From Methylomonas albis (GTDB lineage Bacteria > Pseudomonadota > Gammaproteobacteria > Methylococcales > Methylomonadaceae): DNA of 64,000 nt. The stretch spans positions 4,836,001 to 4,900,000 of the forward strand of contig NZ_JACXSS010000001.1 in NCBI RefSeq assembly GCF_014850955.1, written 5' to 3'. A program made the translations under genes and the position numbers. The notes below the pieces were generated by a model, which was not told where the DNA came from, searched no databases, and was given only the letters and a program-made list of their open reading frames with translations. Of the stretch, positions 1 to 64,000 are shown piece after piece; position 1 is the stretch's first letter; each line of letters opens with the position of its first letter.

Positions 1-57
1 AGACCAATCAGCAAGCAAATCTTTAAAATACCGCAACACCCTCAGAGCTTGAAAACT

Positions 58-624
58 ATGATGATTCTCGACCACTACCTGAGTAGCGCTTGCCAGATCG
101 CTTCGCCGAACTGCGACGATAGACCGGATCCCGACGACGTTTCCTTATTAGTAATCCATTGCATCAGCCTGCCTCCGGAGCAATTCGAGGGCGGCTATAT
201 CGACCAACTGTTTTGCAACTGCCTGGATCCAAGCGCGCATCCTTATTTCCAAGACATACATCAGCTTAAGGTGTCCGCGCATTTACTGATTCGCCGGGAT
301 GGCAGCATTAGACAATATGTACCGTTCAACCGCAGAGCCTGGCACGCAGGCGTCTCAAAATATCAAGACAGGGAACGTTGTAACGACTTTTCTATTGGTA
401 TTGAGCTGGAAGGCGCAATAAGCGTGGAATACACGAACATGCAATACCAGAAGCTAGTCGATGTGACTAAAACCTTGCTGGCAAATTATCCGAAATTGTC
501 GAACCAGCTCATTGTCGGTCATAGCGACATCGCCCCTGGCCGAAAAACTGACCCCGGCCCTTTTTTCGACTGGCCGCACTTTCACGAATTGCTAGCTTTT
601 AAAGTTGCGAGCCCCTCGGAATAA
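58..624 (+). CDS. ampD: 1,6-anhydro-N-acetylmuramyl-L-alanine amidase AmpD
   Basis: Cytoplasmic zinc amidase of peptidoglycan recycling; it removes the stem peptide from anhydro-muropeptides and thereby limits AmpR-type signalling. The protein has the Amidase_2/AmpD layout: an early zinc histidine in VIHCISLPPEQFEGG, a central HLLIRRDGSIRQYVPF block, and the C-terminal VGHSDIAPGRKTDPGP motif holding the second histidine and aspartate ligand. At about 188 residues it matches the family length. Two adjacent ATG codons (58 and 61) fit the family N-terminus; a TTG at 49 is less likely. No strong Shine-Dalgarno is visible. It converges on the dynamin-like gene with a 37-bp gap. Confidence 0.95.
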   Translation: MMILDHYLSSACQIASPNCDDRPDPDDVSLLVIHCISLPPEQFEGGYIDQLFCNCLDPSAHPYFQDIHQLKVSAHLLIRRDGSIRQYVPFNRRAWHAGVSKYQDRERCNDFSIGIELEGAISVEYTNMQYQKLVDVTKTLLANYPKLSNQLIVGHSDIAPGRKTDPGPFFDWPHFHELLAFKVASPSE

Positions 625-661
625 GCGGCGTAAGCGCCCCTCAAGGAACAATTGAACAGAG

Positions 662-2593
662 CTAATCGGCTTTAGCTTCCAAATGCACGGATTTAAGAAT
701 CTCGAGTAACTCTTGATACTGAACTTGTAGCGGCCCCAATTCACCCTCTAACTGCGCAATACTCTCGTTGACATTGCCTTTGGATTCGTTGATTTTTCTG
801 AGCATAATCAAACGGCTTTCGATTTGCTTTTTGTGGTCCTTGATTTGGTGCATCAGCGGTGACAGAACGCTATTGCTCCAAGTAACCGCATCGCGCTGGG
901 CGAGTTGCAATATATTTCTGGCCTTCGCTATCAACGTACCGTATAGCTTGTTAACCACTATACTTTGCTCGGTCATCGTGGTTTTGGCGCTATTGCGAAA
1001 CGCTTCGCCTTCGTCAAAAATCTGCTCCAGCTCAAACTGGTGCTGTTTTATCGAAAACAACTGTGGCTCGATTTCCTTAAAGCCGTATTCGTCCTGAAAT
1101 TTTTTGTGAATGGCTTTAATCAAGCGCCGAGTTTCTTCGGTCATATCCACCGAGTCCTGCAACAGATCGCGCAACTCGTCGAACAACCTACGCATATTCT
1201 GTTTCATACCGTAAGTGGTCAGGCTTTTGCTCATATCGTCCTTGGTACGTCTGATGATGTCATCGATTTTTTCTTTGGCAAAAGAGTCGATTAACATTTT
1301 GGCTTGTACTGCGAACACTTTGCGGCTGGCCTGAAAGTTCTCGATATTGGCCATATAAGCGTTTTGACGGTCGCGGGTTTCCGCCATCAATTTACCGGTC
1401 AATTCCTGATTCTCGAAATCGACCTGCTTGAATTCGTCGAGCTGCTTTTGAGCGTTAACAATCTTAGAATCCATCAGCTTGACGGATTCGCTAACCAGAA
1501 AGCCAATTTCCTTATCGACCACCCCTTTCAGAATGTCCCGACGTTGGTCGAGAATATCATCTGACAAATAGCTTTCCAGCAGATTGAGACGACTTTTTTG
1601 CAGCAAGGCATCGTCGCCCTTCACCTTAGCCAATAAAGCCTGTTTCGCGGAAACCGGAAAAATAACTTCCTTCTCCAGATTCAGAATCATCGCCGAGGTT
1701 TCGATTTGTTTTTGGATCGAGGCTTCGTAACCCGTTTCGCCAGCCAAGTCGTCCCACATCGAGTCGATTTTATTCATTACCACGGCCAAGCCTTGGCGAC
1801 GATTACCCCTGGAACTACAGACGTGGCTTTTCCACATTTCCAAGTCGCTTTTAGTCACGCCGGTATCGGCGGCCAAAACGAAAATAATGGCTTGCGCACT
1901 AGGCAACATACTTAAAGTTAGCTCAGGCTCAGTACCCAGGGCATTCAAGCCCGGCGTATCCAGAATGCACAAACCTTCTTTCAATAAGGGATGTGGAAAA
2001 CTGATCATCGCATGCCGCCAACACGGCACTTCCACGGATTCCGGGTTGATAATGCCTTGCTCGGCGGCTTCGCGTTCGTTCCACAAACCCAGCTTATCGG
2101 CCATTTCCCGAGAAACCCGCTTAGTCGAAATCAATTCTCTGAATGCTTCCTGCATCTGGGTAGGCGAATCACAATTCAGATCGATTTGCGTCCACCGGTC
2201 AGGATTACGCTTGTAATCCATCAAGGAAATATCTTCCAAACGACTCTCGATATTGAGCAATCGAATATAACTGCCGCCCTTTTCATCCCAGAATAGCTCA
2301 GTAGGCGACATCGTAGTGCGGCCCGGCGACGACGGCAACAAACGCACGCCGGTTTCCGCAAAAAACAGCGCGTTGATTAACTCGGTTTTACCTCTGGAAA
2401 ACTCCGCCACAAACGCCAAGGTAACGCGATCATTATGCAAGCCTTGCAATATATTCAGCAAGGTATCGGTACTTTGCGGGTCACTGAAGCGATAGCGATT
2501 ACGCCACTCCCGATACAATTCGATACCCTGAATCAGTTGTTCGCGCCAATGCGTGTATTCGTGCAACTGTTCTTTAAATTCCAGATTTCTCAT
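662..2593 (-). CDS. dynamin-family GTPase (bacterial dynamin-like protein)
   Basis: A 643-residue large GTPase of the dynamin superfamily. Visible GTPase motifs are the P-loop AEFSRGKTELINALFF (about residue 62), the switch region GRTTMSPTE, the G3 motif DTPGLNALGTEPE (about residue 213) and G4 NKIDS (about residue 275). The remainder is long, charged and helical, as expected of the stalk of bacterial dynamin-like proteins, with no obvious transmembrane segment. Known relatives remodel or tether membranes; the specific role here cannot be read from the sequence. The ATG at 2593 follows an AAAGGCGAG-like Shine-Dalgarno. It is not clearly in an operon: pyrE lies about 100 bp downstream on the same strand. 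Confidence 0.85.
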   Translation of the reverse strand: MRNLEFKEQLHEYTHWREQLIQGIELYREWRNRYRFSDPQSTDTLLNILQGLHNDRVTLAFVAEFSRGKTELINALFFAETGVRLLPSSPGRTTMSPTELFWDEKGGSYIRLLNIESRLEDISLMDYKRNPDRWTQIDLNCDSPTQMQEAFRELISTKRVSREMADKLGLWNEREAAEQGIINPESVEVPCWRHAMISFPHPLLKEGLCILDTPGLNALGTEPELTLSMLPSAQAIIFVLAADTGVTKSDLEMWKSHVCSSRGNRRQGLAVVMNKIDSMWDDLAGETGYEASIQKQIETSAMILNLEKEVIFPVSAKQALLAKVKGDDALLQKSRLNLLESYLSDDILDQRRDILKGVVDKEIGFLVSESVKLMDSKIVNAQKQLDEFKQVDFENQELTGKLMAETRDRQNAYMANIENFQASRKVFAVQAKMLIDSFAKEKIDDIIRRTKDDMSKSLTTYGMKQNMRRLFDELRDLLQDSVDMTEETRRLIKAIHKKFQDEYGFKEIEPQLFSIKQHQFELEQIFDEGEAFRNSAKTTMTEQSIVVNKLYGTLIAKARNILQLAQRDAVTWSNSVLSPLMHQIKDHKKQIESRLIMLRKINESKGNVNESIAQLEGELGPLQVQYQELLEILKSVHLEAKAD

Positions 2594-2695
2594 GGCTCGC
2601 CTTTGTTCCGACTGTACTCAATATAAGGGGCAAATTGTAACGGCTAAGTGTAGACCAATAATCCATAAGCAAAAGCCTAAGGCACGCATGACTAC

Positions 2696-3334
2696 TCAAA
2701 TTCCGTACTGCTGTCGATAGGCTTGGATAATAGCCAACTTATCCGTCGAACCGTCTTCTTGGGCAATAAACTCAATGATATCCGCCAAACAGATTATCGC
2801 AATCACCGGAATGCCGAATTGTACCGACACTTCCTGCACGGCCGACAATTCGTTCTGACCTTTTTCCTGACGATCCAGCGCTATAAGCACCCCCGCCACC
2901 GTTGCTCTGGCCGCGTTGATAATCTCCACCGATTCGCGCACCGAAGTGCCGGCGGTAATCACATCATCCAGAATCCAGACCTTGCCTTGCAAGGGTGCAC
3001 CGACCAACACGCCACCCTCGCCGTGATCCTTGGCTTCCTTGCGGTTAAATGCAAACGGAATATCGCGCTGCAAGCGGGAATACGCAATCGAGGTAGTACT
3101 GACCAAGGGAATGCCTTTGTAAGCCGGACCGTACAAAACGTCTATCTCGACGCCAGCACTAATCAGCGCCTGCGCATAAAACTGCCCCAGCTTATCCAGC
3201 TGAGCGCCGCTGTTAAACAAACCGGTATTAAAGAAATAAGGACTGACTCGTCCGGACTTTAAGTGAAATTCGCCAAACTTTAATACGCCGCAATCCAAAG
3301 CGTACTGAATAAACTGTTTTTGGTAATCAAGCAT
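2696..3334 (-). CDS. pyrE: orotate phosphoribosyltransferase PyrE
   Basis: Converts orotate and PRPP to orotidine 5'-phosphate in de novo pyrimidine synthesis. The 212-residue length is typical. The PRPP-binding signature is [17 protein letters not shown] (about residues 118-134), and the N-terminus ([17 protein letters not shown]) and the catalytic-loop region around [13 protein letters not shown] are characteristic. It follows hemW on the same strand with a 48-bp gap, so co-transcription is possible. No truncation is visible. Confidence 0.96.
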
Positions 3335-3382
3335 GGTGGAGTGTTACAAATCTAAAATGAGAGCAATTATACCCGTGCGTAT

Positions 3383-4531
3383 TTAATCGATGAATTTTTC
3401 TAGGACCACATCCAGAAAATCCCAGCCTTTTTCGGTACAGCTATAAACCGAGCCCTGCCGACACAGTAGACCTTGCTCCAGACAAACCGACAAATTCGGC
3501 TCCAAGCTATCCGCCGCCAATCCGGTAGCCGCTTCATAGTCGTTCAAACTAAATCCAGCCTTCAATCGCAATTGGTTCATCAGGAACTCTAACGGCAATT
3601 GTGCGACAACAATCGCTTCACATTGCAACCGACCGGGTTGAAACAAATAGTGTTCGGGGCTTCTCGGTTTAACCGTGCGAACAATCTCGTTCGGCAAGGT
3701 TCGGCTGATCTTGCCGTGCGCGCCGGCACCTATCCCCAAATAATCGCCAAATTGCCAGTAATTGCGATTGTGCAAAGATTGTTTGCCAGGCTTTGCATAC
3801 GCGGAAACTTCGTACTGCTGATAGCCGTGATCCGCCAACAAGCGCTGGCAACGCTTTTGCGCGTTGAATATCACATCGTCTTCCGGCAGTTTCGGCGGAA
3901 ATTTATAAAAATACGTGTTGGGTTCCAGCGTCAACTGGTAAAAGGAGATATGGGTTGGGGCCAGATCAATAGCCATTTCCACATCGTTCAAGGCTTCAAC
4001 CTCACTCTGATCCGGTAAGCCGAACATCAAATCAAGATTGAAATTATCGAACCCGGCCTTAACCGCTATTTCCACCGCCGCCCTGGCTTCGGCGGCGGAA
4101 TGCACCCGGCCTAATGTCCGCAAATGCCGGTCCTGGAAGCTTTGAATACCTATCGACAGGCGATTGATGCCTAAATCCCGAAACTCCTGAAATTTTGCAC
4201 TTTCAAAGGTCCCGGGATTGGCTTCCAAGGTAATTTCACACTGTTCCGCCAAGGGTACTAACTGTCTGGCACCGGCCAACAAACGATGCAACGCCTCCGG
4301 CGAGAACAAGCTGGGGGTGCCACCTCCCATAAATATGCTGTTGATGTTCCGCGGCGCACCCAACAATTCCAAATCAGCTTGCAAATCGATCAACAAGGCA
4401 TCGACATAAGCCTCTTCCGGAATGGGATTCTTAACGGCGTGGGAATTAAAATCGCAATACGGGCACTTCTGGATACACCAGGGAAAATGGATATAAAGAC
4501 TCAGCGGCAACAATTCGACAGGCCTTACCAC
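3383..4531 (-). CDS. hemW: radical SAM heme chaperone HemW (HemN-like)
   Basis: Radical SAM protein of the HemN/HemW family. The cluster motif CIQKCPYC (CxxxCxxC) follows [10 protein letters not shown] at the N-terminus, and GGGTPSLF and EANPGTF are typical family blocks. Proteins of this length and N-terminus are HemW (heme-binding chaperone) rather than coproporphyrinogen dehydrogenase HemN. The open frame extends to an ATG at 4558, but the GTG at 4531, which overlaps the gloA stop, gives an N-terminus aligned with known HemW proteins and is preferred; neither has a strong Shine-Dalgarno. Translational coupling with gloA is likely. Confidence 0.9.
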
Positions 4532-4965
4532 ACGCCGACATTTGCCATGGAGGCCCACGGCTCTTGCGGTGGCAACGCACTACCCTTTTGCAATAATTCG
4601 ATGGAGATTTGGTCGGGCGAACGCAAAAATGCCATGCAGCCATCGCGTGGCGGCCGATTAATCGTCACGTCTCGTGCCATCAAATCTCGGCAAACCGCAT
4701 AAATATCGTCCACTTCAAAGGCTAAATGGCCAAAATTACGGCCTCCGCCATAATCCTCAGTATCCCAATTGTAGGTAAGCTCCAGCAATGGCGCGTCAAG
4801 CACTTCGGCATTTTGCCGGTCGCTAGTGGCGGCCAGATATACCAAAGTAAAACGCCCGGCATCACTTTCCATCCGCCGAACTTCAGCCAACCCTAATTTA
4901 TTGCAATAAAAATCCAGCGATGCGGCAAGATCCTTTACCCGAACCATGGTGTGTAAATAACGCAT
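4525..4965 (-). CDS. gloA: lactoylglutathione lyase (glyoxalase I)
   Basis: Glyoxalase I of the VOC superfamily, isomerising the methylglyoxal-glutathione hemithioacetal to S-lactoylglutathione. The N-terminus [20 protein letters not shown] supplies the first metal histidine; [13 protein letters not shown] and [10 protein letters not shown] supply the glutamate and second histidine of the conserved metal site. The 146-residue length is typical. The end overlaps the likely hemW start by a few bases, suggesting a gloA-hemW unit. It lies 77 bp downstream of cheB on the same strand, but no functional link to chemotaxis is implied. Confidence 0.94.
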
Positions 4966-5042
4966 ATTGGCCGCCCCGAAAAATAAAAGCGCAATTATGA
5001 CTGAGTCGGCGCCAAATATAGAAGTTTTGCGCGCTGTGGCGT

Positions 5043-6143
5043 TTACTTTCCATATTGTTCGATAAGGCCGGCAATCGCCTGTAGCGGTAACTCCTGCTGC
5101 ACGGCGCCCAGTTTCATGGCTTCTTTAGGCATACCGTAAACCACGCAGGTTTTTTCATCCTGGCCGGCTGTGCGCGCGCCGACTGCATGCATATCTTTAA
5201 GCCCCCGCGCGCCGTCATCACCCATGCCGGTCATGATGATACCCAATGCGTTTTTCCCAGCCCATTTGGCCACCGAACGAAACAATACATCGACGGACGG
5301 CCGATGCCTATTCACTAACGGCCCATCTTGGACATCAACCACATACTGAGCGCCACTGCGTTTTACGGACATATGCTTACCACCCGGCGCGATTAACGCT
5401 CGACCGGCAATAACCCTATCTCCGCTTACCGCTTCTTTGACTTCAATTTCGCAAATGCTATTCAGACGCGCGGCAAACGCGCCGGTAAATTTTTCCGGCA
5501 TATGCTGCACAATCACAATGCCTGGACTGATTCGAGATAACTGTGTCAACACAACTTCCAAAGCTTGCGTCCCCCCGGTAGAGGTGCCGATTGCCACCAA
5601 GCGGTCCGTGGTAGCCGCCAAAGCGGAAGCACTGGCATTGGCATTGGCATTGGCACTTACGGTCGTTGCTTGCTCATTTTGCACCCGACCAGGCTTAGCG
5701 TGAACCGCCATGGTCATGGCCTTCATACACCGCATATCGGTCATTGCGGCGGCCTTGATCGCATGAATAATGTCGCCGCTATCATCCTCCAAAAAGCTTT
5801 TCAAGCCGGCCTTGGGCTTGGTAACGATACCGGTAGCACCGGCAGACAGCGCCTGCATGGTGGTTTCCGCGCCTTTTTCGGTCAGTGTGGAACAAATCAC
5901 CACCGGTGTCGGCCGTACCGACATAATCTTTTTCAAAAACGTAATGCCGTCCATTCGGGGCATTTCCACATCCAGTACAACCACATCCGGCCAATCCTGG
6001 TTCATTTTCGCCATGGCAAATATCGGATCGGATACGGAACCTAACACCTTAATATCGGCGGACTTGCTCAACAGTTGCGTCAGCACTTGGCGAACCACAG
6101 CGGAATCGTCGACGATCAATACCCCTATTTTTTTGTCGCTCAT
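5043..6143 (-). CDS. cheB: chemotaxis protein-glutamate methylesterase/deamidase CheB
   Basis: Removes methyl groups from receptor glutamates and deamidates glutamines when phosphorylated by CheA. The receiver domain is at about residues 1-125 (acid pocket VDDS, phospho-acceptor D58 in [12 protein letters not shown] lysine). The C-terminal esterase domain starts at about residue 180 and carries S188 in GTSTGG, H214 in [12 protein letters not shown] and the Asp of MTGMGDDGA (D310). The interdomain linker contains an Asn-Ala and Ser-Ala run (about residues 164-173) encoded by a GGCATT hexanucleotide repeat. Its start overlaps the end of cheD by 4 bp. It is the last che gene of the locus. Confidence 0.95.
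5634..5655. repeat. GGCATT hexanucleotide microsatellite inside cheB
   Basis: About 3.7 perfect tandem copies of a 6-bp unit, lying in the cheB interdomain linker and encoding alternating Ala and Asn on the minus strand. Because the unit is a multiple of three, copy-number change would alter linker length without a frameshift. Confidence 0.85.
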
Positions 6144-6646
6144 GCGCTAATCTCCTCTAATTCTTTAGAAATATGCCGCATATACACATGCCCGCTCCAC
6201 AAATCGAAAATAACATTGCGGTGGCCCGTTCCGCCTAAATGCTCGGCTTTTATATGAAACCCGTGTTCCGCCAGCAATGCTCTGCCCGCTAACACGTTGT
6301 TATCGGAAACCCTGAGATTGGCAGGTTTCGAGTGCCCTGGAAACTGGTCCCCACCACCAAACACTTTCACCTCGTAATCAGCAGGCCTGGTTTTGGTTTT
6401 ATGCAACTCTTGCATAAACATCAGCATCGCATCGTCCGCATAACGGCCATCCAAACCTTTGTGGCGTTGTATGCGCCTATTACCCGGCAGCATAAAATGG
6501 CACATACCGCCAATCCGCCGCGTAGGGTGCCATAAGGTAATCGCCACACATGAGCCCAAAACAGTCCTGATGCGCGTTTCGCTATCGCCAAAATACAGCT
6601 CCCCAGGCTGCAAAAAAATGTCGATAAAAAAATCCGGCTTTTTCAT
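6140..6646 (-). CDS. cheD: chemoreceptor glutamine deamidase CheD
   Basis: CheD deamidates receptor glutamines and in some systems interacts with CheC. The catalytic Cys is in [15 protein letters not shown], followed by [10 protein letters not shown] with the catalytic His, and the FGGG block is present. An upstream ATG at 6700 is open, but the ATG at 6646 is preceded by a good GGAAG Shine-Dalgarno and matches family N-termini; it also removes an overlap with cheR, leaving a 13-bp gap. About 168 residues. The 4-bp overlap with cheB indicates translational coupling. Confidence 0.93.
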
Positions 6647-6659
6647 ATAACTTCCAGTC

Positions 6660-7499
6660 TCATGTATTAATCGGTTTGCGATAAATCGACGGTGTAACAA
6701 TTTGCAAATCGGTTTTCATACCACTCAAAGACTCAGAATGACTCACAAAAAAATAACCTCCAGGTTGAAGATATTTGGTAATCCGCTCCAACAAGCGCTG
6801 CTTGGTCTCCATATCGAAATAAATCATCACATTTCTAAGAAAAATAACATCGAACATATCCAAATTCGGTAAGTTGCTGATCAAATTTGCGTAAATAAAC
6901 TTCACATGCTTACGCACCGCAGGATCAATCAAGAAAAACCCATCGAAGTCGCCAGTCCCTTTCAAGCAATATTTCTTTAACAACATCGTCGGGATTTTTT
7001 CGGCAGCATGATTCGGGTACAGACCGCGGCGGGCCTTATCCAAAATACGGCTGGAAATATCAGTCCCCACTATCTCCCACTGCCCCAACCTAGCTTGATT
7101 CGCCAATAACATAGCCAGCGTATAGGCCTCTTCACCACTGGAACTTGCCGCGCTCCATACCCGAAAAGGCTTGCCCGACGAATGCTGAGGCAGAATCTGC
7201 TCGGTCAAATAGTCAAAATGCTTGGACTCCCGAAAAAAATACGTTTCATTGGTTGTCAATAAATCGATCGCCATCGTGGTTTCTTTCTCGAAACCGGGCT
7301 TACCGAATAACCGAAAATATTCGGTGTAGTTGCTCAGTCCATGATGCCGCAGCCGCTTTTCCAAGCGGCCCATGACCATGGCATGCTTACTGTCATTCAG
7401 GACAATACCGGCATGCTTGTACAAATAATCCTTAATCCAGGAAAACTCATGCTTCTGCAGTACCGGAGAAGAGCCATACACACGGTTGTTAGCGGTCAT
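6660..7499 (-). CDS. cheR: chemotaxis protein methyltransferase CheR
   Basis: S-adenosylmethionine-dependent methyltransferase that methylates receptor glutamates. The N-terminal helical domain (LYKHAGIVLNDSKHAMVMGR) is followed by the SAM-binding domain with VWSAASSSGEEAYTLAM, EIVGTDISSRILDKAR and DVIFLRNVMIYFD. About 279 residues, family-typical. The ATG at 7499 is spaced about 9 nt from an AGGG; a GTG at 7505 is the alternative. It lies between cheW and cheD. The 1632-residue receptor ends in a pentapeptide fitting the CheR-tether pattern, so CheR is probably recruited there. Confidence 0.95.
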   Translation of the reverse strand: MTANNRVYGSSPVLQKHEFSWIKDYLYKHAGIVLNDSKHAMVMGRLEKRLRHHGLSNYTEYFRLFGKPGFEKETTMAIDLLTTNETYFFRESKHFDYLTEQILPQHSSGKPFRVWSAASSSGEEAYTLAMLLANQARLGQWEIVGTDISSRILDKARRGLYPNHAAEKIPTMLLKKYCLKGTGDFDGFFLIDPAVRKHVKFIYANLISNLPNLDMFDVIFLRNVMIYFDMETKQRLLERITKYLQPGGYFFVSHSESLSGMKTDLQIVTPSIYRKPINT

Positions 7500-7510
7500 T
7501 GTCACGCACC

Positions 7511-8074
7511 CTACTCAATCGCTCCTTCATGAGCAGGCCCGGCGATGGTTTGCCCCAATGCCGCCATTTCATCCACGGAAAGAACTTTGTTTACGTTCAA
7601 TAAAATTACAAAACGATTGTCGCGTTTCGCCATGCCATTAATAAAATCGGGCCTAATACCGGCGCCGAAACTGGGCGGCGGCTCGATATCCTGCCGGCTG
7701 ATCTCCACCACCTCATTAACGGCGTCAACGATAATGCCAATATCCTGGCTAAGCTCATCTTCGTTTTCGCCGGCGGAGGTCTCGACAATAACAATTCCGG
7801 TACGCTTGACAATTTGCGTTGTCCCCCTCCCGAAACGCGCCAACAAATCGATGACAGGCACCACGCTACCGCGCAAGTTGATCACACCGCGCACAAAAGA
7901 CGGCATCATCGGCACTTCTGTAAGTTGCCCGTAATCGATAATCTCCTTAATGTTTAAAATACCCAATGCGTAAACCTCGCCACCCAATACAAAAGTCAGG
8001 TACTGGCCGGCATTGGCTAACGCGTCAGGGCTTATGGCCGGCAACTGTGCCGACGTGGTTGCTATTGCTCCCAT
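7511..8074 (-). CDS. cheW: chemotaxis coupling protein CheW
   Basis: Adaptor linking receptors to CheA. A single CheW domain is recognisable: QYLTFVLGGEVYALGILNIK, then VRGVINLRGSVVPVIDLLARF and later IGIIVDAVNEVVEISRQDI. At 187 residues it is slightly longer than E. coli CheW, with short extra segments at both ends. It begins 9 bp downstream of the 1632-residue receptor gene and ends 11 bp before cheR. It is the only free CheW in the window; CheA has its own CheW-like domain. Confidence 0.95.
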   Translation of the reverse strand: MGAIATTSAQLPAISPDALANAGQYLTFVLGGEVYALGILNIKEIIDYGQLTEVPMMPSFVRGVINLRGSVVPVIDLLARFGRGTTQIVKRTGIVIVETSAGENEDELSQDIGIIVDAVNEVVEISRQDIEPPPSFGAGIRPDFINGMAKRDNRFVILLNVNKVLSVDEMAALGQTIAGPAHEGAIE

Positions 8075-8083
8075 GACAGCCCC

Positions 8084-11000
8084 CTAGAAGCGTTCAAATT
8101 GGCTTAAATCAAACTCCGCCTCATGCTCGTCCGCATCGCTACTTGGCTTAACCGCTTTGACTTTCTCGATTCGCTTCGGCGCTTTTTTGACGGCGCGTCC
8201 GGCGCTCGGAGCAGCCTGACCGATTTTGAAAAACGCCATCAGAGATTGCAGCTGTTCGGATTGGCCGGTCATCTCTTCCGCTGTCGCCGCCAACTGCTCG
8301 CTGGCCGAGGCGTTTTGCTGGGTGATTTGGTTCATTTGGTTCATCGCATTGTTGACTTGGCTGACGCCGGCCGATTGCTCTTGCGAGGCGGCAGCGATTT
8401 CTTGGACCAGGTCGGAGGTTTTGGCGATGCTCGGTACGATTTCGTCCAGCAGTTTGCCGGCGCTTTCGGCGGTCTTCACGCTGCTGTCCGCCAATTCACC
8501 AATTTCCTGCGCCGCCACTTGGCTGCGTTCCGCCAATTTGCGCACTTCCGCCGCCACCACCGCAAAGCCTTTGCCGTGGTCGCCCGCTCGCGCCGCTTCA
8601 ATGGCGGCGTTTAAGGCCAACATGTTGGTCTGGTAGGCGATGTCGTCGATGATGCCGATTTTGTTGGCGATTTCTTTCATCGCGTCGACGGTTTGTTTTA
8701 CCGCGCCGCCGCCTTCGACGGCTTCTTTGGAGGCTTTGCCGGCCATGCCATCGGTGACTTTGGCGTTCTCGGCGTTTTGGTTGATGCTGGCCGCCATTTC
8801 TTCGATACTGGCGCTGGTTTCTTCCACGCTGGCGGCTTGTTCGCTGGCCGCTTGCGATAGCGACTGCGAGGTGGAGCTGATTTGCTCGGAAGCATTGGTC
8901 AGCTGGTCGGCCGCGACGATCACGTCGCTTATGGTTTTGGAGAGGTTGGCAATGGTGTTGTTGACGGTATCTTTGAAGTCGCCGAGTTGACCACGGTAGT
9001 CGCCCCTTACGGTGCGGGTCAAGTCGCCTTGTTCGACCAGGGACAGGACTTCGACCGCTTCGTTGAGCGGTAGAATCACCCCATCCAGGGTATCGTTGAC
9101 GCCTTCGACGATTTTACGGAAGTCGCCTTGGTGTTTGCCGGCATCCGCGCGGGTTTGCAGGCGACCTTCCTGGGCGGCAGATGCCAGCAGGTTGGCGTCG
9201 GCCACCAAAGCATTGACGGCATCGATGCAGGTGTTGAGGTTGTTTTTGATGACGTTGAAGTCGCCGTTGTAGGTGTCGGTGATCTTGGCGGGAATGTTGC
9301 CGCGGGAGATGTTGTCGACATAATTTGCAGCCACGTTGAGCGGACCGATCACGGCATCCAGGGTGTTGTTGACGCCTTCGACGATTTTCCGGTAGTCGCC
9401 TTGGTATTGGCTGGCGTCGGCGCGGGTGGCCAGGCGGCCTTCGATCGCGGCTTTTTCCAGTGCAGCGGCTTCGGTCACCATGTTGCTGATGGCGTCGATG
9501 CAGTTGTTCAGGTTGTTTTTGATGGTGTTGAAGTCACCGTTGTAGGTGTCGGTGATTTTCGCCGGGATGTTACCTTTGGAGATGTTGTCCACGTAGTCCG
9601 CTGCCACGTTCAAGGGGCCGATCACGGAGTCCAGGGTGTTATTGACGCCTTCGACGATTTTGCCGAAGTCGCCTTGGTGTTTGCTGGCGTCGGCACGGGT
9701 GGACAAGCGGCCGTCCACGGCGGCTTTGGCCAGTAGGTTGGCGTCGGCCACCAGGGCGTTGACGGCATCGATGCAGGTGTTGAGGTTGTTTTTGATGACG
9801 TTGAAGTCGCCGTTGTAGGTGTCGGTGATCTTGGCGGGAATGTTGCCGCGGGAGATGTTGTCGACATAATTTGCAGCCACGTTGAGCGGACCGATCACGG
9901 CATCCAGGGTGTTGTTGACGCCTTCGACGATTTTCCGGTAGTCGCCTTGGTATTGGCTGGCGTCGGCGCGGGTGGCCAGGCGGCCTTCGATCGCGGCTTT
10001 TTCCAGTGCAGCGGCTTCGGTCACCATGTTGCTGATGGCGTCGATGCAGTTGTTCAGGTTGTTTTTGATGGTGTTGAAGTCACCGTTGTAGGTGTCGGTG
10101 ATTTTCGCCGGGATGTTACCTTTGGAGATGTTGTCCACGTAGTCCGCTGCCACGTTCAAGGGGCCGATCACGGAGTCCAGGGTGTTATTGACGCCTTCGA
10201 CGATTTTGCCGAAGTCGCCTTGGTGTTTGCTGGCGTCGGCACGGGTGGACAAGCGGCCGTCCACGGCGGCTTTGGCCAGTAGGTTGGCGTCGGCCACCAG
10301 GGCGTTGACGGCATCGATGCAGGTGTTGAGGTTGTTTTTGATGACGTTGAAGTCGCCGTTGTAGGTGTCGGTGATCTTGGCGGGAATGTTGCCGCGGGAG
10401 ATGTTGTCGACGTAGTTGGCGGCGACGTTGAGCGGGACGATCACGGCATCCAGGGTGTTGTTGACGCCTTCGACGATTTTCCGGTAGTCGCCTTGGTATT
10501 GGCTGGCGTCGGCGCGGGTGGCCAGGCGGCCTTCGATCGCGGCTTTTTCCAGTGCAGCGGCTTCGGTCACCATGTTGCTGATGGCGTCGATGCAGTTGTT
10601 CAGGTTGTTTTTGATGGTGTTGAAGTCACCGTTGTAGGTGTCGGTGATTTTCGCCGGGATGTTACCTTTGGAGATGTTGTCCACGTAGTCCGCTGCCACG
10701 TTCAAGGGGCCGATCACGGAGTCCAGGGTGTTATTGACGCCTTCGACGATTTTGCCGAAGTCGCCTTGGTGTTTGCTGGCGTCGGCACGGGTGGACAGGC
10801 GGCCGTCCACGGCGGCTTTGGCCAGTAGGTTGGCGTCGGCCACCAGGGCGTTGACGGCATCGATGCAGGTGTTGAGGTTGTTTTTGATGACGTTGAAGTC
10901 GCCGTTGTAGGTGTCGGTGATCTTGGCGGGGATGTTGCCGCGGGAGATGTTGTCGACGTAGTTGGCGGCGACGTTGAGCGGGACGATCACGGCATCCAGG

Positions 11001-12982
11001 GTGTTGTTGACGCCTTCGACGATTTTCCGGTAGTCGCCTTGGTATTGGCTGGCGTCGGCGCGGGTGGCCAGGCGGCCTTCGATCGCGGCTTTTTCCAGTG
11101 CAGCGGCTTCGGTCACCATGTTGCTGATGGCGTCGATGCAGTTGTTCAGGTTGTTTTTGATGGTGTTGAAGTCACCGTTGTAGGTGTCGGTGATTTTCGC
11201 CGGGATGTTACCTTTGGAGATGTTGTCCACGTAGTCCGCTGCCACGTTCAAGGGGCCGATCACGGAGTCCAGGGTGTTATTGACGCCTTCGACGATTTTG
11301 CCGAAGTCGCCTTGGTGTTTGCTGGCGTCGGCACGGGTGGACAAGCGGCCGTCCACGGCGGCTTTGGCCAGTAGGTTGGCGTCGGCCACCAGGGCGTTGA
11401 CGGCATCGATGCAGGTGTTGAGGTTGTTTTTGATGACGTTGAAGTCGCCGTTGTAGGTGTCGGTGATCTTGGCGGGAATGTTGCCGCGGGAGATGTTGTC
11501 GACGTAGTTGGCGGCGACGTTGAGCGGGACGATCACGGCATCCAGGGTGTTGTTGACGCCTTCGACGATTTTCCGGTAGTCGCCTTGGTATTGGCTGGCG
11601 TCGGCGCGGGTGGCCAGGCGGCCTTCGATCGCGGCTTTTTCCAGTGCAGCGGCTTCGGTCACCATGTTGCTGATGGCGTCGATGCAGTTGTTCAGGTTGT
11701 TTTTGATGGTGTTGAAGTCACCGTTGTAGGTGTCGGTGATTTTCGCCGGGATGTTACCTTTGGAGATGTTGTCCACGTAGTCCGCTGCCACGTTCAAGGG
11801 GCCGATCACGGAGTCCAGGGTGTTATTGACGCCTTCCACCAATTTACGAAAGTCACCTTGATGTTTAGACGCATCAGCGCGAGTACTTAACTTACCTTCC
11901 ACAGCAGCCATAGCCAGCAGATTGGCGTCGGCGACCACCGCTTTCAAGTTACCGCGCACCAATTCAATAGTTTCGTTGATAAAGACTTTTTTACCTGGTA
12001 ATTTTTCCATCGGCGCATCGAAGTTACCATCTCCAAAGGCTCTAAATACCGCCATCGCAATCTTCTTAACAGCAATGTGTCCATTAACCATATCGTTAAC
12101 GCCTTTGGCTACGGCTTTAAAGCTGCCGTGAAATTTGTGCTGATCGACAACGACGTCTATCTCGCCTTTTTCATGTTCATTAGCCATGTGATCCATTTCG
12201 GCCAATAGGGCTTTAATGTTATCGCTCAGCCGCTTCATGTTAGCCATCACACTGGTTTCATCGCCGGCTCGCACCGGAATTTGGCTGTCCAAATCACCTT
12301 GCGAAATGTTATACGCCAAGTCCGCTACCAAGCTCGGCTCTCCACCCAGCTGCCGCATTAGATTGCGGGCAATGAATAAACCCAGGGCGCCAACAATGGC
12401 AGCCGCCAGTAGTGAAATCAGGATGGAAATGGTGGTTGCTGTGGATTGAATAGCCACCGCCTCATCCGAAGATTGCTTACCCAGACGCTGATTGTAGCCA
12501 CTGTGATTTTTGAAAGCAGTCAGCAGTTTGTCGACCACGGCTTGATTGGACATCATGAAATCGCGCGCTTCACCGTTCTTATTTAGCCTGGAGAGGTCGC
12601 GAACTTTTAATCTTAACTTGTCATACTCCGCCAAAGCGCTTTTATCTTCGGCCAAAAGTCTTTTATCTTCGTCGTCCGCCAAAAACTTTTCGTAGTCCTT
12701 CAGCAACTTATCAATATTGGCACGTTTGCTGTCTATTTCTTTCTCCACAGGAACCATAGCAGCATCTTCGGTTTCGGTCAGATGTTGCCAGACATGAGCA
12801 CGAACCCCGGATATTTCACCGACGATGTCGTTCAACAGCAAGACGCTAGGCAAAGTGTTGATAGTATTGAAATTGGTTGCGGTATAGACCTTATCGATCT
12901 GTACGTAATTGAAGCTGGCCAAACCCGCCAACCCCAATACGGCCGACCCGATTAATAACAACATGCGTTGTGTGACTGTCAT
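8084..12982 (-). CDS. giant poly-HAMP methyl-accepting chemotaxis protein, 1632 residues
   Basis: Transmembrane chemoreceptor. Order seen: TM1 (about 7-24), an about 155-residue helical periplasmic sensor region resembling 4HB_MCP, TM2 (about 181-203), then a very long HAMP-like array, the MCP signalling domain with hairpin tip ([20 protein letters not shown]), and a tail ending QFERF. By eye there are about 25 HAMP-like units: three divergent ones, five tandem 182-residue repeats of four units each (about residues 348-1258), and two more before the signalling domain. The terminal QFERF fits the CheR-tether pentapeptide pattern x-[HFYW]-x-x-[HFYW]. The ATG follows an AGAGGG Shine-Dalgarno. 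DNA from about 8222 to 11835 nearly duplicates the neighbouring receptor gene. The ligand is unknown. Normal receptors are about 550 residues. Confidence 0.93.
8222..11835 (-). repeat. 3.6-kb near-identical duplication, copy 1
   Basis: This segment matches 13554-17167 colinearly at a fixed offset of 5332 bp and covers the signalling domain and most of the repeat array. Both outer edges are sharp: below 8222 and above about 11835 the two receptor genes differ strongly. Such abrupt ends with near-identity inside point to recent gene conversion or partial duplication between neighbours rather than slow divergence of whole genes. Confidence 0.88.
9208..11937 (-). repeat. five tandem 546-bp repeats encoding HAMP-like units (receptor 1)
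   Basis: The array consists of five head-to-tail copies of a 546-bp unit (5 x 546 = 2730 bp). Each unit comprises two diverged 273-bp halves: one encodes [19 protein letters not shown] and the following ISKGNIP region, the other [18 protein letters not shown] and ISRGNIP. Copies are almost identical at DNA level and differ mainly in small clustered synonymous blocks. The reading frame is kept throughout, so copy-number change would preserve the protein frame. Boundaries are approximate and were read by eye. Confidence 0.9.
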
Positions 12983-13090
12983 TGTTAAACCCTCTGATTA
13001 TTTAAAAAAGTTTCGCTCGCGCGTTATTCAATTTCTGCATCCCTTACGGTGCCACTTGCTCACCGCGATTTCGCCGATCTCCTTTGTAAT

Positions 13091-13126
13091 CGGCACCGTT
13101 TTAAAACGACACCTATGACGGTGCCG
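13091..13126. promoter_or_regulatory. inverted repeat in the spacer between the giant receptor genes
   Basis: In the 151-bp gap between the two receptor genes, CGGCACCGT (13091-13099) is repeated inverted as ACGGTGCCG (13118-13126), an exact 9-bp match with an 18-nt spacer that contains the palindrome GTTTTAAAAC. It could form an mRNA stem-loop that changes downstream receptor expression or mRNA stability, or be an operator. No U-tract follows in the transcribed direction, so it is not a typical terminator. Role unknown. Confidence 0.45.
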
Positions 13127-13133
13127 TCTGCGC

Positions 13134-16100
13134 TTACAAATGCGCTCGTTTTTTTAATTCCGTAATTGCCAATCCCACCTCGCTGGACGCGGTGGCATAT
13201 GCGCTGCCTCTATCCAACATCGATTCGGCAGTCTCATATTGGCCACTATTGATAATTTCTGCGACTCTGCCCGCCTCCTTGTGAAATGCAGCGTGCTTTT
13301 GCAGACAATCTTTAAAGCTGGCTAATTGCTGAAATTGCTTTTGACCGGGACCGTGCAACCACTTACCCAATTTGCAACAGTTGTCCCTACCGATAGTTGC
13401 CGAATCCATCTGCTCGTGCTGACTAATCCCCCGGCGTAGCTTGATTTTCCATTCACTATGGGCTTGCAGCGCCGCGTCCAAATCGATGGACTCAACCTCG
13501 GCCGCTACTGCCGGTGATTTTCCGGTTGCGGCGAAACTCTGTCCGCCTTTAGAGATTTTGAAAAACGCCATCAGAGATTGCAGCTGTTCGGATTGGCCGG
13601 TCATCTCTTCCGCTGTCGCCGCCAACTGCTCGCTGGCCGAGGCGTTTTGCTGGGTGATTTGGTTCATTTGGTTCATCGCATTGTTGACTTGGCTGACGCC
13701 GGCCGATTGCTCTTGCGAGGCGGCAGCGATTTCTTGGACCAGGTCGGAGGTTTTGGCGATGCTCGGTACGATTTCGTCCAGCAGTTTGCCGGCGCTTTCG
13801 GCGGTCTTCACGCTGCTGTCCGCCAATTCACCAATTTCCTGCGCCGCCACTTGGCTGCGTTCCGCCAATTTGCGCACTTCCGCCGCCACCACCGCAAAGC
13901 CTTTGCCGTGGTCGCCCGCTCGCGCCGCTTCAATGGCGGCGTTTAAGGCCAACATGTTGGTCTGGTAGGCGATGTCGTCGATGATGCCGATTTTGTTGGC
14001 GATTTCTTTCATCGCGTCGACGGTTTGTTTTACCGCGCCGCCGCCTTCGACGGCTTCTTTGGAGGCTTTGCCGGCCATGCCATCGGTGACTTTGGCGTTC
14101 TCGGCGTTTTGGTTGATGCTGGCCGCCATTTCTTCGATACTGGCGCTGGTTTCTTCCACGCTGGCGGCTTGTTCGCTGGCCGCTTGCGATAGCGACTGCG
14201 AGGTGGAGCTGATTTGCTCGGAAGCATTGGTCAGCTGGTCGGCCGCGACGATCACGTCGCTTATGGTTTTGGAGAGGTTGGCAATGGTGTTGTTGACGGT
14301 ATCTTTGAAGTCGCCGAGTTGACCACGGTAGTCGCCCCTTACGGTGCGGGTCAAGTCGCCTTGTTCGACCAGGGACAGGACTTCGACCGCTTCGTTGAGC
14401 GGTAGAATCACCCCATCCAGGGTATCGTTGACGCCTTCGACGATTTTACGGAAGTCGCCTTGGTGTTTGCCGGCATCCGCGCGGGTTTGCAGGCGACCTT
14501 CCTGGGCGGCAGATGCCAGCAGGTTGGCGTCGGCCACCAAAGCATTGACGGCATCGATGCAGGTGTTGAGGTTGTTTTTGATGACGTTGAAGTCGCCGTT
14601 GTAGGTGTCGGTGATCTTGGCGGGAATGTTGCCGCGGGAGATGTTGTCGACATAATTTGCAGCCACGTTGAGCGGACCGATCACGGCATCCAGGGTGTTG
14701 TTGACGCCTTCGACGATTTTCCGGTAGTCGCCTTGGTATTGGCTGGCGTCGGCGCGGGTGGCCAGGCGGCCTTCGATCGCGGCTTTTTCCAGTGCAGCGG
14801 CTTCGGTCACCATGTTGCTGATGGCGTCGATGCAGTTGTTCAGGTTGTTTTTGATGGTGTTGAAGTCACCGTTGTAGGTGTCGGTGATTTTCGCCGGGAT
14901 GTTACCTTTGGAGATGTTGTCCACGTAGTCCGCTGCCACGTTCAAGGGGCCGATCACGGAGTCCAGGGTGTTATTGACGCCTTCGACGATTTTGCCGAAG
15001 TCGCCTTGGTGTTTGCTGGCGTCGGCACGGGTGGACAAGCGGCCGTCCACGGCGGCTTTGGCCAGTAGGTTGGCGTCGGCCACCAGGGCGTTGACGGCAT
15101 CGATGCAGGTGTTGAGGTTGTTTTTGATGACGTTGAAGTCGCCGTTGTAGGTGTCGGTGATCTTGGCGGGAATGTTGCCGCGGGAGATGTTGTCGACATA
15201 ATTTGCAGCCACGTTGAGCGGACCGATCACGGCATCCAGGGTGTTGTTGACGCCTTCGACGATTTTCCGGTAGTCGCCTTGGTATTGGCTGGCGTCGGCG
15301 CGGGTGGCCAGGCGGCCTTCGATCGCGGCTTTTTCCAGTGCAGCGGCTTCGGTCACCATGTTGCTGATGGCGTCGATGCAGTTGTTCAGGTTGTTTTTGA
15401 TGGTGTTGAAGTCACCGTTGTAGGTGTCGGTGATTTTCGCCGGGATGTTACCTTTGGAGATGTTGTCCACGTAGTCCGCTGCCACGTTCAAGGGGCCGAT
15501 CACGGAGTCCAGGGTGTTATTGACGCCTTCGACGATTTTGCCGAAGTCGCCTTGGTGTTTGCTGGCGTCGGCACGGGTGGACAAGCGGCCGTCCACGGCG
15601 GCTTTGGCCAGTAGGTTGGCGTCGGCCACCAGGGCGTTGACGGCATCGATGCAGGTGTTGAGGTTGTTTTTGATGACGTTGAAGTCGCCGTTGTAGGTGT
15701 CGGTGATCTTGGCGGGAATGTTGCCGCGGGAGATGTTGTCGACATAATTTGCAGCCACGTTGAGCGGACCGATCACGGCATCCAGGGTGTTGTTGACGCC
15801 TTCGACGATTTTCCGGTAGTCGCCTTGGTATTGGCTGGCGTCGGCGCGGGTGGCCAGGCGGCCTTCGATCGCGGCTTTTTCCAGTGCAGCGGCTTCGGTC
15901 ACCATGTTGCTGATGGCGTCGATGCAGTTGTTCAGGTTGTTTTTGATGGTGTTGAAGTCACCGTTGTAGGTGTCGGTGATTTTCGCCGGGATGTTACCTT
16001 TGGAGATGTTGTCCACGTAGTCCGCTGCCACGTTCAAGGGGCCGATCACGGAGTCCAGGGTGTTATTGACGCCTTCGACGATTTTGCCGAAGTCGCCTTG

Positions 16101-19100
16101 GTGTTTGCTGGCGTCGGCACGGGTGGACAAGCGGCCGTCCACGGCGGCTTTGGCCAGTAGGTTGGCGTCGGCCACCAGGGCGTTGACGGCATCGATGCAG
16201 GTGTTGAGGTTGTTTTTGATGACGTTGAAGTCGCCGTTGTAGGTGTCGGTGATCTTGGCGGGAATGTTGCCGCGGGAGATGTTGTCGACGTAGTTGGCGG
16301 CGACGTTGAGCGGGACGATCACGGCATCCAGGGTGTTGTTGACGCCTTCGACGATTTTCCGGTAGTCGCCTTGGTATTGGCTGGCGTCGGCGCGGGTGGC
16401 CAGGCGGCCTTCGATCGCGGCTTTTTCCAGTGCAGCGGCTTCGGTCACCATGTTGCTGATGGCGTCGATGCAGTTGTTCAGGTTGTTTTTGATGGTGTTG
16501 AAGTCACCGTTGTAGGTGTCGGTGATTTTCGCCGGGATGTTACCTTTGGAGATGTTGTCCACGTAGTCCGCTGCCACGTTCAAGGGGCCGATCACGGAGT
16601 CCAGGGTGTTATTGACGCCTTCGACGATTTTGCCGAAGTCGCCTTGGTGTTTGCTGGCGTCGGCACGGGTGGACAAGCGGCCGTCCACGGCGGCTTTGGC
16701 CAGTAGGTTGGCGTCGGCCACCAAAGCATTGACGGCATCGATGCAGGTGTTGAGGTTGTTTTTGATGACGTTGAAGTCGCCGTTGTAGGTGTCGGTGATC
16801 TTGGCGGGAATGTTGCCGCGGGAGATGTTGTCGACATAATTTGCAGCCACGTTGAGCGGACCGATCACGGCATCCAGGGTGTTGTTGACGCCTTCGACGA
16901 TTTTCCGGTAGTCGCCTTGGTATTGGCTGGCGTCGGCGCGGGTGGCCAGGCGGCCTTCGATCGCGGCTTTTTCCAGTGCAGCGGCTTCGGTCACCATGTT
17001 GCTGATGGCGTCGATGCAGTTGTTCAGGTTGTTTTTGATGGTGTTGAAGTCACCGTTGTAGGTGTCGGTGATTTTCGCCGGGATGTTACCTTTGGAGATG
17101 TTGTCCACGTAGTCCGCTGCCACGTTCAAGGGGCCGATCACGGAGTCCAGGGTGTTATTGACGCCTTCGACGATTTTGCCGAAGTCGCCTTGGTGTTTGC
17201 TGGCGTCGGCACGGGTGGACAGGCGGCCGTCCACGGCGGCTTTGGCCAGTAGGTTGGCGTCGGCCACCAGGGCGTTGACGGCATCGATGCAGGTGTTGAG
17301 GTTGTTTTTGATGACGTTGAAGTCGCCGTTGTAGGTGTCGGTGATCTTGGCGGGGATGTTGCCGCGGGAGATGTTGTCGACGTAGTTGGCGGCGACGTTG
17401 AGCGGGACGATCACGGCATCCAGGGTGTTGTTGACGCCTTCGACGATTCTGCCGAAATCGCCTTGGTGTTTGGTGGCGTCAGCCCTAGTGGACAGTTTGC
17501 CTTCAACTGCAGCTTGCGACAGCACCCTGGCATCGGCAATAAGCGCCTGCACTGAAAACACCGCCGCCTTTATGCCCTCATTGAGCTGATTGAATTCCAA
17601 ACCGTAATTGTTGGTGTCTTGTCGCGGCATTTGGCCTTGGCCGAACATCGTCAAAGCCTGCGTCATGGATTTTACCGGCCTAAGCACACCCATCACGATG
17701 TACCAACTAAGTGCCAAGAAACTGCTCAGCGAGAGTAACAACACTGTTAGGGTAGTAAAAATGATCGAATTTATCCTCTCCAAACGGGCATCGAAACCAC
17801 TATTTAGTAGCTGGCCCAGTCCGGCGGATTTCGCATAATACTGGTTGATGCTGGTGCTTAAAGTTTGTACATAGTCCTTAGCGTCTGACTGTGATCTGGT
17901 GGAATTCAGAATTTTTTCTTCCGTGAGCGCTAATGCTTGCTTGGCATCCTGACTGGCTTTAAGCAGTGCTGAGCGGGTGAGGTCGTCAAGCAGGTCAATT
18001 TTGGCGATGGTTTCATCGATTATCGCCAAATTTTCCTCGGCGGCACTGTTCAGTTCGTGTAAAGCGCCATGGTCGGCTGCCGCTTTTCCTTCCGTTATTG
18101 GTAGGACTATGGCCCGCATCATTTCAAGTTTTTCGGTTAAGTCCGGCACTTGGTTAATGGCGAATACGGCCAAGTAGTAAGTACCGGCTTCCGGATCCAA
18201 GGCAATACCCGATTTTTCCGTTATCGAGCGGTTAAATGCGTGTAACTGCTCAACGAATTCGTTATGTTTGTCATAATTGGCACTGACACCCAGTTGATTA
18301 ACATCTTTTATCAGCTCCTGCCATTGCTTGCGCAATTGACTCCACGCGGATGTCAACCCGAGCGCCGATAAATGGCTGTCTACTTTGTCGATTACCTGAA
18401 GTTGTTGAGCAACTTCGTTACGTTTTGTCTCCCAGCTACCAGCCTCTTTACCGTTACCGCCCAATACGGCAGCGCCTAAATTGCGGTGTTCCAGCACCAG
18501 CTGCATTAATTTGATGGTTTCCGAGCTATAGTCCACGCCTTGTTTCTCTTTAAGCGTGGCGCTCTTTTCTTCCAGGCTGCGGCTAATGAGTAAATAGGTA
18601 GGCACCGCGAACATCAATATGGCTAAAAAAATCAAAGCGATAAATTTTTGCCCCAGCTTTATACCTGTTAACAACTTGTTGATTTTTCTGTCTTGAAAGG
18701 GGTTTTTTATGCCGCCGGCTTTGATACGCGTATATAAAGACGCAGCCTCGTTAACCTCTTCTCGGCTAGGTCTGAAACGAATAGAGCGATAGCCGACAAT
18801 CCGTCCGTCGGTATAAATCGGAGACACATTGGCATCCACCCAGTAGTAATCGCCGTTTTTGGATCTGTTTTTGACTAAACCGCGCCAACTACATCCGGAC
18901 ATAATCGTCTGCCACATCCATTCAAAGGCTTCCGCGGGCATGTCGGGATGGCGCACTATGCTGTGAGCTTGCCCAAGCAACTCCTCCTCGCTAAAGCCGC
19001 TCAGTTTTACAAAAGCCGGACTAACACTGGTTATATGTCCATCCAGATCTGTGGTGGAGGCAAGAACATCTTCTTCAGAAAAATGCAGTTCGGTATTTGT

Positions 19101-19121
19101 AACAGGCTGATTATTTCTCAT
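13134..19121 (-). CDS. giant PAS/poly-HAMP/CZB chemoreceptor, 1995 residues
   Basis: Order seen: an N-terminal PAS domain (about 15-125) resembling the FAD-binding PAS of the aerotaxis receptor Aer ([35 protein letters not shown]); TM1 (about 157-178); a periplasmic helical region; TM2 (about 455-478); about 25 HAMP-like units including five 182-residue repeats (about 617-1527); an MCP signalling domain nearly identical to that of the neighbouring receptor; and a C-terminal chemoreceptor zinc-binding (CZB) domain with [15 protein letters not shown] and HAAFHKEAG supplying His and Cys ligands. It lies 32 bp downstream of cheA. Redox or energy sensing through the PAS, with zinc or oxidant input through CZB, is inferred from family knowledge. 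It lacks a CheR-tether pentapeptide. Confidence 0.93.
13554..17167 (-). repeat. 3.6-kb near-identical duplication, copy 2
   Basis: Partner of 8222-11835. Colinearity is broken by small marker blocks: for example, GACAGGCGG with GGCGGGGATG occurs in one receptor-1 unit (about 10728-10960) but here only just beyond the duplication edge (about 17152-17380), not at the equivalent position near 16060. This shows that units have been copied or shuffled between array positions. Confidence 0.88.
14540..17269 (-). repeat. five tandem 546-bp repeats encoding HAMP-like units (receptor 2)
   Basis: Five head-to-tail 546-bp units of the same two-half design as in the neighbouring receptor, preceded on the protein N-terminal side by one extra 273-bp hybrid unit (to about 17545). 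Two alternative synonymous blocks mark the copies: ACATAATTTGCAGCC versus ACGTAGTTGGCGGCG. They occur in a different order from those in receptor 1, giving a mosaic pattern. Boundaries are approximate. Confidence 0.9.
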
Positions 19122-19153
19122 TACTCTAATCCATAAGACTTACTGGGATTTAT

Positions 19154-21334
19154 TCACGCTGGATATAGCTGTGTATTGCGCTGGAGTTTTTGTTCAAAAG
19201 AACTGACCAACACCGGCACATCCAGGATTAACGCCACTTCGCCGCTGCCCAATATGGTGGAACCGCCCAAGCCCTGAACATGGGCAAACAGTTTGCCCAA
19301 TGGCTTGATGACGGTTTGGAATTCACCGAGTAGACGATCCACGACCAACCCGGTTTTGCTACCGGCCACCTCAACGACTATGACGTTGGAGCGGCGCGGC
19401 GGTTGCTCAACTATGCCGAACAGACTGCGGAGACGGATAAACGGCAATACTTCACCGCGTAAATCCATGTAATCGTGAGTTTCTGTGTCGTTGGTTAATT
19501 CCAGGCATTCCACCACCCGATCCAGCGGCACAACGAACGATGCCTTACCGACGCCAACCAAAAAGCCATCGATAATCGCTAGGGTGAGCGGCAAACGAAC
19601 CCGTATGGTGGTGCCAACGCCCATGCTGCTTTCAACTTCGATGCTGCCGCGCAAATCAGTGACATTGCGCTTCACCACATCCATGCCCACACCGCGACCG
19701 GACAAGTTGGAGATTTGCGCGGCCGTGGAAAAGCCCGGCTCGAAGATAAGCGCGTAGACTTCCTGATCGGTCAGTTTGGCATCAGCCGCGACCAGGCCTT
19801 TCTCAACAGCTTTTGCCAAAATGCGCTCGCGGTTTAAGCCACCGCCATCATCGCCAACCTCAATGGCAATGGTGCCCGACTCATGATAGGCATTCAGGCG
19901 CAGGCTGCCTTGACTGGGCTTGCCGTTTTGTTGGCGAACTTCGGCCGACTCGATGCCGTGGTCCATGGCGTTACGCACCAAATGCATCAGCGGATCGCCA
20001 ATTTTTTCGACAACGGATTTATCTACTTCGGTATCACCGCCGGTTATAACCAAATTGATCTCTTTGCCCAGATCCTTGCTGACGTCCCGAACCACGCGCT
20101 GGAAACGGCTGAATGTCGAGCCTATGGGCACCATGCGTAATTGCAATGCGCTATCGCGAACCTCTTCGACTAGGCGCATCATTTCGCTCGTCGCTTCCAA
20201 GAGCACTGTTTCGGCGACTTGCAGCGCACGCAAGTTCACACCGGCACTGGAGATCACCAGTTCGCCAATCAGATCGATCAACTTGTCCAGGCGCTCCGCA
20301 TCTACCCGAATACTCTGATTTTCACGGGCTTTGTTGTCTTTGATCTGCTTTTGTTTTTCCAACGCTGCATTGATCAAAGGCTGCTGGACGACACGCTGCC
20401 CTACCAATATTTCGCCTATCGGTTGCGCTGTCTGGCTGTTTTCGGAATCTATTTTTTGCTTGCTTAAGCCTTCGTCCAACTCGCGTTTGGTCAACACACC
20501 GCTTTTTACCAGTAGCTCACCGAGGAAAATATCGTCTTCCGGCAAGGAACGAATCAATTCAATGTAATCACCAATGGCACTTTCCAAAGGCAAGATGTGT
20601 ATCAAGCTATCGCCACGGACAAACTCGAATACATTTTCCAACGCTTCCTTGCCGGCATGGCTTTTAACGTCTATCTCAAAGCCCAAATAATTAGTTTCCG
20701 GATCCATGTCCTCGGCAGCCGGAATACTGTTGGTGATGGTCGTCAGATTGACGATATTGCCTAGCGTAGAGAGGTAGCGGATGAAGGACAAAGGGTCCAT
20801 ACCACTGCGTAAGCTGTCTGCACCAAATCGCAAGGACAAATGCCAGTCGCCTGTTTCCACATCCCCGCCGCCCGAGGCTTCGAAACGCTCCTGAGCCGGT
20901 GTAAAGGCCGCTACTTTGTTATCGCTATCGCACTCCAGAAAAGGCCTTAACTCGACTAACAGATCATCTCCGGCGGCTGTGGTCGTCGGATTTTCATCGA
21001 CATCGCCATCGATTACCGCGCGGATCAGTAAAGCCATGTGATCGCAGCAAGGCAGCAACACAGCGATCAACTCGGAGCTTACCGCCACCTTACCCTCACG
21101 GACCAGGTCTAAAACACTTTCCACTACATGGGTAAATTTAACGATATGATCGAGTCCAAATAAGCCGGACGAGCCTTTTATCGTGTGTGCGGCGCGAAAT
21201 ATGGAATTAATCCGTTCCGTGGGATCTTCGCCATCTTCAAGACTTAGCAGGCCATCTTCCATATCCTGCAATAACTCCAGACTTTCTATTGTAAAAGTGA
21301 CCAGAGCCGCCTTCATTTCAGCATCGATACTCAT
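19154..21334 (-). CDS. cheA: chemotaxis histidine kinase CheA
   Basis: Autophosphorylating sensor kinase of the chemosensory array, donating phosphate to CheY and CheB. The Hpt domain carries the phosphorylated His at about residue 50 (FRAAHTIKGSSGLFG). Residues of about 140-330 form a linker region not matching a classical P2 CheY-binding domain, and include an element like the N-terminal part of type II secretion ATPases (LGELLVKSGVLTKRELDEGL). Then come the dimerisation region (VDAERLDKLIDLIGELV), the ATPase (LMHLVRNAMDHGIES, DDGGGL, GRGVGMDVVKRNV) and a C-terminal CheW-like domain. 726 residues. It starts 5 bp after the STAS gene and is followed by the giant PAS receptor. Confidence 0.95.
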   Translation of the reverse strand: MSIDAEMKAALVTFTIESLELLQDMEDGLLSLEDGEDPTERINSIFRAAHTIKGSSGLFGLDHIVKFTHVVESVLDLVREGKVAVSSELIAVLLPCCDHMALLIRAVIDGDVDENPTTTAAGDDLLVELRPFLECDSDNKVAAFTPAQERFEASGGGDVETGDWHLSLRFGADSLRSGMDPLSFIRYLSTLGNIVNLTTITNSIPAAEDMDPETNYLGFEIDVKSHAGKEALENVFEFVRGDSLIHILPLESAIGDYIELIRSLPEDDIFLGELLVKSGVLTKRELDEGLSKQKIDSENSQTAQPIGEILVGQRVVQQPLINAALEKQKQIKDNKARENQSIRVDAERLDKLIDLIGELVISSAGVNLRALQVAETVLLEATSEMMRLVEEVRDSALQLRMVPIGSTFSRFQRVVRDVSKDLGKEINLVITGGDTEVDKSVVEKIGDPLMHLVRNAMDHGIESAEVRQQNGKPSQGSLRLNAYHESGTIAIEVGDDGGGLNRERILAKAVEKGLVAADAKLTDQEVYALIFEPGFSTAAQISNLSGRGVGMDVVKRNVTDLRGSIEVESSMGVGTTIRVRLPLTLAIIDGFLVGVGKASFVVPLDRVVECLELTNDTETHDYMDLRGEVLPFIRLRSLFGIVEQPPRRSNVIVVEVAGSKTGLVVDRLLGEFQTVIKPLGKLFAHVQGLGGSTILGSGEVALILDVPVLVSSFEQKLQRNTQLYPA

Positions 21335-21339
21335 ATCCG

Positions 21340-21633
21340 TTAATCCCCGTTATGCGAGATGACCACCTGATCGCCAAATGCAGCAGTCAGATTAGCGAGT
21401 TCCAGAATGTCCAACACCACCTTGCTATGCATGACAAATCGCAAGCGCTTACCGGTTTGGGCTGCTTCTCGCTTCACCAAAATCAATAACTGCAAACCGG
21501 CGGTATCCATTTCCATGACGCCGGACAGATTAATTTCTAGCTCGTCACCGGAACCTAAAAAACTAAGCAAATTAGGCTTCTGATCCGATGCGGTAAAGAT
21601 AGTTAACTCGTCTTCTATAGTTAGCGTTTGCAT
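21340..21633 (-). CDS. STAS-domain protein in the che locus
   Basis: Small single STAS domain (about 97 residues), the fold of anti-sigma-factor antagonists and of adaptor proteins found beside cheA in several chemosensory operons. The core INLSGVMEMDTAGLQLLILVK has Asp-Thr where phospho-regulated antagonists carry Asp-Ser; Thr could still be a phosphosite but this is not established. The ATG at 21633 follows AAGGG with good spacing; an in-frame start at 21651 is possible. The 5-bp gap to cheA implies tight coupling. Its molecular partner is unknown. Confidence 0.85.
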   Translation of the reverse strand: MQTLTIEDELTIFTASDQKPNLLSFLGSGDELEINLSGVMEMDTAGLQLLILVKREAAQTGKRLRFVMHSKVVLDILELANLTAAFGDQVVISHNGD

Positions 21634-21713
21634 TGTGGAACCCTTGATCATAAGATTGATAAGCCCGAAACCTCGGACGAACCGTCCAGCGTTAAGCCGC
21701 CGAAAGTGTGTAC

Positions 21714-22082
21714 TTAAGGGAGAATCAACTTGGAAACCGCCGCCAACATTTGCGCGGGCTGGAATGGCTTTACCACCCAGGCCTTGGCACCGGCCGCCTG
21801 CCCTTCCTGTTTCTTACCTTCCTGGGACTCTGTGGTTAACATAATCACCGGAGTGAATTTGTACGCCGCCAATTGTTTGAGTTCCTTAACAAAGGTGATG
21901 CCATCCATATTAGGCATATTGACGTCGGAAATAACCAAGTGAACCTTTTGCCCGGTCAATTTGCTCAAGGCATCTTTCCCATCCACGCCTTCAATTACAT
22001 CGTATCCAGCGCTTTTTAAAGCAATGCTGACCACTTGACGAACTGAAGCGGAGTCATCGACAACTAATATCGTTTTTGCCAT
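21714..22082 (-). CDS. cheY: chemotaxis response regulator CheY
   Basis: Single receiver domain of about 122 residues. Visible: acid pocket VVDDS (D9, D10), phospho-acceptor D53 in LVISDVNMPNMDG, the Thr pair in MLTTES and the lysine in VVKPF. The open frame reaches 22148, but the ATG at 22082 gives the canonical CheY N-terminus MAKTILVVDDSAS and avoids overlap with the receptor gene just upstream (10-bp gap). It is the only stand-alone CheY in the window. Whether it acts on a flagellar motor, pili or another output cannot be told. Confidence 0.94.
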   Translation of the reverse strand: MAKTILVVDDSASVRQVVSIALKSAGYDVIEGVDGKDALSKLTGQKVHLVISDVNMPNMDGITFVKELKQLAAYKFTPVIMLTTESQEGKKQEGQAAGAKAWVVKPFQPAQMLAAVSKLILP

Positions 22083-22092
22083 TTTCTTTACC

Positions 22093-23175
22093 CTAGAAAA
22101 AAGTGATTTCGGTAGATGTTTGTTCTTGATGGTGTCCTTGACCGCCATGGGAGCGATGCTCGGACTCCATCGTGTAAGTGCTTCTCAGGTCGTGCAGAAT
22201 TTCATCGGTTGCCAGAGGCTTCAAACTCTTAGCGCCGTCGGCGTGACTCTTCATGACATGCCGGGGCAAATCGCCGATGCTGTCGCGCACATGCATTAAA
22301 ACTTGGCCAATCCGATCTTGAAATTGAAATTGCACCAAGGATTCATCAATTTCGCGCTTAATCACCCTCGCTTGACTATCCATATCATCTGAATGTTTGC
22401 GGAGTTGATCGAATACGCCATGCAATGCATTCATCACCGTTTGAATATTGCCATGCGAAGCGGCAACGGCGGCTGTTTCGTTTTCAGTGCTTTTTTCCAC
22501 CGCGACAAGCGTAGTTTGAATCGCCGCACTGACTTGTTCGACTTTGGAGCCGATTAATTTACCGGTTTCCCCGGACAAATTGGATAGTTTCCTAACTTCG
22601 TCGGCCACCACCGCAAATCCTCGGCCCGCTTCTCCGGCTCTAGCGGCCTCAATCGCGGCATTTAAGGCAATCAAATTGGTTTGCTCGGCGATCCGCGCCA
22701 CTTCTCTGGCCATATTTTTCAGCTCTTCGATAAATCCTGCCAACGAGCGAATTTTGGTCAACACCTGCAGATTTTCTTGCAACGCCGCATCCAGCGAACC
22801 GACAACTTTTTGCAGGTTGGCGTTGCTACTTGAAAAAACGTCTTCGTTACCGCCGATTCCCGAACCAGTCGAAACACTGAGCACACTATCGAGGCTGGTG
22901 GTGATACCGGCAAACCGCCCGGTTAATTCACCGATAGCCTGCTCCATTTGTTGTCGAGACGTTTCGACGTGCGATGCCCACACCGGCGCTATGTCATTGG
23001 CGAACTTGTCGATACCGGCAAGATATTTTTCCAGCTCGGCTATCGGCAAGGATGGCGGAGGCACTGGTTTATTTGCTTGTTCAGCAAGCAAACGCCGTTT
23101 AATCAGCGAGGAACCCAGCCAGCCACTGAACAGAGATGCCAGCAATAACAGAATCAAAACTTGATAAATCACCAC
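22093..23175 (-). CDS. short MCP-like receptor with CheZ-like DxxGQ motif
   Basis: A 360-residue receptor-like protein. One N-terminal membrane segment (about 3-20) is followed by a cytoplasmic coiled coil containing an MCP hairpin core ([19 protein letters not shown], about 166-184). There is no periplasmic sensor and no HAMP domain. Near the C-terminus, [13 protein letters not shown] (284-296) contains D287 and Q291 spaced exactly as the catalytic Asp and Gln of the CheY phosphatase CheZ. The tail is His-rich and ends ITFF. It starts with GTG after an AAGGAGA Shine-Dalgarno and is first in the che locus, 10 bp before cheY. A dual receptor/phosphatase role is inferred, not shown. Confidence 0.85.
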
Positions 23176-23249
23176 TTGTTTCAGTCTCCTTTCACTTGAA
23201 ATCGAATTACATGGACCTATTCAAAGACTCAACCGTGAATATATGGAGC

Positions 23250-23255
23250 AGTATA
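23250..23255 (-). promoter_or_regulatory. possible -10 element of the che locus
   Basis: TATACT on the minus strand, about 75 bp upstream of the first che gene, resembles a sigma-70 -10 box. No convincing -35 hexamer is present at the expected distance, so an activator or a different sigma factor may be involved. No flagellar sigma-28 type box was recognised. Confidence 0.3.
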
Positions 23256-23403
23256 GTCATAGAATTCCATATTGCTGATTCAGGCTTGTAGGAAATGCCT
23301 GACACACCACAATAGATGAAAAAAAAATGTGACCCAGTTACGCGTCGCGCTTGTTTTACATAAAAAAGGCTTTTAGAGTGTGGGGCTTTTTGCGTGCCAT
23401 AAA

Positions 23404-23745
23404 ATGACCATGAACAATTACCCTGAAAAAGCCTGTGATATAGACCGATTGGTTCGCCACCCGAAACTGGTAGCCGCAACGCTGGCCGGCGAAAAAACCC
23501 AGCAACGCCGCGACGGCATATATGCGTACCCCGGCGAAACCTTTTTGTTGGAAGAGGTAGTGTTCGAAGTGACTAGCGTAGTGCGCCAAAGATTAGGCGA
23601 CATGAGCGACGCGGATGCTAGAGCCGAGGGCTATCCGAGTCTGGCGATGTATAAGGATTTAATTCTGAAAATGCACAGTGGCATGGAGTGGAACGAGGAC
23701 GGACTGGTCTGGGTACACAGCTTCAGCCGTCAACAGCTGGAATAA
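23404..23745 (+). CDS. ASCH-domain protein
   Basis: Small protein of about 113 residues with the ASCH fold layout (AATLAGEKTQQRRDG, FLLEEVVFEVTSVVRQRLGD, and a terminal LVWVHSF). ASCH proteins resemble PUA domains and include RNA-binding factors and the amidohydrolase YqfB; the function here is unassigned. An upstream in-frame start at 23380 exists, but the ATG at 23404 (or 23410) fits relatives better; no strong Shine-Dalgarno is visible. Its 3' end overlaps the convergent DUF2063 gene by 23 bp. It is divergent from the che locus. Confidence 0.7.
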   Translation: MTMNNYPEKACDIDRLVRHPKLVAATLAGEKTQQRRDGIYAYPGETFLLEEVVFEVTSVVRQRLGDMSDADARAEGYPSLAMYKDLILKMHSGMEWNEDGLVWVHSFSRQQLE

Positions 23746-24481
23746 GAATACCTTTCTCGGCCAGTTCCCGCAGTATCGGCGGGCCGCTGGTCATTAAAGC
23801 TTGGCTATCGAGTTGCGGGAATTCCGTGGCGACCGTTTGCAAACAGCGCTCGCCCGTCATAGGCCCTTTATCCTGCAAAATTTGCAGCAAACGGATGGTC
23901 AGGCCTGTGGTTTTGAGAAAATGTACATTGTCGAGAGCGTCCCGATAAACGATCAAACAAGTGGGCTGCTCTGGCGGCTCTAGCGGCAAAAATTCAGGGC
24001 CTATGGCTTGCACCGGATAGCGGTACAGTAGCGGCCATGCCAAGGGCGACAGGGCTAAGCTGCGCGGTAACAGTTTCTCCAGAAAATCGCCGTCGCCCAG
24101 CGTTGGCGTGTACTTGGCAATCGACAAAGCCATTTCCACCCATTCGTAATGCGCCAATTCCAACAGAAACGCATAATCGTCCGGATTGTTACGTTCGTTT
24201 TGCAGATAGGCTAAAAACTCTTCGGCAATTTCCGAGAAATACGGCGTTTCACAGCTATGCTTGGCGAAAAAATCCTGGGTTATTTCCAGCCATTGCGCAT
24301 CGTTGAGGATGGCTCGCAACACCGGAAAATTACTGGCAATAAAACTGTCGATATTATTGAAAAACAACTCCCGATACATAGCCATACGCCGCGGCTCGAC
24401 ATCTGCCGGTGGCGGGTTATTTTGCGGATCGCGAATATAGGCGGCAAATTGGCCTTGGGTAGCCTGAAAATCGGCAGCCAT
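23723..24481 (-). CDS. DUF2063 (HvfC/BufC-type) RiPP maturation partner
   Basis: A 252-residue DUF2063 protein. The N-terminus (QGQFAAYIRDP, RRMAMYRELFFNNIDSFIASNFPVLRAIL) is typical of this family, the obligate partner of DUF692 enzymes in bufferin/HvfA-type peptide maturation, thought to deliver the precursor. It overlaps the DUF692 gene by one base (TGATG), indicating coupling. Its C-terminal half (about 165-252) resembles a winged-helix-like peptide-recognition region. It is the last gene of the operon. Confidence 0.85.
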   Translation of the reverse strand: MAADFQATQGQFAAYIRDPQNNPPPADVEPRRMAMYRELFFNNIDSFIASNFPVLRAILNDAQWLEITQDFFAKHSCETPYFSEIAEEFLAYLQNERNNPDDYAFLLELAHYEWVEMALSIAKYTPTLGDGDFLEKLLPRSLALSPLAWPLLYRYPVQAIGPEFLPLEPPEQPTCLIVYRDALDNVHFLKTTGLTIRLLQILQDKGPMTGERCLQTVATEFPQLDSQALMTSGPPILRELAEKGILIPAVDG

Positions 24482-25332
24482 CAGGCCACCTGTTTTTGCC
24501 GCTCAGCCGCATAATGCTGCTGAATGGTTTGGATGGTGTCTACTTCTTTGCTTAATTCAAGCAAGGAGGGGATGTTGAAATCCCGCTCCAGCAGGGTAGG
24601 GAACACGCCGAAAAGTTCGTAAGCTTTTCCCAACAAAGTCCAGACCGGATCAATCACCGGCGCGCCGTGGGTATCGACCAGAAAATCCTCTGCTTCCACA
24701 TAATGACCGGCAATGTGCGCGTAAGCAATGCGTTCGGCAGGCATGGCCCGCAGAAACGCTTCGGCATCGTAGCCGTGATTGACGCTGTTAACGTAGATAT
24801 TGTTGATGTCGATCAGGACATCACAATCGGCTTCATTGACCACCGCGTTGAAAAAATCGATCTCGGCCATTTCCTGACCCGGCGCGGCGTAATAGGAAAT
24901 GTTTTCGATGGCCATGCGCTGTTCCAGAATGTCCTGCACCCTACGGATCCGCGCAGCGACATGCTTAACAGCGTCTTCGGTAAACGGCATGGGCATCAAG
25001 TCGTACAAATGTCCGCCGCGGCTGCAATAACTTAGATGTTCACTGTAAAACTTGATGCCGTGTTCACGCATGAACAGCTTCAGATCACGCACGAATTGCT
25101 CGTCCAGCGCATCGCTGCTGCCTATCGACAGAGACAAACCGTGGCAAACAAAGTCGAAGCGTTCTGTCATTGCCCTAAACTGCTTGCCGAACTTGCCGCC
25201 TATGGTCATCCAGTTTTCCGGCGCCACTTCGTAAAAACCGACATTGCTGGGCGGCAATTCGACAATCTCGCTCAAAAACGAACGCCTCAAGCCCAAGCCG
25301 GCACCGTGAACGAGATTGCGAACACTATCCAT
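24481..25332 (-). CDS. DUF692 multinuclear iron enzyme (HvfB/BufB-like)
   Basis: A TIM-barrel metalloenzyme of the DUF692 family, which includes MbnB of methanobactin synthesis and modifies cysteines of precursor peptides using iron and oxygen. Likely iron ligands are seen in CHGLSLSIG, SEHLSY, ENISYY, DINNIYVN, HIAGH, DTHGAPV and ERDFNIP. At 283 residues it is full length. It sits directly between dedA (3-bp gap) and the DUF2063 partner. The substrate is inferred to be the Cys-rich precursor encoded two genes upstream; the products would be oxazolone/thioamide- or thiooxazole-type copper-binding residues as in characterised relatives. Confidence 0.9.
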   Translation of the reverse strand: MDSVRNLVHGAGLGLRRSFLSEIVELPPSNVGFYEVAPENWMTIGGKFGKQFRAMTERFDFVCHGLSLSIGSSDALDEQFVRDLKLFMREHGIKFYSEHLSYCSRGGHLYDLMPMPFTEDAVKHVAARIRRVQDILEQRMAIENISYYAAPGQEMAEIDFFNAVVNEADCDVLIDINNIYVNSVNHGYDAEAFLRAMPAERIAYAHIAGHYVEAEDFLVDTHGAPVIDPVWTLLGKAYELFGVFPTLLERDFNIPSLLELSKEVDTIQTIQQHYAAERQKQVA

Positions 25333-25335
25333 GAC

Positions 25336-25908
25336 TTACTCTTCCGGTGTTTCCGGTTTGTGCGTAGACCGCCAGAACAAGGCCACACCAATAGCCACCA
25401 ACACACCCAGAATATACATTTCGTATTTTTTGACCTGGCCCATGATGGATTCGGCAAATTCGCCGAAGGTATAACCCAGATACGCGACTGCTATCGCCCA
25501 AATGCCGGCGCCGAGAAAATTTAGCAAGAAAAACTTCAAGGGATGAATCTTGCTGGCTCCGATCACAAATGGCGTCACGTTGCGCACGCCATAAAGAAAG
25601 CGGAATCCCAATATCACCGGGATTTGATGCTTGTGCAGCAAATCGAAGACCTTATCGGTCTTGCTGTGCCAAAGCGGACGTTTCTCCAGAAAAGCGATAC
25701 CTTTCCAACGCCCCAGATAGAAAAAGGTCTGATCTCCGGCAAAGGTACCCAGAAACGCGGTCAGCATCACCCATTCCAATTCCAAATAGCCACCATGTGC
25801 CAAAAAACCGGCGATGACTAAGATGGTTTCGCCTTCCAGATACGTACCGATAAACAAGGCTAAATAGCCGTAATCGATAACCAGCTGCTGTAAATCATGA
25901 AAATCCAT
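25336..25908 (-). CDS. DedA family membrane protein
   Basis: A 190-residue integral membrane protein of the DedA/SNARE-associated family, with several hydrophobic segments and the family motifs ETILVIAGFLAHGG near the N-terminus and FRFLYGVRNVTPFVIG (about residues 103-118). Relatives act in lipid flipping, membrane-potential maintenance and ion resistance. It is embedded between the precursor peptide gene and its modifying enzyme, at the position where HvfABCD/Gig clusters often have a DoxX-type membrane protein. A role in peptide or membrane handling is therefore plausible but unproven. Confidence 0.88.
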   Translation of the reverse strand: MDFHDLQQLVIDYGYLALFIGTYLEGETILVIAGFLAHGGYLELEWVMLTAFLGTFAGDQTFFYLGRWKGIAFLEKRPLWHSKTDKVFDLLHKHQIPVILGFRFLYGVRNVTPFVIGASKIHPLKFFLLNFLGAGIWAIAVAYLGYTFGEFAESIMGQVKKYEMYILGVLVAIGVALFWRSTHKPETPEE

Positions 25909-25937
25909 AGTGTCGGTATATTCGCGATGAATCGAAA

Positions 25938-26519
25938 TTAATGGCCAGCGGCTTTGTTGGCATCGACTTTATTGCCGCAGCTGCCTTCTTCGCCTTTCAT
26001 CATCGCGCCGCAGCTATGTTCAGCGGCTTTTTTCTCGCCACCCATCATCGCGCCGCAGCTGCCTTCTTCGGCTTTTGTAGATTTGTCGGCACCATGATCC
26101 ATACCGCCCATGCTACCCATGCTGCTCATACCGCCGCCGGTCATCATACCCATACCGCAAGCACCTTCTTTACCCTTCATCATGGCGCCGCATGAACTTT
26201 CCATCCCTTTTTTCATTTTGCCGCCGCTCATCATGCCGCCGCACATACCTTCGCCGCACGAACCTTCAGTTTTTTTAGCTTCGGCTTTTTTGCCATCACT
26301 TTTTTTGACGCCATTACCGTCCGCTGCATTAGAGCCACAAGCACCTTGGCTGATTTTGCCGTTTGAATGTTCGACATGCGACGCAGCAACTTGCATATAG
26401 CCGCTGGACAACTCGGAAACAGCGAATGGATTGGTATCGGCCTGTACGTTGATAGCCATACCGGACAGAAGCGCACTACCCATCGCGGCGGCCAACGGAG
26501 ATTTATTAAATTTTTTCAT
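25938..26519 (-). CDS. HvfA-like Cys-rich RiPP precursor (copper-binding peptide)
   Basis: A 193-residue exported low-complexity protein. The signal-peptide region runs to about residue 27 and is followed by DTNPFAVSELSSGYMQV, the conserved leader of HvfA-family precursors. The core has eight Cys (61, 88, 93, 110, 121, 155, 170, 181), all in xCG contexts: five EGxCG repeats and the variants QGACG, ESSCG and EHSCG, plus many Met. Known relatives have these Cys converted by the DUF692/DUF2063 pair into copper-binding groups. The Shine-Dalgarno AGAGGA lies 8 nt upstream of the ATG. It is first gene of the operon, after a 107-bp gap from nth. Confidence 0.9.
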   Translation of the reverse strand: MKKFNKSPLAAAMGSALLSGMAINVQADTNPFAVSELSSGYMQVAASHVEHSNGKISQGACGSNAADGNGVKKSDGKKAEAKKTEGSCGEGMCGGMMSGGKMKKGMESSCGAMMKGKEGACGMGMMTGGGMSSMGSMGGMDHGADKSTKAEEGSCGAMMGGEKKAAEHSCGAMMKGEEGSCGNKVDANKAAGH

Positions 26520-26548
26520 GCGTTTATCCTCTCGTGTGATTTTTTAAT

Positions 26549-26565
26549 TATGTTGCTCCAACATA
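26549..26565. promoter_or_regulatory. palindrome upstream of the HvfA-like gene (candidate operator)
   Basis: TATGTTG-CTC-CAACATA, a perfect 7-bp inverted repeat with a 3-bp centre, lies 30-46 bp upstream of the precursor start codon. Position and symmetry fit a dimeric regulator site. No matching regulator gene is present in the window, and I do not recognise the motif. Confidence 0.45.
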
Positions 26566-26626
26566 CAACTGCCGGGGCTTACGACTGACGCGTAATCTTT
26601 ATGGTTCAAGCTTGATTATTGCATAT

Positions 26627-27262
26627 TCAGTCTAAATTCTTTTCCTTAAATTCGCAGACATCAGCGATGCAGCAAGCACCACAACGCGGCTTCCTCGCCA
26701 CGCAAAAATAGCGGCCGTGCAGAATCAATAAATGATGAGCATCTTTCTTGTATTGCTTGGGCACGGTTTTGTCCAGTTTCCGCTCCACTTCCAACACATT
26801 TTTTCCCGGAGCCAGACCGATTCGGTTGGAAACCCGAAAAATATGCGTGTCCACGGCGATGGTGGGTTCGCCGAATGCGGTGTTTAAAATCACATTCGCC
26901 GTTTTGCGACCCACACCGGCTAGCGCCTCCAGTGCCTCCCGCTCACGCGGCACTTCTCCGCCATGCTTTTCCAGCAGAGTCTGGCAAAGTTTTATGACAT
27001 TTGCCGCCTTACTGTTGAATAAACCAATGGTTTTGATGTACTCCTTCAAACCGTCTTCACCCAAGGCCAAGATCGCCTGCGGCGTATTGGCCACCGGAAA
27101 CAACTTGGCGGTGGCCTTGTTGACGCCCTTATCGGTCGCTTGCGCCGACAACACCACTGCCACCAACAATTCGAATGGTGTAACGAAGTTCAGTTCGGTG
27201 GTTGGATTCGGCGTGGCCTCCGCCAACCGTTCGAATATCAATAGGCGTTTTTCGTTATTCAT
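26627..27262 (-). CDS. nth: endonuclease III (Nth)
   Basis: Bifunctional DNA glycosylase/AP lyase of base-excision repair for oxidised pyrimidines. The helix-hairpin-helix LAGVGRKTANVILN with its catalytic Lys and the AVDTHIFRVSNRIG block with the catalytic Asp are clear. The C-terminal 4Fe-4S motif is C-x6-C-x2-C-x5-C (CVARKPRCGACCIADVC). About 211 residues. The ATG at 27262 is preferred over an upstream TTG. It lies upstream of the copper-peptide operon on the same strand, with 107 bp between. Confidence 0.96.
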   Translation of the reverse strand: MNNEKRLLIFERLAEATPNPTTELNFVTPFELLVAVVLSAQATDKGVNKATAKLFPVANTPQAILALGEDGLKEYIKTIGLFNSKAANVIKLCQTLLEKHGGEVPREREALEALAGVGRKTANVILNTAFGEPTIAVDTHIFRVSNRIGLAPGKNVLEVERKLDKTVPKQYKKDAHHLLILHGRYFCVARKPRCGACCIADVCEFKEKNLD

Positions 27263-27326
27263 ACTCAAAAAATAAATTCAAAGCCCAGCTTTCCAGGATT
27301 GCGCCGGCTTGCAAGGTAAACATTAG

Positions 27327-27343
27327 TCGTTCGCGAAGAACGA
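27327..27343. promoter_or_regulatory. inverted repeat upstream of SmbP-like gene
   Basis: TCGTTC-GCGAA-GAACGA, 6-bp arms with a 5-nt centre, located in the 200-bp intergenic region about 120 bp upstream of the SmbP-like start codon. It could be a regulator site or a stem-loop. A weak candidate only. Confidence 0.25.
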
Positions 27344-27463
27344 TGGAAGGCGATTAAATTTAATTGCATCATTAAATTTGGAACCAAACTCCCGCGCATC
27401 AAGTCATTAGCTAGCACCCAAAACGGTGCACGAAAAAACACAACAATTTAATTCGGGGGAATT

Positions 27464-27799
27464 ATGAAAACATTTACAGCAATCATTGTCAGCGCTTTAT
27501 TGTTCATCAGCACCGGTGTATTTGCCGAAGAGCATGCCGCAGCGGCTCTGGAACACGCCAATCAAGCCGTCGCCCATGGCAAGGCAGGCCATAGTCCAAT
27601 CTTGGTGGAACATGCCGAAGCAGCACTTACCCATGCCAAAAAAGGCGCCGAAGTCGCCAAGGGCGAGTCTAAAACCCATCTCGATGCCGGTGTAAAATCC
27701 TTGGAAAGCGCCATTGAACACGGCAAAATGGGCCATGCCGACGTAGCTACTAAAGCGGCCGAAGAAGCCGTCGAACACATCAAAGCCGGCAACAAGTAA
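27464..27799 (+). CDS. SmbP-like small His-rich metal-binding periplasmic protein
   Basis: A 111-residue exported protein: signal peptide to about residue 21 (VFAEEH), then Ala/Lys/Glu-rich helices with ten regularly spaced His, many as EHA, GHS/GHA or THA. This repeat pattern matches SmbP of Nitrosomonas, a four-helix protein binding several copper ions in the periplasm. A strong Shine-Dalgarno GGGGGA lies just upstream of the ATG. Monocistronic: nth diverges upstream and thyA converges downstream. Role as a copper buffer is inferred from similarity and from the copper-related neighbours. Confidence 0.82.
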   Translation: MKTFTAIIVSALLFISTGVFAEEHAAAALEHANQAVAHGKAGHSPILVEHAEAALTHAKKGAEVAKGESKTHLDAGVKSLESAIEHGKMGHADVATKAAEEAVEHIKAGNK

Positions 27800-27837
27800 A
27801 TCCTTAGCATCAAACCAATAGATCCGTTGGCGATCAC

Positions 27838-27870
27838 TATGTAGAGACACAAGTTTTGCGTCTCTACATA
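27838..27870. repeat. palindromic hairpin between SmbP-like gene and thyA
   Basis: Exact 11-bp arms TATGTAGAGAC and GTCTCTACATA around an 11-nt loop. It lies between two convergent genes and could act as a bidirectional terminator, though no long T-tract follows on either side. Its form (GTAGAGAC...GTCTCTAC) resembles dispersed palindromic elements and is like the hairpin at 57441-57460 in placement. Confidence 0.6.
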
Positions 27871-27875
27871 CTTCT

Positions 27876-28709
27876 CTAAACTGAAACAGCACCGGCAATA
27901 TGCCGATGTGCCTGATAATCCAGCAATTCGAAGTCGGCAAACTCGTAGGAAAACAGCGATTCCGGCCGACGTCTGAATTTCAGTTGCGGCGCAGACCATG
28001 GTTGTCTGCTGAGTTGCAATTCAACTTGTTCGAAATGGTTGCGATAAATATGCACGTCACCGAACGACATAATCAGTTCACCCACTTCCAAGTCGGATTG
28101 CTGCGCCAGCATATGCGTCAACAACGCCACGCTCGCCTGATTGTAAGGCACGCCTAAAAAGCAGTCGGCACTGCGCTGCGTCATCATGCAGGACAACTTA
28201 CCGTTTGCCACATAAAATTGATACAACACATGGCAAGGCGGCAAGGCCATACGCCCCGCAGCTGCGTTTTCGCGCGGTCCGATAGTTTCGTCCGGCAAAA
28301 ATGCCACATTCCAACCGCTGACAATATGTCGGCGCGAATCCGGTTTATTTTTTAAACTGTCCAGCAAAATCAGCATCTGATCGTAACGCTCACCGTTCGG
28401 CCCCAGCCAGTTACGCCATTGAGCGCCGTACACCGGACCCAGCTCGCCTTCGGGCGTGGCCCACTCGTTCCAGATCGTTACGCCGTGATCGTTCAAATAT
28501 TTAATGTTGGTATCACCACGCAAAAACCACAACAACTCACAGGCGATGGATTTGAAATGTAGCTTTTTGGTAGTCAGCAACGGAAAGCCATCAGCCAGGC
28601 TGTAACGCATCTGTCGGCCAAACACTGATCGAGTACCAGTACCGGTGCGGTCGCTTTTGTCGATACCGTTGGTCATGATATCGGCGAGGAGATCCAAGTA
28701 AGGTTGCAT
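27876..28709 (-). CDS. thyA: thymidylate synthase ThyA
   Basis: Converts dUMP to dTMP using methylene-tetrahydrofolate. Full length (277 residues). The nucleophile region is [17 protein letters not shown] and the folate/dUMP-contacting parts [31 protein letters not shown] and [10 protein letters not shown] are all present. The C-terminus [10 protein letters not shown] corresponds to the HPHIxAPVAV end of the family. No neighbours in an obvious operon. The 5' side faces a 388-bp region without a recognised gene. Confidence 0.97.
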
Positions 28710-29097
28710 AACACTCTAAGGTCAAAAATTGGTGGGCAGTATAACTTGCACTGAAAATCTTTGGAAACGAACCGACATTAAGATCGTCATCTCCGGTCGG
28801 CACTAACACCAGTCGGCACTGCTGAAGCGCTAGGAAGCGCTAACAAAACCTTAGAGGGCCTTTCCGGAAGTTCTTTCGCGCCAACAGCATTTACAATCAG
28901 CATTTTATCCGGCTGGATATTGCCGCAAAGCCTGATAAACTTCGCCAAGATCGCACACTGGAAACAGACAGCGGCGAAAGCCACCTTTGTGTTTTTGATG
29001 CGGCGCGGGGCTTACATGAGTCAATAGAAGAAACTTATTTACACTGACCGCGAGCTAGGTAATAGTTTTGCCATAGTATTTAACCAACAGGAACACA
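28710..29097. other. 388-bp intergenic region without a recognised gene
   Basis: This region separates thyA from the divergent DUF4124 gene. It contains a near-direct repeat of GTCGGCACT (about 28796 and 28813) and short open frames on both strands (up to about 65 codons) that have no recognisable domain. A 5' leader for thyA and promoters for both genes are expected here, but no clear promoter pair is visible. A relic of a small gene cannot be excluded. Confidence 0.5.
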
Positions 29098-29688
29098 ATG
29101 AAAAATCTCTTCTTCGTTTTTGCCCTGTGCCTGTCAGTCGACAGCTGGGCCGGGGTTTTTAAATGTACCGACGCAACCGGTCACACCAATTACCAATCAT
29201 CTCCCTGTACCGTGGAGCACAAAGCCGTGCAGATGAATACCAAAACCGGTGGCAGCATCGACTTAAATGCCGTGGAAAGACAGCAAGCCGCGGAAGCCGA
29301 ATTGAAAAAGCAGCAATCTGCCCAGGAACAAGCGGAGCAACAGGCCAAACTTGACGCTATTGCCAAAGCCAAACAAGAAATCAAATCACAAAGCGAGTTG
29401 ACGCAAACTCTGATCAAACAGAACCCCATGCAATTTTCCGCCTTCGCGATTCCGCCTTACGACCCGGACAAACTGCCCGCACAAGTCAAACCCTTCGAAA
29501 GCCGTCTGGCGGATGTGGAAAAATTTCGCCGGTTAGCAGCGCAAAAAGCCTTGGCCAGCGGCGAATGCCAGCGCATAGAGGCCGATGAGTTGACGGCTAA
29601 AAGCAAACTGGATCAGCTGAATTTTTTGATCAACTGCAGCAGCGGCAAGACTTTTATACTTAACGAGGCTGAACTCACCCCACCATGA
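29098..29688 (+). CDS. DUF4124 domain exported protein
   Basis: A 196-residue protein with a signal peptide (to about residue 18, SWAG) followed at once by the DUF4124 signature VFKCTDATGHTNYQSSPC, with two Cys that probably pair in the periplasm. A Gln/Ala/Lys-rich coiled coil (about 60-115) and a C-terminal part with two further Cys follow. Function is unknown; DUF4124 proteins are common envelope proteins of proteobacteria. An AGGA lies upstream of the ATG. Its end overlaps the SDR gene start by 4 bp (ATGA), so the two are co-translated. Confidence 0.85.
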   Translation: MKNLFFVFALCLSVDSWAGVFKCTDATGHTNYQSSPCTVEHKAVQMNTKTGGSIDLNAVERQQAAEAELKKQQSAQEQAEQQAKLDAIAKAKQEIKSQSELTQTLIKQNPMQFSAFAIPPYDPDKLPAQVKPFESRLADVEKFRRLAAQKALASGECQRIEADELTAKSKLDQLNFLINCSSGKTFILNEAELTPP

Positions 29689-30518
29689 TTGTCAGTAAAA
29701 CCCTATTCGTCACCGGCTGCTCTTCCGGCATCGGCTACCACACCTCCGTCTTTTTAAAACAACGCGGCCATCGGGTCATTTGTTCGGCGCGCAACCTCGA
29801 AGATGTCGAACGTTTGCGCAGCGAAGGTTTTGAATGTCTGCTGTTGGATCTGGCTGATTCGCAGAGCATCCAGCAGGCAGTCACTGAATTAATTGTACTA
29901 ACCGGCGGCAAAATCGATGCGCTATTTAATAATGGCGCCTTCGGCCAGCCCGGCGCAGTGGAAGATTTGAGCAGGGATGTGTTGCGCCATCAATTCGAAA
30001 CCAATCTGTTTGGTACGCATGAGCTAACCAATCTGCTATTACCGTTGATGCGCAAACAAGGACATGGCCGGGTGATTTATAACAGCTCGGTACTGGGTTT
30101 CGTGGCCATGAAGTTTCGCGGCGCATATAACGCCAGCAAATTCGCATTGGAAGGTTTGGCCGATACTTTACGACTGGAATTGCGTGGCACCGGCATTCAT
30201 ATCGTTTTGATCGAACCGGGACCAATAGCAAGCCGTTTCCGGCAAAATGCTTTTGCTTTGTATCAAAAACACATCGATGCCGAACATAGCTTTCATAAAG
30301 ATACCTATAAAGCCATGGAAGCCCGACTACAAAAACCCGGTCCGGCTGCACCGTTTACTTTACCCCCCACCGCAGTCGCTGAAAAAGTGGCGCATGCTTT
30401 GGAGTCGAATCGGCCAAAAATTCGCTACCGGGTGACAGTGCCCACGCATTTGTTTGCCTGGCTGAAACGGCTGCTGCCCAGCGCATGGCTGGACAACCTG
30501 CTAGTCAGCGTCGAATAA
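29685..30518 (+). CDS. short-chain dehydrogenase/reductase
   Basis: A 277-residue classical SDR oxidoreductase. The NAD(P)-binding motif TGCSSGIG (about residues 10-17), the NNGAFG block, catalytic Ser in YNSSVLG and YNASKFA with Tyr/Lys are all present. An Arg after the second strand (CSARN) hints at NADPH preference. The substrate is unknown. It overlaps the DUF4124 gene by 4 bp. A short GC hairpin with a T-tract follows the stop codon. Confidence 0.9.
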   Translation: MIVSKTLFVTGCSSGIGYHTSVFLKQRGHRVICSARNLEDVERLRSEGFECLLLDLADSQSIQQAVTELIVLTGGKIDALFNNGAFGQPGAVEDLSRDVLRHQFETNLFGTHELTNLLLPLMRKQGHGRVIYNSSVLGFVAMKFRGAYNASKFALEGLADTLRLELRGTGIHIVLIEPGPIASRFRQNAFALYQKHIDAEHSFHKDTYKAMEARLQKPGPAAPFTLPPTAVAEKVAHALESNRPKIRYRVTVPTHLFAWLKRLLPSAWLDNLLVSVE

Positions 30519-30519
30519 G

Positions 30520-30537
30520 GCCGCAGCGGCATTTTTT
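30520..30537 (+). terminator. weak Rho-independent terminator after the SDR gene
   Basis: GCCG-CAG-CGGC followed by ATTTTTT directly after the SDR stop codon. The stem is only 4 bp (5 if the loop is minimal), so the strength is uncertain. Confidence 0.45.
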
Positions 30538-30682
30538 CAGCACCGAAAAAACCATAAAAACCGCTATAAACAGACTAGCAAACAGAATTAACTGTGCTAT
30601 CATCCCGGCCCAACATGTAGTGGTTAAAGCGGTTGGGTTAGCAGCTATATGTTCTTATAAAAATAACTGTGAGGTTCAATAC

Positions 30683-31069
30683 ATGAAAATTTTAAAAAGT
30701 GCTGTTATCGCGTTCTCTTTAGCTGCTGCCATGGGTTCTTTTTCAACTGCTGCTGTTGCTGAATCCGATCCAGGCAGAACTGCTTACAAACCTACCGATG
30801 TAATCAATGAGGTTGTAGCGCGTATTACAGCTGCCGAGGCAGCAATCAACAATGGTGCTGAAGATGCTGCTGTTGTCGATTTGATCCAAAAAGCGGCTGG
30901 TTTCATCAAGGAACTGAACGCAAACGATAAAGTTGCCAGATATGCCGATAAAGCTAGAGGCCATTTGAAAGCAGCCATTACTTCAGCTAAAGCCGCTAAC
31001 TTGCAAGAAGCCAAACAACATTTAGCTGCCGGCAAAGAAGGCGTTGAAGCTTTGAAAAAACTGCTGTAA
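30683..31069 (+). CDS. small exported Ala-rich helical protein, probably highly expressed
   Basis: A 128-residue protein with a signal peptide (to about residue 28, AVAES) and a mature part made almost entirely of Ala/Lys/Glu-rich amphipathic helices (VVARITAAEAAINNGAED, AKAANLQEAKQHLAAGK). It has very few His and no Cys, unlike the SmbP-like protein. Strong GAGGT Shine-Dalgarno, codon use biased to GCT/GAA/AAA unlike neighbours, and a strong terminator suggest abundant expression. An open frame extends upstream to 30485 across the SDR end, but this ATG begins the signal peptide. Function not recognised. Confidence 0.75.
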   Translation: MKILKSAVIAFSLAAAMGSFSTAAVAESDPGRTAYKPTDVINEVVARITAAEAAINNGAEDAAVVDLIQKAAGFIKELNANDKVARYADKARGHLKAAITSAKAANLQEAKQHLAAGKEGVEALKKLL

Positions 31070-31077
31070 TGCTGTCC

Positions 31078-31108
31078 CGGGGTGTCTTTCGGGGCACCCC
31101 GTATTTTT
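31078..31108 (+). terminator. Rho-independent terminator after the small helical protein gene
   Basis: Perfect 7-bp GC-rich stem CGGGGTG/CACCCCG with a 10-nt loop, followed by TATTTTT. It sits 9 bp after the stop codon and is one of the strongest terminators in the window. Confidence 0.88.
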
Positions 31109-31144
31109 CAATCCCTCTAAGTTCACCGCCTGCTCTGGCAAGCT

Positions 31145-31966
31145 TTACAAATAAAACCGCTTTTCCTCTAGCTGTCTTTCCAACCAAACTAATAACTCCC
31201 TGGCGTTACCGGTATTAGTCTCAGACAAATGGAACGTCCCATCCCGATTTAATACTTGCCAACGATTTAACAGCGCACGCAATTTAACCGCATTGGTCGC
31301 GGTGAAATGAAACTGTCCAAGCAACTGTCTATATAACTCGCTTTCTATGACCGGCATCGCTCCCCTGAGCTTAACCAGCGCAGAGATCACATTGTCTATA
31401 CTGGCTAGACGCGCCTGCACCCACGCTGCGACCGCACCTTCATTGATATTCTCTATTGTCGATTCGGCATTATCCGACACCACTTTTAAGCAGTGGATCA
31501 ATTCGCTGGAACTGAATTTAACGGCTATTTCATAAAACGCCGAAGCCTCCATGTCGCGCAGATTATCGTCGGTATAATCGGCATCGGCCCTGGACAACGT
31601 AGTTAACGGTAGTGTCCGGCAAGGAGTATGGAAAGAAAATTGCGGATAAAAGTGTCGCTGGGTGTCGGCGTCAGTGACTTTATCGGCCAAAAAACAACTG
31701 CCTAGCGCCTGTTGGCCATGGCCGGCGATACCAAAATTAAGCAGGATAGGCTGGGCGATGTCGGGAAATTGCGCCATTGTATAAGCCACCGCACCCGCCA
31801 TCGCAATTTTACCTACACCACTAATAACTAGAACGATTTCGTGGTTTCGGTAGATTGCAAAGGGCTGCTTTTGCGGCTGGTTTTTTAGCCGCCAAGCTTG
31901 GATTAAGGGCTTCGCCTCACAGTTTAATGCGACAAAGATAAAAGCTAATGGTGCAAAGTCAGTCAC
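31145..31966 (-). CDS. nucleoside phosphorylase-fold protein (MTA/SAH nucleosidase-like)
   Basis: A 273-residue protein of the PNP/UDP phosphorylase superfamily: VALNCEAKPLI and ISGVGKIAMAGAVAY at the N-terminus, LLNFGIAGHG, and DMEASAFYEIA with the Met-Glu pair that contacts the nucleoside ribose, then VVSDNAES with the general-acid Asp. It is longer than MTA/SAH nucleosidases by about 80 C-terminal residues with no recognised domain. Starts with GTG at 31966. The exact substrate is unknown. No operon partner. Confidence 0.72.
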   Translation of the reverse strand: MTDFAPLAFIFVALNCEAKPLIQAWRLKNQPQKQPFAIYRNHEIVLVISGVGKIAMAGAVAYTMAQFPDIAQPILLNFGIAGHGQQALGSCFLADKVTDADTQRHFYPQFSFHTPCRTLPLTTLSRADADYTDDNLRDMEASAFYEIAVKFSSSELIHCLKVVSDNAESTIENINEGAVAAWVQARLASIDNVISALVKLRGAMPVIESELYRQLLGQFHFTATNAVKLRALLNRWQVLNRDGTFHLSETNTGNARELLVWLERQLEEKRFYL

Positions 31967-32066
31967 AAATTTTACGAAAATTTCCTTTATATTTTAATCA
32001 ATTGTTGAACATTTCTAACAATTCACATAAATTTAAGGCTCGTCAATTTTCAAAGGGAGACGCGCC

Positions 32067-32513
32067 GTGACTGAAATGAATTCTATAGCTACCGACACCA
32101 GCGCAAACAATCTGCATCTGGTTGCAGCATTGCAGGAAGAGCGCTCCGCAGTCTGGACCTTATATTGCCAAATCGCCGAAATGAAACCATTCTCCAGCGA
32201 GAACGCGATTAGGCCTATGCTATCGGAGTTTTCACAACTGCTAATAGATTACATCTCATTCGGCCACTTCAGCATTTACGAACATCTAATTGCCGAAAAA
32301 CAACATCAAAATTCAACGCTGTCTTACGCTGAACAGATGTATCCGGCTTTTTCCAACACTACCGAATCAGCCATTACTTTCAGCGACACTTACGACGACG
32401 GCAAGCGTAAATTTAATACCGAGAATCTGGCCCAGGATTTATCCGTGCTCGGCGAAAGACTTGCAGAGCGCATGGAGTTAGAAGACCGGCTATGTTCCAT
32501 GCTGCTACATTGA
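32067..32513 (+). CDS. rsd: Rsd/AlgQ family anti-sigma-70 regulator
   Basis: A 148-residue protein with the Rsd/AlgQ pattern: LQEERSAVWTLYCQIAEMKPF near the start, an LLIDYISFGHFSIYEHLI helix, and a C-terminal LGERLAERMELED helix. Family members bind region 4 of the housekeeping sigma factor and adjust sigma-factor competition in stationary phase. It starts with GTG preceded by GGGAGA with suitable spacing. Divergent from the nucleosidase-like gene and convergent with the UPF0182 gene. Confidence 0.85.
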   Translation: MTEMNSIATDTSANNLHLVAALQEERSAVWTLYCQIAEMKPFSSENAIRPMLSEFSQLLIDYISFGHFSIYEHLIAEKQHQNSTLSYAEQMYPAFSNTTESAITFSDTYDDGKRKFNTENLAQDLSVLGERLAERMELEDRLCSMLLH

Positions 32514-32518
32514 TCGCC

Positions 32519-32547
32519 TGGCGTCTCTCCCCCTGTAGACGACGCCA
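32519..32547. terminator. hairpin between convergent rsd and UPF0182 genes
   Basis: TGGCGTC (32519-32525) and GACGCCA (32541-32547) form a 7-bp stem. It is placed between the two stop codons, as expected of a shared terminator, but no T-tract follows. Confidence 0.4.
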
Positions 32548-32552
32548 ATCGG

Positions 32553-35189
32553 CTATTTGCTTTCGGTGGACGAAATCCCGGAAACCGAACCGTTGGCACC
32601 CTTGATAAACAAATCCTTCAAGCGACCGAAGGCCGCCTGTAGGGTTTTGTCCATCACCACCTGATTACCAATCGAAACGATCACTCGCGCCAGCTCAGGT
32701 ATCTTGGTTTTGGTCGCCAGCATATAAATGGGCTGCACATATAAGATTGAATTACCCATGGTCAAAATCACCATCCGGCCTTTTTTAACTTCTGAACCTT
32801 GCTGGTTCCATAGCGTAAATTGTGCGGCAATTTCAGGATTTTGATCAATCAGCGCATTGACCTGCGACGGTCCGTTAACCTGAACAGCCTTCGGAAATTT
32901 GTAGATAGTGATACCGGGCTTATAACTGTGATCGCAGCTATTTTCATCGACAGTTCCGGCAACCCCGACCATGCTTAAATTTTCCCTATGCACCGGCGTC
33001 ATCGGATTGATCATCACAAACTCTTCCAGGTCGTTGCAACGATCAAAGTCCATGGTAATGAAATACGGCAGGACGGGCAGCCCATCCACCGACGCGAATT
33101 GCCAGGTTTCTGCCTGTTCATAAAACAACTCCGGGCTGTTTTGATGATATTTGGCATAAATTTTCATCTGCATATAATACAAGTCGCGCGGATAACGCAA
33201 ATGCTCTAGCAGTTCGTCCGGCATTTCCCGCACGTTTTTAAAAACCCCAGGATAGGCTCGGTTATAAGCATTGATGATCGGATCTTTTGGATCGGAAATA
33301 TAGTAGTCGACTCTGCCGTCATAGGCATCAACCACGATTTTGACCGAATTGCGGATATAGTTAAACTTGTGCTCGCCATCCAAATAATCATCAGCCGCCG
33401 GCTTGGAAACCGGATAAAAATTCGACAAGGTATAAGCGTCTTGAATCCAATAAAATCGATCTTTACCGACAACTAAATAAGGATCCTTATCCAAGTGCAA
33501 AAACGGCGTCAGCGTACTAATCCTTTCATCGATATTACGGCGTAACAGAACCTTGCTTTGCGTGGTTATGTTCGGTGCGAAAAAGATTTTTTCGTCTTTC
33601 AGATAGAAGGCGAACAACATCTTTCTGAACAAAGACGGAATCGGTATGCCGGAGTTTCCTTGATAATCCAGCGACTCCTCCGGAGCGGAGCTGGAAATAT
33701 CCCTAACAACCAAATTGTTCGGCACAATCGCATAGCGATATTTCTCTAGGCCATAATAAATATCCGGATATTTCACTGAAAATCCGACATCTGAAGTCAT
33801 GTTCAAATCGCGCAAGTACCATACAATAGGAATTCCGGCATCCTGAGCAGCAGGAGATATGACCGCGCCGTATCCATGGGTATATCGCAAATGGGTGTTT
33901 TCCCAATTTTGTGCCTCCTTGGGCAGCTTATCGATATTGACTTCGCGGGCTGCCAGATTGACTTGCTGATGGTGTCCATTAATGAAGTAGCGATCTTCAT
34001 CGACTGTCGGAAAGCCATAATACGGACGTAGCCCCTGCAATTGCATGTAGCCGTCTATCAGAAACTCTCGGTCCCAAACTGGAATATTTTCAAAATGCTT
34101 TTTTGTGGACCAGGCTTCTATGTCTTTAGTCGCATCCAGACTAACCTTGAAATCCACGACTTTGATATTATTTAAATCGAACGCCGCCATGGTCGCATCA
34201 ATGTTCATCCGCATTGAGTCACTTTCGGTACGGGTAAAATTAGGCTTGACGATAAACTTTTCTATCATTTCCGGAACTGTGTGCGAGCCTCGCAGCCCCC
34301 AAACTGCGAAAAACCCCAATGTGGCAACTATAATCAGCGCCTTACTGCGATGCCTTTCCGAAAACGCGTAAAAAACCACCGAAACAGCGATCGCTAAGAA
34401 GAACAATACCTCTAGCCAAATTAGCGGTAGTTTGTAACGCATATCCACAAAGCCCGGCCCGAAAAACACTGGCTCGTTGCCGCCCTCATATAGCAAGGAA
34501 AAGCGATCCAACAAAAATCCCCAGATCACGAACAGCACCACAAAGGTGAACAGCACGGTCAAATGAATCTTCGCCCCGAACGGAAACTCCTTGCTTTGGT
34601 TAGGCACAAACACATGCTCCATCCAATACAGCACGCCGGTAGCCAAGAACACAATTACCGCCGTGGTTAGCAACTCCTTCTGAACCAGCATGTAAATCGG
34701 ATAGGAAAACATGTAAAAACTGACATCGTTGCCGTATACAGGATCGACGATACCTGAAGCACTACCGAAGAAAAACAGTAGCGCCTGCTCCCATTGCAAG
34801 TAGAAAGGCACTGCAATAGCGACAGCAAGTAGTAGCGAAACTGGGGTATATATCCTGGCCGAACCAGTCATGAACACATCGGCAAAACGTTGAAAACGCC
34901 GGCGCTTGGAATCGTCCATTAATGTTTCATCGGGCGGATTCAGACCCAGGTAGCGAGAGGCAATCCAGAAATGAAACAGAAAAACAACAAAGAAAAATGC
35001 AGTAACTGCACCTGAAAAAATGAATCGGTAGAGCAGTTTCAGCCAAAAGTAAGCTTCAAACTCCAGCGAACGGAACCACCATAAATCCACGAAAAAATCG
35101 AGAAACACGAAGTAGAACGCGACGTATAGCACAATAGCAGCCGCCAGGGTTGCTGCAATAATCGCCGGCAACAGTTTCCAGTTACGCAT
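32553..35189 (-). CDS. UPF0182 family membrane protein
   Basis: An 878-residue protein. The N-terminal third has about seven hydrophobic transmembrane segments; the rest is a large soluble domain with the conserved UPF0182 blocks (NIKVVDFKVSLDATKDIEAW, RYTHGYGAVISPAAQD, EESLDYQGN). The function of this widely distributed family is not established. The ATG at 35189 follows AGAGGA. It is divergent from the first multicopper oxidase (244-bp spacer). Length and gene are intact. Confidence 0.9.
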   Translation of the reverse strand: MRNWKLLPAIIAATLAAAIVLYVAFYFVFLDFFVDLWWFRSLEFEAYFWLKLLYRFIFSGAVTAFFFVVFLFHFWIASRYLGLNPPDETLMDDSKRRRFQRFADVFMTGSARIYTPVSLLLAVAIAVPFYLQWEQALLFFFGSASGIVDPVYGNDVSFYMFSYPIYMLVQKELLTTAVIVFLATGVLYWMEHVFVPNQSKEFPFGAKIHLTVLFTFVVLFVIWGFLLDRFSLLYEGGNEPVFFGPGFVDMRYKLPLIWLEVLFFLAIAVSVVFYAFSERHRSKALIIVATLGFFAVWGLRGSHTVPEMIEKFIVKPNFTRTESDSMRMNIDATMAAFDLNNIKVVDFKVSLDATKDIEAWSTKKHFENIPVWDREFLIDGYMQLQGLRPYYGFPTVDEDRYFINGHHQQVNLAAREVNIDKLPKEAQNWENTHLRYTHGYGAVISPAAQDAGIPIVWYLRDLNMTSDVGFSVKYPDIYYGLEKYRYAIVPNNLVVRDISSSAPEESLDYQGNSGIPIPSLFRKMLFAFYLKDEKIFFAPNITTQSKVLLRRNIDERISTLTPFLHLDKDPYLVVGKDRFYWIQDAYTLSNFYPVSKPAADDYLDGEHKFNYIRNSVKIVVDAYDGRVDYYISDPKDPIINAYNRAYPGVFKNVREMPDELLEHLRYPRDLYYMQMKIYAKYHQNSPELFYEQAETWQFASVDGLPVLPYFITMDFDRCNDLEEFVMINPMTPVHRENLSMVGVAGTVDENSCDHSYKPGITIYKFPKAVQVNGPSQVNALIDQNPEIAAQFTLWNQQGSEVKKGRMVILTMGNSILYVQPIYMLATKTKIPELARVIVSIGNQVVMDKTLQAAFGRLKDLFIKGANGSVSGISSTESK

Positions 35190-35432
35190 AATTTCCTCTT
35201 TACTTAGATAGCCGATCGCCTACTTGCGGAACACAACGCCAAACAATGGTCGGCAATGTCCTCTCAACATCAATGGCTGAGCATTCTAACATCCAATTCA
35301 GGATTGTGATTGTCTGGCATATCGCTGGATTGTTGACCACATCTCTGAGTTGTTTGCCCGCAGGAAAAGGAGTATGTTCAAACCGATAATAAAAAGCTTA
35401 TTCACTAAGCCAATAAGAGAAAGGGGGAGCGC

Positions 35433-37133
35433 ATGTCCAATAATATCAACTACAGTAGACGTCAATTTTTGCAACATTCCATGCTCGGTACGGCCGCGGC
35501 CGCATTTCCGGGATTGCTGCTGGCGGCGGACAGCGGTAAAATTACTAGAACCGCCACGCCAGGCTTCACCGCCGATGTGGAAATCGAATTTGTCGCACAA
35601 GCGGCGCAAGTCAACATTTTCTCCAGCGGACCGGCTACTCAGGTACAAAAATTCATAGCCGCCTTACGTAAGGGTCCATCGAACACCTTGACACAATTGC
35701 CAGGTAACTACTTGGGGCCGATACTGACTTTCCAGCAAGGCCAGAAAGTCAGAGTGTTTTTCAATAACAAGCTTAAAGAACCCTCTATCATCCACTGGCA
35801 TGGCCTGCATGTGCCGCAACACAGCGACGGCCACCCCATGTACTCAATCAATACCGGCGAACAGTTTGTCTACGAATTCGAGGTATTGAATCGAGCCGGC
35901 ACCAGCTTTTACCATTCGCATTCGCACGATTTGACTGCCGAACAGGTTTATCGTGGTCTAGCCGGCTTGATCGTCGTCAACGACAGCGACGAAGCCAAAT
36001 TGGAGTTACCTGGCGGCGAGTACGACTTACCGTTTGTGATTCAAGACCGGAGTTTCGACAGTCAAAATCAGCTGCAATATCTGCATGCGATGCCGGAACG
36101 TATCATGGGCTTTTTGGGCAGCGACATCCTGGTCAACGGCAAACCCAACGCCGAATTCGCAGTGAAATCGCGAGCCTATCGTTTCCGGGCCGCGAACGGC
36201 TCCAATTCCCGGATTTACAAACTGGGCTGGGAAGACGGCACGCCGTTAACCGCAATCGGTACCGACGCCGGCCTGCTGGCCAAACCGGAAACTCGACCCT
36301 ATATCATGCTAGCTCCCGGCGAACGGGTCGATTTATGGCTGGATTTCAGTGGTCGTAAAGTTGGCTCGCAACTGATGCTTTACAGTCTGCCGTTTTCCGG
36401 CGTGATGCCGGGGATGTATGACAGAATGCACGGGGATGGCCGCGGAATGGGTATGATGCACAACCGTTTGCCGCAAGGCGGCAAATTCCCGATTGCTGTA
36501 TTTAAAATCAGCGAGAAGGTTAGCGAGTCGCCAAAACTGCCGGAAAAACTGGTGCCATTCCTACAGCTAACGGAACGCGATGTAGACAATGCCGCCAATC
36601 CGCTACCGATAGCCATTTCGATGCAACACATGAAGCCCTTGCTAAACGGCAAGTCATTTGCGATGGACAGAGTGATGGATTTCGAGAAAGTCGCGCTAGG
36701 TTCGATCAAGAAAATCAAAATTTTCCACGATCGTGATTCGGCAGGCCAACACGCCGGCGGCATGGGCATGATGGGAGGAATGCAGCACGGCAATAACGAA
36801 CACGATGGCGAATCCGGCGACCACAAAATGGGTGGCATGGGGATGGGCGGGATGGGCGGAGGCATGATGATGGAAATGGCCCATCCTATCCACTTGCACG
36901 GTCAGCAATACCAGATTCTGTCCAGAAGCACAGCCAAGGTTAAGCCCAAGGATTATGCTACGGTAAAAGACGGCTTTATCGACTCGGGCTGGAAAGATAC
37001 GGTATTGGTAATGCCAGGGGAAACGGTCGAGATTGTCAAACCGTTTCAAGACTATAAAGGCTTGTTTTTATATCACTGCCACAATCTTGAGCATGAAGAC
37101 TTAGGCATGATGCGGCAGTTTTACATAGGCTGA
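35433..37133 (+). CDS. three-domain multicopper oxidase, CueO-like, Tat-exported
   Basis: A 566-residue multicopper oxidase. N-terminal twin-arginine signal (SRRQFLQHSMLG). Copper ligands: HWHGLHVPQ and FYHSHSHDL in the first domain, HPIHLHGQQY, and YHCHNLEHEDLGMM (HCHxxxHxxxxM) at the C-terminus with the type 1 Cys and axial Met. A Met/Gly/His-rich insertion at about residues 445-485 resembles that of CueO, which oxidises cuprous copper. Probably periplasmic copper detoxification. Strong Shine-Dalgarno GGGGGAG. It converges on the second multicopper oxidase with a hairpin between. Confidence 0.92.
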   Translation: MSNNINYSRRQFLQHSMLGTAAAAFPGLLLAADSGKITRTATPGFTADVEIEFVAQAAQVNIFSSGPATQVQKFIAALRKGPSNTLTQLPGNYLGPILTFQQGQKVRVFFNNKLKEPSIIHWHGLHVPQHSDGHPMYSINTGEQFVYEFEVLNRAGTSFYHSHSHDLTAEQVYRGLAGLIVVNDSDEAKLELPGGEYDLPFVIQDRSFDSQNQLQYLHAMPERIMGFLGSDILVNGKPNAEFAVKSRAYRFRAANGSNSRIYKLGWEDGTPLTAIGTDAGLLAKPETRPYIMLAPGERVDLWLDFSGRKVGSQLMLYSLPFSGVMPGMYDRMHGDGRGMGMMHNRLPQGGKFPIAVFKISEKVSESPKLPEKLVPFLQLTERDVDNAANPLPIAISMQHMKPLLNGKSFAMDRVMDFEKVALGSIKKIKIFHDRDSAGQHAGGMGMMGGMQHGNNEHDGESGDHKMGGMGMGGMGGGMMMEMAHPIHLHGQQYQILSRSTAKVKPKDYATVKDGFIDSGWKDTVLVMPGETVEIVKPFQDYKGLFLYHCHNLEHEDLGMMRQFYIG

Positions 37134-37141
37134 CAGTAAAG

Positions 37142-37172
37142 CGCCGCTGCCGAGACGAACTCGACAGCGGCG
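37142..37172. terminator. hairpin between convergent multicopper oxidase genes
   Basis: Arms CGCCGCTG (37142-37149) and CAGCGGCG (37165-37172), with a further inner stem CGAG/CTCG. It is very stable and positioned between the two stop codons. Likely a bidirectional terminator, although the T-tracts are poor. Confidence 0.6.
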
Positions 37173-37195
37173 TTGCTAGACAATCCAGGTTTCGC

Positions 37196-38917
37196 TTACT
37201 TCTTGATCATCGCTATAATACGCTGACGATTGGCAAAGCCGACGTAAATTAATCCACCTAATATCAAGCCATACAATAATTGCCCGATAAAAGACGGCTG
37301 ATTTTCGGCGGCAGCCTGCGCTGCAAGATCAACTTTGGCTACTGGAGGTGGCGGCACAAAAGCCACTTGCTTATTATTACTGAGCTCCGGCAAGCCTAAG
37401 CTTTTCCAAGCATCATAATCCTGCCAGGCCGGATATTTACCTTGCCAGAATTCTTTGGTGAAATAAGGTGCCAGGCTCATGCCATGTACTTTCGGAATGC
37501 CTTTTTCGTCGGAGAAGCCCTTGTAAACGACAAGGCTGATGTCGCCCCCTTCGCCGATACCGTTAGTGGTAAAGGATTTTTCGACGTGGTCGTGGAACAT
37601 CCAGACCCCCTGACCAAAGCTATTTAAGCCATCGTCCACTCCGCTCAATTCTAGGTCGATACGCTGAGCTGGCACCATGCCATGAACGTCGCGCTTGATA
37701 TACGAGTTGGGACCGTTATCAACGCCATCGTAGTGGGTAACCATCGGCTTGTGGCCGTGAATATGCATAGCAAAGGCTTCTTCATGACCATTCAATATCC
37801 GCAGCTTCACCTTTTTATTTTCTTCCATCAGGATCAGCGACTCCCTTAAGGTGTAAGGGAAAGATCTGCCATTAAGCATGAAGTAATCGGGTGTAGAATC
37901 AGTGATGTCATATTCCTGATTCATCCGTCTGGCAATGATGCGAGGGTCGTTGGCGGAACGCACCATTTCATGCAGTTCCTTGTCTACAGATTGATAGTGC
38001 AGATCGTATTCTGCGGCATATTTTTCTTTGACCGCGACTGACGGATGTCGTACCTGTCCATTACCAACGTTGAAAACCTGCACCCAGTTGTTAGGGCGAT
38101 TTTCCTCAACTACAAATAGACCCTGCAAACCCATCGGAATATGCGTGTGCGGCTGTACATGGCAGTGGTAGTACATGGTGCCGGGCTGACGCGGCTTGAT
38201 CACGTAAGTTTTGCTCTGACCGGGCAACACATCCATCTGACCGGTTTGACCAACACCGTCGTTGCCTTCCCCACTATGATCCATGTACGGATGATCAACG
38301 CCGTGTAAATGGATCGAATGCGGAAAGTAATGGCTGTTTTCCAGTACCAACCAAACGATATCACCTTGTTCGACCCGTATCGTCGGCGACGGCGCGCGTA
38401 GCAAAGGATTGGCGACCGGTTCGTACAGACTCAGTGTCGACATATCCCGAGTTTTCGGTGCATAGACCCAAAAAGTGGGTTGAATGCCGGGAGCGATGTC
38501 AAACGTAGTGGTCGGATCCTTCATGTCTGGCGAATGGCCGTTCAGTTCGGCAATTTCCAGCTTTATAATATAGTGATCGGGGTCGCCGTCGCCGTCCATG
38601 TCTTCACCGACGGTAATCGCATCGGCGGCCAGTTGTGTCTCCATCAAGGTAGACATTGAAATATTATTGGTGCCCTTAACAAAAGCGGCGATGTCGGCAG
38701 GATTATCGGGGTTACACATCCGTGATTCTTGTATTTCGACTCCGTCGATCACTTGCGCATCACGCCACTTGGCATCGGTAAATTCGGAACAAACTTCCTC
38801 TGCCGCACCCATTTTGACGCTACTGGTCGCCGGTAATTTATCCACCGCCGCCATAGCCCATTGCGACGCCGGAAGCAGCATGGCGCCACACAGAATGGGG
38901 ATAACCTTTTTATGCAT
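37196..38917 (-). CDS. two-domain-type multicopper oxidase with C-terminal membrane anchor
   Basis: A 573-residue exported oxidase (signal peptide ends near AMAA). Unlike the neighbouring three-domain enzyme, the type 1 copper motif YHCHVQPHTHIPMG lies in the middle (about residue 254 of the long frame), close to SIHLHGVDHP. The later cupredoxin part has MHIHGHKP and FHDHVEKS but no type 1 Cys. This is the pattern of two-domain oxidases with type 1 copper in the first domain. A DxDxDG-type acidic calcium-like loop (MDGDGDPDHY) precedes. One hydrophobic helix near the C-terminus probably anchors it. The ATG at 38917 follows GAGG. Substrate unknown. Confidence 0.85.
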   Translation of the reverse strand: MHKKVIPILCGAMLLPASQWAMAAVDKLPATSSVKMGAAEEVCSEFTDAKWRDAQVIDGVEIQESRMCNPDNPADIAAFVKGTNNISMSTLMETQLAADAITVGEDMDGDGDPDHYIIKLEIAELNGHSPDMKDPTTTFDIAPGIQPTFWVYAPKTRDMSTLSLYEPVANPLLRAPSPTIRVEQGDIVWLVLENSHYFPHSIHLHGVDHPYMDHSGEGNDGVGQTGQMDVLPGQSKTYVIKPRQPGTMYYHCHVQPHTHIPMGLQGLFVVEENRPNNWVQVFNVGNGQVRHPSVAVKEKYAAEYDLHYQSVDKELHEMVRSANDPRIIARRMNQEYDITDSTPDYFMLNGRSFPYTLRESLILMEENKKVKLRILNGHEEAFAMHIHGHKPMVTHYDGVDNGPNSYIKRDVHGMVPAQRIDLELSGVDDGLNSFGQGVWMFHDHVEKSFTTNGIGEGGDISLVVYKGFSDEKGIPKVHGMSLAPYFTKEFWQGKYPAWQDYDAWKSLGLPELSNNKQVAFVPPPPVAKVDLAAQAAAENQPSFIGQLLYGLILGGLIYVGFANRQRIIAMIKK

Positions 38918-38986
38918 ACAAAACCTCATAAAACAGACGAATTGACGGATGCCTCAACAAGGCTTCCGAATATCAGAAAAGCCAGA

Positions 38987-39020
38987 TACTGTAACCAGAA
39001 CCCATGGGTAAAGTACAGTA
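38987..39020. promoter_or_regulatory. inverted repeat upstream of multicopper oxidase 2
   Basis: TACTGTA (38987-38993) and TACAGTA (39014-39020) face each other with a 20-nt spacer centred on CCCATGGG, in the 256-bp divergent spacer between the oxidase and the GH17-like gene. A candidate operator for a dimeric regulator. No consensus was recognised. Confidence 0.3.
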
Positions 39021-39102
39021 ATTAATTATTAAAGACACCGACAATCCTGGCCGGTTTTATGCCACCGCCAAACGATCTAATTCGGCAAGCCGGCTAATGC
39101 CT

Positions 39103-39108
39103 TATAAT
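39103..39108 (+). promoter_or_regulatory. possible -10 box of the GH17-like gene
   Basis: TATAAT, 66 bp upstream of the preferred start codon. No good -35 hexamer was found at 16-18 bp, so this is a weak promoter call. Confidence 0.3.
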
Positions 39109-39173
39109 TCCATAAGCAGCGATTATTGCCAGTCAATCCGCGACATTTTTGCAACATACCACTCAGCCAGATT

Positions 39174-40874
39174 ATGCCCAGCATCAGAGTATTGCTTTGT
39201 TTGATTTTCATCTTTTTAGTTCACGGCAGTTTCGACTGGTTGTATAACCGGCCGCAAGACGCCGGCACCGACGTGCCGTCCGGCAAGTTGATGAGCCTGT
39301 CCTTTGCACCGTTTCGGGAAGGCTTCAGTCCGCTGGAAGAAAAATTCCCGTTGGCGGAACATATCGACGAAGACTTGCGCCTGCTTGCCGATAAGACCGA
39401 AAGCATCCGCACCTACTCCAGCCTTGGCGGCCAGCAACCCACCCCTGATCTGGCCCGCAAACACGGCTTGAAAATGATCCAGGGCGCCTGGCTTGGCTAC
39501 GGTTACAAGGACAACACCAGTGAAGTCAATGCGCTGATCAAATCGGCCAATGAAAACCCCGACGTGGTGAAACGGGTGATCGTCGGCAACGAAGTGCTGT
39601 TACGCGGCGATATGGATGTCGATAGACTGATTGGGTATATCCGCGAGGTGAGAAAGGCGGTCAAGCAACCCGTGTCTTATGCGGATGTCTGGTCGATGTA
39701 TATGAAGTACCCCAAGCTGATCAATGAAGTGGATTTCATTACCATTCACATTCTGCCTTATTGGGAAGACGAGCCGATTTCGGTGGAAAATGCCTCTCAA
39801 CATCTGGAAAAAATCGTCAAACAAGTAGAAGATGAAGCCCGCGGCATTGCCCCCGGCAAACCCATATTAATAGGTGAATCCGGCTGGCCCAGCGCCGGCA
39901 GGCAGCGCGGAATGGCTATTCCCGGCGTAGTCAACGAAGCCAAATTTATTCGCGGCATGATACAGATCGCCAATCGCCACGGCTTTGATTACAACATCGT
40001 CGAGGCCTTTAACCAGCCTTGGAAAAGCGAACTGGAAGGCGTGGTTGGCGCCAACTGGGGCTTGTTCTCGGCGGACCGCGAACCGGTATTCCCGTTGACC
40101 GGCCCAGTCGAAGAAACCCCCAATTGGCAGAACCGTTTTGCCGTCGCCACGCTGATCTGGCTGCTGGCAATCGTGAAATATTCCAAAAAGCTGGAACAGG
40201 TCTCGCTGATCCGCATGTTAGCGTTTTTCACCCTGGCGCAAGTATTCAGCGTCTGCCTGGTGACATTGGCCGACTTTCTCTGGTACACCAGTTACAGCAC
40301 CTGGCAAAGACTTTATGCCGTGGCGCTGGTGATTGCGAATACGGCTCTCGGCACGCTACTGCTGCAGCGTAGTAGCGATATTTTAATCGATAAACCGGGC
40401 AACATGCAGTTGGCTAACGGCTTGAGAAGCGGTTATCTACTCTTTATATTATTAGCACTTTATAAGACCTATGGCCTCGCCATCAATGGCCGCTATTTGA
40501 GCTTCCCCGTAGAGCAATTCGCCATTCCGGCTTTCGGCGTAATCGGCTTGATTGCTTGCCTATTGCTAAAAGAGCACAAGCTCAATAGCCGATCATTGGC
40601 ATTTGACAGTTTAATTGGCTGGAGCCTGCAGGGCCGTTGCAACCGGTTTATTGCTTATTTACTGAGCTTTGCCGCTATTGCACTGATACTGGGAGAAAGC
40701 AAAGCCTTTATGGACGGTCGCGATTTCATTCAAGCGCATCCAGGTCTCTCAGAGGGCCTTCCCGTTGCGCTGACCTATACGCTATATAACCAGCAACTCC
40801 TAAGCTGGTTGGCTTGCTTGCTTGCCTTGTCCTTACCGTTTTGGACCAAGAGCCACCTTAAACAGGACATTTAA
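39174..40874 (+). CDS. membrane-anchored GH17-like beta-glucan enzyme
   Basis: About 566 residues. After an N-terminal membrane segment there is a GH17-like glucanase/transglycosylase domain (about 25-310) with the acid/base Glu in VGNEVLLRG and the nucleophile in LIGESGWPSAGRQRG, the GH17 signature. The C-terminal half has about seven hydrophobic segments. This resembles the GH17 part of NdvB-type proteins that make or branch cyclic or exported beta-1,3 glucans, but without a glycosyltransferase domain. The ATG at 39174 is preferred over 39126 because the membrane segment then starts the protein. It is followed by a strong terminator. Confidence 0.85.
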   Translation: MPSIRVLLCLIFIFLVHGSFDWLYNRPQDAGTDVPSGKLMSLSFAPFREGFSPLEEKFPLAEHIDEDLRLLADKTESIRTYSSLGGQQPTPDLARKHGLKMIQGAWLGYGYKDNTSEVNALIKSANENPDVVKRVIVGNEVLLRGDMDVDRLIGYIREVRKAVKQPVSYADVWSMYMKYPKLINEVDFITIHILPYWEDEPISVENASQHLEKIVKQVEDEARGIAPGKPILIGESGWPSAGRQRGMAIPGVVNEAKFIRGMIQIANRHGFDYNIVEAFNQPWKSELEGVVGANWGLFSADREPVFPLTGPVEETPNWQNRFAVATLIWLLAIVKYSKKLEQVSLIRMLAFFTLAQVFSVCLVTLADFLWYTSYSTWQRLYAVALVIANTALGTLLLQRSSDILIDKPGNMQLANGLRSGYLLFILLALYKTYGLAINGRYLSFPVEQFAIPAFGVIGLIACLLLKEHKLNSRSLAFDSLIGWSLQGRCNRFIAYLLSFAAIALILGESKAFMDGRDFIQAHPGLSEGLPVALTYTLYNQQLLSWLACLLALSLPFWTKSHLKQDI

Positions 40875-40884
40875 GTTTTACGTT

Positions 40885-40916
40885 AACGGGTGTTACGCCG
40901 TAATACCCGTTTTTTC
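40885..40916 (+). terminator. Rho-independent terminator after the GH17-like gene
   Basis: A 12-bp stem with a 3-nt loop (GCC) and one G-T wobble: outer arms AACGGGT/ACCCGTT, followed by TTTTT. It starts 10 bp after the stop codon and strongly supports transcription ending there. Confidence 0.9.
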
Positions 40917-41065
40917 ATGGATAAATCGCCTTCAATATTGAGTGACAGTTTGCCGCGCGTCAATTTGTCACATTTTCAAACCATGCTCTCGCCATTAAAC
41001 TATATGCAACTCTTATGTATGCGCTCCCTCTCCTAAAGGGTAAAGAGTTTTAATATCCTTCCTCA

Positions 41066-41092
41066 ATGCGGCCTTAGCGCCGCATCTTTTTT
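41066..41092 (+). terminator. Rho-independent terminator in the leader of the metallopeptidase gene
   Basis: Stem ATGCGGC/GCCGCAT with a 6-nt loop and CTTTTTT. It lies only about 20 bp upstream of the preferred start codon, and the preceding gene already has its own terminator at 40885-40916. It therefore ends either a short leader transcript (attenuation) or a small RNA from the 150-bp gap. Confidence 0.75.
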
Positions 41093-41111
41093 CTGGATGA
41101 GGTCGCTGTCT

Positions 41112-41798
41112 ATGGAACGAAACTATTATTCAACTACGTCAACTTTCGTGCACCCTAGCGAACTGAATTGGCGCACAGCTTTTCATGAAGCAGGACATGC
41201 CGCAGCTATTCATCTCGGCAACCGCCAAAAACAATTACCCCCGGTATTTTTCGAAATACATGTCAAACGGCCAAGCAACGCTTACGATGATTTTTTCGCG
41301 AAAGTGATAGACGGCAATCTAATCCAAAACTTGCCGATTGCCGTTGTGGAAAGCTTTAACGAACTATCTGACGATAATCAGCAACATGCCTGCCAACGCG
41401 CCTACGAAGCTGATGTGATCAATTTATTGGTTGGACCTTTGGCGGAAGCAAAATACGTATCGATTCGCGACGACGAAGTTTTTAATATTAATCTAATAAA
41501 TTTCAAAGCCTTACATAACTATGGCGGCTACAGCGATCTGGAAAAAGTACTCAGTTACCTGGATCATTTCATTGCATCGAAAAACCAGCGCGAAGAGAAA
41601 ATGCAGGAATTACTGTCCCAGGCTTTCCGCTTTATCGACAATCGCCGCCACTGGAAATGCATCCTCAATCTGGCTCACTATATTCTGGACAGTCAACAGG
41701 AAATCATCTCCTGCGATGAGGCGATAGGCATATTCGACAGCTGCCTTACAGCCAATACACCGTTTAGATCGGCCCGTTACCCATTTCTGTTCGGCTGA
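41112..41798 (+). CDS. stand-alone M41-like metallopeptidase (HEAGH), no AAA domain
   Basis: About 228 residues. The zinc-protease motif HEAGH sits near the N-terminus (TAFHEAGHAAAIH), followed later by GPLAEAKY and GGYSDLEKVL, which resemble the GGRAAEE and GAxNDLE segments of FtsH peptidase domains where the third zinc ligand lies. No AAA ATPase or membrane segment is present, so this is not FtsH. Relatives may be regulatory or secreted proteases; function not assigned. The ATG at 41112 has GAGG 9 nt upstream; an earlier ATG at 41097 lies right after the terminator. Confidence 0.65.
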   Translation: MERNYYSTTSTFVHPSELNWRTAFHEAGHAAAIHLGNRQKQLPPVFFEIHVKRPSNAYDDFFAKVIDGNLIQNLPIAVVESFNELSDDNQQHACQRAYEADVINLLVGPLAEAKYVSIRDDEVFNINLINFKALHNYGGYSDLEKVLSYLDHFIASKNQREEKMQELLSQAFRFIDNRRHWKCILNLAHYILDSQQEIISCDEAIGIFDSCLTANTPFRSARYPFLFG

Positions 41799-41910
41799 AA
41801 TTAAACAAAGCGCTACTCAATAGCAACTACTTTTGTGAAGCGGCTAAAAACACCTTACTTTCCGCACTAGATCATCAGCCCATCTAAAGAAAGCCCCCAA
41901 GATCGGTAGA

Positions 41911-43221
41911 CTATCCTTTGAATACGCTACACAGATTGCGCCCGCCTTGCTTGGACTGATACAGCGCTTGGTCGGCCCGCACGAACACGTCGTCATGCGT
42001 ATCGCCGTCTGTGAATTCACTGATACCGCAACTCAGGGTTAAATTGATATTTTCGCCGTTAGAGTTAAACCCACAGCTATGAATCATTTTACGGGTGTTC
42101 TCCGCCATTCCCAACGCTTGAAACTCTTGGGTATTTGGCATCAGCATCACAAACTCCTCGCCACCGTAGCGAGCCACGAAATCGGTGTCCCGGCAATTGT
42201 TTAGCAATAATTGCGCAACTAAAGCCAGGGTTTTATCACCCGCCTTGTGCCCATAGGTATCGTTGATTAGCTTGAAGAAATCGATATCCCAAATGATCAA
42301 CGTTAGCGGCATTCGGTAACGCTTCCAACGTTTCACTTCCATTTCGGCGCGATTGTTATACGCCAAACGATTCGGCAAGCCGGTCAAGGAATCACATAGT
42401 GCTTTGTCGTGCTCTATCTTGAGTTTAACGCGCAGGGTTTCGGTCTCGGTTTCCAGTTCCTGCAGCTTTTGCGTCATTAACTCAATTTTTTCTTGTGCTT
42501 CCTGCTGCCTTTTATCTTCTATTTGTTTGTGTTCGAGCATCTGCTCCAATAAACGATCCAGGTGCTCCGCAGTGTGATTTTTTAACAGATCAAGCTCTTC
42601 AGCAGCCTGCGTCGAATCTTTGAGGTTACCGACTTGCCGGTGAATTTCGGTATTCAGAATCTCGCGATTGTCGATCAATGCTCGATTGGTTTGACCTGCG
42701 GTTTCTACGTCTTGTCCAAGGTCGTCGAGCCGCTCGCTCAAATCCCCTAAAAACACGTCGATGCCGTTCTGCTCGGATACGCTGTAATCTTTGATATTTA
42801 GCAGCAAGGTAATCGCCGAGTCGATGACCTTCTTATACGACTCCTCGCTCTGATTAGCCCTGACCCGCTGCTTTAACAGCGCGGTCTGCTGCTGAAAACG
42901 CAACGGCACTTGAGCATCGGCCAGCAATTCATCCAATCGCTCCAGCAGATAATTGTTTTGCAACGAAGTACTGTCGTTTTCCTCGACATTCACATCCTGT
43001 TTAGCTTGCTTGGAAATGTGCAACAAGGTTTTCGACACAGCTTGCAACTCGAACAGTAAATCCTGCAAATTCGCACCGCTCCGCAATTTCGCGCCTATCG
43101 CCAACAGATGGGGTTCCAACAACTTGTGACTGCCTTGGCAAAAAATCAGCAGTTGAATGACCAGCTTGTATAAAAACTTTTCGTTATCAAGTGAAGCCGA
43201 ATAAGGGGTACTAGTCGCCAT
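41911..43221 (-). CDS. GGDEF diguanylate cyclase
   Basis: A 436-residue protein. The C-terminal GGDEF domain (about 265-430) contains the catalytic motif as GGEEF (FVARYGGEEFVML) and an upstream RxxD inhibitory site (CRDTD), so it should make cyclic di-GMP and be product-inhibited. The N-terminal 250 residues are helical and coiled-coil-rich with no membrane segment. It is the second of two tandem paralogues (15-bp gap), in the same order and design. Output unknown. Confidence 0.92.
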   Translation of the reverse strand: MATSTPYSASLDNEKFLYKLVIQLLIFCQGSHKLLEPHLLAIGAKLRSGANLQDLLFELQAVSKTLLHISKQAKQDVNVEENDSTSLQNNYLLERLDELLADAQVPLRFQQQTALLKQRVRANQSEESYKKVIDSAITLLLNIKDYSVSEQNGIDVFLGDLSERLDDLGQDVETAGQTNRALIDNREILNTEIHRQVGNLKDSTQAAEELDLLKNHTAEHLDRLLEQMLEHKQIEDKRQQEAQEKIELMTQKLQELETETETLRVKLKIEHDKALCDSLTGLPNRLAYNNRAEMEVKRWKRYRMPLTLIIWDIDFFKLINDTYGHKAGDKTLALVAQLLLNNCRDTDFVARYGGEEFVMLMPNTQEFQALGMAENTRKMIHSCGFNSNGENINLTLSCGISEFTDGDTHDDVFVRADQALYQSKQGGRNLCSVFKG

Positions 43222-43236
43222 GTCTATTGCACTTAA

Positions 43237-44763
43237 TTACACTACAACGCAGCGGTTACGACCGGTTTGTTTGGCACTATACAAGCCGGAATCGGCTCTG
43301 TTGAAAATTGACTCGTTACTATCGCCTTCGACAAACTGGCTAATTCCGCACGATAAGGTGATAGACACTTTGTTGCCATTCGCATTGAAACTACTGTTTT
43401 CCAAGGTTTTCCGCAGTTTTTCCGCTATCATTAAGGCCGATGCGGCATCGGCGCCAGGCAATATCATCACAAATTCTTCGCCGCCGAAACGCGCCACAAA
43501 ATCGGTTTCCCGGCAGTGTTTGGATAATAATTCGGCAATAACAATCAAAGCCTTGTCCCCGCACTTGTGTCCGTAGGTGTCGTTGATGTTTTTAAACAGA
43601 TCTACATCCCAAACCATCAACGTCATCGGCGATTTATGACGCCGACAACGCGCCATTTCATCAACCAAGCGTTCCTCAAACACTAACCGATTCGGCAGAT
43701 TGGTCAACGGGTCGCGGGCGGCGCGATGCTGAGCAAGATCCAGCTTTGAGCGCAATTCAGAAGACTCAGACTCCATTTCCCGCAGCCTTTGCGACAAGGC
43801 CTGCATTTCGCGCAGCGCCTTATCCCGTTCCTGTTGCTCCTGGAGGTTATGCGCTTGAATTTGTTGCGTGATGGTGATCAGTCGACTGCTGACTATTTGC
43901 TTCAGCGGCTCCAGCTGAGTCGCATTCTCAGACTTTTCCCGCAACTCCATGATTTGCTCAGATACGGCCTGATCCAGCAGATTGCGCTTTTTAACTCTAA
44001 TTTCGTTAGCAGCATTAACTCCGGTGGCTTTTACGCCCAACTCGGTCAACTGGTCGGTTAATTTCGACAAAAATGCCGCCATTTCCTGCTGTTCCGATTC
44101 CAAATGTTTTTTTACCGCCAACAGTAACGCAACCGTATCGTCAAAAATAGGCCCCAAGGCATGATCCGCGTACAATCGGCTTTTGATTTTTTCGGCATCC
44201 CCGGCAAAAATCAACGGAATTTCGGCGTTGTCCAACAAACGGATTAATTGAATATTGATGGCTCTGGCATCCACTTCGCTCAGTTCCAAGGCCAAGTCAA
44301 TGTTCGCAAGCGGCTTGTTATCCTCTACCAGTTCCAGCAGGGCCAAATAAAAAGTTTGATTGTTACTAAACTGACGGCTTTCGTACTTTCCTTGAATATC
44401 ATCGAGCTGATCCTGGCGCTGAGGATATTGCTTGCCCAGAAATTCGAACAACAAGGAAGCATCCTGGACAGCGGGCTCAGGTGACTCTTCCAGCATAATC
44501 AGCGCACTAGAAAAAGCCGACAGCTCTTTCTGTAATAGCTGACTTTGCAGGCCGCCTTTCAATAAATTGCGAATACGATTTAAGTGAGGATCGAGTTGCC
44601 GGTTCAGACCTTTAACAGCCAACGCAAAACGGACGATGGTCTTACACAACAACTCTTCGTTGGCTTTGTATTGTTTTTCAGTGTGTTCCTGGTCGTCCAA
44701 CAGCTTGAGGTATTTATCCTTCCACCTATCCGGACCCTCATCCTTGTTTTTAAAAAAAACCAT
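43237..44763 (-). CDS. GGDEF diguanylate cyclase, tandem paralogue
   Basis: About 508 residues. Same plan as the downstream paralogue: a long helical N-terminal region (DQEHTEKQYKANEELL; ITQQIQAHNLQEQQERDKAL) and a C-terminal GGDEF domain with GGEEF in FVARFGGEEFVMI plus the RxxD site (RETD). The ATG at 44763 follows AGGG and begins MVFFKNKDEG; an open frame to 44832 is less likely. The two genes likely share a transcript. They share the GGDEF part most strongly, with weaker similarity across the N-terminal domain. Confidence 0.92.
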   Translation of the reverse strand: MVFFKNKDEGPDRWKDKYLKLLDDQEHTEKQYKANEELLCKTIVRFALAVKGLNRQLDPHLNRIRNLLKGGLQSQLLQKELSAFSSALIMLEESPEPAVQDASLLFEFLGKQYPQRQDQLDDIQGKYESRQFSNNQTFYLALLELVEDNKPLANIDLALELSEVDARAINIQLIRLLDNAEIPLIFAGDAEKIKSRLYADHALGPIFDDTVALLLAVKKHLESEQQEMAAFLSKLTDQLTELGVKATGVNAANEIRVKKRNLLDQAVSEQIMELREKSENATQLEPLKQIVSSRLITITQQIQAHNLQEQQERDKALREMQALSQRLREMESESSELRSKLDLAQHRAARDPLTNLPNRLVFEERLVDEMARCRRHKSPMTLMVWDVDLFKNINDTYGHKCGDKALIVIAELLSKHCRETDFVARFGGEEFVMILPGADAASALMIAEKLRKTLENSSFNANGNKVSITLSCGISQFVEGDSNESIFNRADSGLYSAKQTGRNRCVVV

Positions 44764-44888
44764 GAAACATGCCCTAATTCTAAAATTCCTGGTCGGTTGA
44801 TTATAGCCTATCGTTGAATTTGTGACGAACATCCAACAATCAGCACTAGCTTCTCACGTCCTTGTGCAGCAATTCGTTAGTCGGATGT

Positions 44889-45494
44889 TTATTTTTTCTG
44901 ACTTTCTTGGGCTATCAACTGATTCACAACGGTCAGCATATTGGCTTGAGACTTGGCCGACTGCCCGGTGACTTTGTATTTACCATTAACGATCAAAGCG
45001 GGTACGCCGCTGATGCCATAACGCGGACCGGTAGACTCTGCTTGTCGCAGCTTGGCATCGACCAAAAACGAGTTATATGCACTACGAAACTCCTCGTCCT
45101 TAACGCCATGATCGGCAAAAAACTTAGCCAACTCGTCTTCGCTGACTAATTTTTGCTTCTTGTTCTGAATCGCATCAAACAGATCAGCATGAACTTTATC
45201 CAAAACACCCAAGGCTTCGGCGGTAAAGTAGGCCTTGGCATGCTTGCCCCACAGATCGCTGAACACTGCGGGCTGGCGGATAAATTCAACATTGGCGGGC
45301 TTGGTTTTCAGCCATTCCACCATGGACGGCTCCAAACTATAGCAATGCGGGCAACCGTACCAAAAGAACTCTATCACTTCGATCTTGTCTGGATTTTGCA
45401 CCGGCTGCGCCGGCGTTACAGCGTCGTAACCACCTTCCGCATTTACCAGCGAAGAAAAGCCCAACAGCCCCAACAATGCGATTATTTTTAACAT
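44889..45494 (-). CDS. dsbA: thiol:disulfide interchange protein DsbA
   Basis: Periplasmic oxidoreductase that introduces disulfides. The signal peptide is at the N-terminus, the active site CPHC lies in EFFWYGCPHCYSLEP, and the cis-Pro loop in YGISGVPALIVNG. About 201 residues. The ATG at 45494 has GGAG upstream and begins the signal peptide; longer frames extend into a gene-free region. Upstream of the two diguanylate cyclases on the same strand, with a 125-bp gap. Confidence 0.94.
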   Translation of the reverse strand: MLKIIALLGLLGFSSLVNAEGGYDAVTPAQPVQNPDKIEVIEFFWYGCPHCYSLEPSMVEWLKTKPANVEFIRQPAVFSDLWGKHAKAYFTAEALGVLDKVHADLFDAIQNKKQKLVSEDELAKFFADHGVKDEEFRSAYNSFLVDAKLRQAESTGPRYGISGVPALIVNGKYKVTGQSAKSQANMLTVVNQLIAQESQKK

Positions 45495-46063
45495 CAAAGT
45501 TCTCCGTAAGAATGTAATCCTGATAAAAACATATTCTCGCCCAAAAGCGTAAACACACTGACCAAACATCTAGAAGGCAAGATCCAGGATTTACTCGCCT
45601 CCCAAGACCGGCGCCCCAAAGCGTACCTAACCGAAAGCGCACCAATATAATCGCCGGCGAGAGAAAAGCAAAGCCCGACGCAAAGGATTTGTACATCAAA
45701 TCGTCGAGTAAAGACAGCCACGATAACTAGGCTTACATAACGTCCTACAAATTGACCGATGCCGCAGCCCTACACATTGATACCGGCCGCCACTGCAAGC
45801 ACTTATGGCTTTTGCGGATCGAGCAGAGCAAAATCGAACACTTAGCGGTTCAACTGATTTTTTGTTAGCAAGTGGGATAGAGCCGCTTTTGCTAGAACAC
45901 CACACCAACCACCGGCAGATTCGTGATTGCCACGAATAGGTAATGATCAGATACGTCAAGCCCGGAAAGCCGGACTGATGCGCGCGGCATGAACAGCCGA
46001 AAGAGATGAGCACGGGCTAGACAGGATTCCGGCAGAGCATGGGCTCTGCCGGATGGAAAAAGC
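45495..46063. other. 569-bp region without an intact gene
   Basis: Between dsbA and cytochrome c4, both leftward. Six-frame reading shows only short interrupted frames. A plus-strand frame (about 45530-45650) ends in a stop, and another passes through in-frame stops near 45728. They may be remnants of a disrupted gene, but no domain is recognised. A perfect hairpin lies at 46028-46053. Confidence 0.5.
46028..46053. terminator. perfect hairpin after cytochrome c4 gene
   Basis: Arms TCCGGCAGAGC and GCTCTGCCGGA (11 bp, exact) around a 4-nt loop. It lies 10 bp past the cytochrome c4 stop on the minus strand. T-tract is poor. Probably terminates or protects the transcript. Confidence 0.6.
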
Positions 46064-46747
46064 TTATTTCATCGTAGAGATATAGTAAGCAACCGCTTTA
46101 ATGTCGGCGTCGGTCATTTTGGTAGCGATCATGTGCATCATGTTTTCGCGGTTATTGCTACGCGCGCCGGTTTTGAAGTCAGTCAGGCTTTTAATCAGAT
46201 AATCGGCATGTTGCGAATGCAGGGACGGAAACGAGGCCGGTTTGTTACCTTCCGCGTAAGGACCGTGGCAGGCCACGCAAGCAGATACTTCGCGACTGAT
46301 ATTGCCGTTACGATATAAATCGCTACCCTGCGTGATTAAGGCTTCCAGCTCTGCTTTTTCCTGCTCGGCAGTTTTAGCCGGCGCATCATCGTCATCGCTC
46401 ACGGGCAACTTCGGCGCCGGATTGGTGGAAATCTTGTTGCCGGCATAGTAACTGGCAATTTCCTGAATCGCTTGATCGTCAAGAGCAGCCGCCAATGGCG
46501 CCATCATCGGCGCTAAGCGAGCACCGCTCTTGAAGGCTTGCAACTGTTTAACCAAATAGGTTTGATGCTGTCCCGCCAATTTCGGAAACGCGGGCATCGT
46601 GCTATTACCGTCTTCGCCGTGGCAACCCGCGCAACTGGCGGCCTTGGTTTTTCCGGCACTGGCACTAGCGTTACCCTGCGCGTTTGACTGTCCGGCGGCG
46701 GTTGCCAACAACAAAGAGATGGAAACAGTCAGCAATTTTTTTATCAT
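46064..46747 (-). CDS. cytochrome c4-type diheme cytochrome
   Basis: About 227 residues. Signal peptide (to about QSNAQ), then two cytochrome domains with heme motifs CAGCH (AASCAGCHGEDGN) and CVACH (SACVACHGPYAEG) and Met axial ligands in MMAPLAAAL and NMMHMIATKM. The two-lobe layout with an acidic linker is cytochrome c4, a periplasmic electron carrier usually donating to terminal oxidases. The ATG at 46747 follows AGGGG; an earlier frame to 46843 has no basis. Divergent from engB. Confidence 0.93.
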   Translation of the reverse strand: MIKKLLTVSISLLLATAAGQSNAQGNASASAGKTKAASCAGCHGEDGNSTMPAFPKLAGQHQTYLVKQLQAFKSGARLAPMMAPLAAALDDQAIQEIASYYAGNKISTNPAPKLPVSDDDDAPAKTAEQEKAELEALITQGSDLYRNGNISREVSACVACHGPYAEGNKPASFPSLHSQHADYLIKSLTDFKTGARSNNRENMMHMIATKMTDADIKAVAYYISTMK

Positions 46748-46857
46748 TATGGGCCCCTGCTCAGGAAGGTTGATCGACATAAAGCAAGCTGATGACAGCC
46801 GCCAGACGCTATAATGGCCGGATTCTAACCGATTTATAAACACTAAGCGAGACTGTG

Positions 46858-47478
46858 ATGAATCACATCTACCATCAGGCCAAGTTCATCAACAGCGCCC
46901 CCAAACTGAAGGACGCACCGCCCGACCAAGGCATGGAGATCGCTTTCGCCGGGCGCTCCAACGCCGGCAAATCCAGCGCGATTAACACTTTGGTGCGACA
47001 AACCGCGCTGGCCCGCGTCAGTAAAACCCCCGGACGCACCCAACTATTGAATTTTTTTGAAATCGACGCCAAACGCAAGCTAGTCGATTTGCCCGGTTAC
47101 GGCTACGCCAAAGTCCCGGAAGCCATCAAAAAAGACTGGCGACAAATGATGGAAAGTTACCTGCACAATCGCCAAGCCTTGTGCGGCATCGTCCAGGTCA
47201 TGGACATCCGCCACCCGCTCACCGATTTCGATTGGCAAATGGTCGAGTGGTGCGAACATCGCAAACTGCCCTTACACATTTTGCTGACTAAATCCGACAA
47301 ACTGAAATTCGGCGCGGCCAAAGCCACGTTGTTGCAGGTACAGAAGGATTTAAGCCAAGCCGATATTTTGGTGACCTTGCAATTATTTTCTGCTTTGAAC
47401 AAAGTGGGGATTGACGATGTGCATCAAGTTTTGGATGACTGGTTTGGATTTAGGAAAATGGCTGTTTCGGAGGAATAG
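46858..47478 (+). CDS. engB: ribosome biogenesis GTPase EngB (YihA/YsxC)
   Basis: Small essential GTPase needed for large-subunit assembly. G1 GRSNAGKSSAIN, G2 TPGRTQ, G3 DLPGYGYAKVP, G4 TKSDKL are all seen. About 206 residues. A TATAAT box lies at 46810-46815, though no good -35 was recognised. The ATG at 46858 follows GAG; a GTG at 46855 is possible. Monocistronic. Confidence 0.96.
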   Translation: MNHIYHQAKFINSAPKLKDAPPDQGMEIAFAGRSNAGKSSAINTLVRQTALARVSKTPGRTQLLNFFEIDAKRKLVDLPGYGYAKVPEAIKKDWRQMMESYLHNRQALCGIVQVMDIRHPLTDFDWQMVEWCEHRKLPLHILLTKSDKLKFGAAKATLLQVQKDLSQADILVTLQLFSALNKVGIDDVHQVLDDWFGFRKMAVSEE

Positions 47479-47765
47479 ATTCCGCTGCAAAACGCGGAGA
47501 GCTTGAATGTCGTCATCTGGTTTGTCTCCGCTGCGACGGGTTGCTTTGGAGTTGGCTCGCAGACCAACGACCAAGAGACCATCCCGTAATTAAAAACCTG
47601 TTGTTGCAAAAAACTGCGTCACGTGTCGAAGGGGCTTAATAAAACCTAGACCGTGATACTTCTACGGCCCCGGATTTCGCTGCGCTTCATCCAGGCTACT
47701 TGCTCTGTGCTAACCGAACGAACAATTACAGCTGCAATCCTACATAACACGCCCACTGGCAATTA
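47479..47765. other. 287-bp intergenic region upstream of eptA
   Basis: No gene is recognised. It includes ATTTCGCTGCGCTTCATCC (about 47675-47693), a string that looks like fragments of a dispersed repeat seen in many gammaproteobacteria. No strong promoter was recognised. Confidence 0.4.
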
Positions 47766-49388
47766 ATGAACCAAAGCAAACTCGCAAACCTTTTTCCCCC
47801 GGCATTATTAGTCTCGCTATTTATGGCTGTCTTTTGCAATATGCCGCTATGGCGAAAATTGCTCGAAGTTAAAGGTGGGCTATCGCTTAATATTGTTATT
47901 TTTTATGCGCCTTTTTTTATTGTTTTAATCGCATTATTGGTATTATTTTTCACAGTATTCCGCTTTAAATACCTATTTAAAGGCACATTGATTTTCTTTC
48001 TGTTGGCAACATCGCTAATAGAATACTTTATGCTGGCTTACGATGTGGTAATTGACAAAACCATGCTGCAAAATGCTTTGGAAACCAATCCAAAGGAAGC
48101 CCTGGAATTAGTTAATATTAAAATGTTTTTATACATTATCGTGTTGGGCATCATCCCTTCTATATTTATTTGGAATCGACCTGCGCAATATTATTCTTTT
48201 CTAAGGCAATTGGCCGCCAACGCCAAAACACTGCTTATCTGCGCCGTCACTATATTTATAACAAGTTATTTTTTTTACGGTGATTACACCTCGGTTTATC
48301 GCAATAACCGGGAGATTCGTTATTTGATCACCCCTGTTAACTTGGTGGATTCCTCTATTTCCAACGTCAGCCGTATTTTTAAATCAAACCACCCTTTGGT
48401 CGTTGTCGGCAACGATGCCAATCTATCTGCCAATCGCAATCATTCGACCAAGAAAAATCTGACAATATTGGTAATAGGTGAAACCGCCAGAGCAGCCAAT
48501 TTTTCTTTAGACGGTTATGGCCGTCAAACCAACCCGCTATTAAGCCAAGAGCACATTATCAATTTCAGCCAGGCATATTCCTGTGGCACCGCCACTGCTG
48601 CCTCTGTGCCGTGCATGTTTTCCAATTTCGGTCGTGAACACTTTGATTCGTCAAAAGCGAAATATACTGAAAACCTGCTCGATGTGTTATCGCATGCCGG
48701 AATCAGTGTTTTATGGCGAAATAATAACGATAGTTGCAAAGGCGTATGCAGCCGCGTGACTTACGAGGATATGGCGCATTTAAATCTAAACGATTTATGC
48801 AATGATGAAGTGTGTTACGACGAAGTTTTATTACTACATTTACAAGAATATCTTGATAAACAAAATCAGGATGGCGTCATCGTATTGCACCAGCAAGGCA
48901 GTCACGGTCCTGGTTATAATTTACGCCACCCGCAACAATTCAAAGTTTTTACGCCGGAGTGTGATAAGGCTACGCTTAACGATTGTTCACAGCAGGAGCT
49001 TGTTAATGCTTACGACAACACGATTATTTATACTGACTTTTTCCTCAAAAATGTCATCGACTTTTTAAAGAAAAATAATCAAAAATATAATTCCGCGATG
49101 TTTTATGTCTCTGATCACGGTGAATCCCTAGGCGAAAAAAATGTCTATTTACACGGCCTGCCTTATTTTATTGCACCCGACGAACAAAAACATGTGCCTA
49201 TGCTCAGCTGGTTTTCAGATGGCTTTATCCAAAATAACCACATCGATATTCCCTGCTTAAATCAGCACAGCGCCAGACCTGTCAGCCATGATAATTTATT
49301 TCACTCAATTTTAGGTCTTATGGGGGTCGCCACCCAGGTTTATAATGCTAGTTTGGATATATTTGCCGAATGTCGAAATAACTCGTAA
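47766..49388 (+). CDS. eptA: phosphoethanolamine-lipid A transferase EptA-like
   Basis: A 540-residue inner-membrane enzyme. Five N-terminal transmembrane segments (about 10-200) are followed by a periplasmic alkaline-phosphatase-fold domain. The catalytic Thr is in SCGTATAASVPCMF, an early metal ligand Glu in VIGETARAANFSLDGYG, and later ligands in VSDHGESLGE. Family role: adding phosphoethanolamine to lipid A, which lowers surface charge and gives polymyxin tolerance. AT-richer than neighbours, which may indicate transfer. Converges on the kinase gene. Confidence 0.9.
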   Translation: MNQSKLANLFPPALLVSLFMAVFCNMPLWRKLLEVKGGLSLNIVIFYAPFFIVLIALLVLFFTVFRFKYLFKGTLIFFLLATSLIEYFMLAYDVVIDKTMLQNALETNPKEALELVNIKMFLYIIVLGIIPSIFIWNRPAQYYSFLRQLAANAKTLLICAVTIFITSYFFYGDYTSVYRNNREIRYLITPVNLVDSSISNVSRIFKSNHPLVVVGNDANLSANRNHSTKKNLTILVIGETARAANFSLDGYGRQTNPLLSQEHIINFSQAYSCGTATAASVPCMFSNFGREHFDSSKAKYTENLLDVLSHAGISVLWRNNNDSCKGVCSRVTYEDMAHLNLNDLCNDEVCYDEVLLLHLQEYLDKQNQDGVIVLHQQGSHGPGYNLRHPQQFKVFTPECDKATLNDCSQQELVNAYDNTIIYTDFFLKNVIDFLKKNNQKYNSAMFYVSDHGESLGEKNVYLHGLPYFIAPDEQKHVPMLSWFSDGFIQNNHIDIPCLNQHSARPVSHDNLFHSILGLMGVATQVYNASLDIFAECRNNS

Positions 49389-49432
49389 GGAGGTACACCA
49401 CCAAAGACCTTAGCAGCGCCAACGGCACAAAA

Positions 49433-51478
49433 TCACCAAGCCTCCAAAACGACCACTTTCCACTGCCGATTTTCAGTGGGCCGCAAACTCACCCAGGAAG
49501 CAATGCGTCGCGACAGAGCCTCGTGACCGGCAGACTCGCTTTGGTAATAACCGACGCCGGCGTCCTGCTTGGAAATTTCCGTAGCAAGCTGGCGTAATTC
49601 CGGAATCTGGCTAAAGCGCTCCTCCCGGAACAGGTTGAGGCCAATCTCGTGCGGATCGGTGTCATAAAGGATCAGGCCATCGTCTTGTACTACCCATAAG
49701 GTACGATTTTCGGTTTGAATCCCTCGGGCCAATAAACCACCCAAAAAATCGGCGGCCTTGAAGCGAGCGGAAATAAAACCGGCGACGACTTTGCCGCGTT
49801 TGATAGGTACCACTAGCGTGACGGCCGCAAAACCTTCCGGTGCTTGATAAACCCGACTCATAGTCGGAATACCCCGTTCTCGCGCCACTATATTGTGCTC
49901 TAGCTGCGAAGTGTCTGCACCGACAGCTTGCGCGTATTTAGCGGGCGCAACCGCGGTGATCGTCCCCGGCGCCCGAGTCGCGGCAAAACTTTCGGCCCCC
50001 GGATAACTCAGGCGCAACGCTTCCAGCGCGCCGGTCATCGCCTGTCGGTCGGCTATATTCCGTACCGATACTGCAAGTTGTTCGATACCGATGCGAATTT
50101 CGTCGACGGCATCGCGTATCGTCGCGGCGACAGCATCGGCGGCGGTCAGATTGTCGTTGGAAATTCGAGTTACATCGGCCAGCGCGGATTCTACCCGCTG
50201 TTTTTCCAAGGTGACGGCCTCGGCTTCGGCGACAGCCAACTGCCGAGCGCGGTGCGCCTCGATGCCAAACTTCACGGCTACGCTGGCACCGATCATGATA
50301 GCCAGCAATACAGCGGCGGTCGCCAACAAGACTATTTTGTTGCGAGCGATGAATCGACGCAGCAGCTCGCTGCGCGAATACGCGTAGGCACTCACCAAGC
50401 GGCCGTCGCGATAAGCGCGCAATTCATCGGCTAGGGTTGCCGCATCCGGAAACCGCAGTGATTTGTCTTTGGCCAAGGCCTTATCGCAAATGGCGATCAA
50501 TTCCGATGGCGCAGGCAACTTGGGATCGCGAGCCGAGGGCATCGGCGCTAACGAACTAAGTTGTTCCAGTATCTCATCAGCGCTACCGCGCAAGGGCGGA
50601 TGGCCGGCCAACAAATAATAGAGAATGCAACCCAGCGCAAATACGTCCGAACGCGTATCCACGCCGCCGAAATTGGGATTAGCTTGTTCCGGCGCCATAT
50701 ACGCCGGAGTGCCGAGAATATCGCCGATCCGGGTCAAATCCGCATCCTCATCCGCCTGTTTTGGGACGGCAGACAGCAGCGGAGCCAGATCTGCTTCGTT
50801 TTCAACCTTGGCTAAGCCCCAGTCTAAGACAATAGTTTCACCGAACGGGCCCAAGACGATATTGCCGGGCTTAATATCGCGATGAATCACGCCTTTGGAA
50901 TGGGCATAAGCCACCGCTTCGCAAACATCGATGAGTCTGTCCAACAAGCTCAAGCGCCGCGACAGCGCATGCTCAGGCAACACTTCAGCATTGCAGGCCT
51001 TGAGCGCCTTGGCCAGCGTATCGCCACGCACCAAGCGCATCACATAATAGGGTGCACCGCTTTGCTTCTTACCCAGATCGTAAACCGGCACTATGCCCGG
51101 ATGCTCCAGGCGACCGGTAATGCGGGCTTCGCGGAGAAAACGCGCATTCAGTTCGGTATCCTCGTGCGCAGCTTGGTCCAGTAATTCCTTGATAGCCACT
51201 TCGCGGCCGATGCGCTCGTCAAAACCGAGCAACACCTGGCCGCCACCACCCACGCCCACGGCGCCGCGCAACGAATAATCGTCGTTGAATTTACCATCGG
51301 ATGCAGGGTTGCCGTCCAGCACCTGCGGATAGGGGCGAAGTTTGATCCGAGTCAGATCGTCGCCTGGCGGTTTGATGATGGTGGCGTCGTCTTCCGGGAG
51401 CATAATCGCAGACAGCTTGGCCGTGCCTGATCTCAGTACAGCCGAATCAAGACTGTGGTGTGGGCTTGCGGTCGGCAT
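49433..51478 (-). CDS. serine/threonine protein kinase with C-terminal Cache-like sensor
   Basis: About 681 residues. An N-terminal Hanks-type kinase domain has VAIKELLDQA (Lys), HRDIKPGNIVLGP (catalytic loop), DWGLAK in place of DFG, and APEQANPNFGG. A transmembrane helix follows (FIARNKIVLLATAAVLLAIM, about residue 390 on), then a periplasmic domain resembling a single/double Cache sensor (RQAMTGALEALRLSYPGAE; QDDGLILYDTDPHEIGLN). Thus the kinase is cytoplasmic and the sensor periplasmic, in the reverse order to histidine kinases. Start uncertain: 51478, 51502 or 51403. It overlaps the 3' end of the Rdx gene. Confidence 0.85.
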   Translation of the reverse strand: MPTASPHHSLDSAVLRSGTAKLSAIMLPEDDATIIKPPGDDLTRIKLRPYPQVLDGNPASDGKFNDDYSLRGAVGVGGGGQVLLGFDERIGREVAIKELLDQAAHEDTELNARFLREARITGRLEHPGIVPVYDLGKKQSGAPYYVMRLVRGDTLAKALKACNAEVLPEHALSRRLSLLDRLIDVCEAVAYAHSKGVIHRDIKPGNIVLGPFGETIVLDWGLAKVENEADLAPLLSAVPKQADEDADLTRIGDILGTPAYMAPEQANPNFGGVDTRSDVFALGCILYYLLAGHPPLRGSADEILEQLSSLAPMPSARDPKLPAPSELIAICDKALAKDKSLRFPDAATLADELRAYRDGRLVSAYAYSRSELLRRFIARNKIVLLATAAVLLAIMIGASVAVKFGIEAHRARQLAVAEAEAVTLEKQRVESALADVTRISNDNLTAADAVAATIRDAVDEIRIGIEQLAVSVRNIADRQAMTGALEALRLSYPGAESFAATRAPGTITAVAPAKYAQAVGADTSQLEHNIVARERGIPTMSRVYQAPEGFAAVTLVVPIKRGKVVAGFISARFKAADFLGGLLARGIQTENRTLWVVQDDGLILYDTDPHEIGLNLFREERFSQIPELRQLATEISKQDAGVGYYQSESAGHEALSRRIASWVSLRPTENRQWKVVVLEAW

Positions 51479-51734
51479 GCCCCAGATCCCGCTCCGGGGC
51501 AATCTGATCGCGCACCAATTGCTTTAACTCGGTAATTTCCGGAAACCGACCTTGCTGTTTGCGGGACCAGACTAATTCGCCGTTGGCGCGCACATCGAAG
51601 ATGCCGCCGGTATCCGGTTGCAGAGCCAATTCGCTCAGTTCCTGCTCGAAAGTGCTTAATAATTCCTGAGCCATCCAGGCCGCGCGCAATAACCAACGGC
51701 ATTGGGTGCAGTAGCGGATTTCGACGCGGTTCAT
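51447..51734 (-). CDS. Rdx family (SelT/SelW/SelH-like) thioredoxin-fold protein
   Basis: A 95-residue protein with the Rdx motif CxxC as RYCTQCRWLLRAAWMAQEL, then GGIFDVRANGELVWSRK. Family members are small thioredoxin-fold proteins; some have selenocysteine, here Cys. It starts 3 bp after the mpl stop codon and its 3' end overlaps the kinase start, so all three genes are one unit. Function not assigned beyond likely redox. Confidence 0.85.
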   Translation of the reverse strand: MNRVEIRYCTQCRWLLRAAWMAQELLSTFEQELSELALQPDTGGIFDVRANGELVWSRKQQGRFPEITELKQLVRDQIAPERDLGHADRKPTPQS

Positions 51735-51737
51735 TGC

Positions 51738-53108
51738 TTACAACTCATCCCGCAAGCGTTTATAAATGCCGCCGAAACTACCGTTACTCATCAACAACAC
51801 ATGGCAAACGCCGCCAGCTTGCGCCTTGATAGTGGCGATGATAGTTTCCAGGCTATTGCAAATCTCGATGTTGTTGGCGTATTTCAACAGCTGACTCAAA
51901 TCCCAGCCCAGGTTATCCGGCTGATACAGGATGGCCTGGTCAGCCTGGCCCAAGGATTCCGCCAGGGATTGGGTATGCACACCCAGACGCATGGTGTTGG
52001 AGCGCGGCTCGACGATGGCCAGGATTTTTTCGTCGCCGACTTGTTGGCGCAAGCCATCCAGCGTAGTTTTGATCGCAGTAGGGTGATGGGCAAAATCATC
52101 GTAAACGGTGACGCCAGCGCTTTTGACAATGACTTCCATGCGTCGTTTGACGTTCTGGAATTGCTGCAAGGCCGCTATTGCATCTTTTGCCAGAATGCCG
52201 ATATGCCGGGCGGCGGCGATGGCAGACAAGGCGTTGTAGACGCTATGGCGACCGGTCAAGGTCCAGTCAACCGTGCCTTGCTCTTGCCCGGCAAAACTGA
52301 CGCTAAAGCGGCTGCCGTCGGCTTTCAACAAGTGAGCCTGCCAATCGCCTTCGCGGTCGATTGCGGTCTTTACGACCGGCGTCCAGCAGCCCATTTCCAA
52401 AACTTCAGTAACATGCTGTTCACAAACAGGGGCGATGATCAGACCTTCGCTGGGGATAGTGCGCACCAAATGGTGAAACTGCTTTTTGATCGCGTCCAGG
52501 TTTTCGAAGATGTCGGCGTGATCGTATTCCAGGTTGTTCAATATCGCGGTGCGTGGGCGGTAATGGACGAATTTGGAACGCTTATCAAAAAAAGCGCAGT
52601 CGTATTCGTCGGCTTCGATCACAAAAAAATCCGACTCGCCCAAACGCGCAGAGATGCCAAAATTCAGCGGGATGCCGCCGATCAGAAAGCCGGGTTTGAA
52701 ACCGTTATATTCCAAGACCCAAGCCAACATACTGCTGGTGGTGGTCTTGCCGTGAGTCCCGGCCACCGCCAACACCCATTTGTGTTGCAATACGTGCTCG
52801 GCCAGCCATTGCGGACCCGAGATATACGGCAAGCCTAAGTTCAATACCGCTTCCACCTCTGAATTGCCGCGCGACATGGCGTTGCCGACGACGACCAAGT
52901 CCGGCTTGCAGTCCAGATTTTCGGCCTTGTAGCCGTTCATCAGCCGAATACCTTGCTCTTCCAACTGGGTGCTCATGGGCGGGTAGACATTTTGGTCCGA
53001 GCCGCTGACGGTGTAGCCCAGTTCGCGGGCGATTAGGGCCAGGCCACCCATGAAGGTGCCGCAAATGCCGAGGATATGGATGTGTAGTGGCTTTTGTGAT
53101 TCTGTCAT
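51738..53108 (-). CDS. mpl: UDP-MurNAc:L-Ala-gamma-D-Glu-meso-DAP ligase Mpl
   Basis: Murein recycling ligase that reattaches the recovered tripeptide to UDP-MurNAc. 456 residues. N-terminal ILGICGTFMGGLALIAREL, ATP-binding GTHGKTTTSSMLAW, and the ligase EADEYDCAFFDKRSK block and HHPTAIK region are all present. With AmpD at the left end of the window it belongs to the same recycling pathway, although the genes are far apart. First gene of the mpl-rdx-kinase unit. Confidence 0.96.
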   Translation of the reverse strand: MTESQKPLHIHILGICGTFMGGLALIARELGYTVSGSDQNVYPPMSTQLEEQGIRLMNGYKAENLDCKPDLVVVGNAMSRGNSEVEAVLNLGLPYISGPQWLAEHVLQHKWVLAVAGTHGKTTTSSMLAWVLEYNGFKPGFLIGGIPLNFGISARLGESDFFVIEADEYDCAFFDKRSKFVHYRPRTAILNNLEYDHADIFENLDAIKKQFHHLVRTIPSEGLIIAPVCEQHVTEVLEMGCWTPVVKTAIDREGDWQAHLLKADGSRFSVSFAGQEQGTVDWTLTGRHSVYNALSAIAAARHIGILAKDAIAALQQFQNVKRRMEVIVKSAGVTVYDDFAHHPTAIKTTLDGLRQQVGDEKILAIVEPRSNTMRLGVHTQSLAESLGQADQAILYQPDNLGWDLSQLLKYANNIEICNSLETIIATIKAQAGGVCHVLLMSNGSFGGIYKRLRDEL

Positions 53109-53170
53109 TTCTGATAATTTTAGCGGGGTTTAAGATGGCAGTCTGGAAATTCGGTTTTGGACTGGTGGCA

Positions 53171-53692
53171 TCATTTTTTGGGTTCTTCCGGCTTTTTTTC
53201 CTCGGCGGGTTTGGGCTCGCCTTCGATTTTTTCTTCGACTTTGGCTTCCGAGCCCTTGGCACCGGCCGCCTCTAACAGTTTAACGATGTTTTCGCGACCA
53301 AGCTTTTTGGCCTTATCGAGAATTTTCACGCTCTGGTTATCCACGGCATTGACGTTGGCACCGACGGCAATTAACACACCAACGATGTCCGCACTGCCGA
53401 ACATTACCGCATCGGTTAGCGCGGTGGAGCCCAGTTTATCCGCCAGATTGACGTCGGCACCATAAGCCAGCAGCGCCTTGACAATCCGTAAATTGCCGTT
53501 AAAACTGGCAGCCATAAGCGCTGTGCGGTCCGTCTCCAGCTTACCATTGACGTCCAGCCCTTGCGCCAAAAGCGCCTCGACACGATCTAACTTGCCGGTC
53601 GCCGCGGCGGCAAATAAGTCTTTATTGTCTTCGGCAAGTGCCTGCAAGGACAAGACAATCAGCCCGGCGCTTAGAAATCTGCGGATATTCAT
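53171..53692 (-). CDS. exported ankyrin-repeat protein
   Basis: About 173 residues: signal peptide to about SLQALAED, then about four ankyrin repeats (residues 30-145; ALLAQGLDVNGKLETDRTAL, LLAYGADVNLADKLGSTAL, LIAVGANVNAVDNQSV), then an acidic/Lys/Pro-rich tail. Ankyrin repeats bind proteins; the partner is unknown. The ATG at 53692 is chosen because the preceding open part lacks a start signal and the signal peptide begins here. Divergent from apaG. Confidence 0.8.
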   Translation of the reverse strand: MNIRRFLSAGLIVLSLQALAEDNKDLFAAAATGKLDRVEALLAQGLDVNGKLETDRTALMAASFNGNLRIVKALLAYGADVNLADKLGSTALTDAVMFGSADIVGVLIAVGANVNAVDNQSVKILDKAKKLGRENIVKLLEAAGAKGSEAKVEEKIEGEPKPAEEKKPEEPKK

Positions 53693-53763
53693 CGGATTGC
53701 TTGCTTGCGTTTGGGTATGAGTTGGGGTGAAATAAGGCAAATACTGATTTACATCATCTATCA

Positions 53764-54141
53764 ATGAGCGAAAAAAACAAAGTTTTAGTTGAAGCCCAAC
53801 CCTACTACATCGAGGCCCAATCGTCCCCCGAGCAGAACCGCTATGTCTTTGCTTATACGGTCACTATCACCAATGTCGGCTCCACGCCGGCAAAGCTAAT
53901 GACCCGACACTGGTTGATTACCGATGCCAACGGCAAGGTACAAGAAGTAAATGGCGATGGCGTGGTGGGAGAAAACCCGCATCTCAGCCCCGGCGACTCG
54001 TTCCGCTATACCAGCGCGGCGATGATAGAAACCCCGGTCGGCGTGATGCAGGGCAAATATGAAATGCAGTCGGACGCCGGCGAAAATTTTAACGCAGCCA
54101 TTCCTAAATTCACTTTATCGATACCTAGAACACTGCATTAA
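53764..54141 (+). CDS. apaG: ApaG protein (Co2+/Mg2+ efflux-associated)
   Basis: A 125-residue FNIII-like domain protein: PEQNRYVFAYTVTITNVGST, LMTRHWLITDANGKVQEV and VGVMQGKYEMQSDAGE are typical of ApaG. Its biochemical role is not settled, though it is linked to metal resistance and nucleotide signalling. It ends at the first base of the apaH start (TAATGG), so the two are translationally coupled. The gene pair is a standard arrangement. Confidence 0.95.
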   Translation: MSEKNKVLVEAQPYYIEAQSSPEQNRYVFAYTVTITNVGSTPAKLMTRHWLITDANGKVQEVNGDGVVGENPHLSPGDSFRYTSAAMIETPVGVMQGKYEMQSDAGENFNAAIPKFTLSIPRTLH

Positions 54142-54974
54142 TGGCGATTTATGCAATTGGTGACATTCAGGGCTGTTACGACGAGTTCCGCCGCTTACTG
54201 GACCATATAAGCTTCGATCCCGGCCAAGACCAACTCTGGCTGGCTGGCGACCTGGTGAACCGTGGCCCAAAATCGCTGGAAACTTTGCGATTTGTGAAGG
54301 GTTTGGGGTCGGCGGCCGTTACCGTGCTCGGCAATCACGATCTGCATTTGATTGCGACAGTGGTATCGCTGGGCAAAGCCGGCAAGAAAGACACGCTGGG
54401 CGACATTTTACGAGCTGAAGACTGCGAAGAACTGATAGCCTGGTTACGGCATCAAAAGTTATTCCATCACAATGACGACTTTTGCATGTTGCACGCCGGA
54501 TTGCCGCCGCAGTGGGATTTTGAAACCACCTTGCGCATGGCGCGCGAAACCGAGCAAGCCATGCAAAGCCCGGATCACGAACGTTTTTTCAGGTCCATGT
54601 ACGGCAACAAGCCGGTGGTCTGGCGCGATGATTTGCTCAAAACCGAAAAACTGCGCTTTGCGATCAATTGTTTCAGCCGACTGCGTTTTTGCACCGTCGA
54701 CGGCGTCATGGACTTTGGGCCGAAAGGTGCGCCCGGCAGCCAGCCCGATCACTTAATACCCTGGTTTGAAGTACCTGGCCGCAAAAGTATCGATATGCGC
54801 ATCATCTTCGGTCATTGGTCCACCCTGGGCTACTTCGACGGCTATAACTGTTATTCGATAGACACCGGTTGCTTGTGGGGCGGCCAACTGACGGCACTGG
54901 AGCTGTCGGAGCAGCCCAGACGCTTCAGCATCGACTGCGCGGCCCTGCAAAATCCCAAGGCCTTTTCATATTAG
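54141..54974 (+). CDS. apaH: diadenosine tetraphosphatase ApaH
   Basis: Symmetric bis(5'-nucleosyl) tetraphosphatase of the metallophosphatase family. Motifs: YAIGDIQGCYDE, LAGDLVNRGPKS, VLGNHDLHL, LHAGLPPQWD, and FGHWSTLGY near the C-terminus. 277 residues, typical. It hydrolyses Ap4A and related alarmones to ADP. Overlaps apaG by one base. Confidence 0.96.
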   Translation: MAIYAIGDIQGCYDEFRRLLDHISFDPGQDQLWLAGDLVNRGPKSLETLRFVKGLGSAAVTVLGNHDLHLIATVVSLGKAGKKDTLGDILRAEDCEELIAWLRHQKLFHHNDDFCMLHAGLPPQWDFETTLRMARETEQAMQSPDHERFFRSMYGNKPVVWRDDLLKTEKLRFAINCFSRLRFCTVDGVMDFGPKGAPGSQPDHLIPWFEVPGRKSIDMRIIFGHWSTLGYFDGYNCYSIDTGCLWGGQLTALELSEQPRRFSIDCAALQNPKAFSY

Positions 54975-55061
54975 TGAACTTTTGCCGGCGCGCCGACACC
55001 AACTTAGCTCGCAAGCCGAGCAGGTTCGGCTTGCCACATCAACTTTACCCGAGATTATCCC

Positions 55062-55382
55062 ATGCGAAAAAAACTGCTCCTCGCCGCCATCCTAGCCTTG
55101 CCTTTAACCGCTTTCGCTTATCCCAGCGAAAACGACTACGGCCAGCCGGTGGATCACAAACTCGAACATTTGAACAAACTGCTGCAACTCAGCCCTGAGC
55201 AAAAAACCAAACTGGAAGCGATCTTTAAAGAGCAGCACGATAAATTCCGCGCCATCCACGAAGAATCGCACAGCCGGATGAAAGAGGTGTTAAGCCCGGA
55301 ACAAATGCAGAAAATGGACGACTTGCGCAAGCAACATCAAGAAAAAATGCGCGAACAAGCCCCGCGTAAGCCCGCTCCATAA
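55062..55382 (+). CDS. Spy/CpxP-like periplasmic protein
   Basis: A 106-residue exported helical protein (signal peptide to AFAYPS). The mature part has two LSPEQ motifs (LLQLSPEQKTKLEAI and EVLSPEQMQKMDDL), as in the LTxxQ motif of Spy/CpxP/heavy-metal-sensor proteins. Such proteins chaperone periplasmic proteins or modulate envelope stress signalling. Ends just before a strong hairpin shared with speD. Confidence 0.8.
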   Translation: MRKKLLLAAILALPLTAFAYPSENDYGQPVDHKLEHLNKLLQLSPEQKTKLEAIFKEQHDKFRAIHEESHSRMKEVLSPEQMQKMDDLRKQHQEKMREQAPRKPAP

Positions 55383-55424
55383 AAAAAAACGGCCTCAGCG
55401 GTAGCTTTTCCCGCTGAGGCCGTT
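55380..55424. terminator. strong terminator hairpin, T-tract on the minus strand
   Basis: A perfect 14-bp stem (AACGGCCTCAGCGG with CCGCTGAGGCCGTT) with a 9-nt loop. A run of A on the plus strand (55380-55389) gives the T-tract for the leftward speD transcript. Also suits ending the plus-strand gene but with a weaker T-tract. Confidence 0.88.
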
Positions 55425-55443
55425 GCTCGATTTAGCGCGTTTT

Positions 55444-56223
55444 TTAAGAAAAATTCCGGCCGTAAAAAATCTCGGCCATTTCTTCCTGCAGCATTTCCTG
55501 AATCTCTTCCTGTTCATCGTCGCTGAAATTACTTTCCTTTTCGAACAAGTAATTTTCCAATTCGGTTTCCTTCAGCATCATCTTGGTGTGGAAAATATTT
55601 TCCTGATACACGTTGACATCGATCATCTGGTACAGCTCTTTGGTGCTTTCCGCGATGTAATTCTGGATCGAATTGATTTTATGATCGATGTAATGCTTTT
55701 GACCCGAGACGTCACGGGTAAAGCCGCGCACCCGGTAGTCCATGATCACGATGTCGGACTCGAAGCTGTGAATCAGATAATTCAAGGCTTTCAGCGGCGA
55801 AATCTGCCCGCACGTGGAGACATCGATGTCGGCCCGAAAAGTACAAATATCGGTGTCGGGATGGCTTTCCGGATAGGTGTGCACGGTGATGTGGCTTTTA
55901 TCCAAATGCGCCAGGATCGTATCGGGTAGTGGCCCCGGCGACTCTGAATTCATGCCGGCCGGAATCACCGCACCTTCGGAAATCAACATCGTGACGCTGG
56001 CCCCCTGCGGGTCGTAATCCTGATGGGCGATATTCAAAATCTGCGCGCCGATAATGTTGGCCACGTCTTTTAAAATCTGGGTCAAACGCTTGGCGTTATA
56101 CGCTTCGTCGATATATTCGATATAGGCTTTTTCCTGCTCTTTCGGCGCGTAGCAAACGTCGTAGATATTGAAACTCAACGATTTGGTCAGGTTGTTAAAC
56201 CCGTGTAACTGTAATTTGCTCAA
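55444..56223 (-). CDS. speD: S-adenosylmethionine decarboxylase SpeD (E. coli type)
   Basis: Provides decarboxylated SAM for spermidine synthesis, with a pyruvoyl group formed by self-cleavage. The processing site is [19 protein letters not shown], the Ser becoming the pyruvoyl. 259 residues, matching the E. coli type. The start is TTG at 56223; the resulting N-terminus [16 protein letters not shown] aligns with E. coli SpeD, which supports it. A terminator lies downstream. It follows osmC by 4 bp. Confidence 0.95.
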
Positions 56224-56227
56224 CCGA

Positions 56228-56647
56228 TCAACCCTCTATAACTTCAAAATCATGACTTATTTCTACACCCGCTCTGCCCAACATAATGGACGCCGAGCAA
56301 TATTTTTCGGCGGATAATTTAACAGCCCGCTCCACTGCGGCGACCGGTAAATTTTTGCCGGTCACCTTGAAATGCAAATGAATTTTGCTAAACACGGCCG
56401 GCACGGTATCCACCCGTTCCGCTTTCAGCTCGGCAGTGCAATGCACAATGTCATGCCGGCCCTTTTGCAAAATATCCACCACGTCGAACGACGAACAGCC
56501 GCCCATGCCTAACAGCAGCAATTCCATGGGCCGCACACCCAAGTTGCGACCACCGTGATCCGGTGGCCCATCCATCACCACCGTGTGTCCGCTACCGGAC
56601 TCGCCGACGAACAATCTACCGTCGACCCATTTAATTGTCGCCTGCAT
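56228..56647 (-). CDS. OsmC/Ohr family protein
   Basis: About 139 residues with the OsmC-fold peroxiredoxin pattern: [40 protein letters not shown] (first Cys) and [12 protein letters not shown] (second Cys). Family reduces organic hydroperoxides or acts on other substrates. The ATG at 56647 is preferred over TTG 56659. Co-transcribed with speD and divergent from crp, an arrangement seen in Pseudomonas and Xanthomonas. Confidence 0.9.
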
Positions 56648-56775
56648 GCTAAACCCCAACCAGAATCAAAATTGTCGCGAATTTTACATCGAACCCGTCA
56701 AATGTCTTGATTTTTTTGCAAAACTACTGCACCTTGATAGGGTAACCAATCTAGTTCACAGAATTATTACAAATT

Positions 56776-57429
56776 ATGAGCTTTGTTAAACAAAACAAGA
56801 TTTCTCCAGCCGCCCTGGACGCCTTTTTACGCTTCTGCCATGTTAGGAGCTATCCAGCCAAAATCACCATCGTCCGGCCCGGCGATGTCGGCGACAAGTT
56901 ACTGTTCGTAGTCGATGGCTCGGTCAGCGTCAGCGTCGAAGACGAGGAAGGCCGCGAACTAATCCTGGCCTACTTGAACAAGCACGATTTCGTCGGCGAG
57001 ATCGGCGTGTTCAAAAACGCCGATACCCGTAGCGTGCTAGTGAAAACCCGGACCAAATGCCAGATGGCGGAAATCGGTTACGAACGCTTCAAAATGCTGC
57101 TAAATGCCGACTTACGCGACCAGGCCGTCGAAATTCTGACGGTACTGGGAGAGCAGCTATCGACCCGTTTGCTGATTACCAGCCGCAAATACCGCGACTT
57201 GGCCTTCATGGACGTGGAAGGCCGTATCGCCCGGACGCTGTTGGATTTGGCCAAGGAACCGGACGCGATTACCCATCCGGACGGCATGCAGCTGCATATC
57301 ACCCGTCAGGAAATCGGCCGCATCGTCGGTTGTTCGCGGGAAATGGCCGGCAGGGTCTTGAAAGAGCTGGAAGACAAGGGCTTAATTACCGCGCACGGTA
57401 AAACCATCGTGGTATTCGGTACCCGCTGA
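56776..57429 (+). CDS. crp: CRP/Vfr-family global transcription regulator
   Basis: A 217-residue CRP family protein. The cyclic-nucleotide domain contains FVGEIGVF, with the RxxS-like contact at TRSVLVKT. The C-terminal helix-turn-helix RQEIGRIVGCSREMAGRVLK closely matches CRP/Vfr recognition helices. The effector may be cAMP or c-di-GMP. A 128-bp divergent region from osmC holds its promoter; no clear box recognised. Confidence 0.92.
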   Translation: MSFVKQNKISPAALDAFLRFCHVRSYPAKITIVRPGDVGDKLLFVVDGSVSVSVEDEEGRELILAYLNKHDFVGEIGVFKNADTRSVLVKTRTKCQMAEIGYERFKMLLNADLRDQAVEILTVLGEQLSTRLLITSRKYRDLAFMDVEGRIARTLLDLAKEPDAITHPDGMQLHITRQEIGRIVGCSREMAGRVLKELEDKGLITAHGKTIVVFGTR

Positions 57430-57440
57430 GACAGGTTTGT

Positions 57441-57460
57441 AGGGGCGTAGTTACGCCCCT
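57441..57460. repeat. palindrome between crp and the RND operon
   Basis: AGGGGCGTA and TACGCCCCT, exact 9-bp arms with a 2-nt loop, in the 30-bp gap between convergent genes. It may be a bidirectional terminator. Similar in style to the hairpin at 27838-27870. Confidence 0.55.
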
Positions 57461-60400
57461 CAGCCTTTCAACCCAAAACGGCGTACCAGACTTTGACGAG
57501 CGCCATCAACGTAGGTAAACACCACCGGCACCACCAGCAAACTTAACAAAGTAGAGCTGATCAAGCCACCGATTACCGCCACCGCCATCGGCTGACGAAA
57601 ACTGGCGTCCGCACCCCATCCCAACGCAATCGGTAACATGCCGGCAATCATGGCCACCGTCGTCATGACAATCGGCCTGGCTCGTTTATGACACGCATCC
57701 AACAAGGCATCATGCCGGCTTAGGCCATGCTCCCGCATCGCCAACAACGCATATTCCACCAACAAGATCGAATTTTTGGTGACAATGCCCATCAACATGA
57801 TCAAACCTATCATCGACGGAATATTTAACTCTCCGCCGGTCAGCAACAATGCGATAAATGCTCCCCCCATCGACAAAGGTATCGCCGACAGGATGGTCAA
57901 GGGCTGAAAGAAATCCTTGAATAGCAGTACTAACACGCAAAACACGCACAGCAAACCGGTCAACATCGCCATGCTGAAACTGCCGACCAATTCCGCCATA
58001 ATTTCGGCGTCGCCGGTCCGGATCAATTTAACGCCGGACGGCATATTCACCACCGCCGGCAAAGTTTTGGCGGCGGCCAGAGCCTCACCCAAGGACATGC
58101 CGCCCAGTTCGGCGTTAACTGTGACATAGCGGCGGCGGTCGTACCTATCCACCTGCGCAGAACCGCTGGCTAAGGACAATTCTGCCACACTGGATAGCGG
58201 TACCAATCTATCCCCCGCCCTAACTCTCAGATTAGCTAAGACCTGTAAATCCTGCCGCGCGGCATCGGCTATTCTTACTCGAATGGCAAGTTGGCGGTTA
58301 TCCAGATTCAGCTTGGCCAGTTGGGCATCAAAATCACCGCTGGTGGCAATCCTCACCGTTTCGCCGATCAGCTCGGCCGTCACGCCTAATTCGGCAGCGC
58401 GCTGCCAGTCCGGCCGAATTGCGATTTCCGGCCGTTCCAGGCTGGCGGTGGAGCTAATGCTACTCAGGGTGCCCACGGTACGCAAATCGCGCTCCAACGC
58501 CTGTGCACTGGCTTTTAACGCCGCCGCATTATCGCTGGACAGTATCAAAGACATTTTCTCGCCAGGGCCGCCAATCCCAATGGAAAAGCGGGCGCCCGGC
58601 ACATCTCGCAACGCCGCCCGTACTGCCTGCTCAATCTGCGTTTGATGCGGCCGCTGCTCCCGAGCGCTTAAGGTCATGGTCAGCGCGCCCTTGCGTTGCT
58701 CGCCGGGCCTGGTCACGCCGCCACCAACCAATTGACTGCTGCCGACTGCGGTAAAAACGTGTTCGACTCCCGCCAGTGGTTGCAATACCGCTCTCGCCGC
58801 TTCGGCAACGCGGCCTGCATCGTTTATCGAGCTACCCGGAGGCAACTCAAGTTGCACGGTGGTATAACCGCGATCAGCGGGCGGCACAAAACCCCCCGGG
58901 ATCAAGGGCAGCAATACACAAGCGCCGATAAAAAATAGCGCGGATAGCAGCATGGTGGTCTTGCGATGGCTCAAAGTCCACTGCACAGCTTTTAAATACC
59001 TCGGCATCAACCTACCATCGACGGCGGCCGGATGATGGCCTTCGGTGAGTAAGTAAGCCGCCAACATCGGCGTCAGCAAGCGCGCTACCAGCAAGGACGC
59101 CAGCACCGCAACTACGGCGGTCCAACCGAACTGCCGGAAAAACAATCCTGACACGCCGCTCATCAGCGCGGTAGGCATAAACACCACCACCAGCGTCAAG
59201 GTGGTGGCGATGACCGCCAGCGCGATTTCATCGACCGCTTCCGCAGCAGCCTGCCGGATGCTCTTGCCCATCCGTACATGCCGGGCAATATTTTCGATTT
59301 CCACAATCGCATCGTCCACCAAAATCCCGACCACGATAGCCAAAGCCAGCATGGTCAGCATATTCATGGAAAACCCCAGCCAATGCATCACCGCAAACGT
59401 CGGCAGAATCGACAAAGGCAGGGCCGAAGCCGACACCAAAGTCGCCCGCCAATCGCGCAAGAACCACCACACCACCAAGACAGCCAACAGCGCGCCTTCG
59501 TAGAGCATCATCATCGAACCTTCGTACTGCTCTTGCGAATACGCGACCGAACCGGAAATCAAAGTAAAACTCAAGGACGGATCGGCTTCGCGCAGCCGCG
59601 CCAAGGCCTGTTCCACCTCTTTAGCGATACGGGTTTCGTCAAAACCCTTGGCCCTGTAGATGTTGAAACCTATCAATGGCTTGCCGTCCAACGCGGCCAA
59701 TTGCGTGCGTTCGGCAACCGTATCGCGGACTGTGGCGATTTGATCCAAGCGCACCTCATGACCATTGGCTATTGCCACTGGTAAGGCCGCCAGTTCGCTG
59801 GCCTGCCGCACCGTAGCCAGTGTGCGCACGGATTGCTCCGCCAAGCCTAAATTACCCCGACCGCCGGAAGACTCTTGCTGCACTTGCTTCAAAGCTCGCG
59901 ACACATCGGTCGCGGTGACGCCCAACGACGCCAGCCGCACCGGATCGACTTCCAGTTGAATTTCGCGTTGCACGCCGCCCAAACGCTCGAAACGACCAAC
60001 GCCTGCTACACCCAACAGTATCTTGCCGACGGTGTCGTCCACCAGCCAGGACAAGGCTTCTTCGTCCAACTTGGCCGAGGCAATCGCGTAGGTCAAAATT
60101 GGCGCGCCGCCCACTGTCACCGCGCTGATACTGGGTTGCAGCACGCTGCTAGGCAAGTCCGAGCGCACCCGGTCCACCGCGTCCTTGGTTTCGATCAAGG
60201 CATCCGAGAGCTTTTTCTCCAAGATAAATTCGACGTTGATTTGCACCGAACCATCGGTGATCGAGGTGCGAATATGCTTCAAGCCGGATAAGGTGGCGAT
60301 CGAATCCTCGACTTTGCGCGCCACTTCGGTTTCGAGTTGTGCCGGCGCCGCGCCCGGTTGACTAAGCTTAACGATAACGCTGGGCAAATCCAGATCCGGC

Positions 60401-60510
60401 AAGCTCTGTATCGATAACTGCTGTAAACCGCGCAGCCCGGCGAGGGTCAACAAGATAAACAGTAAAATCGATGGAATCGGGTTGCGAATCGACCAAGAGG
60501 CAAAACTCAT
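57460..60510 (-). CDS. RND multidrug/solute efflux permease
   Basis: A 1016-residue AcrB/HAE1-type inner membrane permease. N-terminal membrane helix NPIPSILLFILLTLAGLR, the large periplasmic loops, and the central transmembrane block with the proton-relay Asp pair in VVGILVDDAIVEIENIARH. The second half repeats the plan. Drives export with a proton gradient in a tripartite complex with the adaptor upstream. The ATG overlaps the adaptor stop by one base (TGATG). No outer membrane channel gene is in the window. Confidence 0.93.
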   Translation of the reverse strand: MSFASWSIRNPIPSILLFILLTLAGLRGLQQLSIQSLPDLDLPSVIVKLSQPGAAPAQLETEVARKVEDSIATLSGLKHIRTSITDGSVQINVEFILEKKLSDALIETKDAVDRVRSDLPSSVLQPSISAVTVGGAPILTYAIASAKLDEEALSWLVDDTVGKILLGVAGVGRFERLGGVQREIQLEVDPVRLASLGVTATDVSRALKQVQQESSGGRGNLGLAEQSVRTLATVRQASELAALPVAIANGHEVRLDQIATVRDTVAERTQLAALDGKPLIGFNIYRAKGFDETRIAKEVEQALARLREADPSLSFTLISGSVAYSQEQYEGSMMMLYEGALLAVLVVWWFLRDWRATLVSASALPLSILPTFAVMHWLGFSMNMLTMLALAIVVGILVDDAIVEIENIARHVRMGKSIRQAAAEAVDEIALAVIATTLTLVVVFMPTALMSGVSGLFFRQFGWTAVVAVLASLLVARLLTPMLAAYLLTEGHHPAAVDGRLMPRYLKAVQWTLSHRKTTMLLSALFFIGACVLLPLIPGGFVPPADRGYTTVQLELPPGSSINDAGRVAEAARAVLQPLAGVEHVFTAVGSSQLVGGGVTRPGEQRKGALTMTLSAREQRPHQTQIEQAVRAALRDVPGARFSIGIGGPGEKMSLILSSDNAAALKASAQALERDLRTVGTLSSISSTASLERPEIAIRPDWQRAAELGVTAELIGETVRIATSGDFDAQLAKLNLDNRQLAIRVRIADAARQDLQVLANLRVRAGDRLVPLSSVAELSLASGSAQVDRYDRRRYVTVNAELGGMSLGEALAAAKTLPAVVNMPSGVKLIRTGDAEIMAELVGSFSMAMLTGLLCVFCVLVLLFKDFFQPLTILSAIPLSMGGAFIALLLTGGELNIPSMIGLIMLMGIVTKNSILLVEYALLAMREHGLSRHDALLDACHKRARPIVMTTVAMIAGMLPIALGWGADASFRQPMAVAVIGGLISSTLLSLLVVPVVFTYVDGARQSLVRRFGLKG

Positions 60511-61682
60511 CAATCAACCCTCGCCGCCGGCTCCGGAGCGATGTGCACGAGATCGCCATCGTTGAGAAAGCCGGCACCTTCCACCACCACTCGGTCGGTT
60601 TCGCTCAAGCCGTGGACAATTTCAATTTCCACGCCTTGCCGCCGGCCGGTATCGACCTCCTGTAAACTAACTGGCGAAGTAGTGGCAGCGCTGTGCAGCT
60701 TCAGCACATAGCTGCGGCCGTCGCGAATGACCACACTGGCCGCCGGCACAGTCAGCGCCGGGCGTTGACTTAACTCGATACGACCGCTGGCATACATACC
60801 GGCCCGCGCATGGCTGCCAGGCAGAATATCGGCATACATAAGGCCCAGCCGGGATTGCTCATCCAGAGCCGGCGCCAATTGTCGTACTCTGGCTTCGGCA
60901 ATGCTGCCGTCCGGAAGACTAAGCTGAGTCGCTTGGCCTGGCTGAATTTGCGCGATTTGTCCGGCAGTCAATTCGCCGCGCCATTCCAACCGATTTTGCC
61001 TGATCAACCGAAACAACTCCTGGCCACTGCCGGACACTGCACCCAATGTCGCCAGTCGCGCACTAATCGCACCGTCGTCGGGCGCGCGTACCTCGGCGTA
61101 CCCCAGTTGCAGCTGCTTGGCCGCTAACTGGGCCTTGATCGCATCGACCTGCGTGCGGGCGATTTCCGCTTCGGTTTCGTAACGCAGCAATTCCTGTTGA
61201 CTAAGTGTCGCGGCATTTTTTAGTTTCAACACCCGCTGTTCATTGGTCTCGGCCTGGACGGCAGTGGCCTGAGCCTGGGCCAGATTAGCCTTCAATTGCG
61301 CCAGATCGGCTCTCAGCATGTCCGTATCGAAGCGCGCCAACAACTGACCACGTTTGACCTGATCGCCAACATTGACATTGACTTCGATTAACCTTAATCC
61401 GGATTGCTGAGCGCCAATGACGGCCTCTTGCCAAGCCGCAATCGCCCCGGAGGCCTCAATGGTGGTCGGCCATTGCCGCCATTGCGGAGCGGCCCGGGTA
61501 ACCGTTAAAGCCGGCACGGCTTGCGTCGGAACGGAAGCATCCGGACTTTCCAGCCGTAAAGACCAGACTATAAGTACTGCAGCCAGCACGGTAAAAACCC
61601 CTGCAAGCAGTGCGCCGCGAGCCGTGCCGCCCTGCGAATGACGCTTATAAAAGCTAATAGAGCACGTTAGGTGTGTCATCAT
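60510..61682 (-). CDS. RND periplasmic adaptor subunit (membrane fusion protein)
   Basis: About 390 residues. A membrane anchor near the N-terminus, then the lipoyl-like halves EVNVNVGDQVKRGQLLARFD and VRAPDDGAISARLATLGAVS around a coiled-coil hairpin (about 110-215), then beta-barrel parts. Couples the RND permease to an outer membrane channel. ATG 61682 or 61679 is chosen; an upstream open frame to 61766 has no basis. Precedes the permease in a coupled pair. Confidence 0.93.
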   Translation of the reverse strand: MMTHLTCSISFYKRHSQGGTARGALLAGVFTVLAAVLIVWSLRLESPDASVPTQAVPALTVTRAAPQWRQWPTTIEASGAIAAWQEAVIGAQQSGLRLIEVNVNVGDQVKRGQLLARFDTDMLRADLAQLKANLAQAQATAVQAETNEQRVLKLKNAATLSQQELLRYETEAEIARTQVDAIKAQLAAKQLQLGYAEVRAPDDGAISARLATLGAVSGSGQELFRLIRQNRLEWRGELTAGQIAQIQPGQATQLSLPDGSIAEARVRQLAPALDEQSRLGLMYADILPGSHARAGMYASGRIELSQRPALTVPAASVVIRDGRSYVLKLHSAATTSPVSLQEVDTGRRQGVEIEIVHGLSETDRVVVEGAGFLNDGDLVHIAPEPAARVD

Positions 61683-61915
61683 GACGAAAAATCTCGGTAA
61701 ACATTTACTCAGGGCCAAGTCTATACGACAATTTAAGGCTGAACCATTCGGTTTAAATTTCGCCAATCGATGGCCTATTCACCGATGCTGCGCCAACCCG
61801 TTTGAAAAAGTCGGCTTCGAACATTAGGTTCTCCCGGATTGCAGGACGAAAGGAACCGTACACACTGAAAGATCCACGTACCGCGCAGAACGATTCCCTC
61901 GGGCTATTCAATCAC

Positions 61916-64000
61916 CTAGTCCGCCCTGGCTTCGCCGGAATTTGCCGCGACATTCTCCGCGACCGGCCAATGTCGCGGTTGCCGGATCAAGCCGACAATA
62001 TGGCGGACAAAACTCAAAATATCGTCAATAGCCGTATAGGCCACCGGAATCACCACCAAGCTCAGTGCGGTAGAGGTCAGCAAGCCGCCGATCACGGTAA
62101 TGGCCATCGGCGCCCGGAAACTCGGGTCGGCACCCAAGCCCAGGGCGATAGGCAACATGCCGGCGCCCATCGCGATCGTCGTCATCAGAATCGGTTGCAC
62201 CCGCTTACGGCAACTATCGATCACCGCGTCGAATCGGCTCATGCCGCGCTCGCGGCGGGCGATCATCGCGTATTCGACCAGCAGTATGGAGTTTTTGGTG
62301 ACCACGCCCATCAGCATCAACAGCCCGATCACGCTGGGCATCGCGAAGCTGCCGCCGGTCATCAGCAAGGCTAAGAATGCCCCGCCCAGCGATAAAGGTA
62401 GTGCACCGAGTATCGTCACCGGCTGGCTGAAGTCGCCGAACAACAGCACCAACACCACGTATATACACAACACGCCAATCGCCATCGCCCCGCCGAAACT
62501 ACCGAACAGCTCGTTCATCCGTTGTGCGTCGCCGGACTCTATGGTGCGCACCCCGGCCGGCAGGTTTTGCATGGTCGGCAATTGCATGACTTCAGCCAAC
62601 ACGTCGCCTACCACCCGCTCGCCCAACTCGATTTCGAAAGTGGTGTTGCGCATCCGGTCCAAGCGGTCGATTTGCTGCAAGCCGCCGGCCAGACGAATGT
62701 CGGCCAAGGTCGCCAGACTGACGCTGCCGACGCGTCCTGCCACCCGCAATTGGCCGATTTCGTCGAGGCTGTGGCGCACGGACTCGGCCAGCCGCACCCG
62801 AATCGGGATTTGCCGTTGCGGCAGATTCAGCTTGGCCATCACGTTGGCATAGTCGCCGTAACTGGCCACCCTGACCACTTCGGCCAAGGCCTCGACCGTG
62901 ACGCCCAATTCGGCGGCTTTATTGAAATCCGGGGTAATCTGTATCTCCGGACGTTGCAAACTAGCGCTAGACGTAATGTTTCCCAGGCCGCTGACTTGCC
63001 GCAGTTCGAGTTCGACCGCATCGGCGGCCCGGCGCAGGGCTTGCGGATCGTCGCTGGCCAGGGTCAGCTGCAGCTTTTCGCCGCTGCCGCCGCTGCCTAC
63101 GGCCACCCGCACGCCGGGCAGATCGGCCAGCTTGTCGCGTATCGCCGCCTCGATCGTAGCTTGCTTATAAGGACGTTCGGCGCGGTCGCGCAGGCTCAGG
63201 GTTAAGGAGGCCTTGCGCACTTCGTAGTTGGTGGTAGCAGCGTCCGGCCCACCTCCGCCGCTGCTGCCAACGCCATCCGCGCTAAAGACTTGAGTGACGT
63301 CCGGCAACTCGCGCAAGCGACGTTCCGCTTCGGCGGCGATGTTGCGGGTTTGCGCCAGCGTGCTGCCCGGCGGCAATTCCAGCGCAACCTTGGTTTGACT
63401 GTTGTCGGACGCCGGTACGAAACCCTTGGGCAGCAAGGGCATCAGGCTCAGCGAACCGGCCACGAACGCCACCACGCCAACGCCGACCGCCCAGCGATGG
63501 CCTAGACACCAGTCCACCACCTGCAGATAGGCCCGCATCACCGGGTTATCGCCGCTGTCGCGTTCCGGATGCGGCTTCAGCAGATAGGCCGCCATCATCG
63601 GCGTCAACAAGCGCGCCACCAACAACGACGCCAGTACCGCTGCCGCCGCAGTCATGCCGAATTGGCGAAAGAATTTGCCGGGTACTCCGCCCATGAACGC
63701 AGTCGGCAAGAACACCGCCACCAAGGTAAAGGTGGTGGCGATCACCGCGAAGCCGATTTCGTCGGCGGCGTCCATTGCCGCCTGCAGCGGCGTTTTGCCC
63801 ATTCGCAAATGCCGGACGATGTTTTCGATTTCAACGATGGCATCGTCCACCAAAATCCCCACCACCAACGCCAAGGCCAGTAAAGACAAAATGTTCAAAC
63901 TAAAACCGAAGTACCACATCGCCGCGAAGGTCGGCAGGATGGACAGGGGTAAGGCGACCGCCGCGACCAGTGTCGCCCGCCAGTCCCGCAAGAACCACCA
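61916..64000 (-). CDS. second RND efflux permease (5'-truncated by the window edge)
   Basis: The last about 695 residues of a paralogous RND permease; the start lies beyond 64000. The VVGILVDDAIVEIENIVRH motif with the Asp pair, FGGVPGKFFRQFG-type region and the second transmembrane block are seen. It resembles the permease at 57460-60510 strongly over the shared part. It has a 233-bp gap to the adaptor gene, so the next operon probably begins there. Its own adaptor is probably upstream, outside the window. Confidence 0.93.
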   Translation of the reverse strand, partial: WWFLRDWRATLVAAVALPLSILPTFAAMWYFGFSLNILSLLALALVVGILVDDAIVEIENIVRHLRMGKTPLQAAMDAADEIGFAVIATTFTLVAVFLPTAFMGGVPGKFFRQFGMTAAAAVLASLLVARLLTPMMAAYLLKPHPERDSGDNPVMRAYLQVVDWCLGHRWAVGVGVVAFVAGSLSLMPLLPKGFVPASDNSQTKVALELPPGSTLAQTRNIAAEAERRLRELPDVTQVFSADGVGSSGGGGPDAATTNYEVRKASLTLSLRDRAERPYKQATIEAAIRDKLADLPGVRVAVGSGGSGEKLQLTLASDDPQALRRAADAVELELRQVSGLGNITSSASLQRPEIQITPDFNKAAELGVTVEALAEVVRVASYGDYANVMAKLNLPQRQIPIRVRLAESVRHSLDEIGQLRVAGRVGSVSLATLADIRLAGGLQQIDRLDRMRNTTFEIELGERVVGDVLAEVMQLPTMQNLPAGVRTIESGDAQRMNELFGSFGGAMAIGVLCIYVVLVLLFGDFSQPVTILGALPLSLGGAFLALLMTGGSFAMPSVIGLLMLMGVVTKNSILLVEYAMIARRERGMSRFDAVIDSCRKRVQPILMTTIAMGAGMLPIALGLGADPSFRAPMAITVIGGLLTSTALSLVVIPVAYTAIDDILSFVRHIVGLIRQPRHWPVAENVAANSGEARAD

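Follow-up and report, generated by a model that had tools for sequence, protein, structure and literature searches.

Twin poly-HAMP chemoreceptors of Methylomonas albis and the agreement in length of neighbouring receptors among its relatives

Two neighbouring chemoreceptor genes of Methylomonas albis encode proteins of 1632 and 1995 residues (here P1 and P2) that consist largely of tandem repeats, and they raise the question of what these repeats form and why two receptors with different sensors should carry so many of them. The genes lie in the window, a stretch of 64,000 nucleotides (C1:4836001-4900000) from an assembly of 5.39 Mb in 2 contigs (genome G000 in what follows). A preliminary description of the window had ascribed to each receptor about 25 HAMP-like units, which might form a continuous coiled-coil stack, had compared them with the Aer2-type receptors of CheD-containing systems, and had seen in them the strongest candidate of the window for an undescribed system.

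The features of the locus are collected in Table 1. P1 and P2 are two adjacent intact open reading frames of the minus strand that encode MCPs, with PF00015 matches of 3.7e-37 and 1.8e-39 and a tip that aligns with that of E. coli Tar. They belong to a block with the order one-TM MCP-like protein (360 aa), CheY, STAS, CheA, P2, P1, CheW, CheR, CheD, CheB, in which CheA, CheW, CheR and CheB are co-encoded with the twins and which confirms the CheD-containing operon that had been noted. A promoter- or terminator-like site was looked for between P2 and P1 (12900-13200) and none was found, which is weak evidence that the two genes may be co-transcribed. The closest named homologues of the N-terminal part of P2 occur in Methylomonas koyamae (50% identity) and M. 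methanica (59%, best segments in both cases). The C-terminal QFERF of P1 resembles a CheR-binding pentapeptide.

Table 1. Features of the twin-receptor locus (positions within the window)
Feature	Position	Strand	Basis
cheB	5043..6143	-	
cheD	6140..6700	-	
cheR	6660..7505	-	
cheW	7511..8074	-	
P1: giant MCP, 1632 aa, 25 HAMPs	8084..12982	-	ORF, Pfam, unit HMM
P1 C-terminal QFERF	8087..8101	-	sequence
P1 MCP signalling domain, 34H class	8321..8746	-	Pfam, alignment with E. coli Tar
P1 repeat array, 11 A + 10 B HAMPs, residues 346-1303	9074..11947	-	repeat finding, unit HMM, structure model
P1-specific HAMPs 1-3 (canonical, McpB_HAMP_2-like, HAMP_N3-like), residues 213-345	11948..12346	-	Pfam, unit HMM; low-confidence model
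P1 second transmembrane helix, residues 187-205	12368..12424	-	hydropathy; stricter cut-off placed helix at 175-193
P1 four-helix-bundle ligand domain 4HB_MCP_1, residues 1-176	12455..12982	-	Pfam
P2: giant MCP, 1995 aa, 25 HAMPs	13134..19121	-	ORF, Pfam, unit HMM
P2 CZB zinc-binding domain	13263..13460	-	Pfam
P2 MCP signalling domain, 34H class	13653..14078	-	Pfam, alignment with E. coli Tar
P2 first HAMP and repeat array, 12 A + 11 B HAMPs	14406..17684	-	repeat finding, Pfam, unit HMM
P2 second transmembrane helix, residues 453-471	17709..17765	-	hydropathy
P2 stretch between both membrane helices, residues 180-452 (273 residues)	17766..18584	-	without clear Pfam match
P2 cytoplasmic PAS domain, residues 31-113	18783..19031	-	Pfam
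cheA	19154..21334	-	
STAS-domain protein	21340..21651	-	
cheY	21714..22148	-	
One-TM MCP-like protein without HAMP, 360 aa	22093..23175	-	

Tandem Repeats Finder delimits 273-bp arrays of 10.3 copies in P1 and 11.4 copies in P2, and the 273-bp unit corresponds to 91 residues, that is, to two different HAMPs (A and B). The units were read out and the receptors scanned with profile HMMs built from them. P1 comprises 11 A, 10 B, 1 C-terminal and 3 N-terminal HAMPs and P2 comprises 12 A, 11 B, 1 C-terminal and 1 N-terminal HAMP, which makes 25 in each, all of them situated between the second membrane helix and the signalling domain. The total is equal and the make-up is different, since P1 has two extra special HAMPs and P2 one extra two-HAMP repeat. 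These counts rest on one assembly, and the unit HMM alone finds 25 HAMPs in P1 and 24 in P2; the 25th of P2, adjacent to the membrane, was placed by the best-scoring Pfam HAMP stretch (residues 478-519), which does not pass E 0.001 on its own, together with the spacing (24.9 units). The 67-residue Pfam model HAMP_2 (PF18947) recovers 11 stretches in P1 and 12 in P2 at E 0.001, with scores of 1127 and 1223 bits in the twins. The proposed number of about 25 HAMPs per receptor, with four in every 182 residues, thus holds; the accompanying claim of five tandem 182-residue repeats per receptor is right for P1 (five periods) and falls short for P2, which has five and a half.

The fold of the repeat was predicted with AlphaFold for 196 residues of the array (monomer, 48 aligned sequences; mean pLDDT 94). 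The model has helices at residues 2-18, 34-64, 79-109, 124-155 and 170-195 and four connectors, and therefore four HAMPs in series, joined by fused helices of ~31 residues. HAMPs work as dimers. In the monomer model the units follow one another regularly, and the helix that leaves one HAMP is predicted to run on into the following HAMP as its entry helix, in line with the continuous stack that had been considered. A Foldseek search of the PDB with this model gave three Aer2 poly-HAMP entries as best matches, followed by Af1503 HAMPs; no match reached E 0.001 (best 0.027) and the top three had probabilities of 0.99-1.00. In sequence searches the array profile retrieves a histidine kinase as well as Aer2 (E 2e-17 to 2e-7). 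HAMPs 1-3 of P1 were modelled with low confidence (mean pLDDT 69.5) and a helix spacing compatible with HAMPs. Glycines 78, 124 and 169 are invariant in the alignment of 48 array sequences and glycine 33 is present in >90% of them, which agrees with the divergent type of HAMP, where a single conserved glycine replaces DExG at the connector-AS2 junction (PMC3570549, available part).

The presence of CheD and of a poly-HAMP stack had suggested membership in the Aer2 (F7) system, which was rejected after comparison of the CheA loci and of the arms of the signalling domain. The genome contains four CheA genes (by PF02895); E. coli CheA, CheB, CheR and CheW find their best match in a cluster at ~1.562 Mb of C1 and not in the cluster of the window, and E. 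coli CheY in a third cluster, located at 0.35 Mb. The ~1.562 Mb cluster is F7-like, with its own CheD and a 781-aa Aer2-like receptor with PAS and HAMP. P1 and P2 have seven residues fewer than E. coli Tar (36H) in each arm around the tip and are therefore 34H, whereas Aer2-like receptors are 36H and Aer2 of Pseudomonas aeruginosa is without membrane regions (PMC7184735, available part). The twins share with P. aeruginosa Aer2 (F7, PAS and five HAMPs; PDB 3LNR, 4I3M, 4I44), their best fold match, divergent HAMPs in direct series, and they differ from it in their 34H class and two membrane helices, the Aer2-like receptor of this genome being a separate protein. The closest relative of the window CheA is encoded in a sister cluster of the same genome (C1, ~3.048 Mb), of which CheA is 50%, CheB 63% and CheY 74% identical to those of the window; this cluster likewise encodes CheD, a STAS protein and an MCP-like protein of 423 aa, but the receptor gene beside its cheA is of normal length (546 aa). 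In Methylomicrobium alcaliphilum a 34H receptor with two membrane regions has been assigned to an F8 system, with an expected membrane-baseplate distance of ~22 nm and no such array seen (PMC7184735, in the part available). The 34H class and two membrane helices are common to that receptor and the twins, and by this analogy it might be guessed that the window system is of class F8, although ~75 nm would be predicted for the twins (see below) as against ~22 nm there. To call the system undescribed was too strong, given that chains of the poly-HAMP kind have been described before (PMC3570549, available part) and that homologues of the che genes of the window stand beside such receptors in 22 of the 23 loci examined.

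Long poly-HAMP chains of divergent HAMPs were reportedly treated by Dunin-Horkawicz and Lupas in 2010 and by Airola et al. in 2010. The twins resemble such chains in that their HAMPs are divergent, stand in tandem and have a conserved glycine. Chains of about 31 HAMPs have been reported. Among the 398 genomes of a phylum sample the repeat occurs solely in the genome of the window (E 1e-30). Within the family it is present in 44 of 237 genomes at 1e-50, that of the window included, and among other families of the order a long array was found in one of 16 genomes (G034). HAMP counts are mostly odd, as growth by two HAMPs would give; several estimates are even (16 in G034, ~16 in G047, and others), and therefore no claim is made on parity.

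The equal length of the twins, the most informative feature of the locus and one shared by most neighbouring pairs in relatives, had been overlooked in the preliminary description. For the receptors in the loci of relatives, length was taken as the number of residues that separate the tip glutamate from the end of the second membrane helix. The window twins measure 1257/1260. Long pairs that match likewise occur in G002 (620/617, 11 HAMPs), G023 (711/709, 13 HAMPs), G116 (1080/1073, 21 HAMPs), G248 and G249 (891/894 and 893/891, 17 HAMPs) and, in other genera, in G071 (438/440, 7 HAMPs) and G073 (1078/1074, 21 HAMPs); the counts in relatives' pairs are thus 7, 11, 13, 17 and 21. Shorter matching groups are those of G009 (346/348/349), G016 (349/350/346), G008 (345/351) and G050 (262/258). 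Altogether 14 of 21 adjacent two-TM pairs agree within 10 residues, as compared with 2.6 expected by shuffling of partners; none of 200,000 shuffles reached 14 or gave more than 10. Long pairs match in 8 of 15 cases (1.4 expected), and with one long pair per genome and G249 dropped, in 7 of 12 (1.2 expected, p 1.5e-5). The shuffling takes no account of relatedness; most of the genomes with matched long pairs differ in that length, however, so that most matches cannot simply have been inherited. No description of neighbouring receptors that agree in their number of HAMPs was found in the accessible parts of the literature. What is new is that most neighbours agree in length across a natural span of 7 to 25 HAMPs; both the units and the type of receptor belong to a known kind.

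The 21 pairs come from 30 adjacent same-strand pairs at most 2000 bp apart. Eight were dropped in which a partner was without two membrane helices or tip (L039, L176, L180 with 679 aa, L217, L222, L231 twice, L232), and one that is truncated at the end of a contig (L058, 751/644). For three receptors the length was assigned manually on reading the sequence (G016, 726 aa; G008, 1003 aa; G005, 975 aa). The main counts used a hydropathy cut-off of 1.55. A stricter cut-off of 1.6 moved the second membrane helix by 11-12 residues in P1 of the window and in its orthologues in G002 and G023, which then read 631/617 and 723/709, and gave 12 of 21 matches within 10 residues and 14 of 21 within 15 (2.5 and 2.6 expected). 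The distance from the proline of the first HAMP to the tip, which is free of any cut-off, is 1246/1251 in G000, 609/611 in G002 and 700/705 in G023.

Seven pairs do not match: 896/620 and 620/258 in G011, 802/257 in G024, 891/255 in G152, 437/659 and 349/568 in G005, and 443/490 in G223. These failures do not fall at random. With a gene spacing of up to 210 bp, a cut chosen after the data were seen, 10 of 11 pairs match, as against 4 of 10 with wider spacing (Fisher one-sided 0.02). A cheW gene separates the two receptor genes in the mismatched pairs of G024 and G152 and the second of G011, and also in the matched pairs of G073, G009 and G050. The first pair of G011 is the clear failure, with 17 and 11 HAMPs and no che gene in between. 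The G005 locus examined gave no match to the che genes of the window, and in G005b and G223 the longer receptor has a non-HAMP insert that appears PAS-like by eye. Matching across the genome rather than the operon was rejected, as within one genome the receptors vary from locus to locus, G073 excepted: G009 has 11 HAMPs at one locus and 5/5/5 at another, and G005 has 19 at its che operon and 7 and 5 among receptors elsewhere.

In the explanation preferred here, P1 and P2 are receptors of the 34H class, anchored in the membrane and serving one CheA/CheW/CheR/CheD/CheB system. The two, a four-helix-bundle sensor (P1) and a PAS/CZB sensor (P2), would share one baseplate, so that their rods would have to be equally tall. 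The repeats would grow and shrink by unequal recombination, gene conversion would make the twins alike, and selection would favour the combinations that keep them matched in length. Receptors of different heptad length classes reportedly segregate into separate arrays, for which a 14-residue insertion in the signalling domain suffices (PMC6759762, available part). That rule concerns the heptads of the signalling domain, in which both twins are 34H, and its extension to HAMP number is our own. Taking a rise of ~2.3 nm per HAMP, derived from the 31-residue fused helix that spans two HAMPs in the monomer model, and a coiled coil of 1.05 nm per heptad pair, which gives 17.9 nm for 34H (PMC6628036, available part), the baseplate would lie ~75 nm from the membrane with 25 HAMPs; with 3.5 nm per HAMP, a value from the same source, it would lie at ~105 nm. 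A point against this explanation is the one-TM MCP-like protein without HAMP found beside the receptors at 18 of 23 loci; it cannot reach a tall baseplate and would be unable to join them in a straight array of that kind. Another is that in G007, G013 and G008 the same operon slot is occupied by a single poly-HAMP receptor in which no membrane helix was detected, and a third is the seven mismatched pairs. Matched membrane-anchored rods in one array, shaped by conversion and by selection on equal height, with a baseplate at ~75 nm, are an explanation to which, taken whole, we give an even chance.

How much of the matching requires selection depends on the part played by gene conversion. In-register DNA identity of the twins is 95-100% over most array blocks in G000, G002, G023, G116 and G248 and 90-100% in G249, and because most twin blocks in these six genomes are nearly identical, gene conversion is clearly acting on the twin arrays. 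Length matching might then be a by-product of neighbouring arrays copying each other, with no selection on length, a reading favoured by the long pairs without recent conversion, of which only 2 of 8 match (0.5 expected; equalled in 10,608 of 200,000 shuffles, ~5%), so that these pairs by themselves lend weak support to selection independent of conversion. Plain copying, however, would equalise the number of repeats and not the total, and in four genomes the two-HAMP units of P1 and P2 differ by one (10/11 in G000, 4/5 in G023, 8/9 in G116, 6/7 in G249) while the two extra HAMPs of P1 exactly offset the difference; G248 and G249 are both 17/17 though P1 starts differently in the two (H1-A-B or H1-H2-N3), and in G000 and G116 the haplotypes are ordered as a mosaic rather than as a simple copy. 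Pairs without near-identical last HAMPs match in 8 of 14 cases (2.7 expected, p 7e-5), six of these eight being of the common short lengths of 3 or 5 HAMPs, and G073 and G071 match without recent conversion. In G073 (a 310-contig draft) the DNA of the two operon receptors was compared in 91-codon blocks counted back from the tip: identity is 67-88% in the first eleven and falls to 44% in the twelfth, and in the single unit analysed synonymous sites are close to saturation. Both receptors nevertheless come to 21 HAMPs (21 and 20 by HMM; 20.9 and 20.8 by spacing), as does, approximately, a third receptor of different unit types on another contig. The reverse case, conversion without matching, is found in G011, where the last HAMPs of two long receptors are 99% identical and yet the totals are 17 and 11. 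A mere by-product of conversion is on this evidence somewhat unlikely; selection for equal height would be the simplest addition to conversion, and is the weakest link of the preferred explanation.

Two further readings were weighed. HAMP stacks could be a slippery repeat without geometric role that drifts neutrally in length, in receptors that bend or fold so that height is irrelevant. Counts that range from 3 to 25 between relatives, receptors without detected membrane helix and the 7 mismatched pairs of 21 would fit this, but agreement within pairs lies far above that of shuffling, and dN/dS between single units of different genomes lies at 0.05-0.41 in the 9 comparisons, out of 21, that yielded a value (units not subtype-matched, synonymous sites saturated in the other 12); neutral drift is accordingly judged improbable. 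Very improbable is an artefact of assembly, despite near-identical 546-bp periods that are hard to assemble and drafts that end inside such arrays (G006 C39, G020 C42): the genome of the window consists of 2 contigs, long arrays also occur in genomes of 1-2 contigs (G002, G005, G007, G011, G116, G248, G249), and random collapse would destroy matching twins rather than create them.

In a more novel reading, HAMP stacks in these bacteria may serve as a modular spacer that sets array height from ~34 nm (7 HAMPs) to ~75 nm (25 HAMPs), changing by whole two-HAMP modules while co-encoded receptors have to stay in register, a reading to which we assign slightly less than an even chance. Were it true, natural species would constitute a ready-made length series. 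In these related bacteria receptor length differs almost threefold by whole HAMP modules and yet 14 of 21 neighbouring pairs agree, which offers a natural test of whether the reported rule of one heptad length class per array (PMC6759762, available part) extends to total height, as well as of the reach of signals through serial HAMPs and of maximal array height. A published geometric estimate, in which at most two HAMPs are counted, gives 54.5 nm for the longest chemoreceptor (PMC6628036, available part), and the twins at their predicted height would exceed it. The twins, and the length agreement in most relatives with such a pair, suggest sensor arrays that are unusually tall and yet even in build.

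The one-TM MCP-like protein encoded in the che block has homologues in 18 of the 23 related loci, in most of which the distance from the membrane helix to the tip of the signaling domain is about 151–160 residues. The C-terminal part of this protein carries a 14-residue stretch similar to the CheZ phosphatase motif, and Pfam returns a weak CheZ match (E 0.061); the protein is possibly an MCP-CheZ hybrid. The che block is followed by genes for a protein of the DUF2063/NGO1945 type, a RiPP enzyme of the MbnB/TglH/ChrH type and a membrane protein with a VTT domain.

Coordinates of features in and after the che block and of additional poly-HAMP features
Feature	Location	Positions	Strand
One-TM MCP-like protein	window	22093-23175	-
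Three genes after the che block	window	23723-25908	-
Additional poly-HAMP receptor, 780 aa	locus L039, window genome	2272-4614	-
Third poly-HAMP reading frame	locus L180, contig C97 of relative G073	508-2547	-

The third poly-HAMP frame of G073 adjoins the 21-HAMP receptor pair, contains HAMPs without a signaling tip and ends short of the contig end. In the additional receptor of the window genome, which neighbors a membrane MCP of 637 aa, no membrane helix was detected. Three relatives (G007, G013, and G008; loci L043, L050, and L051) encode a single poly-HAMP receptor with 14–18 HAMPs in the same operon slot; a search of these receptors for a membrane helix found none, and their arrays may therefore be purely cytoplasmic.
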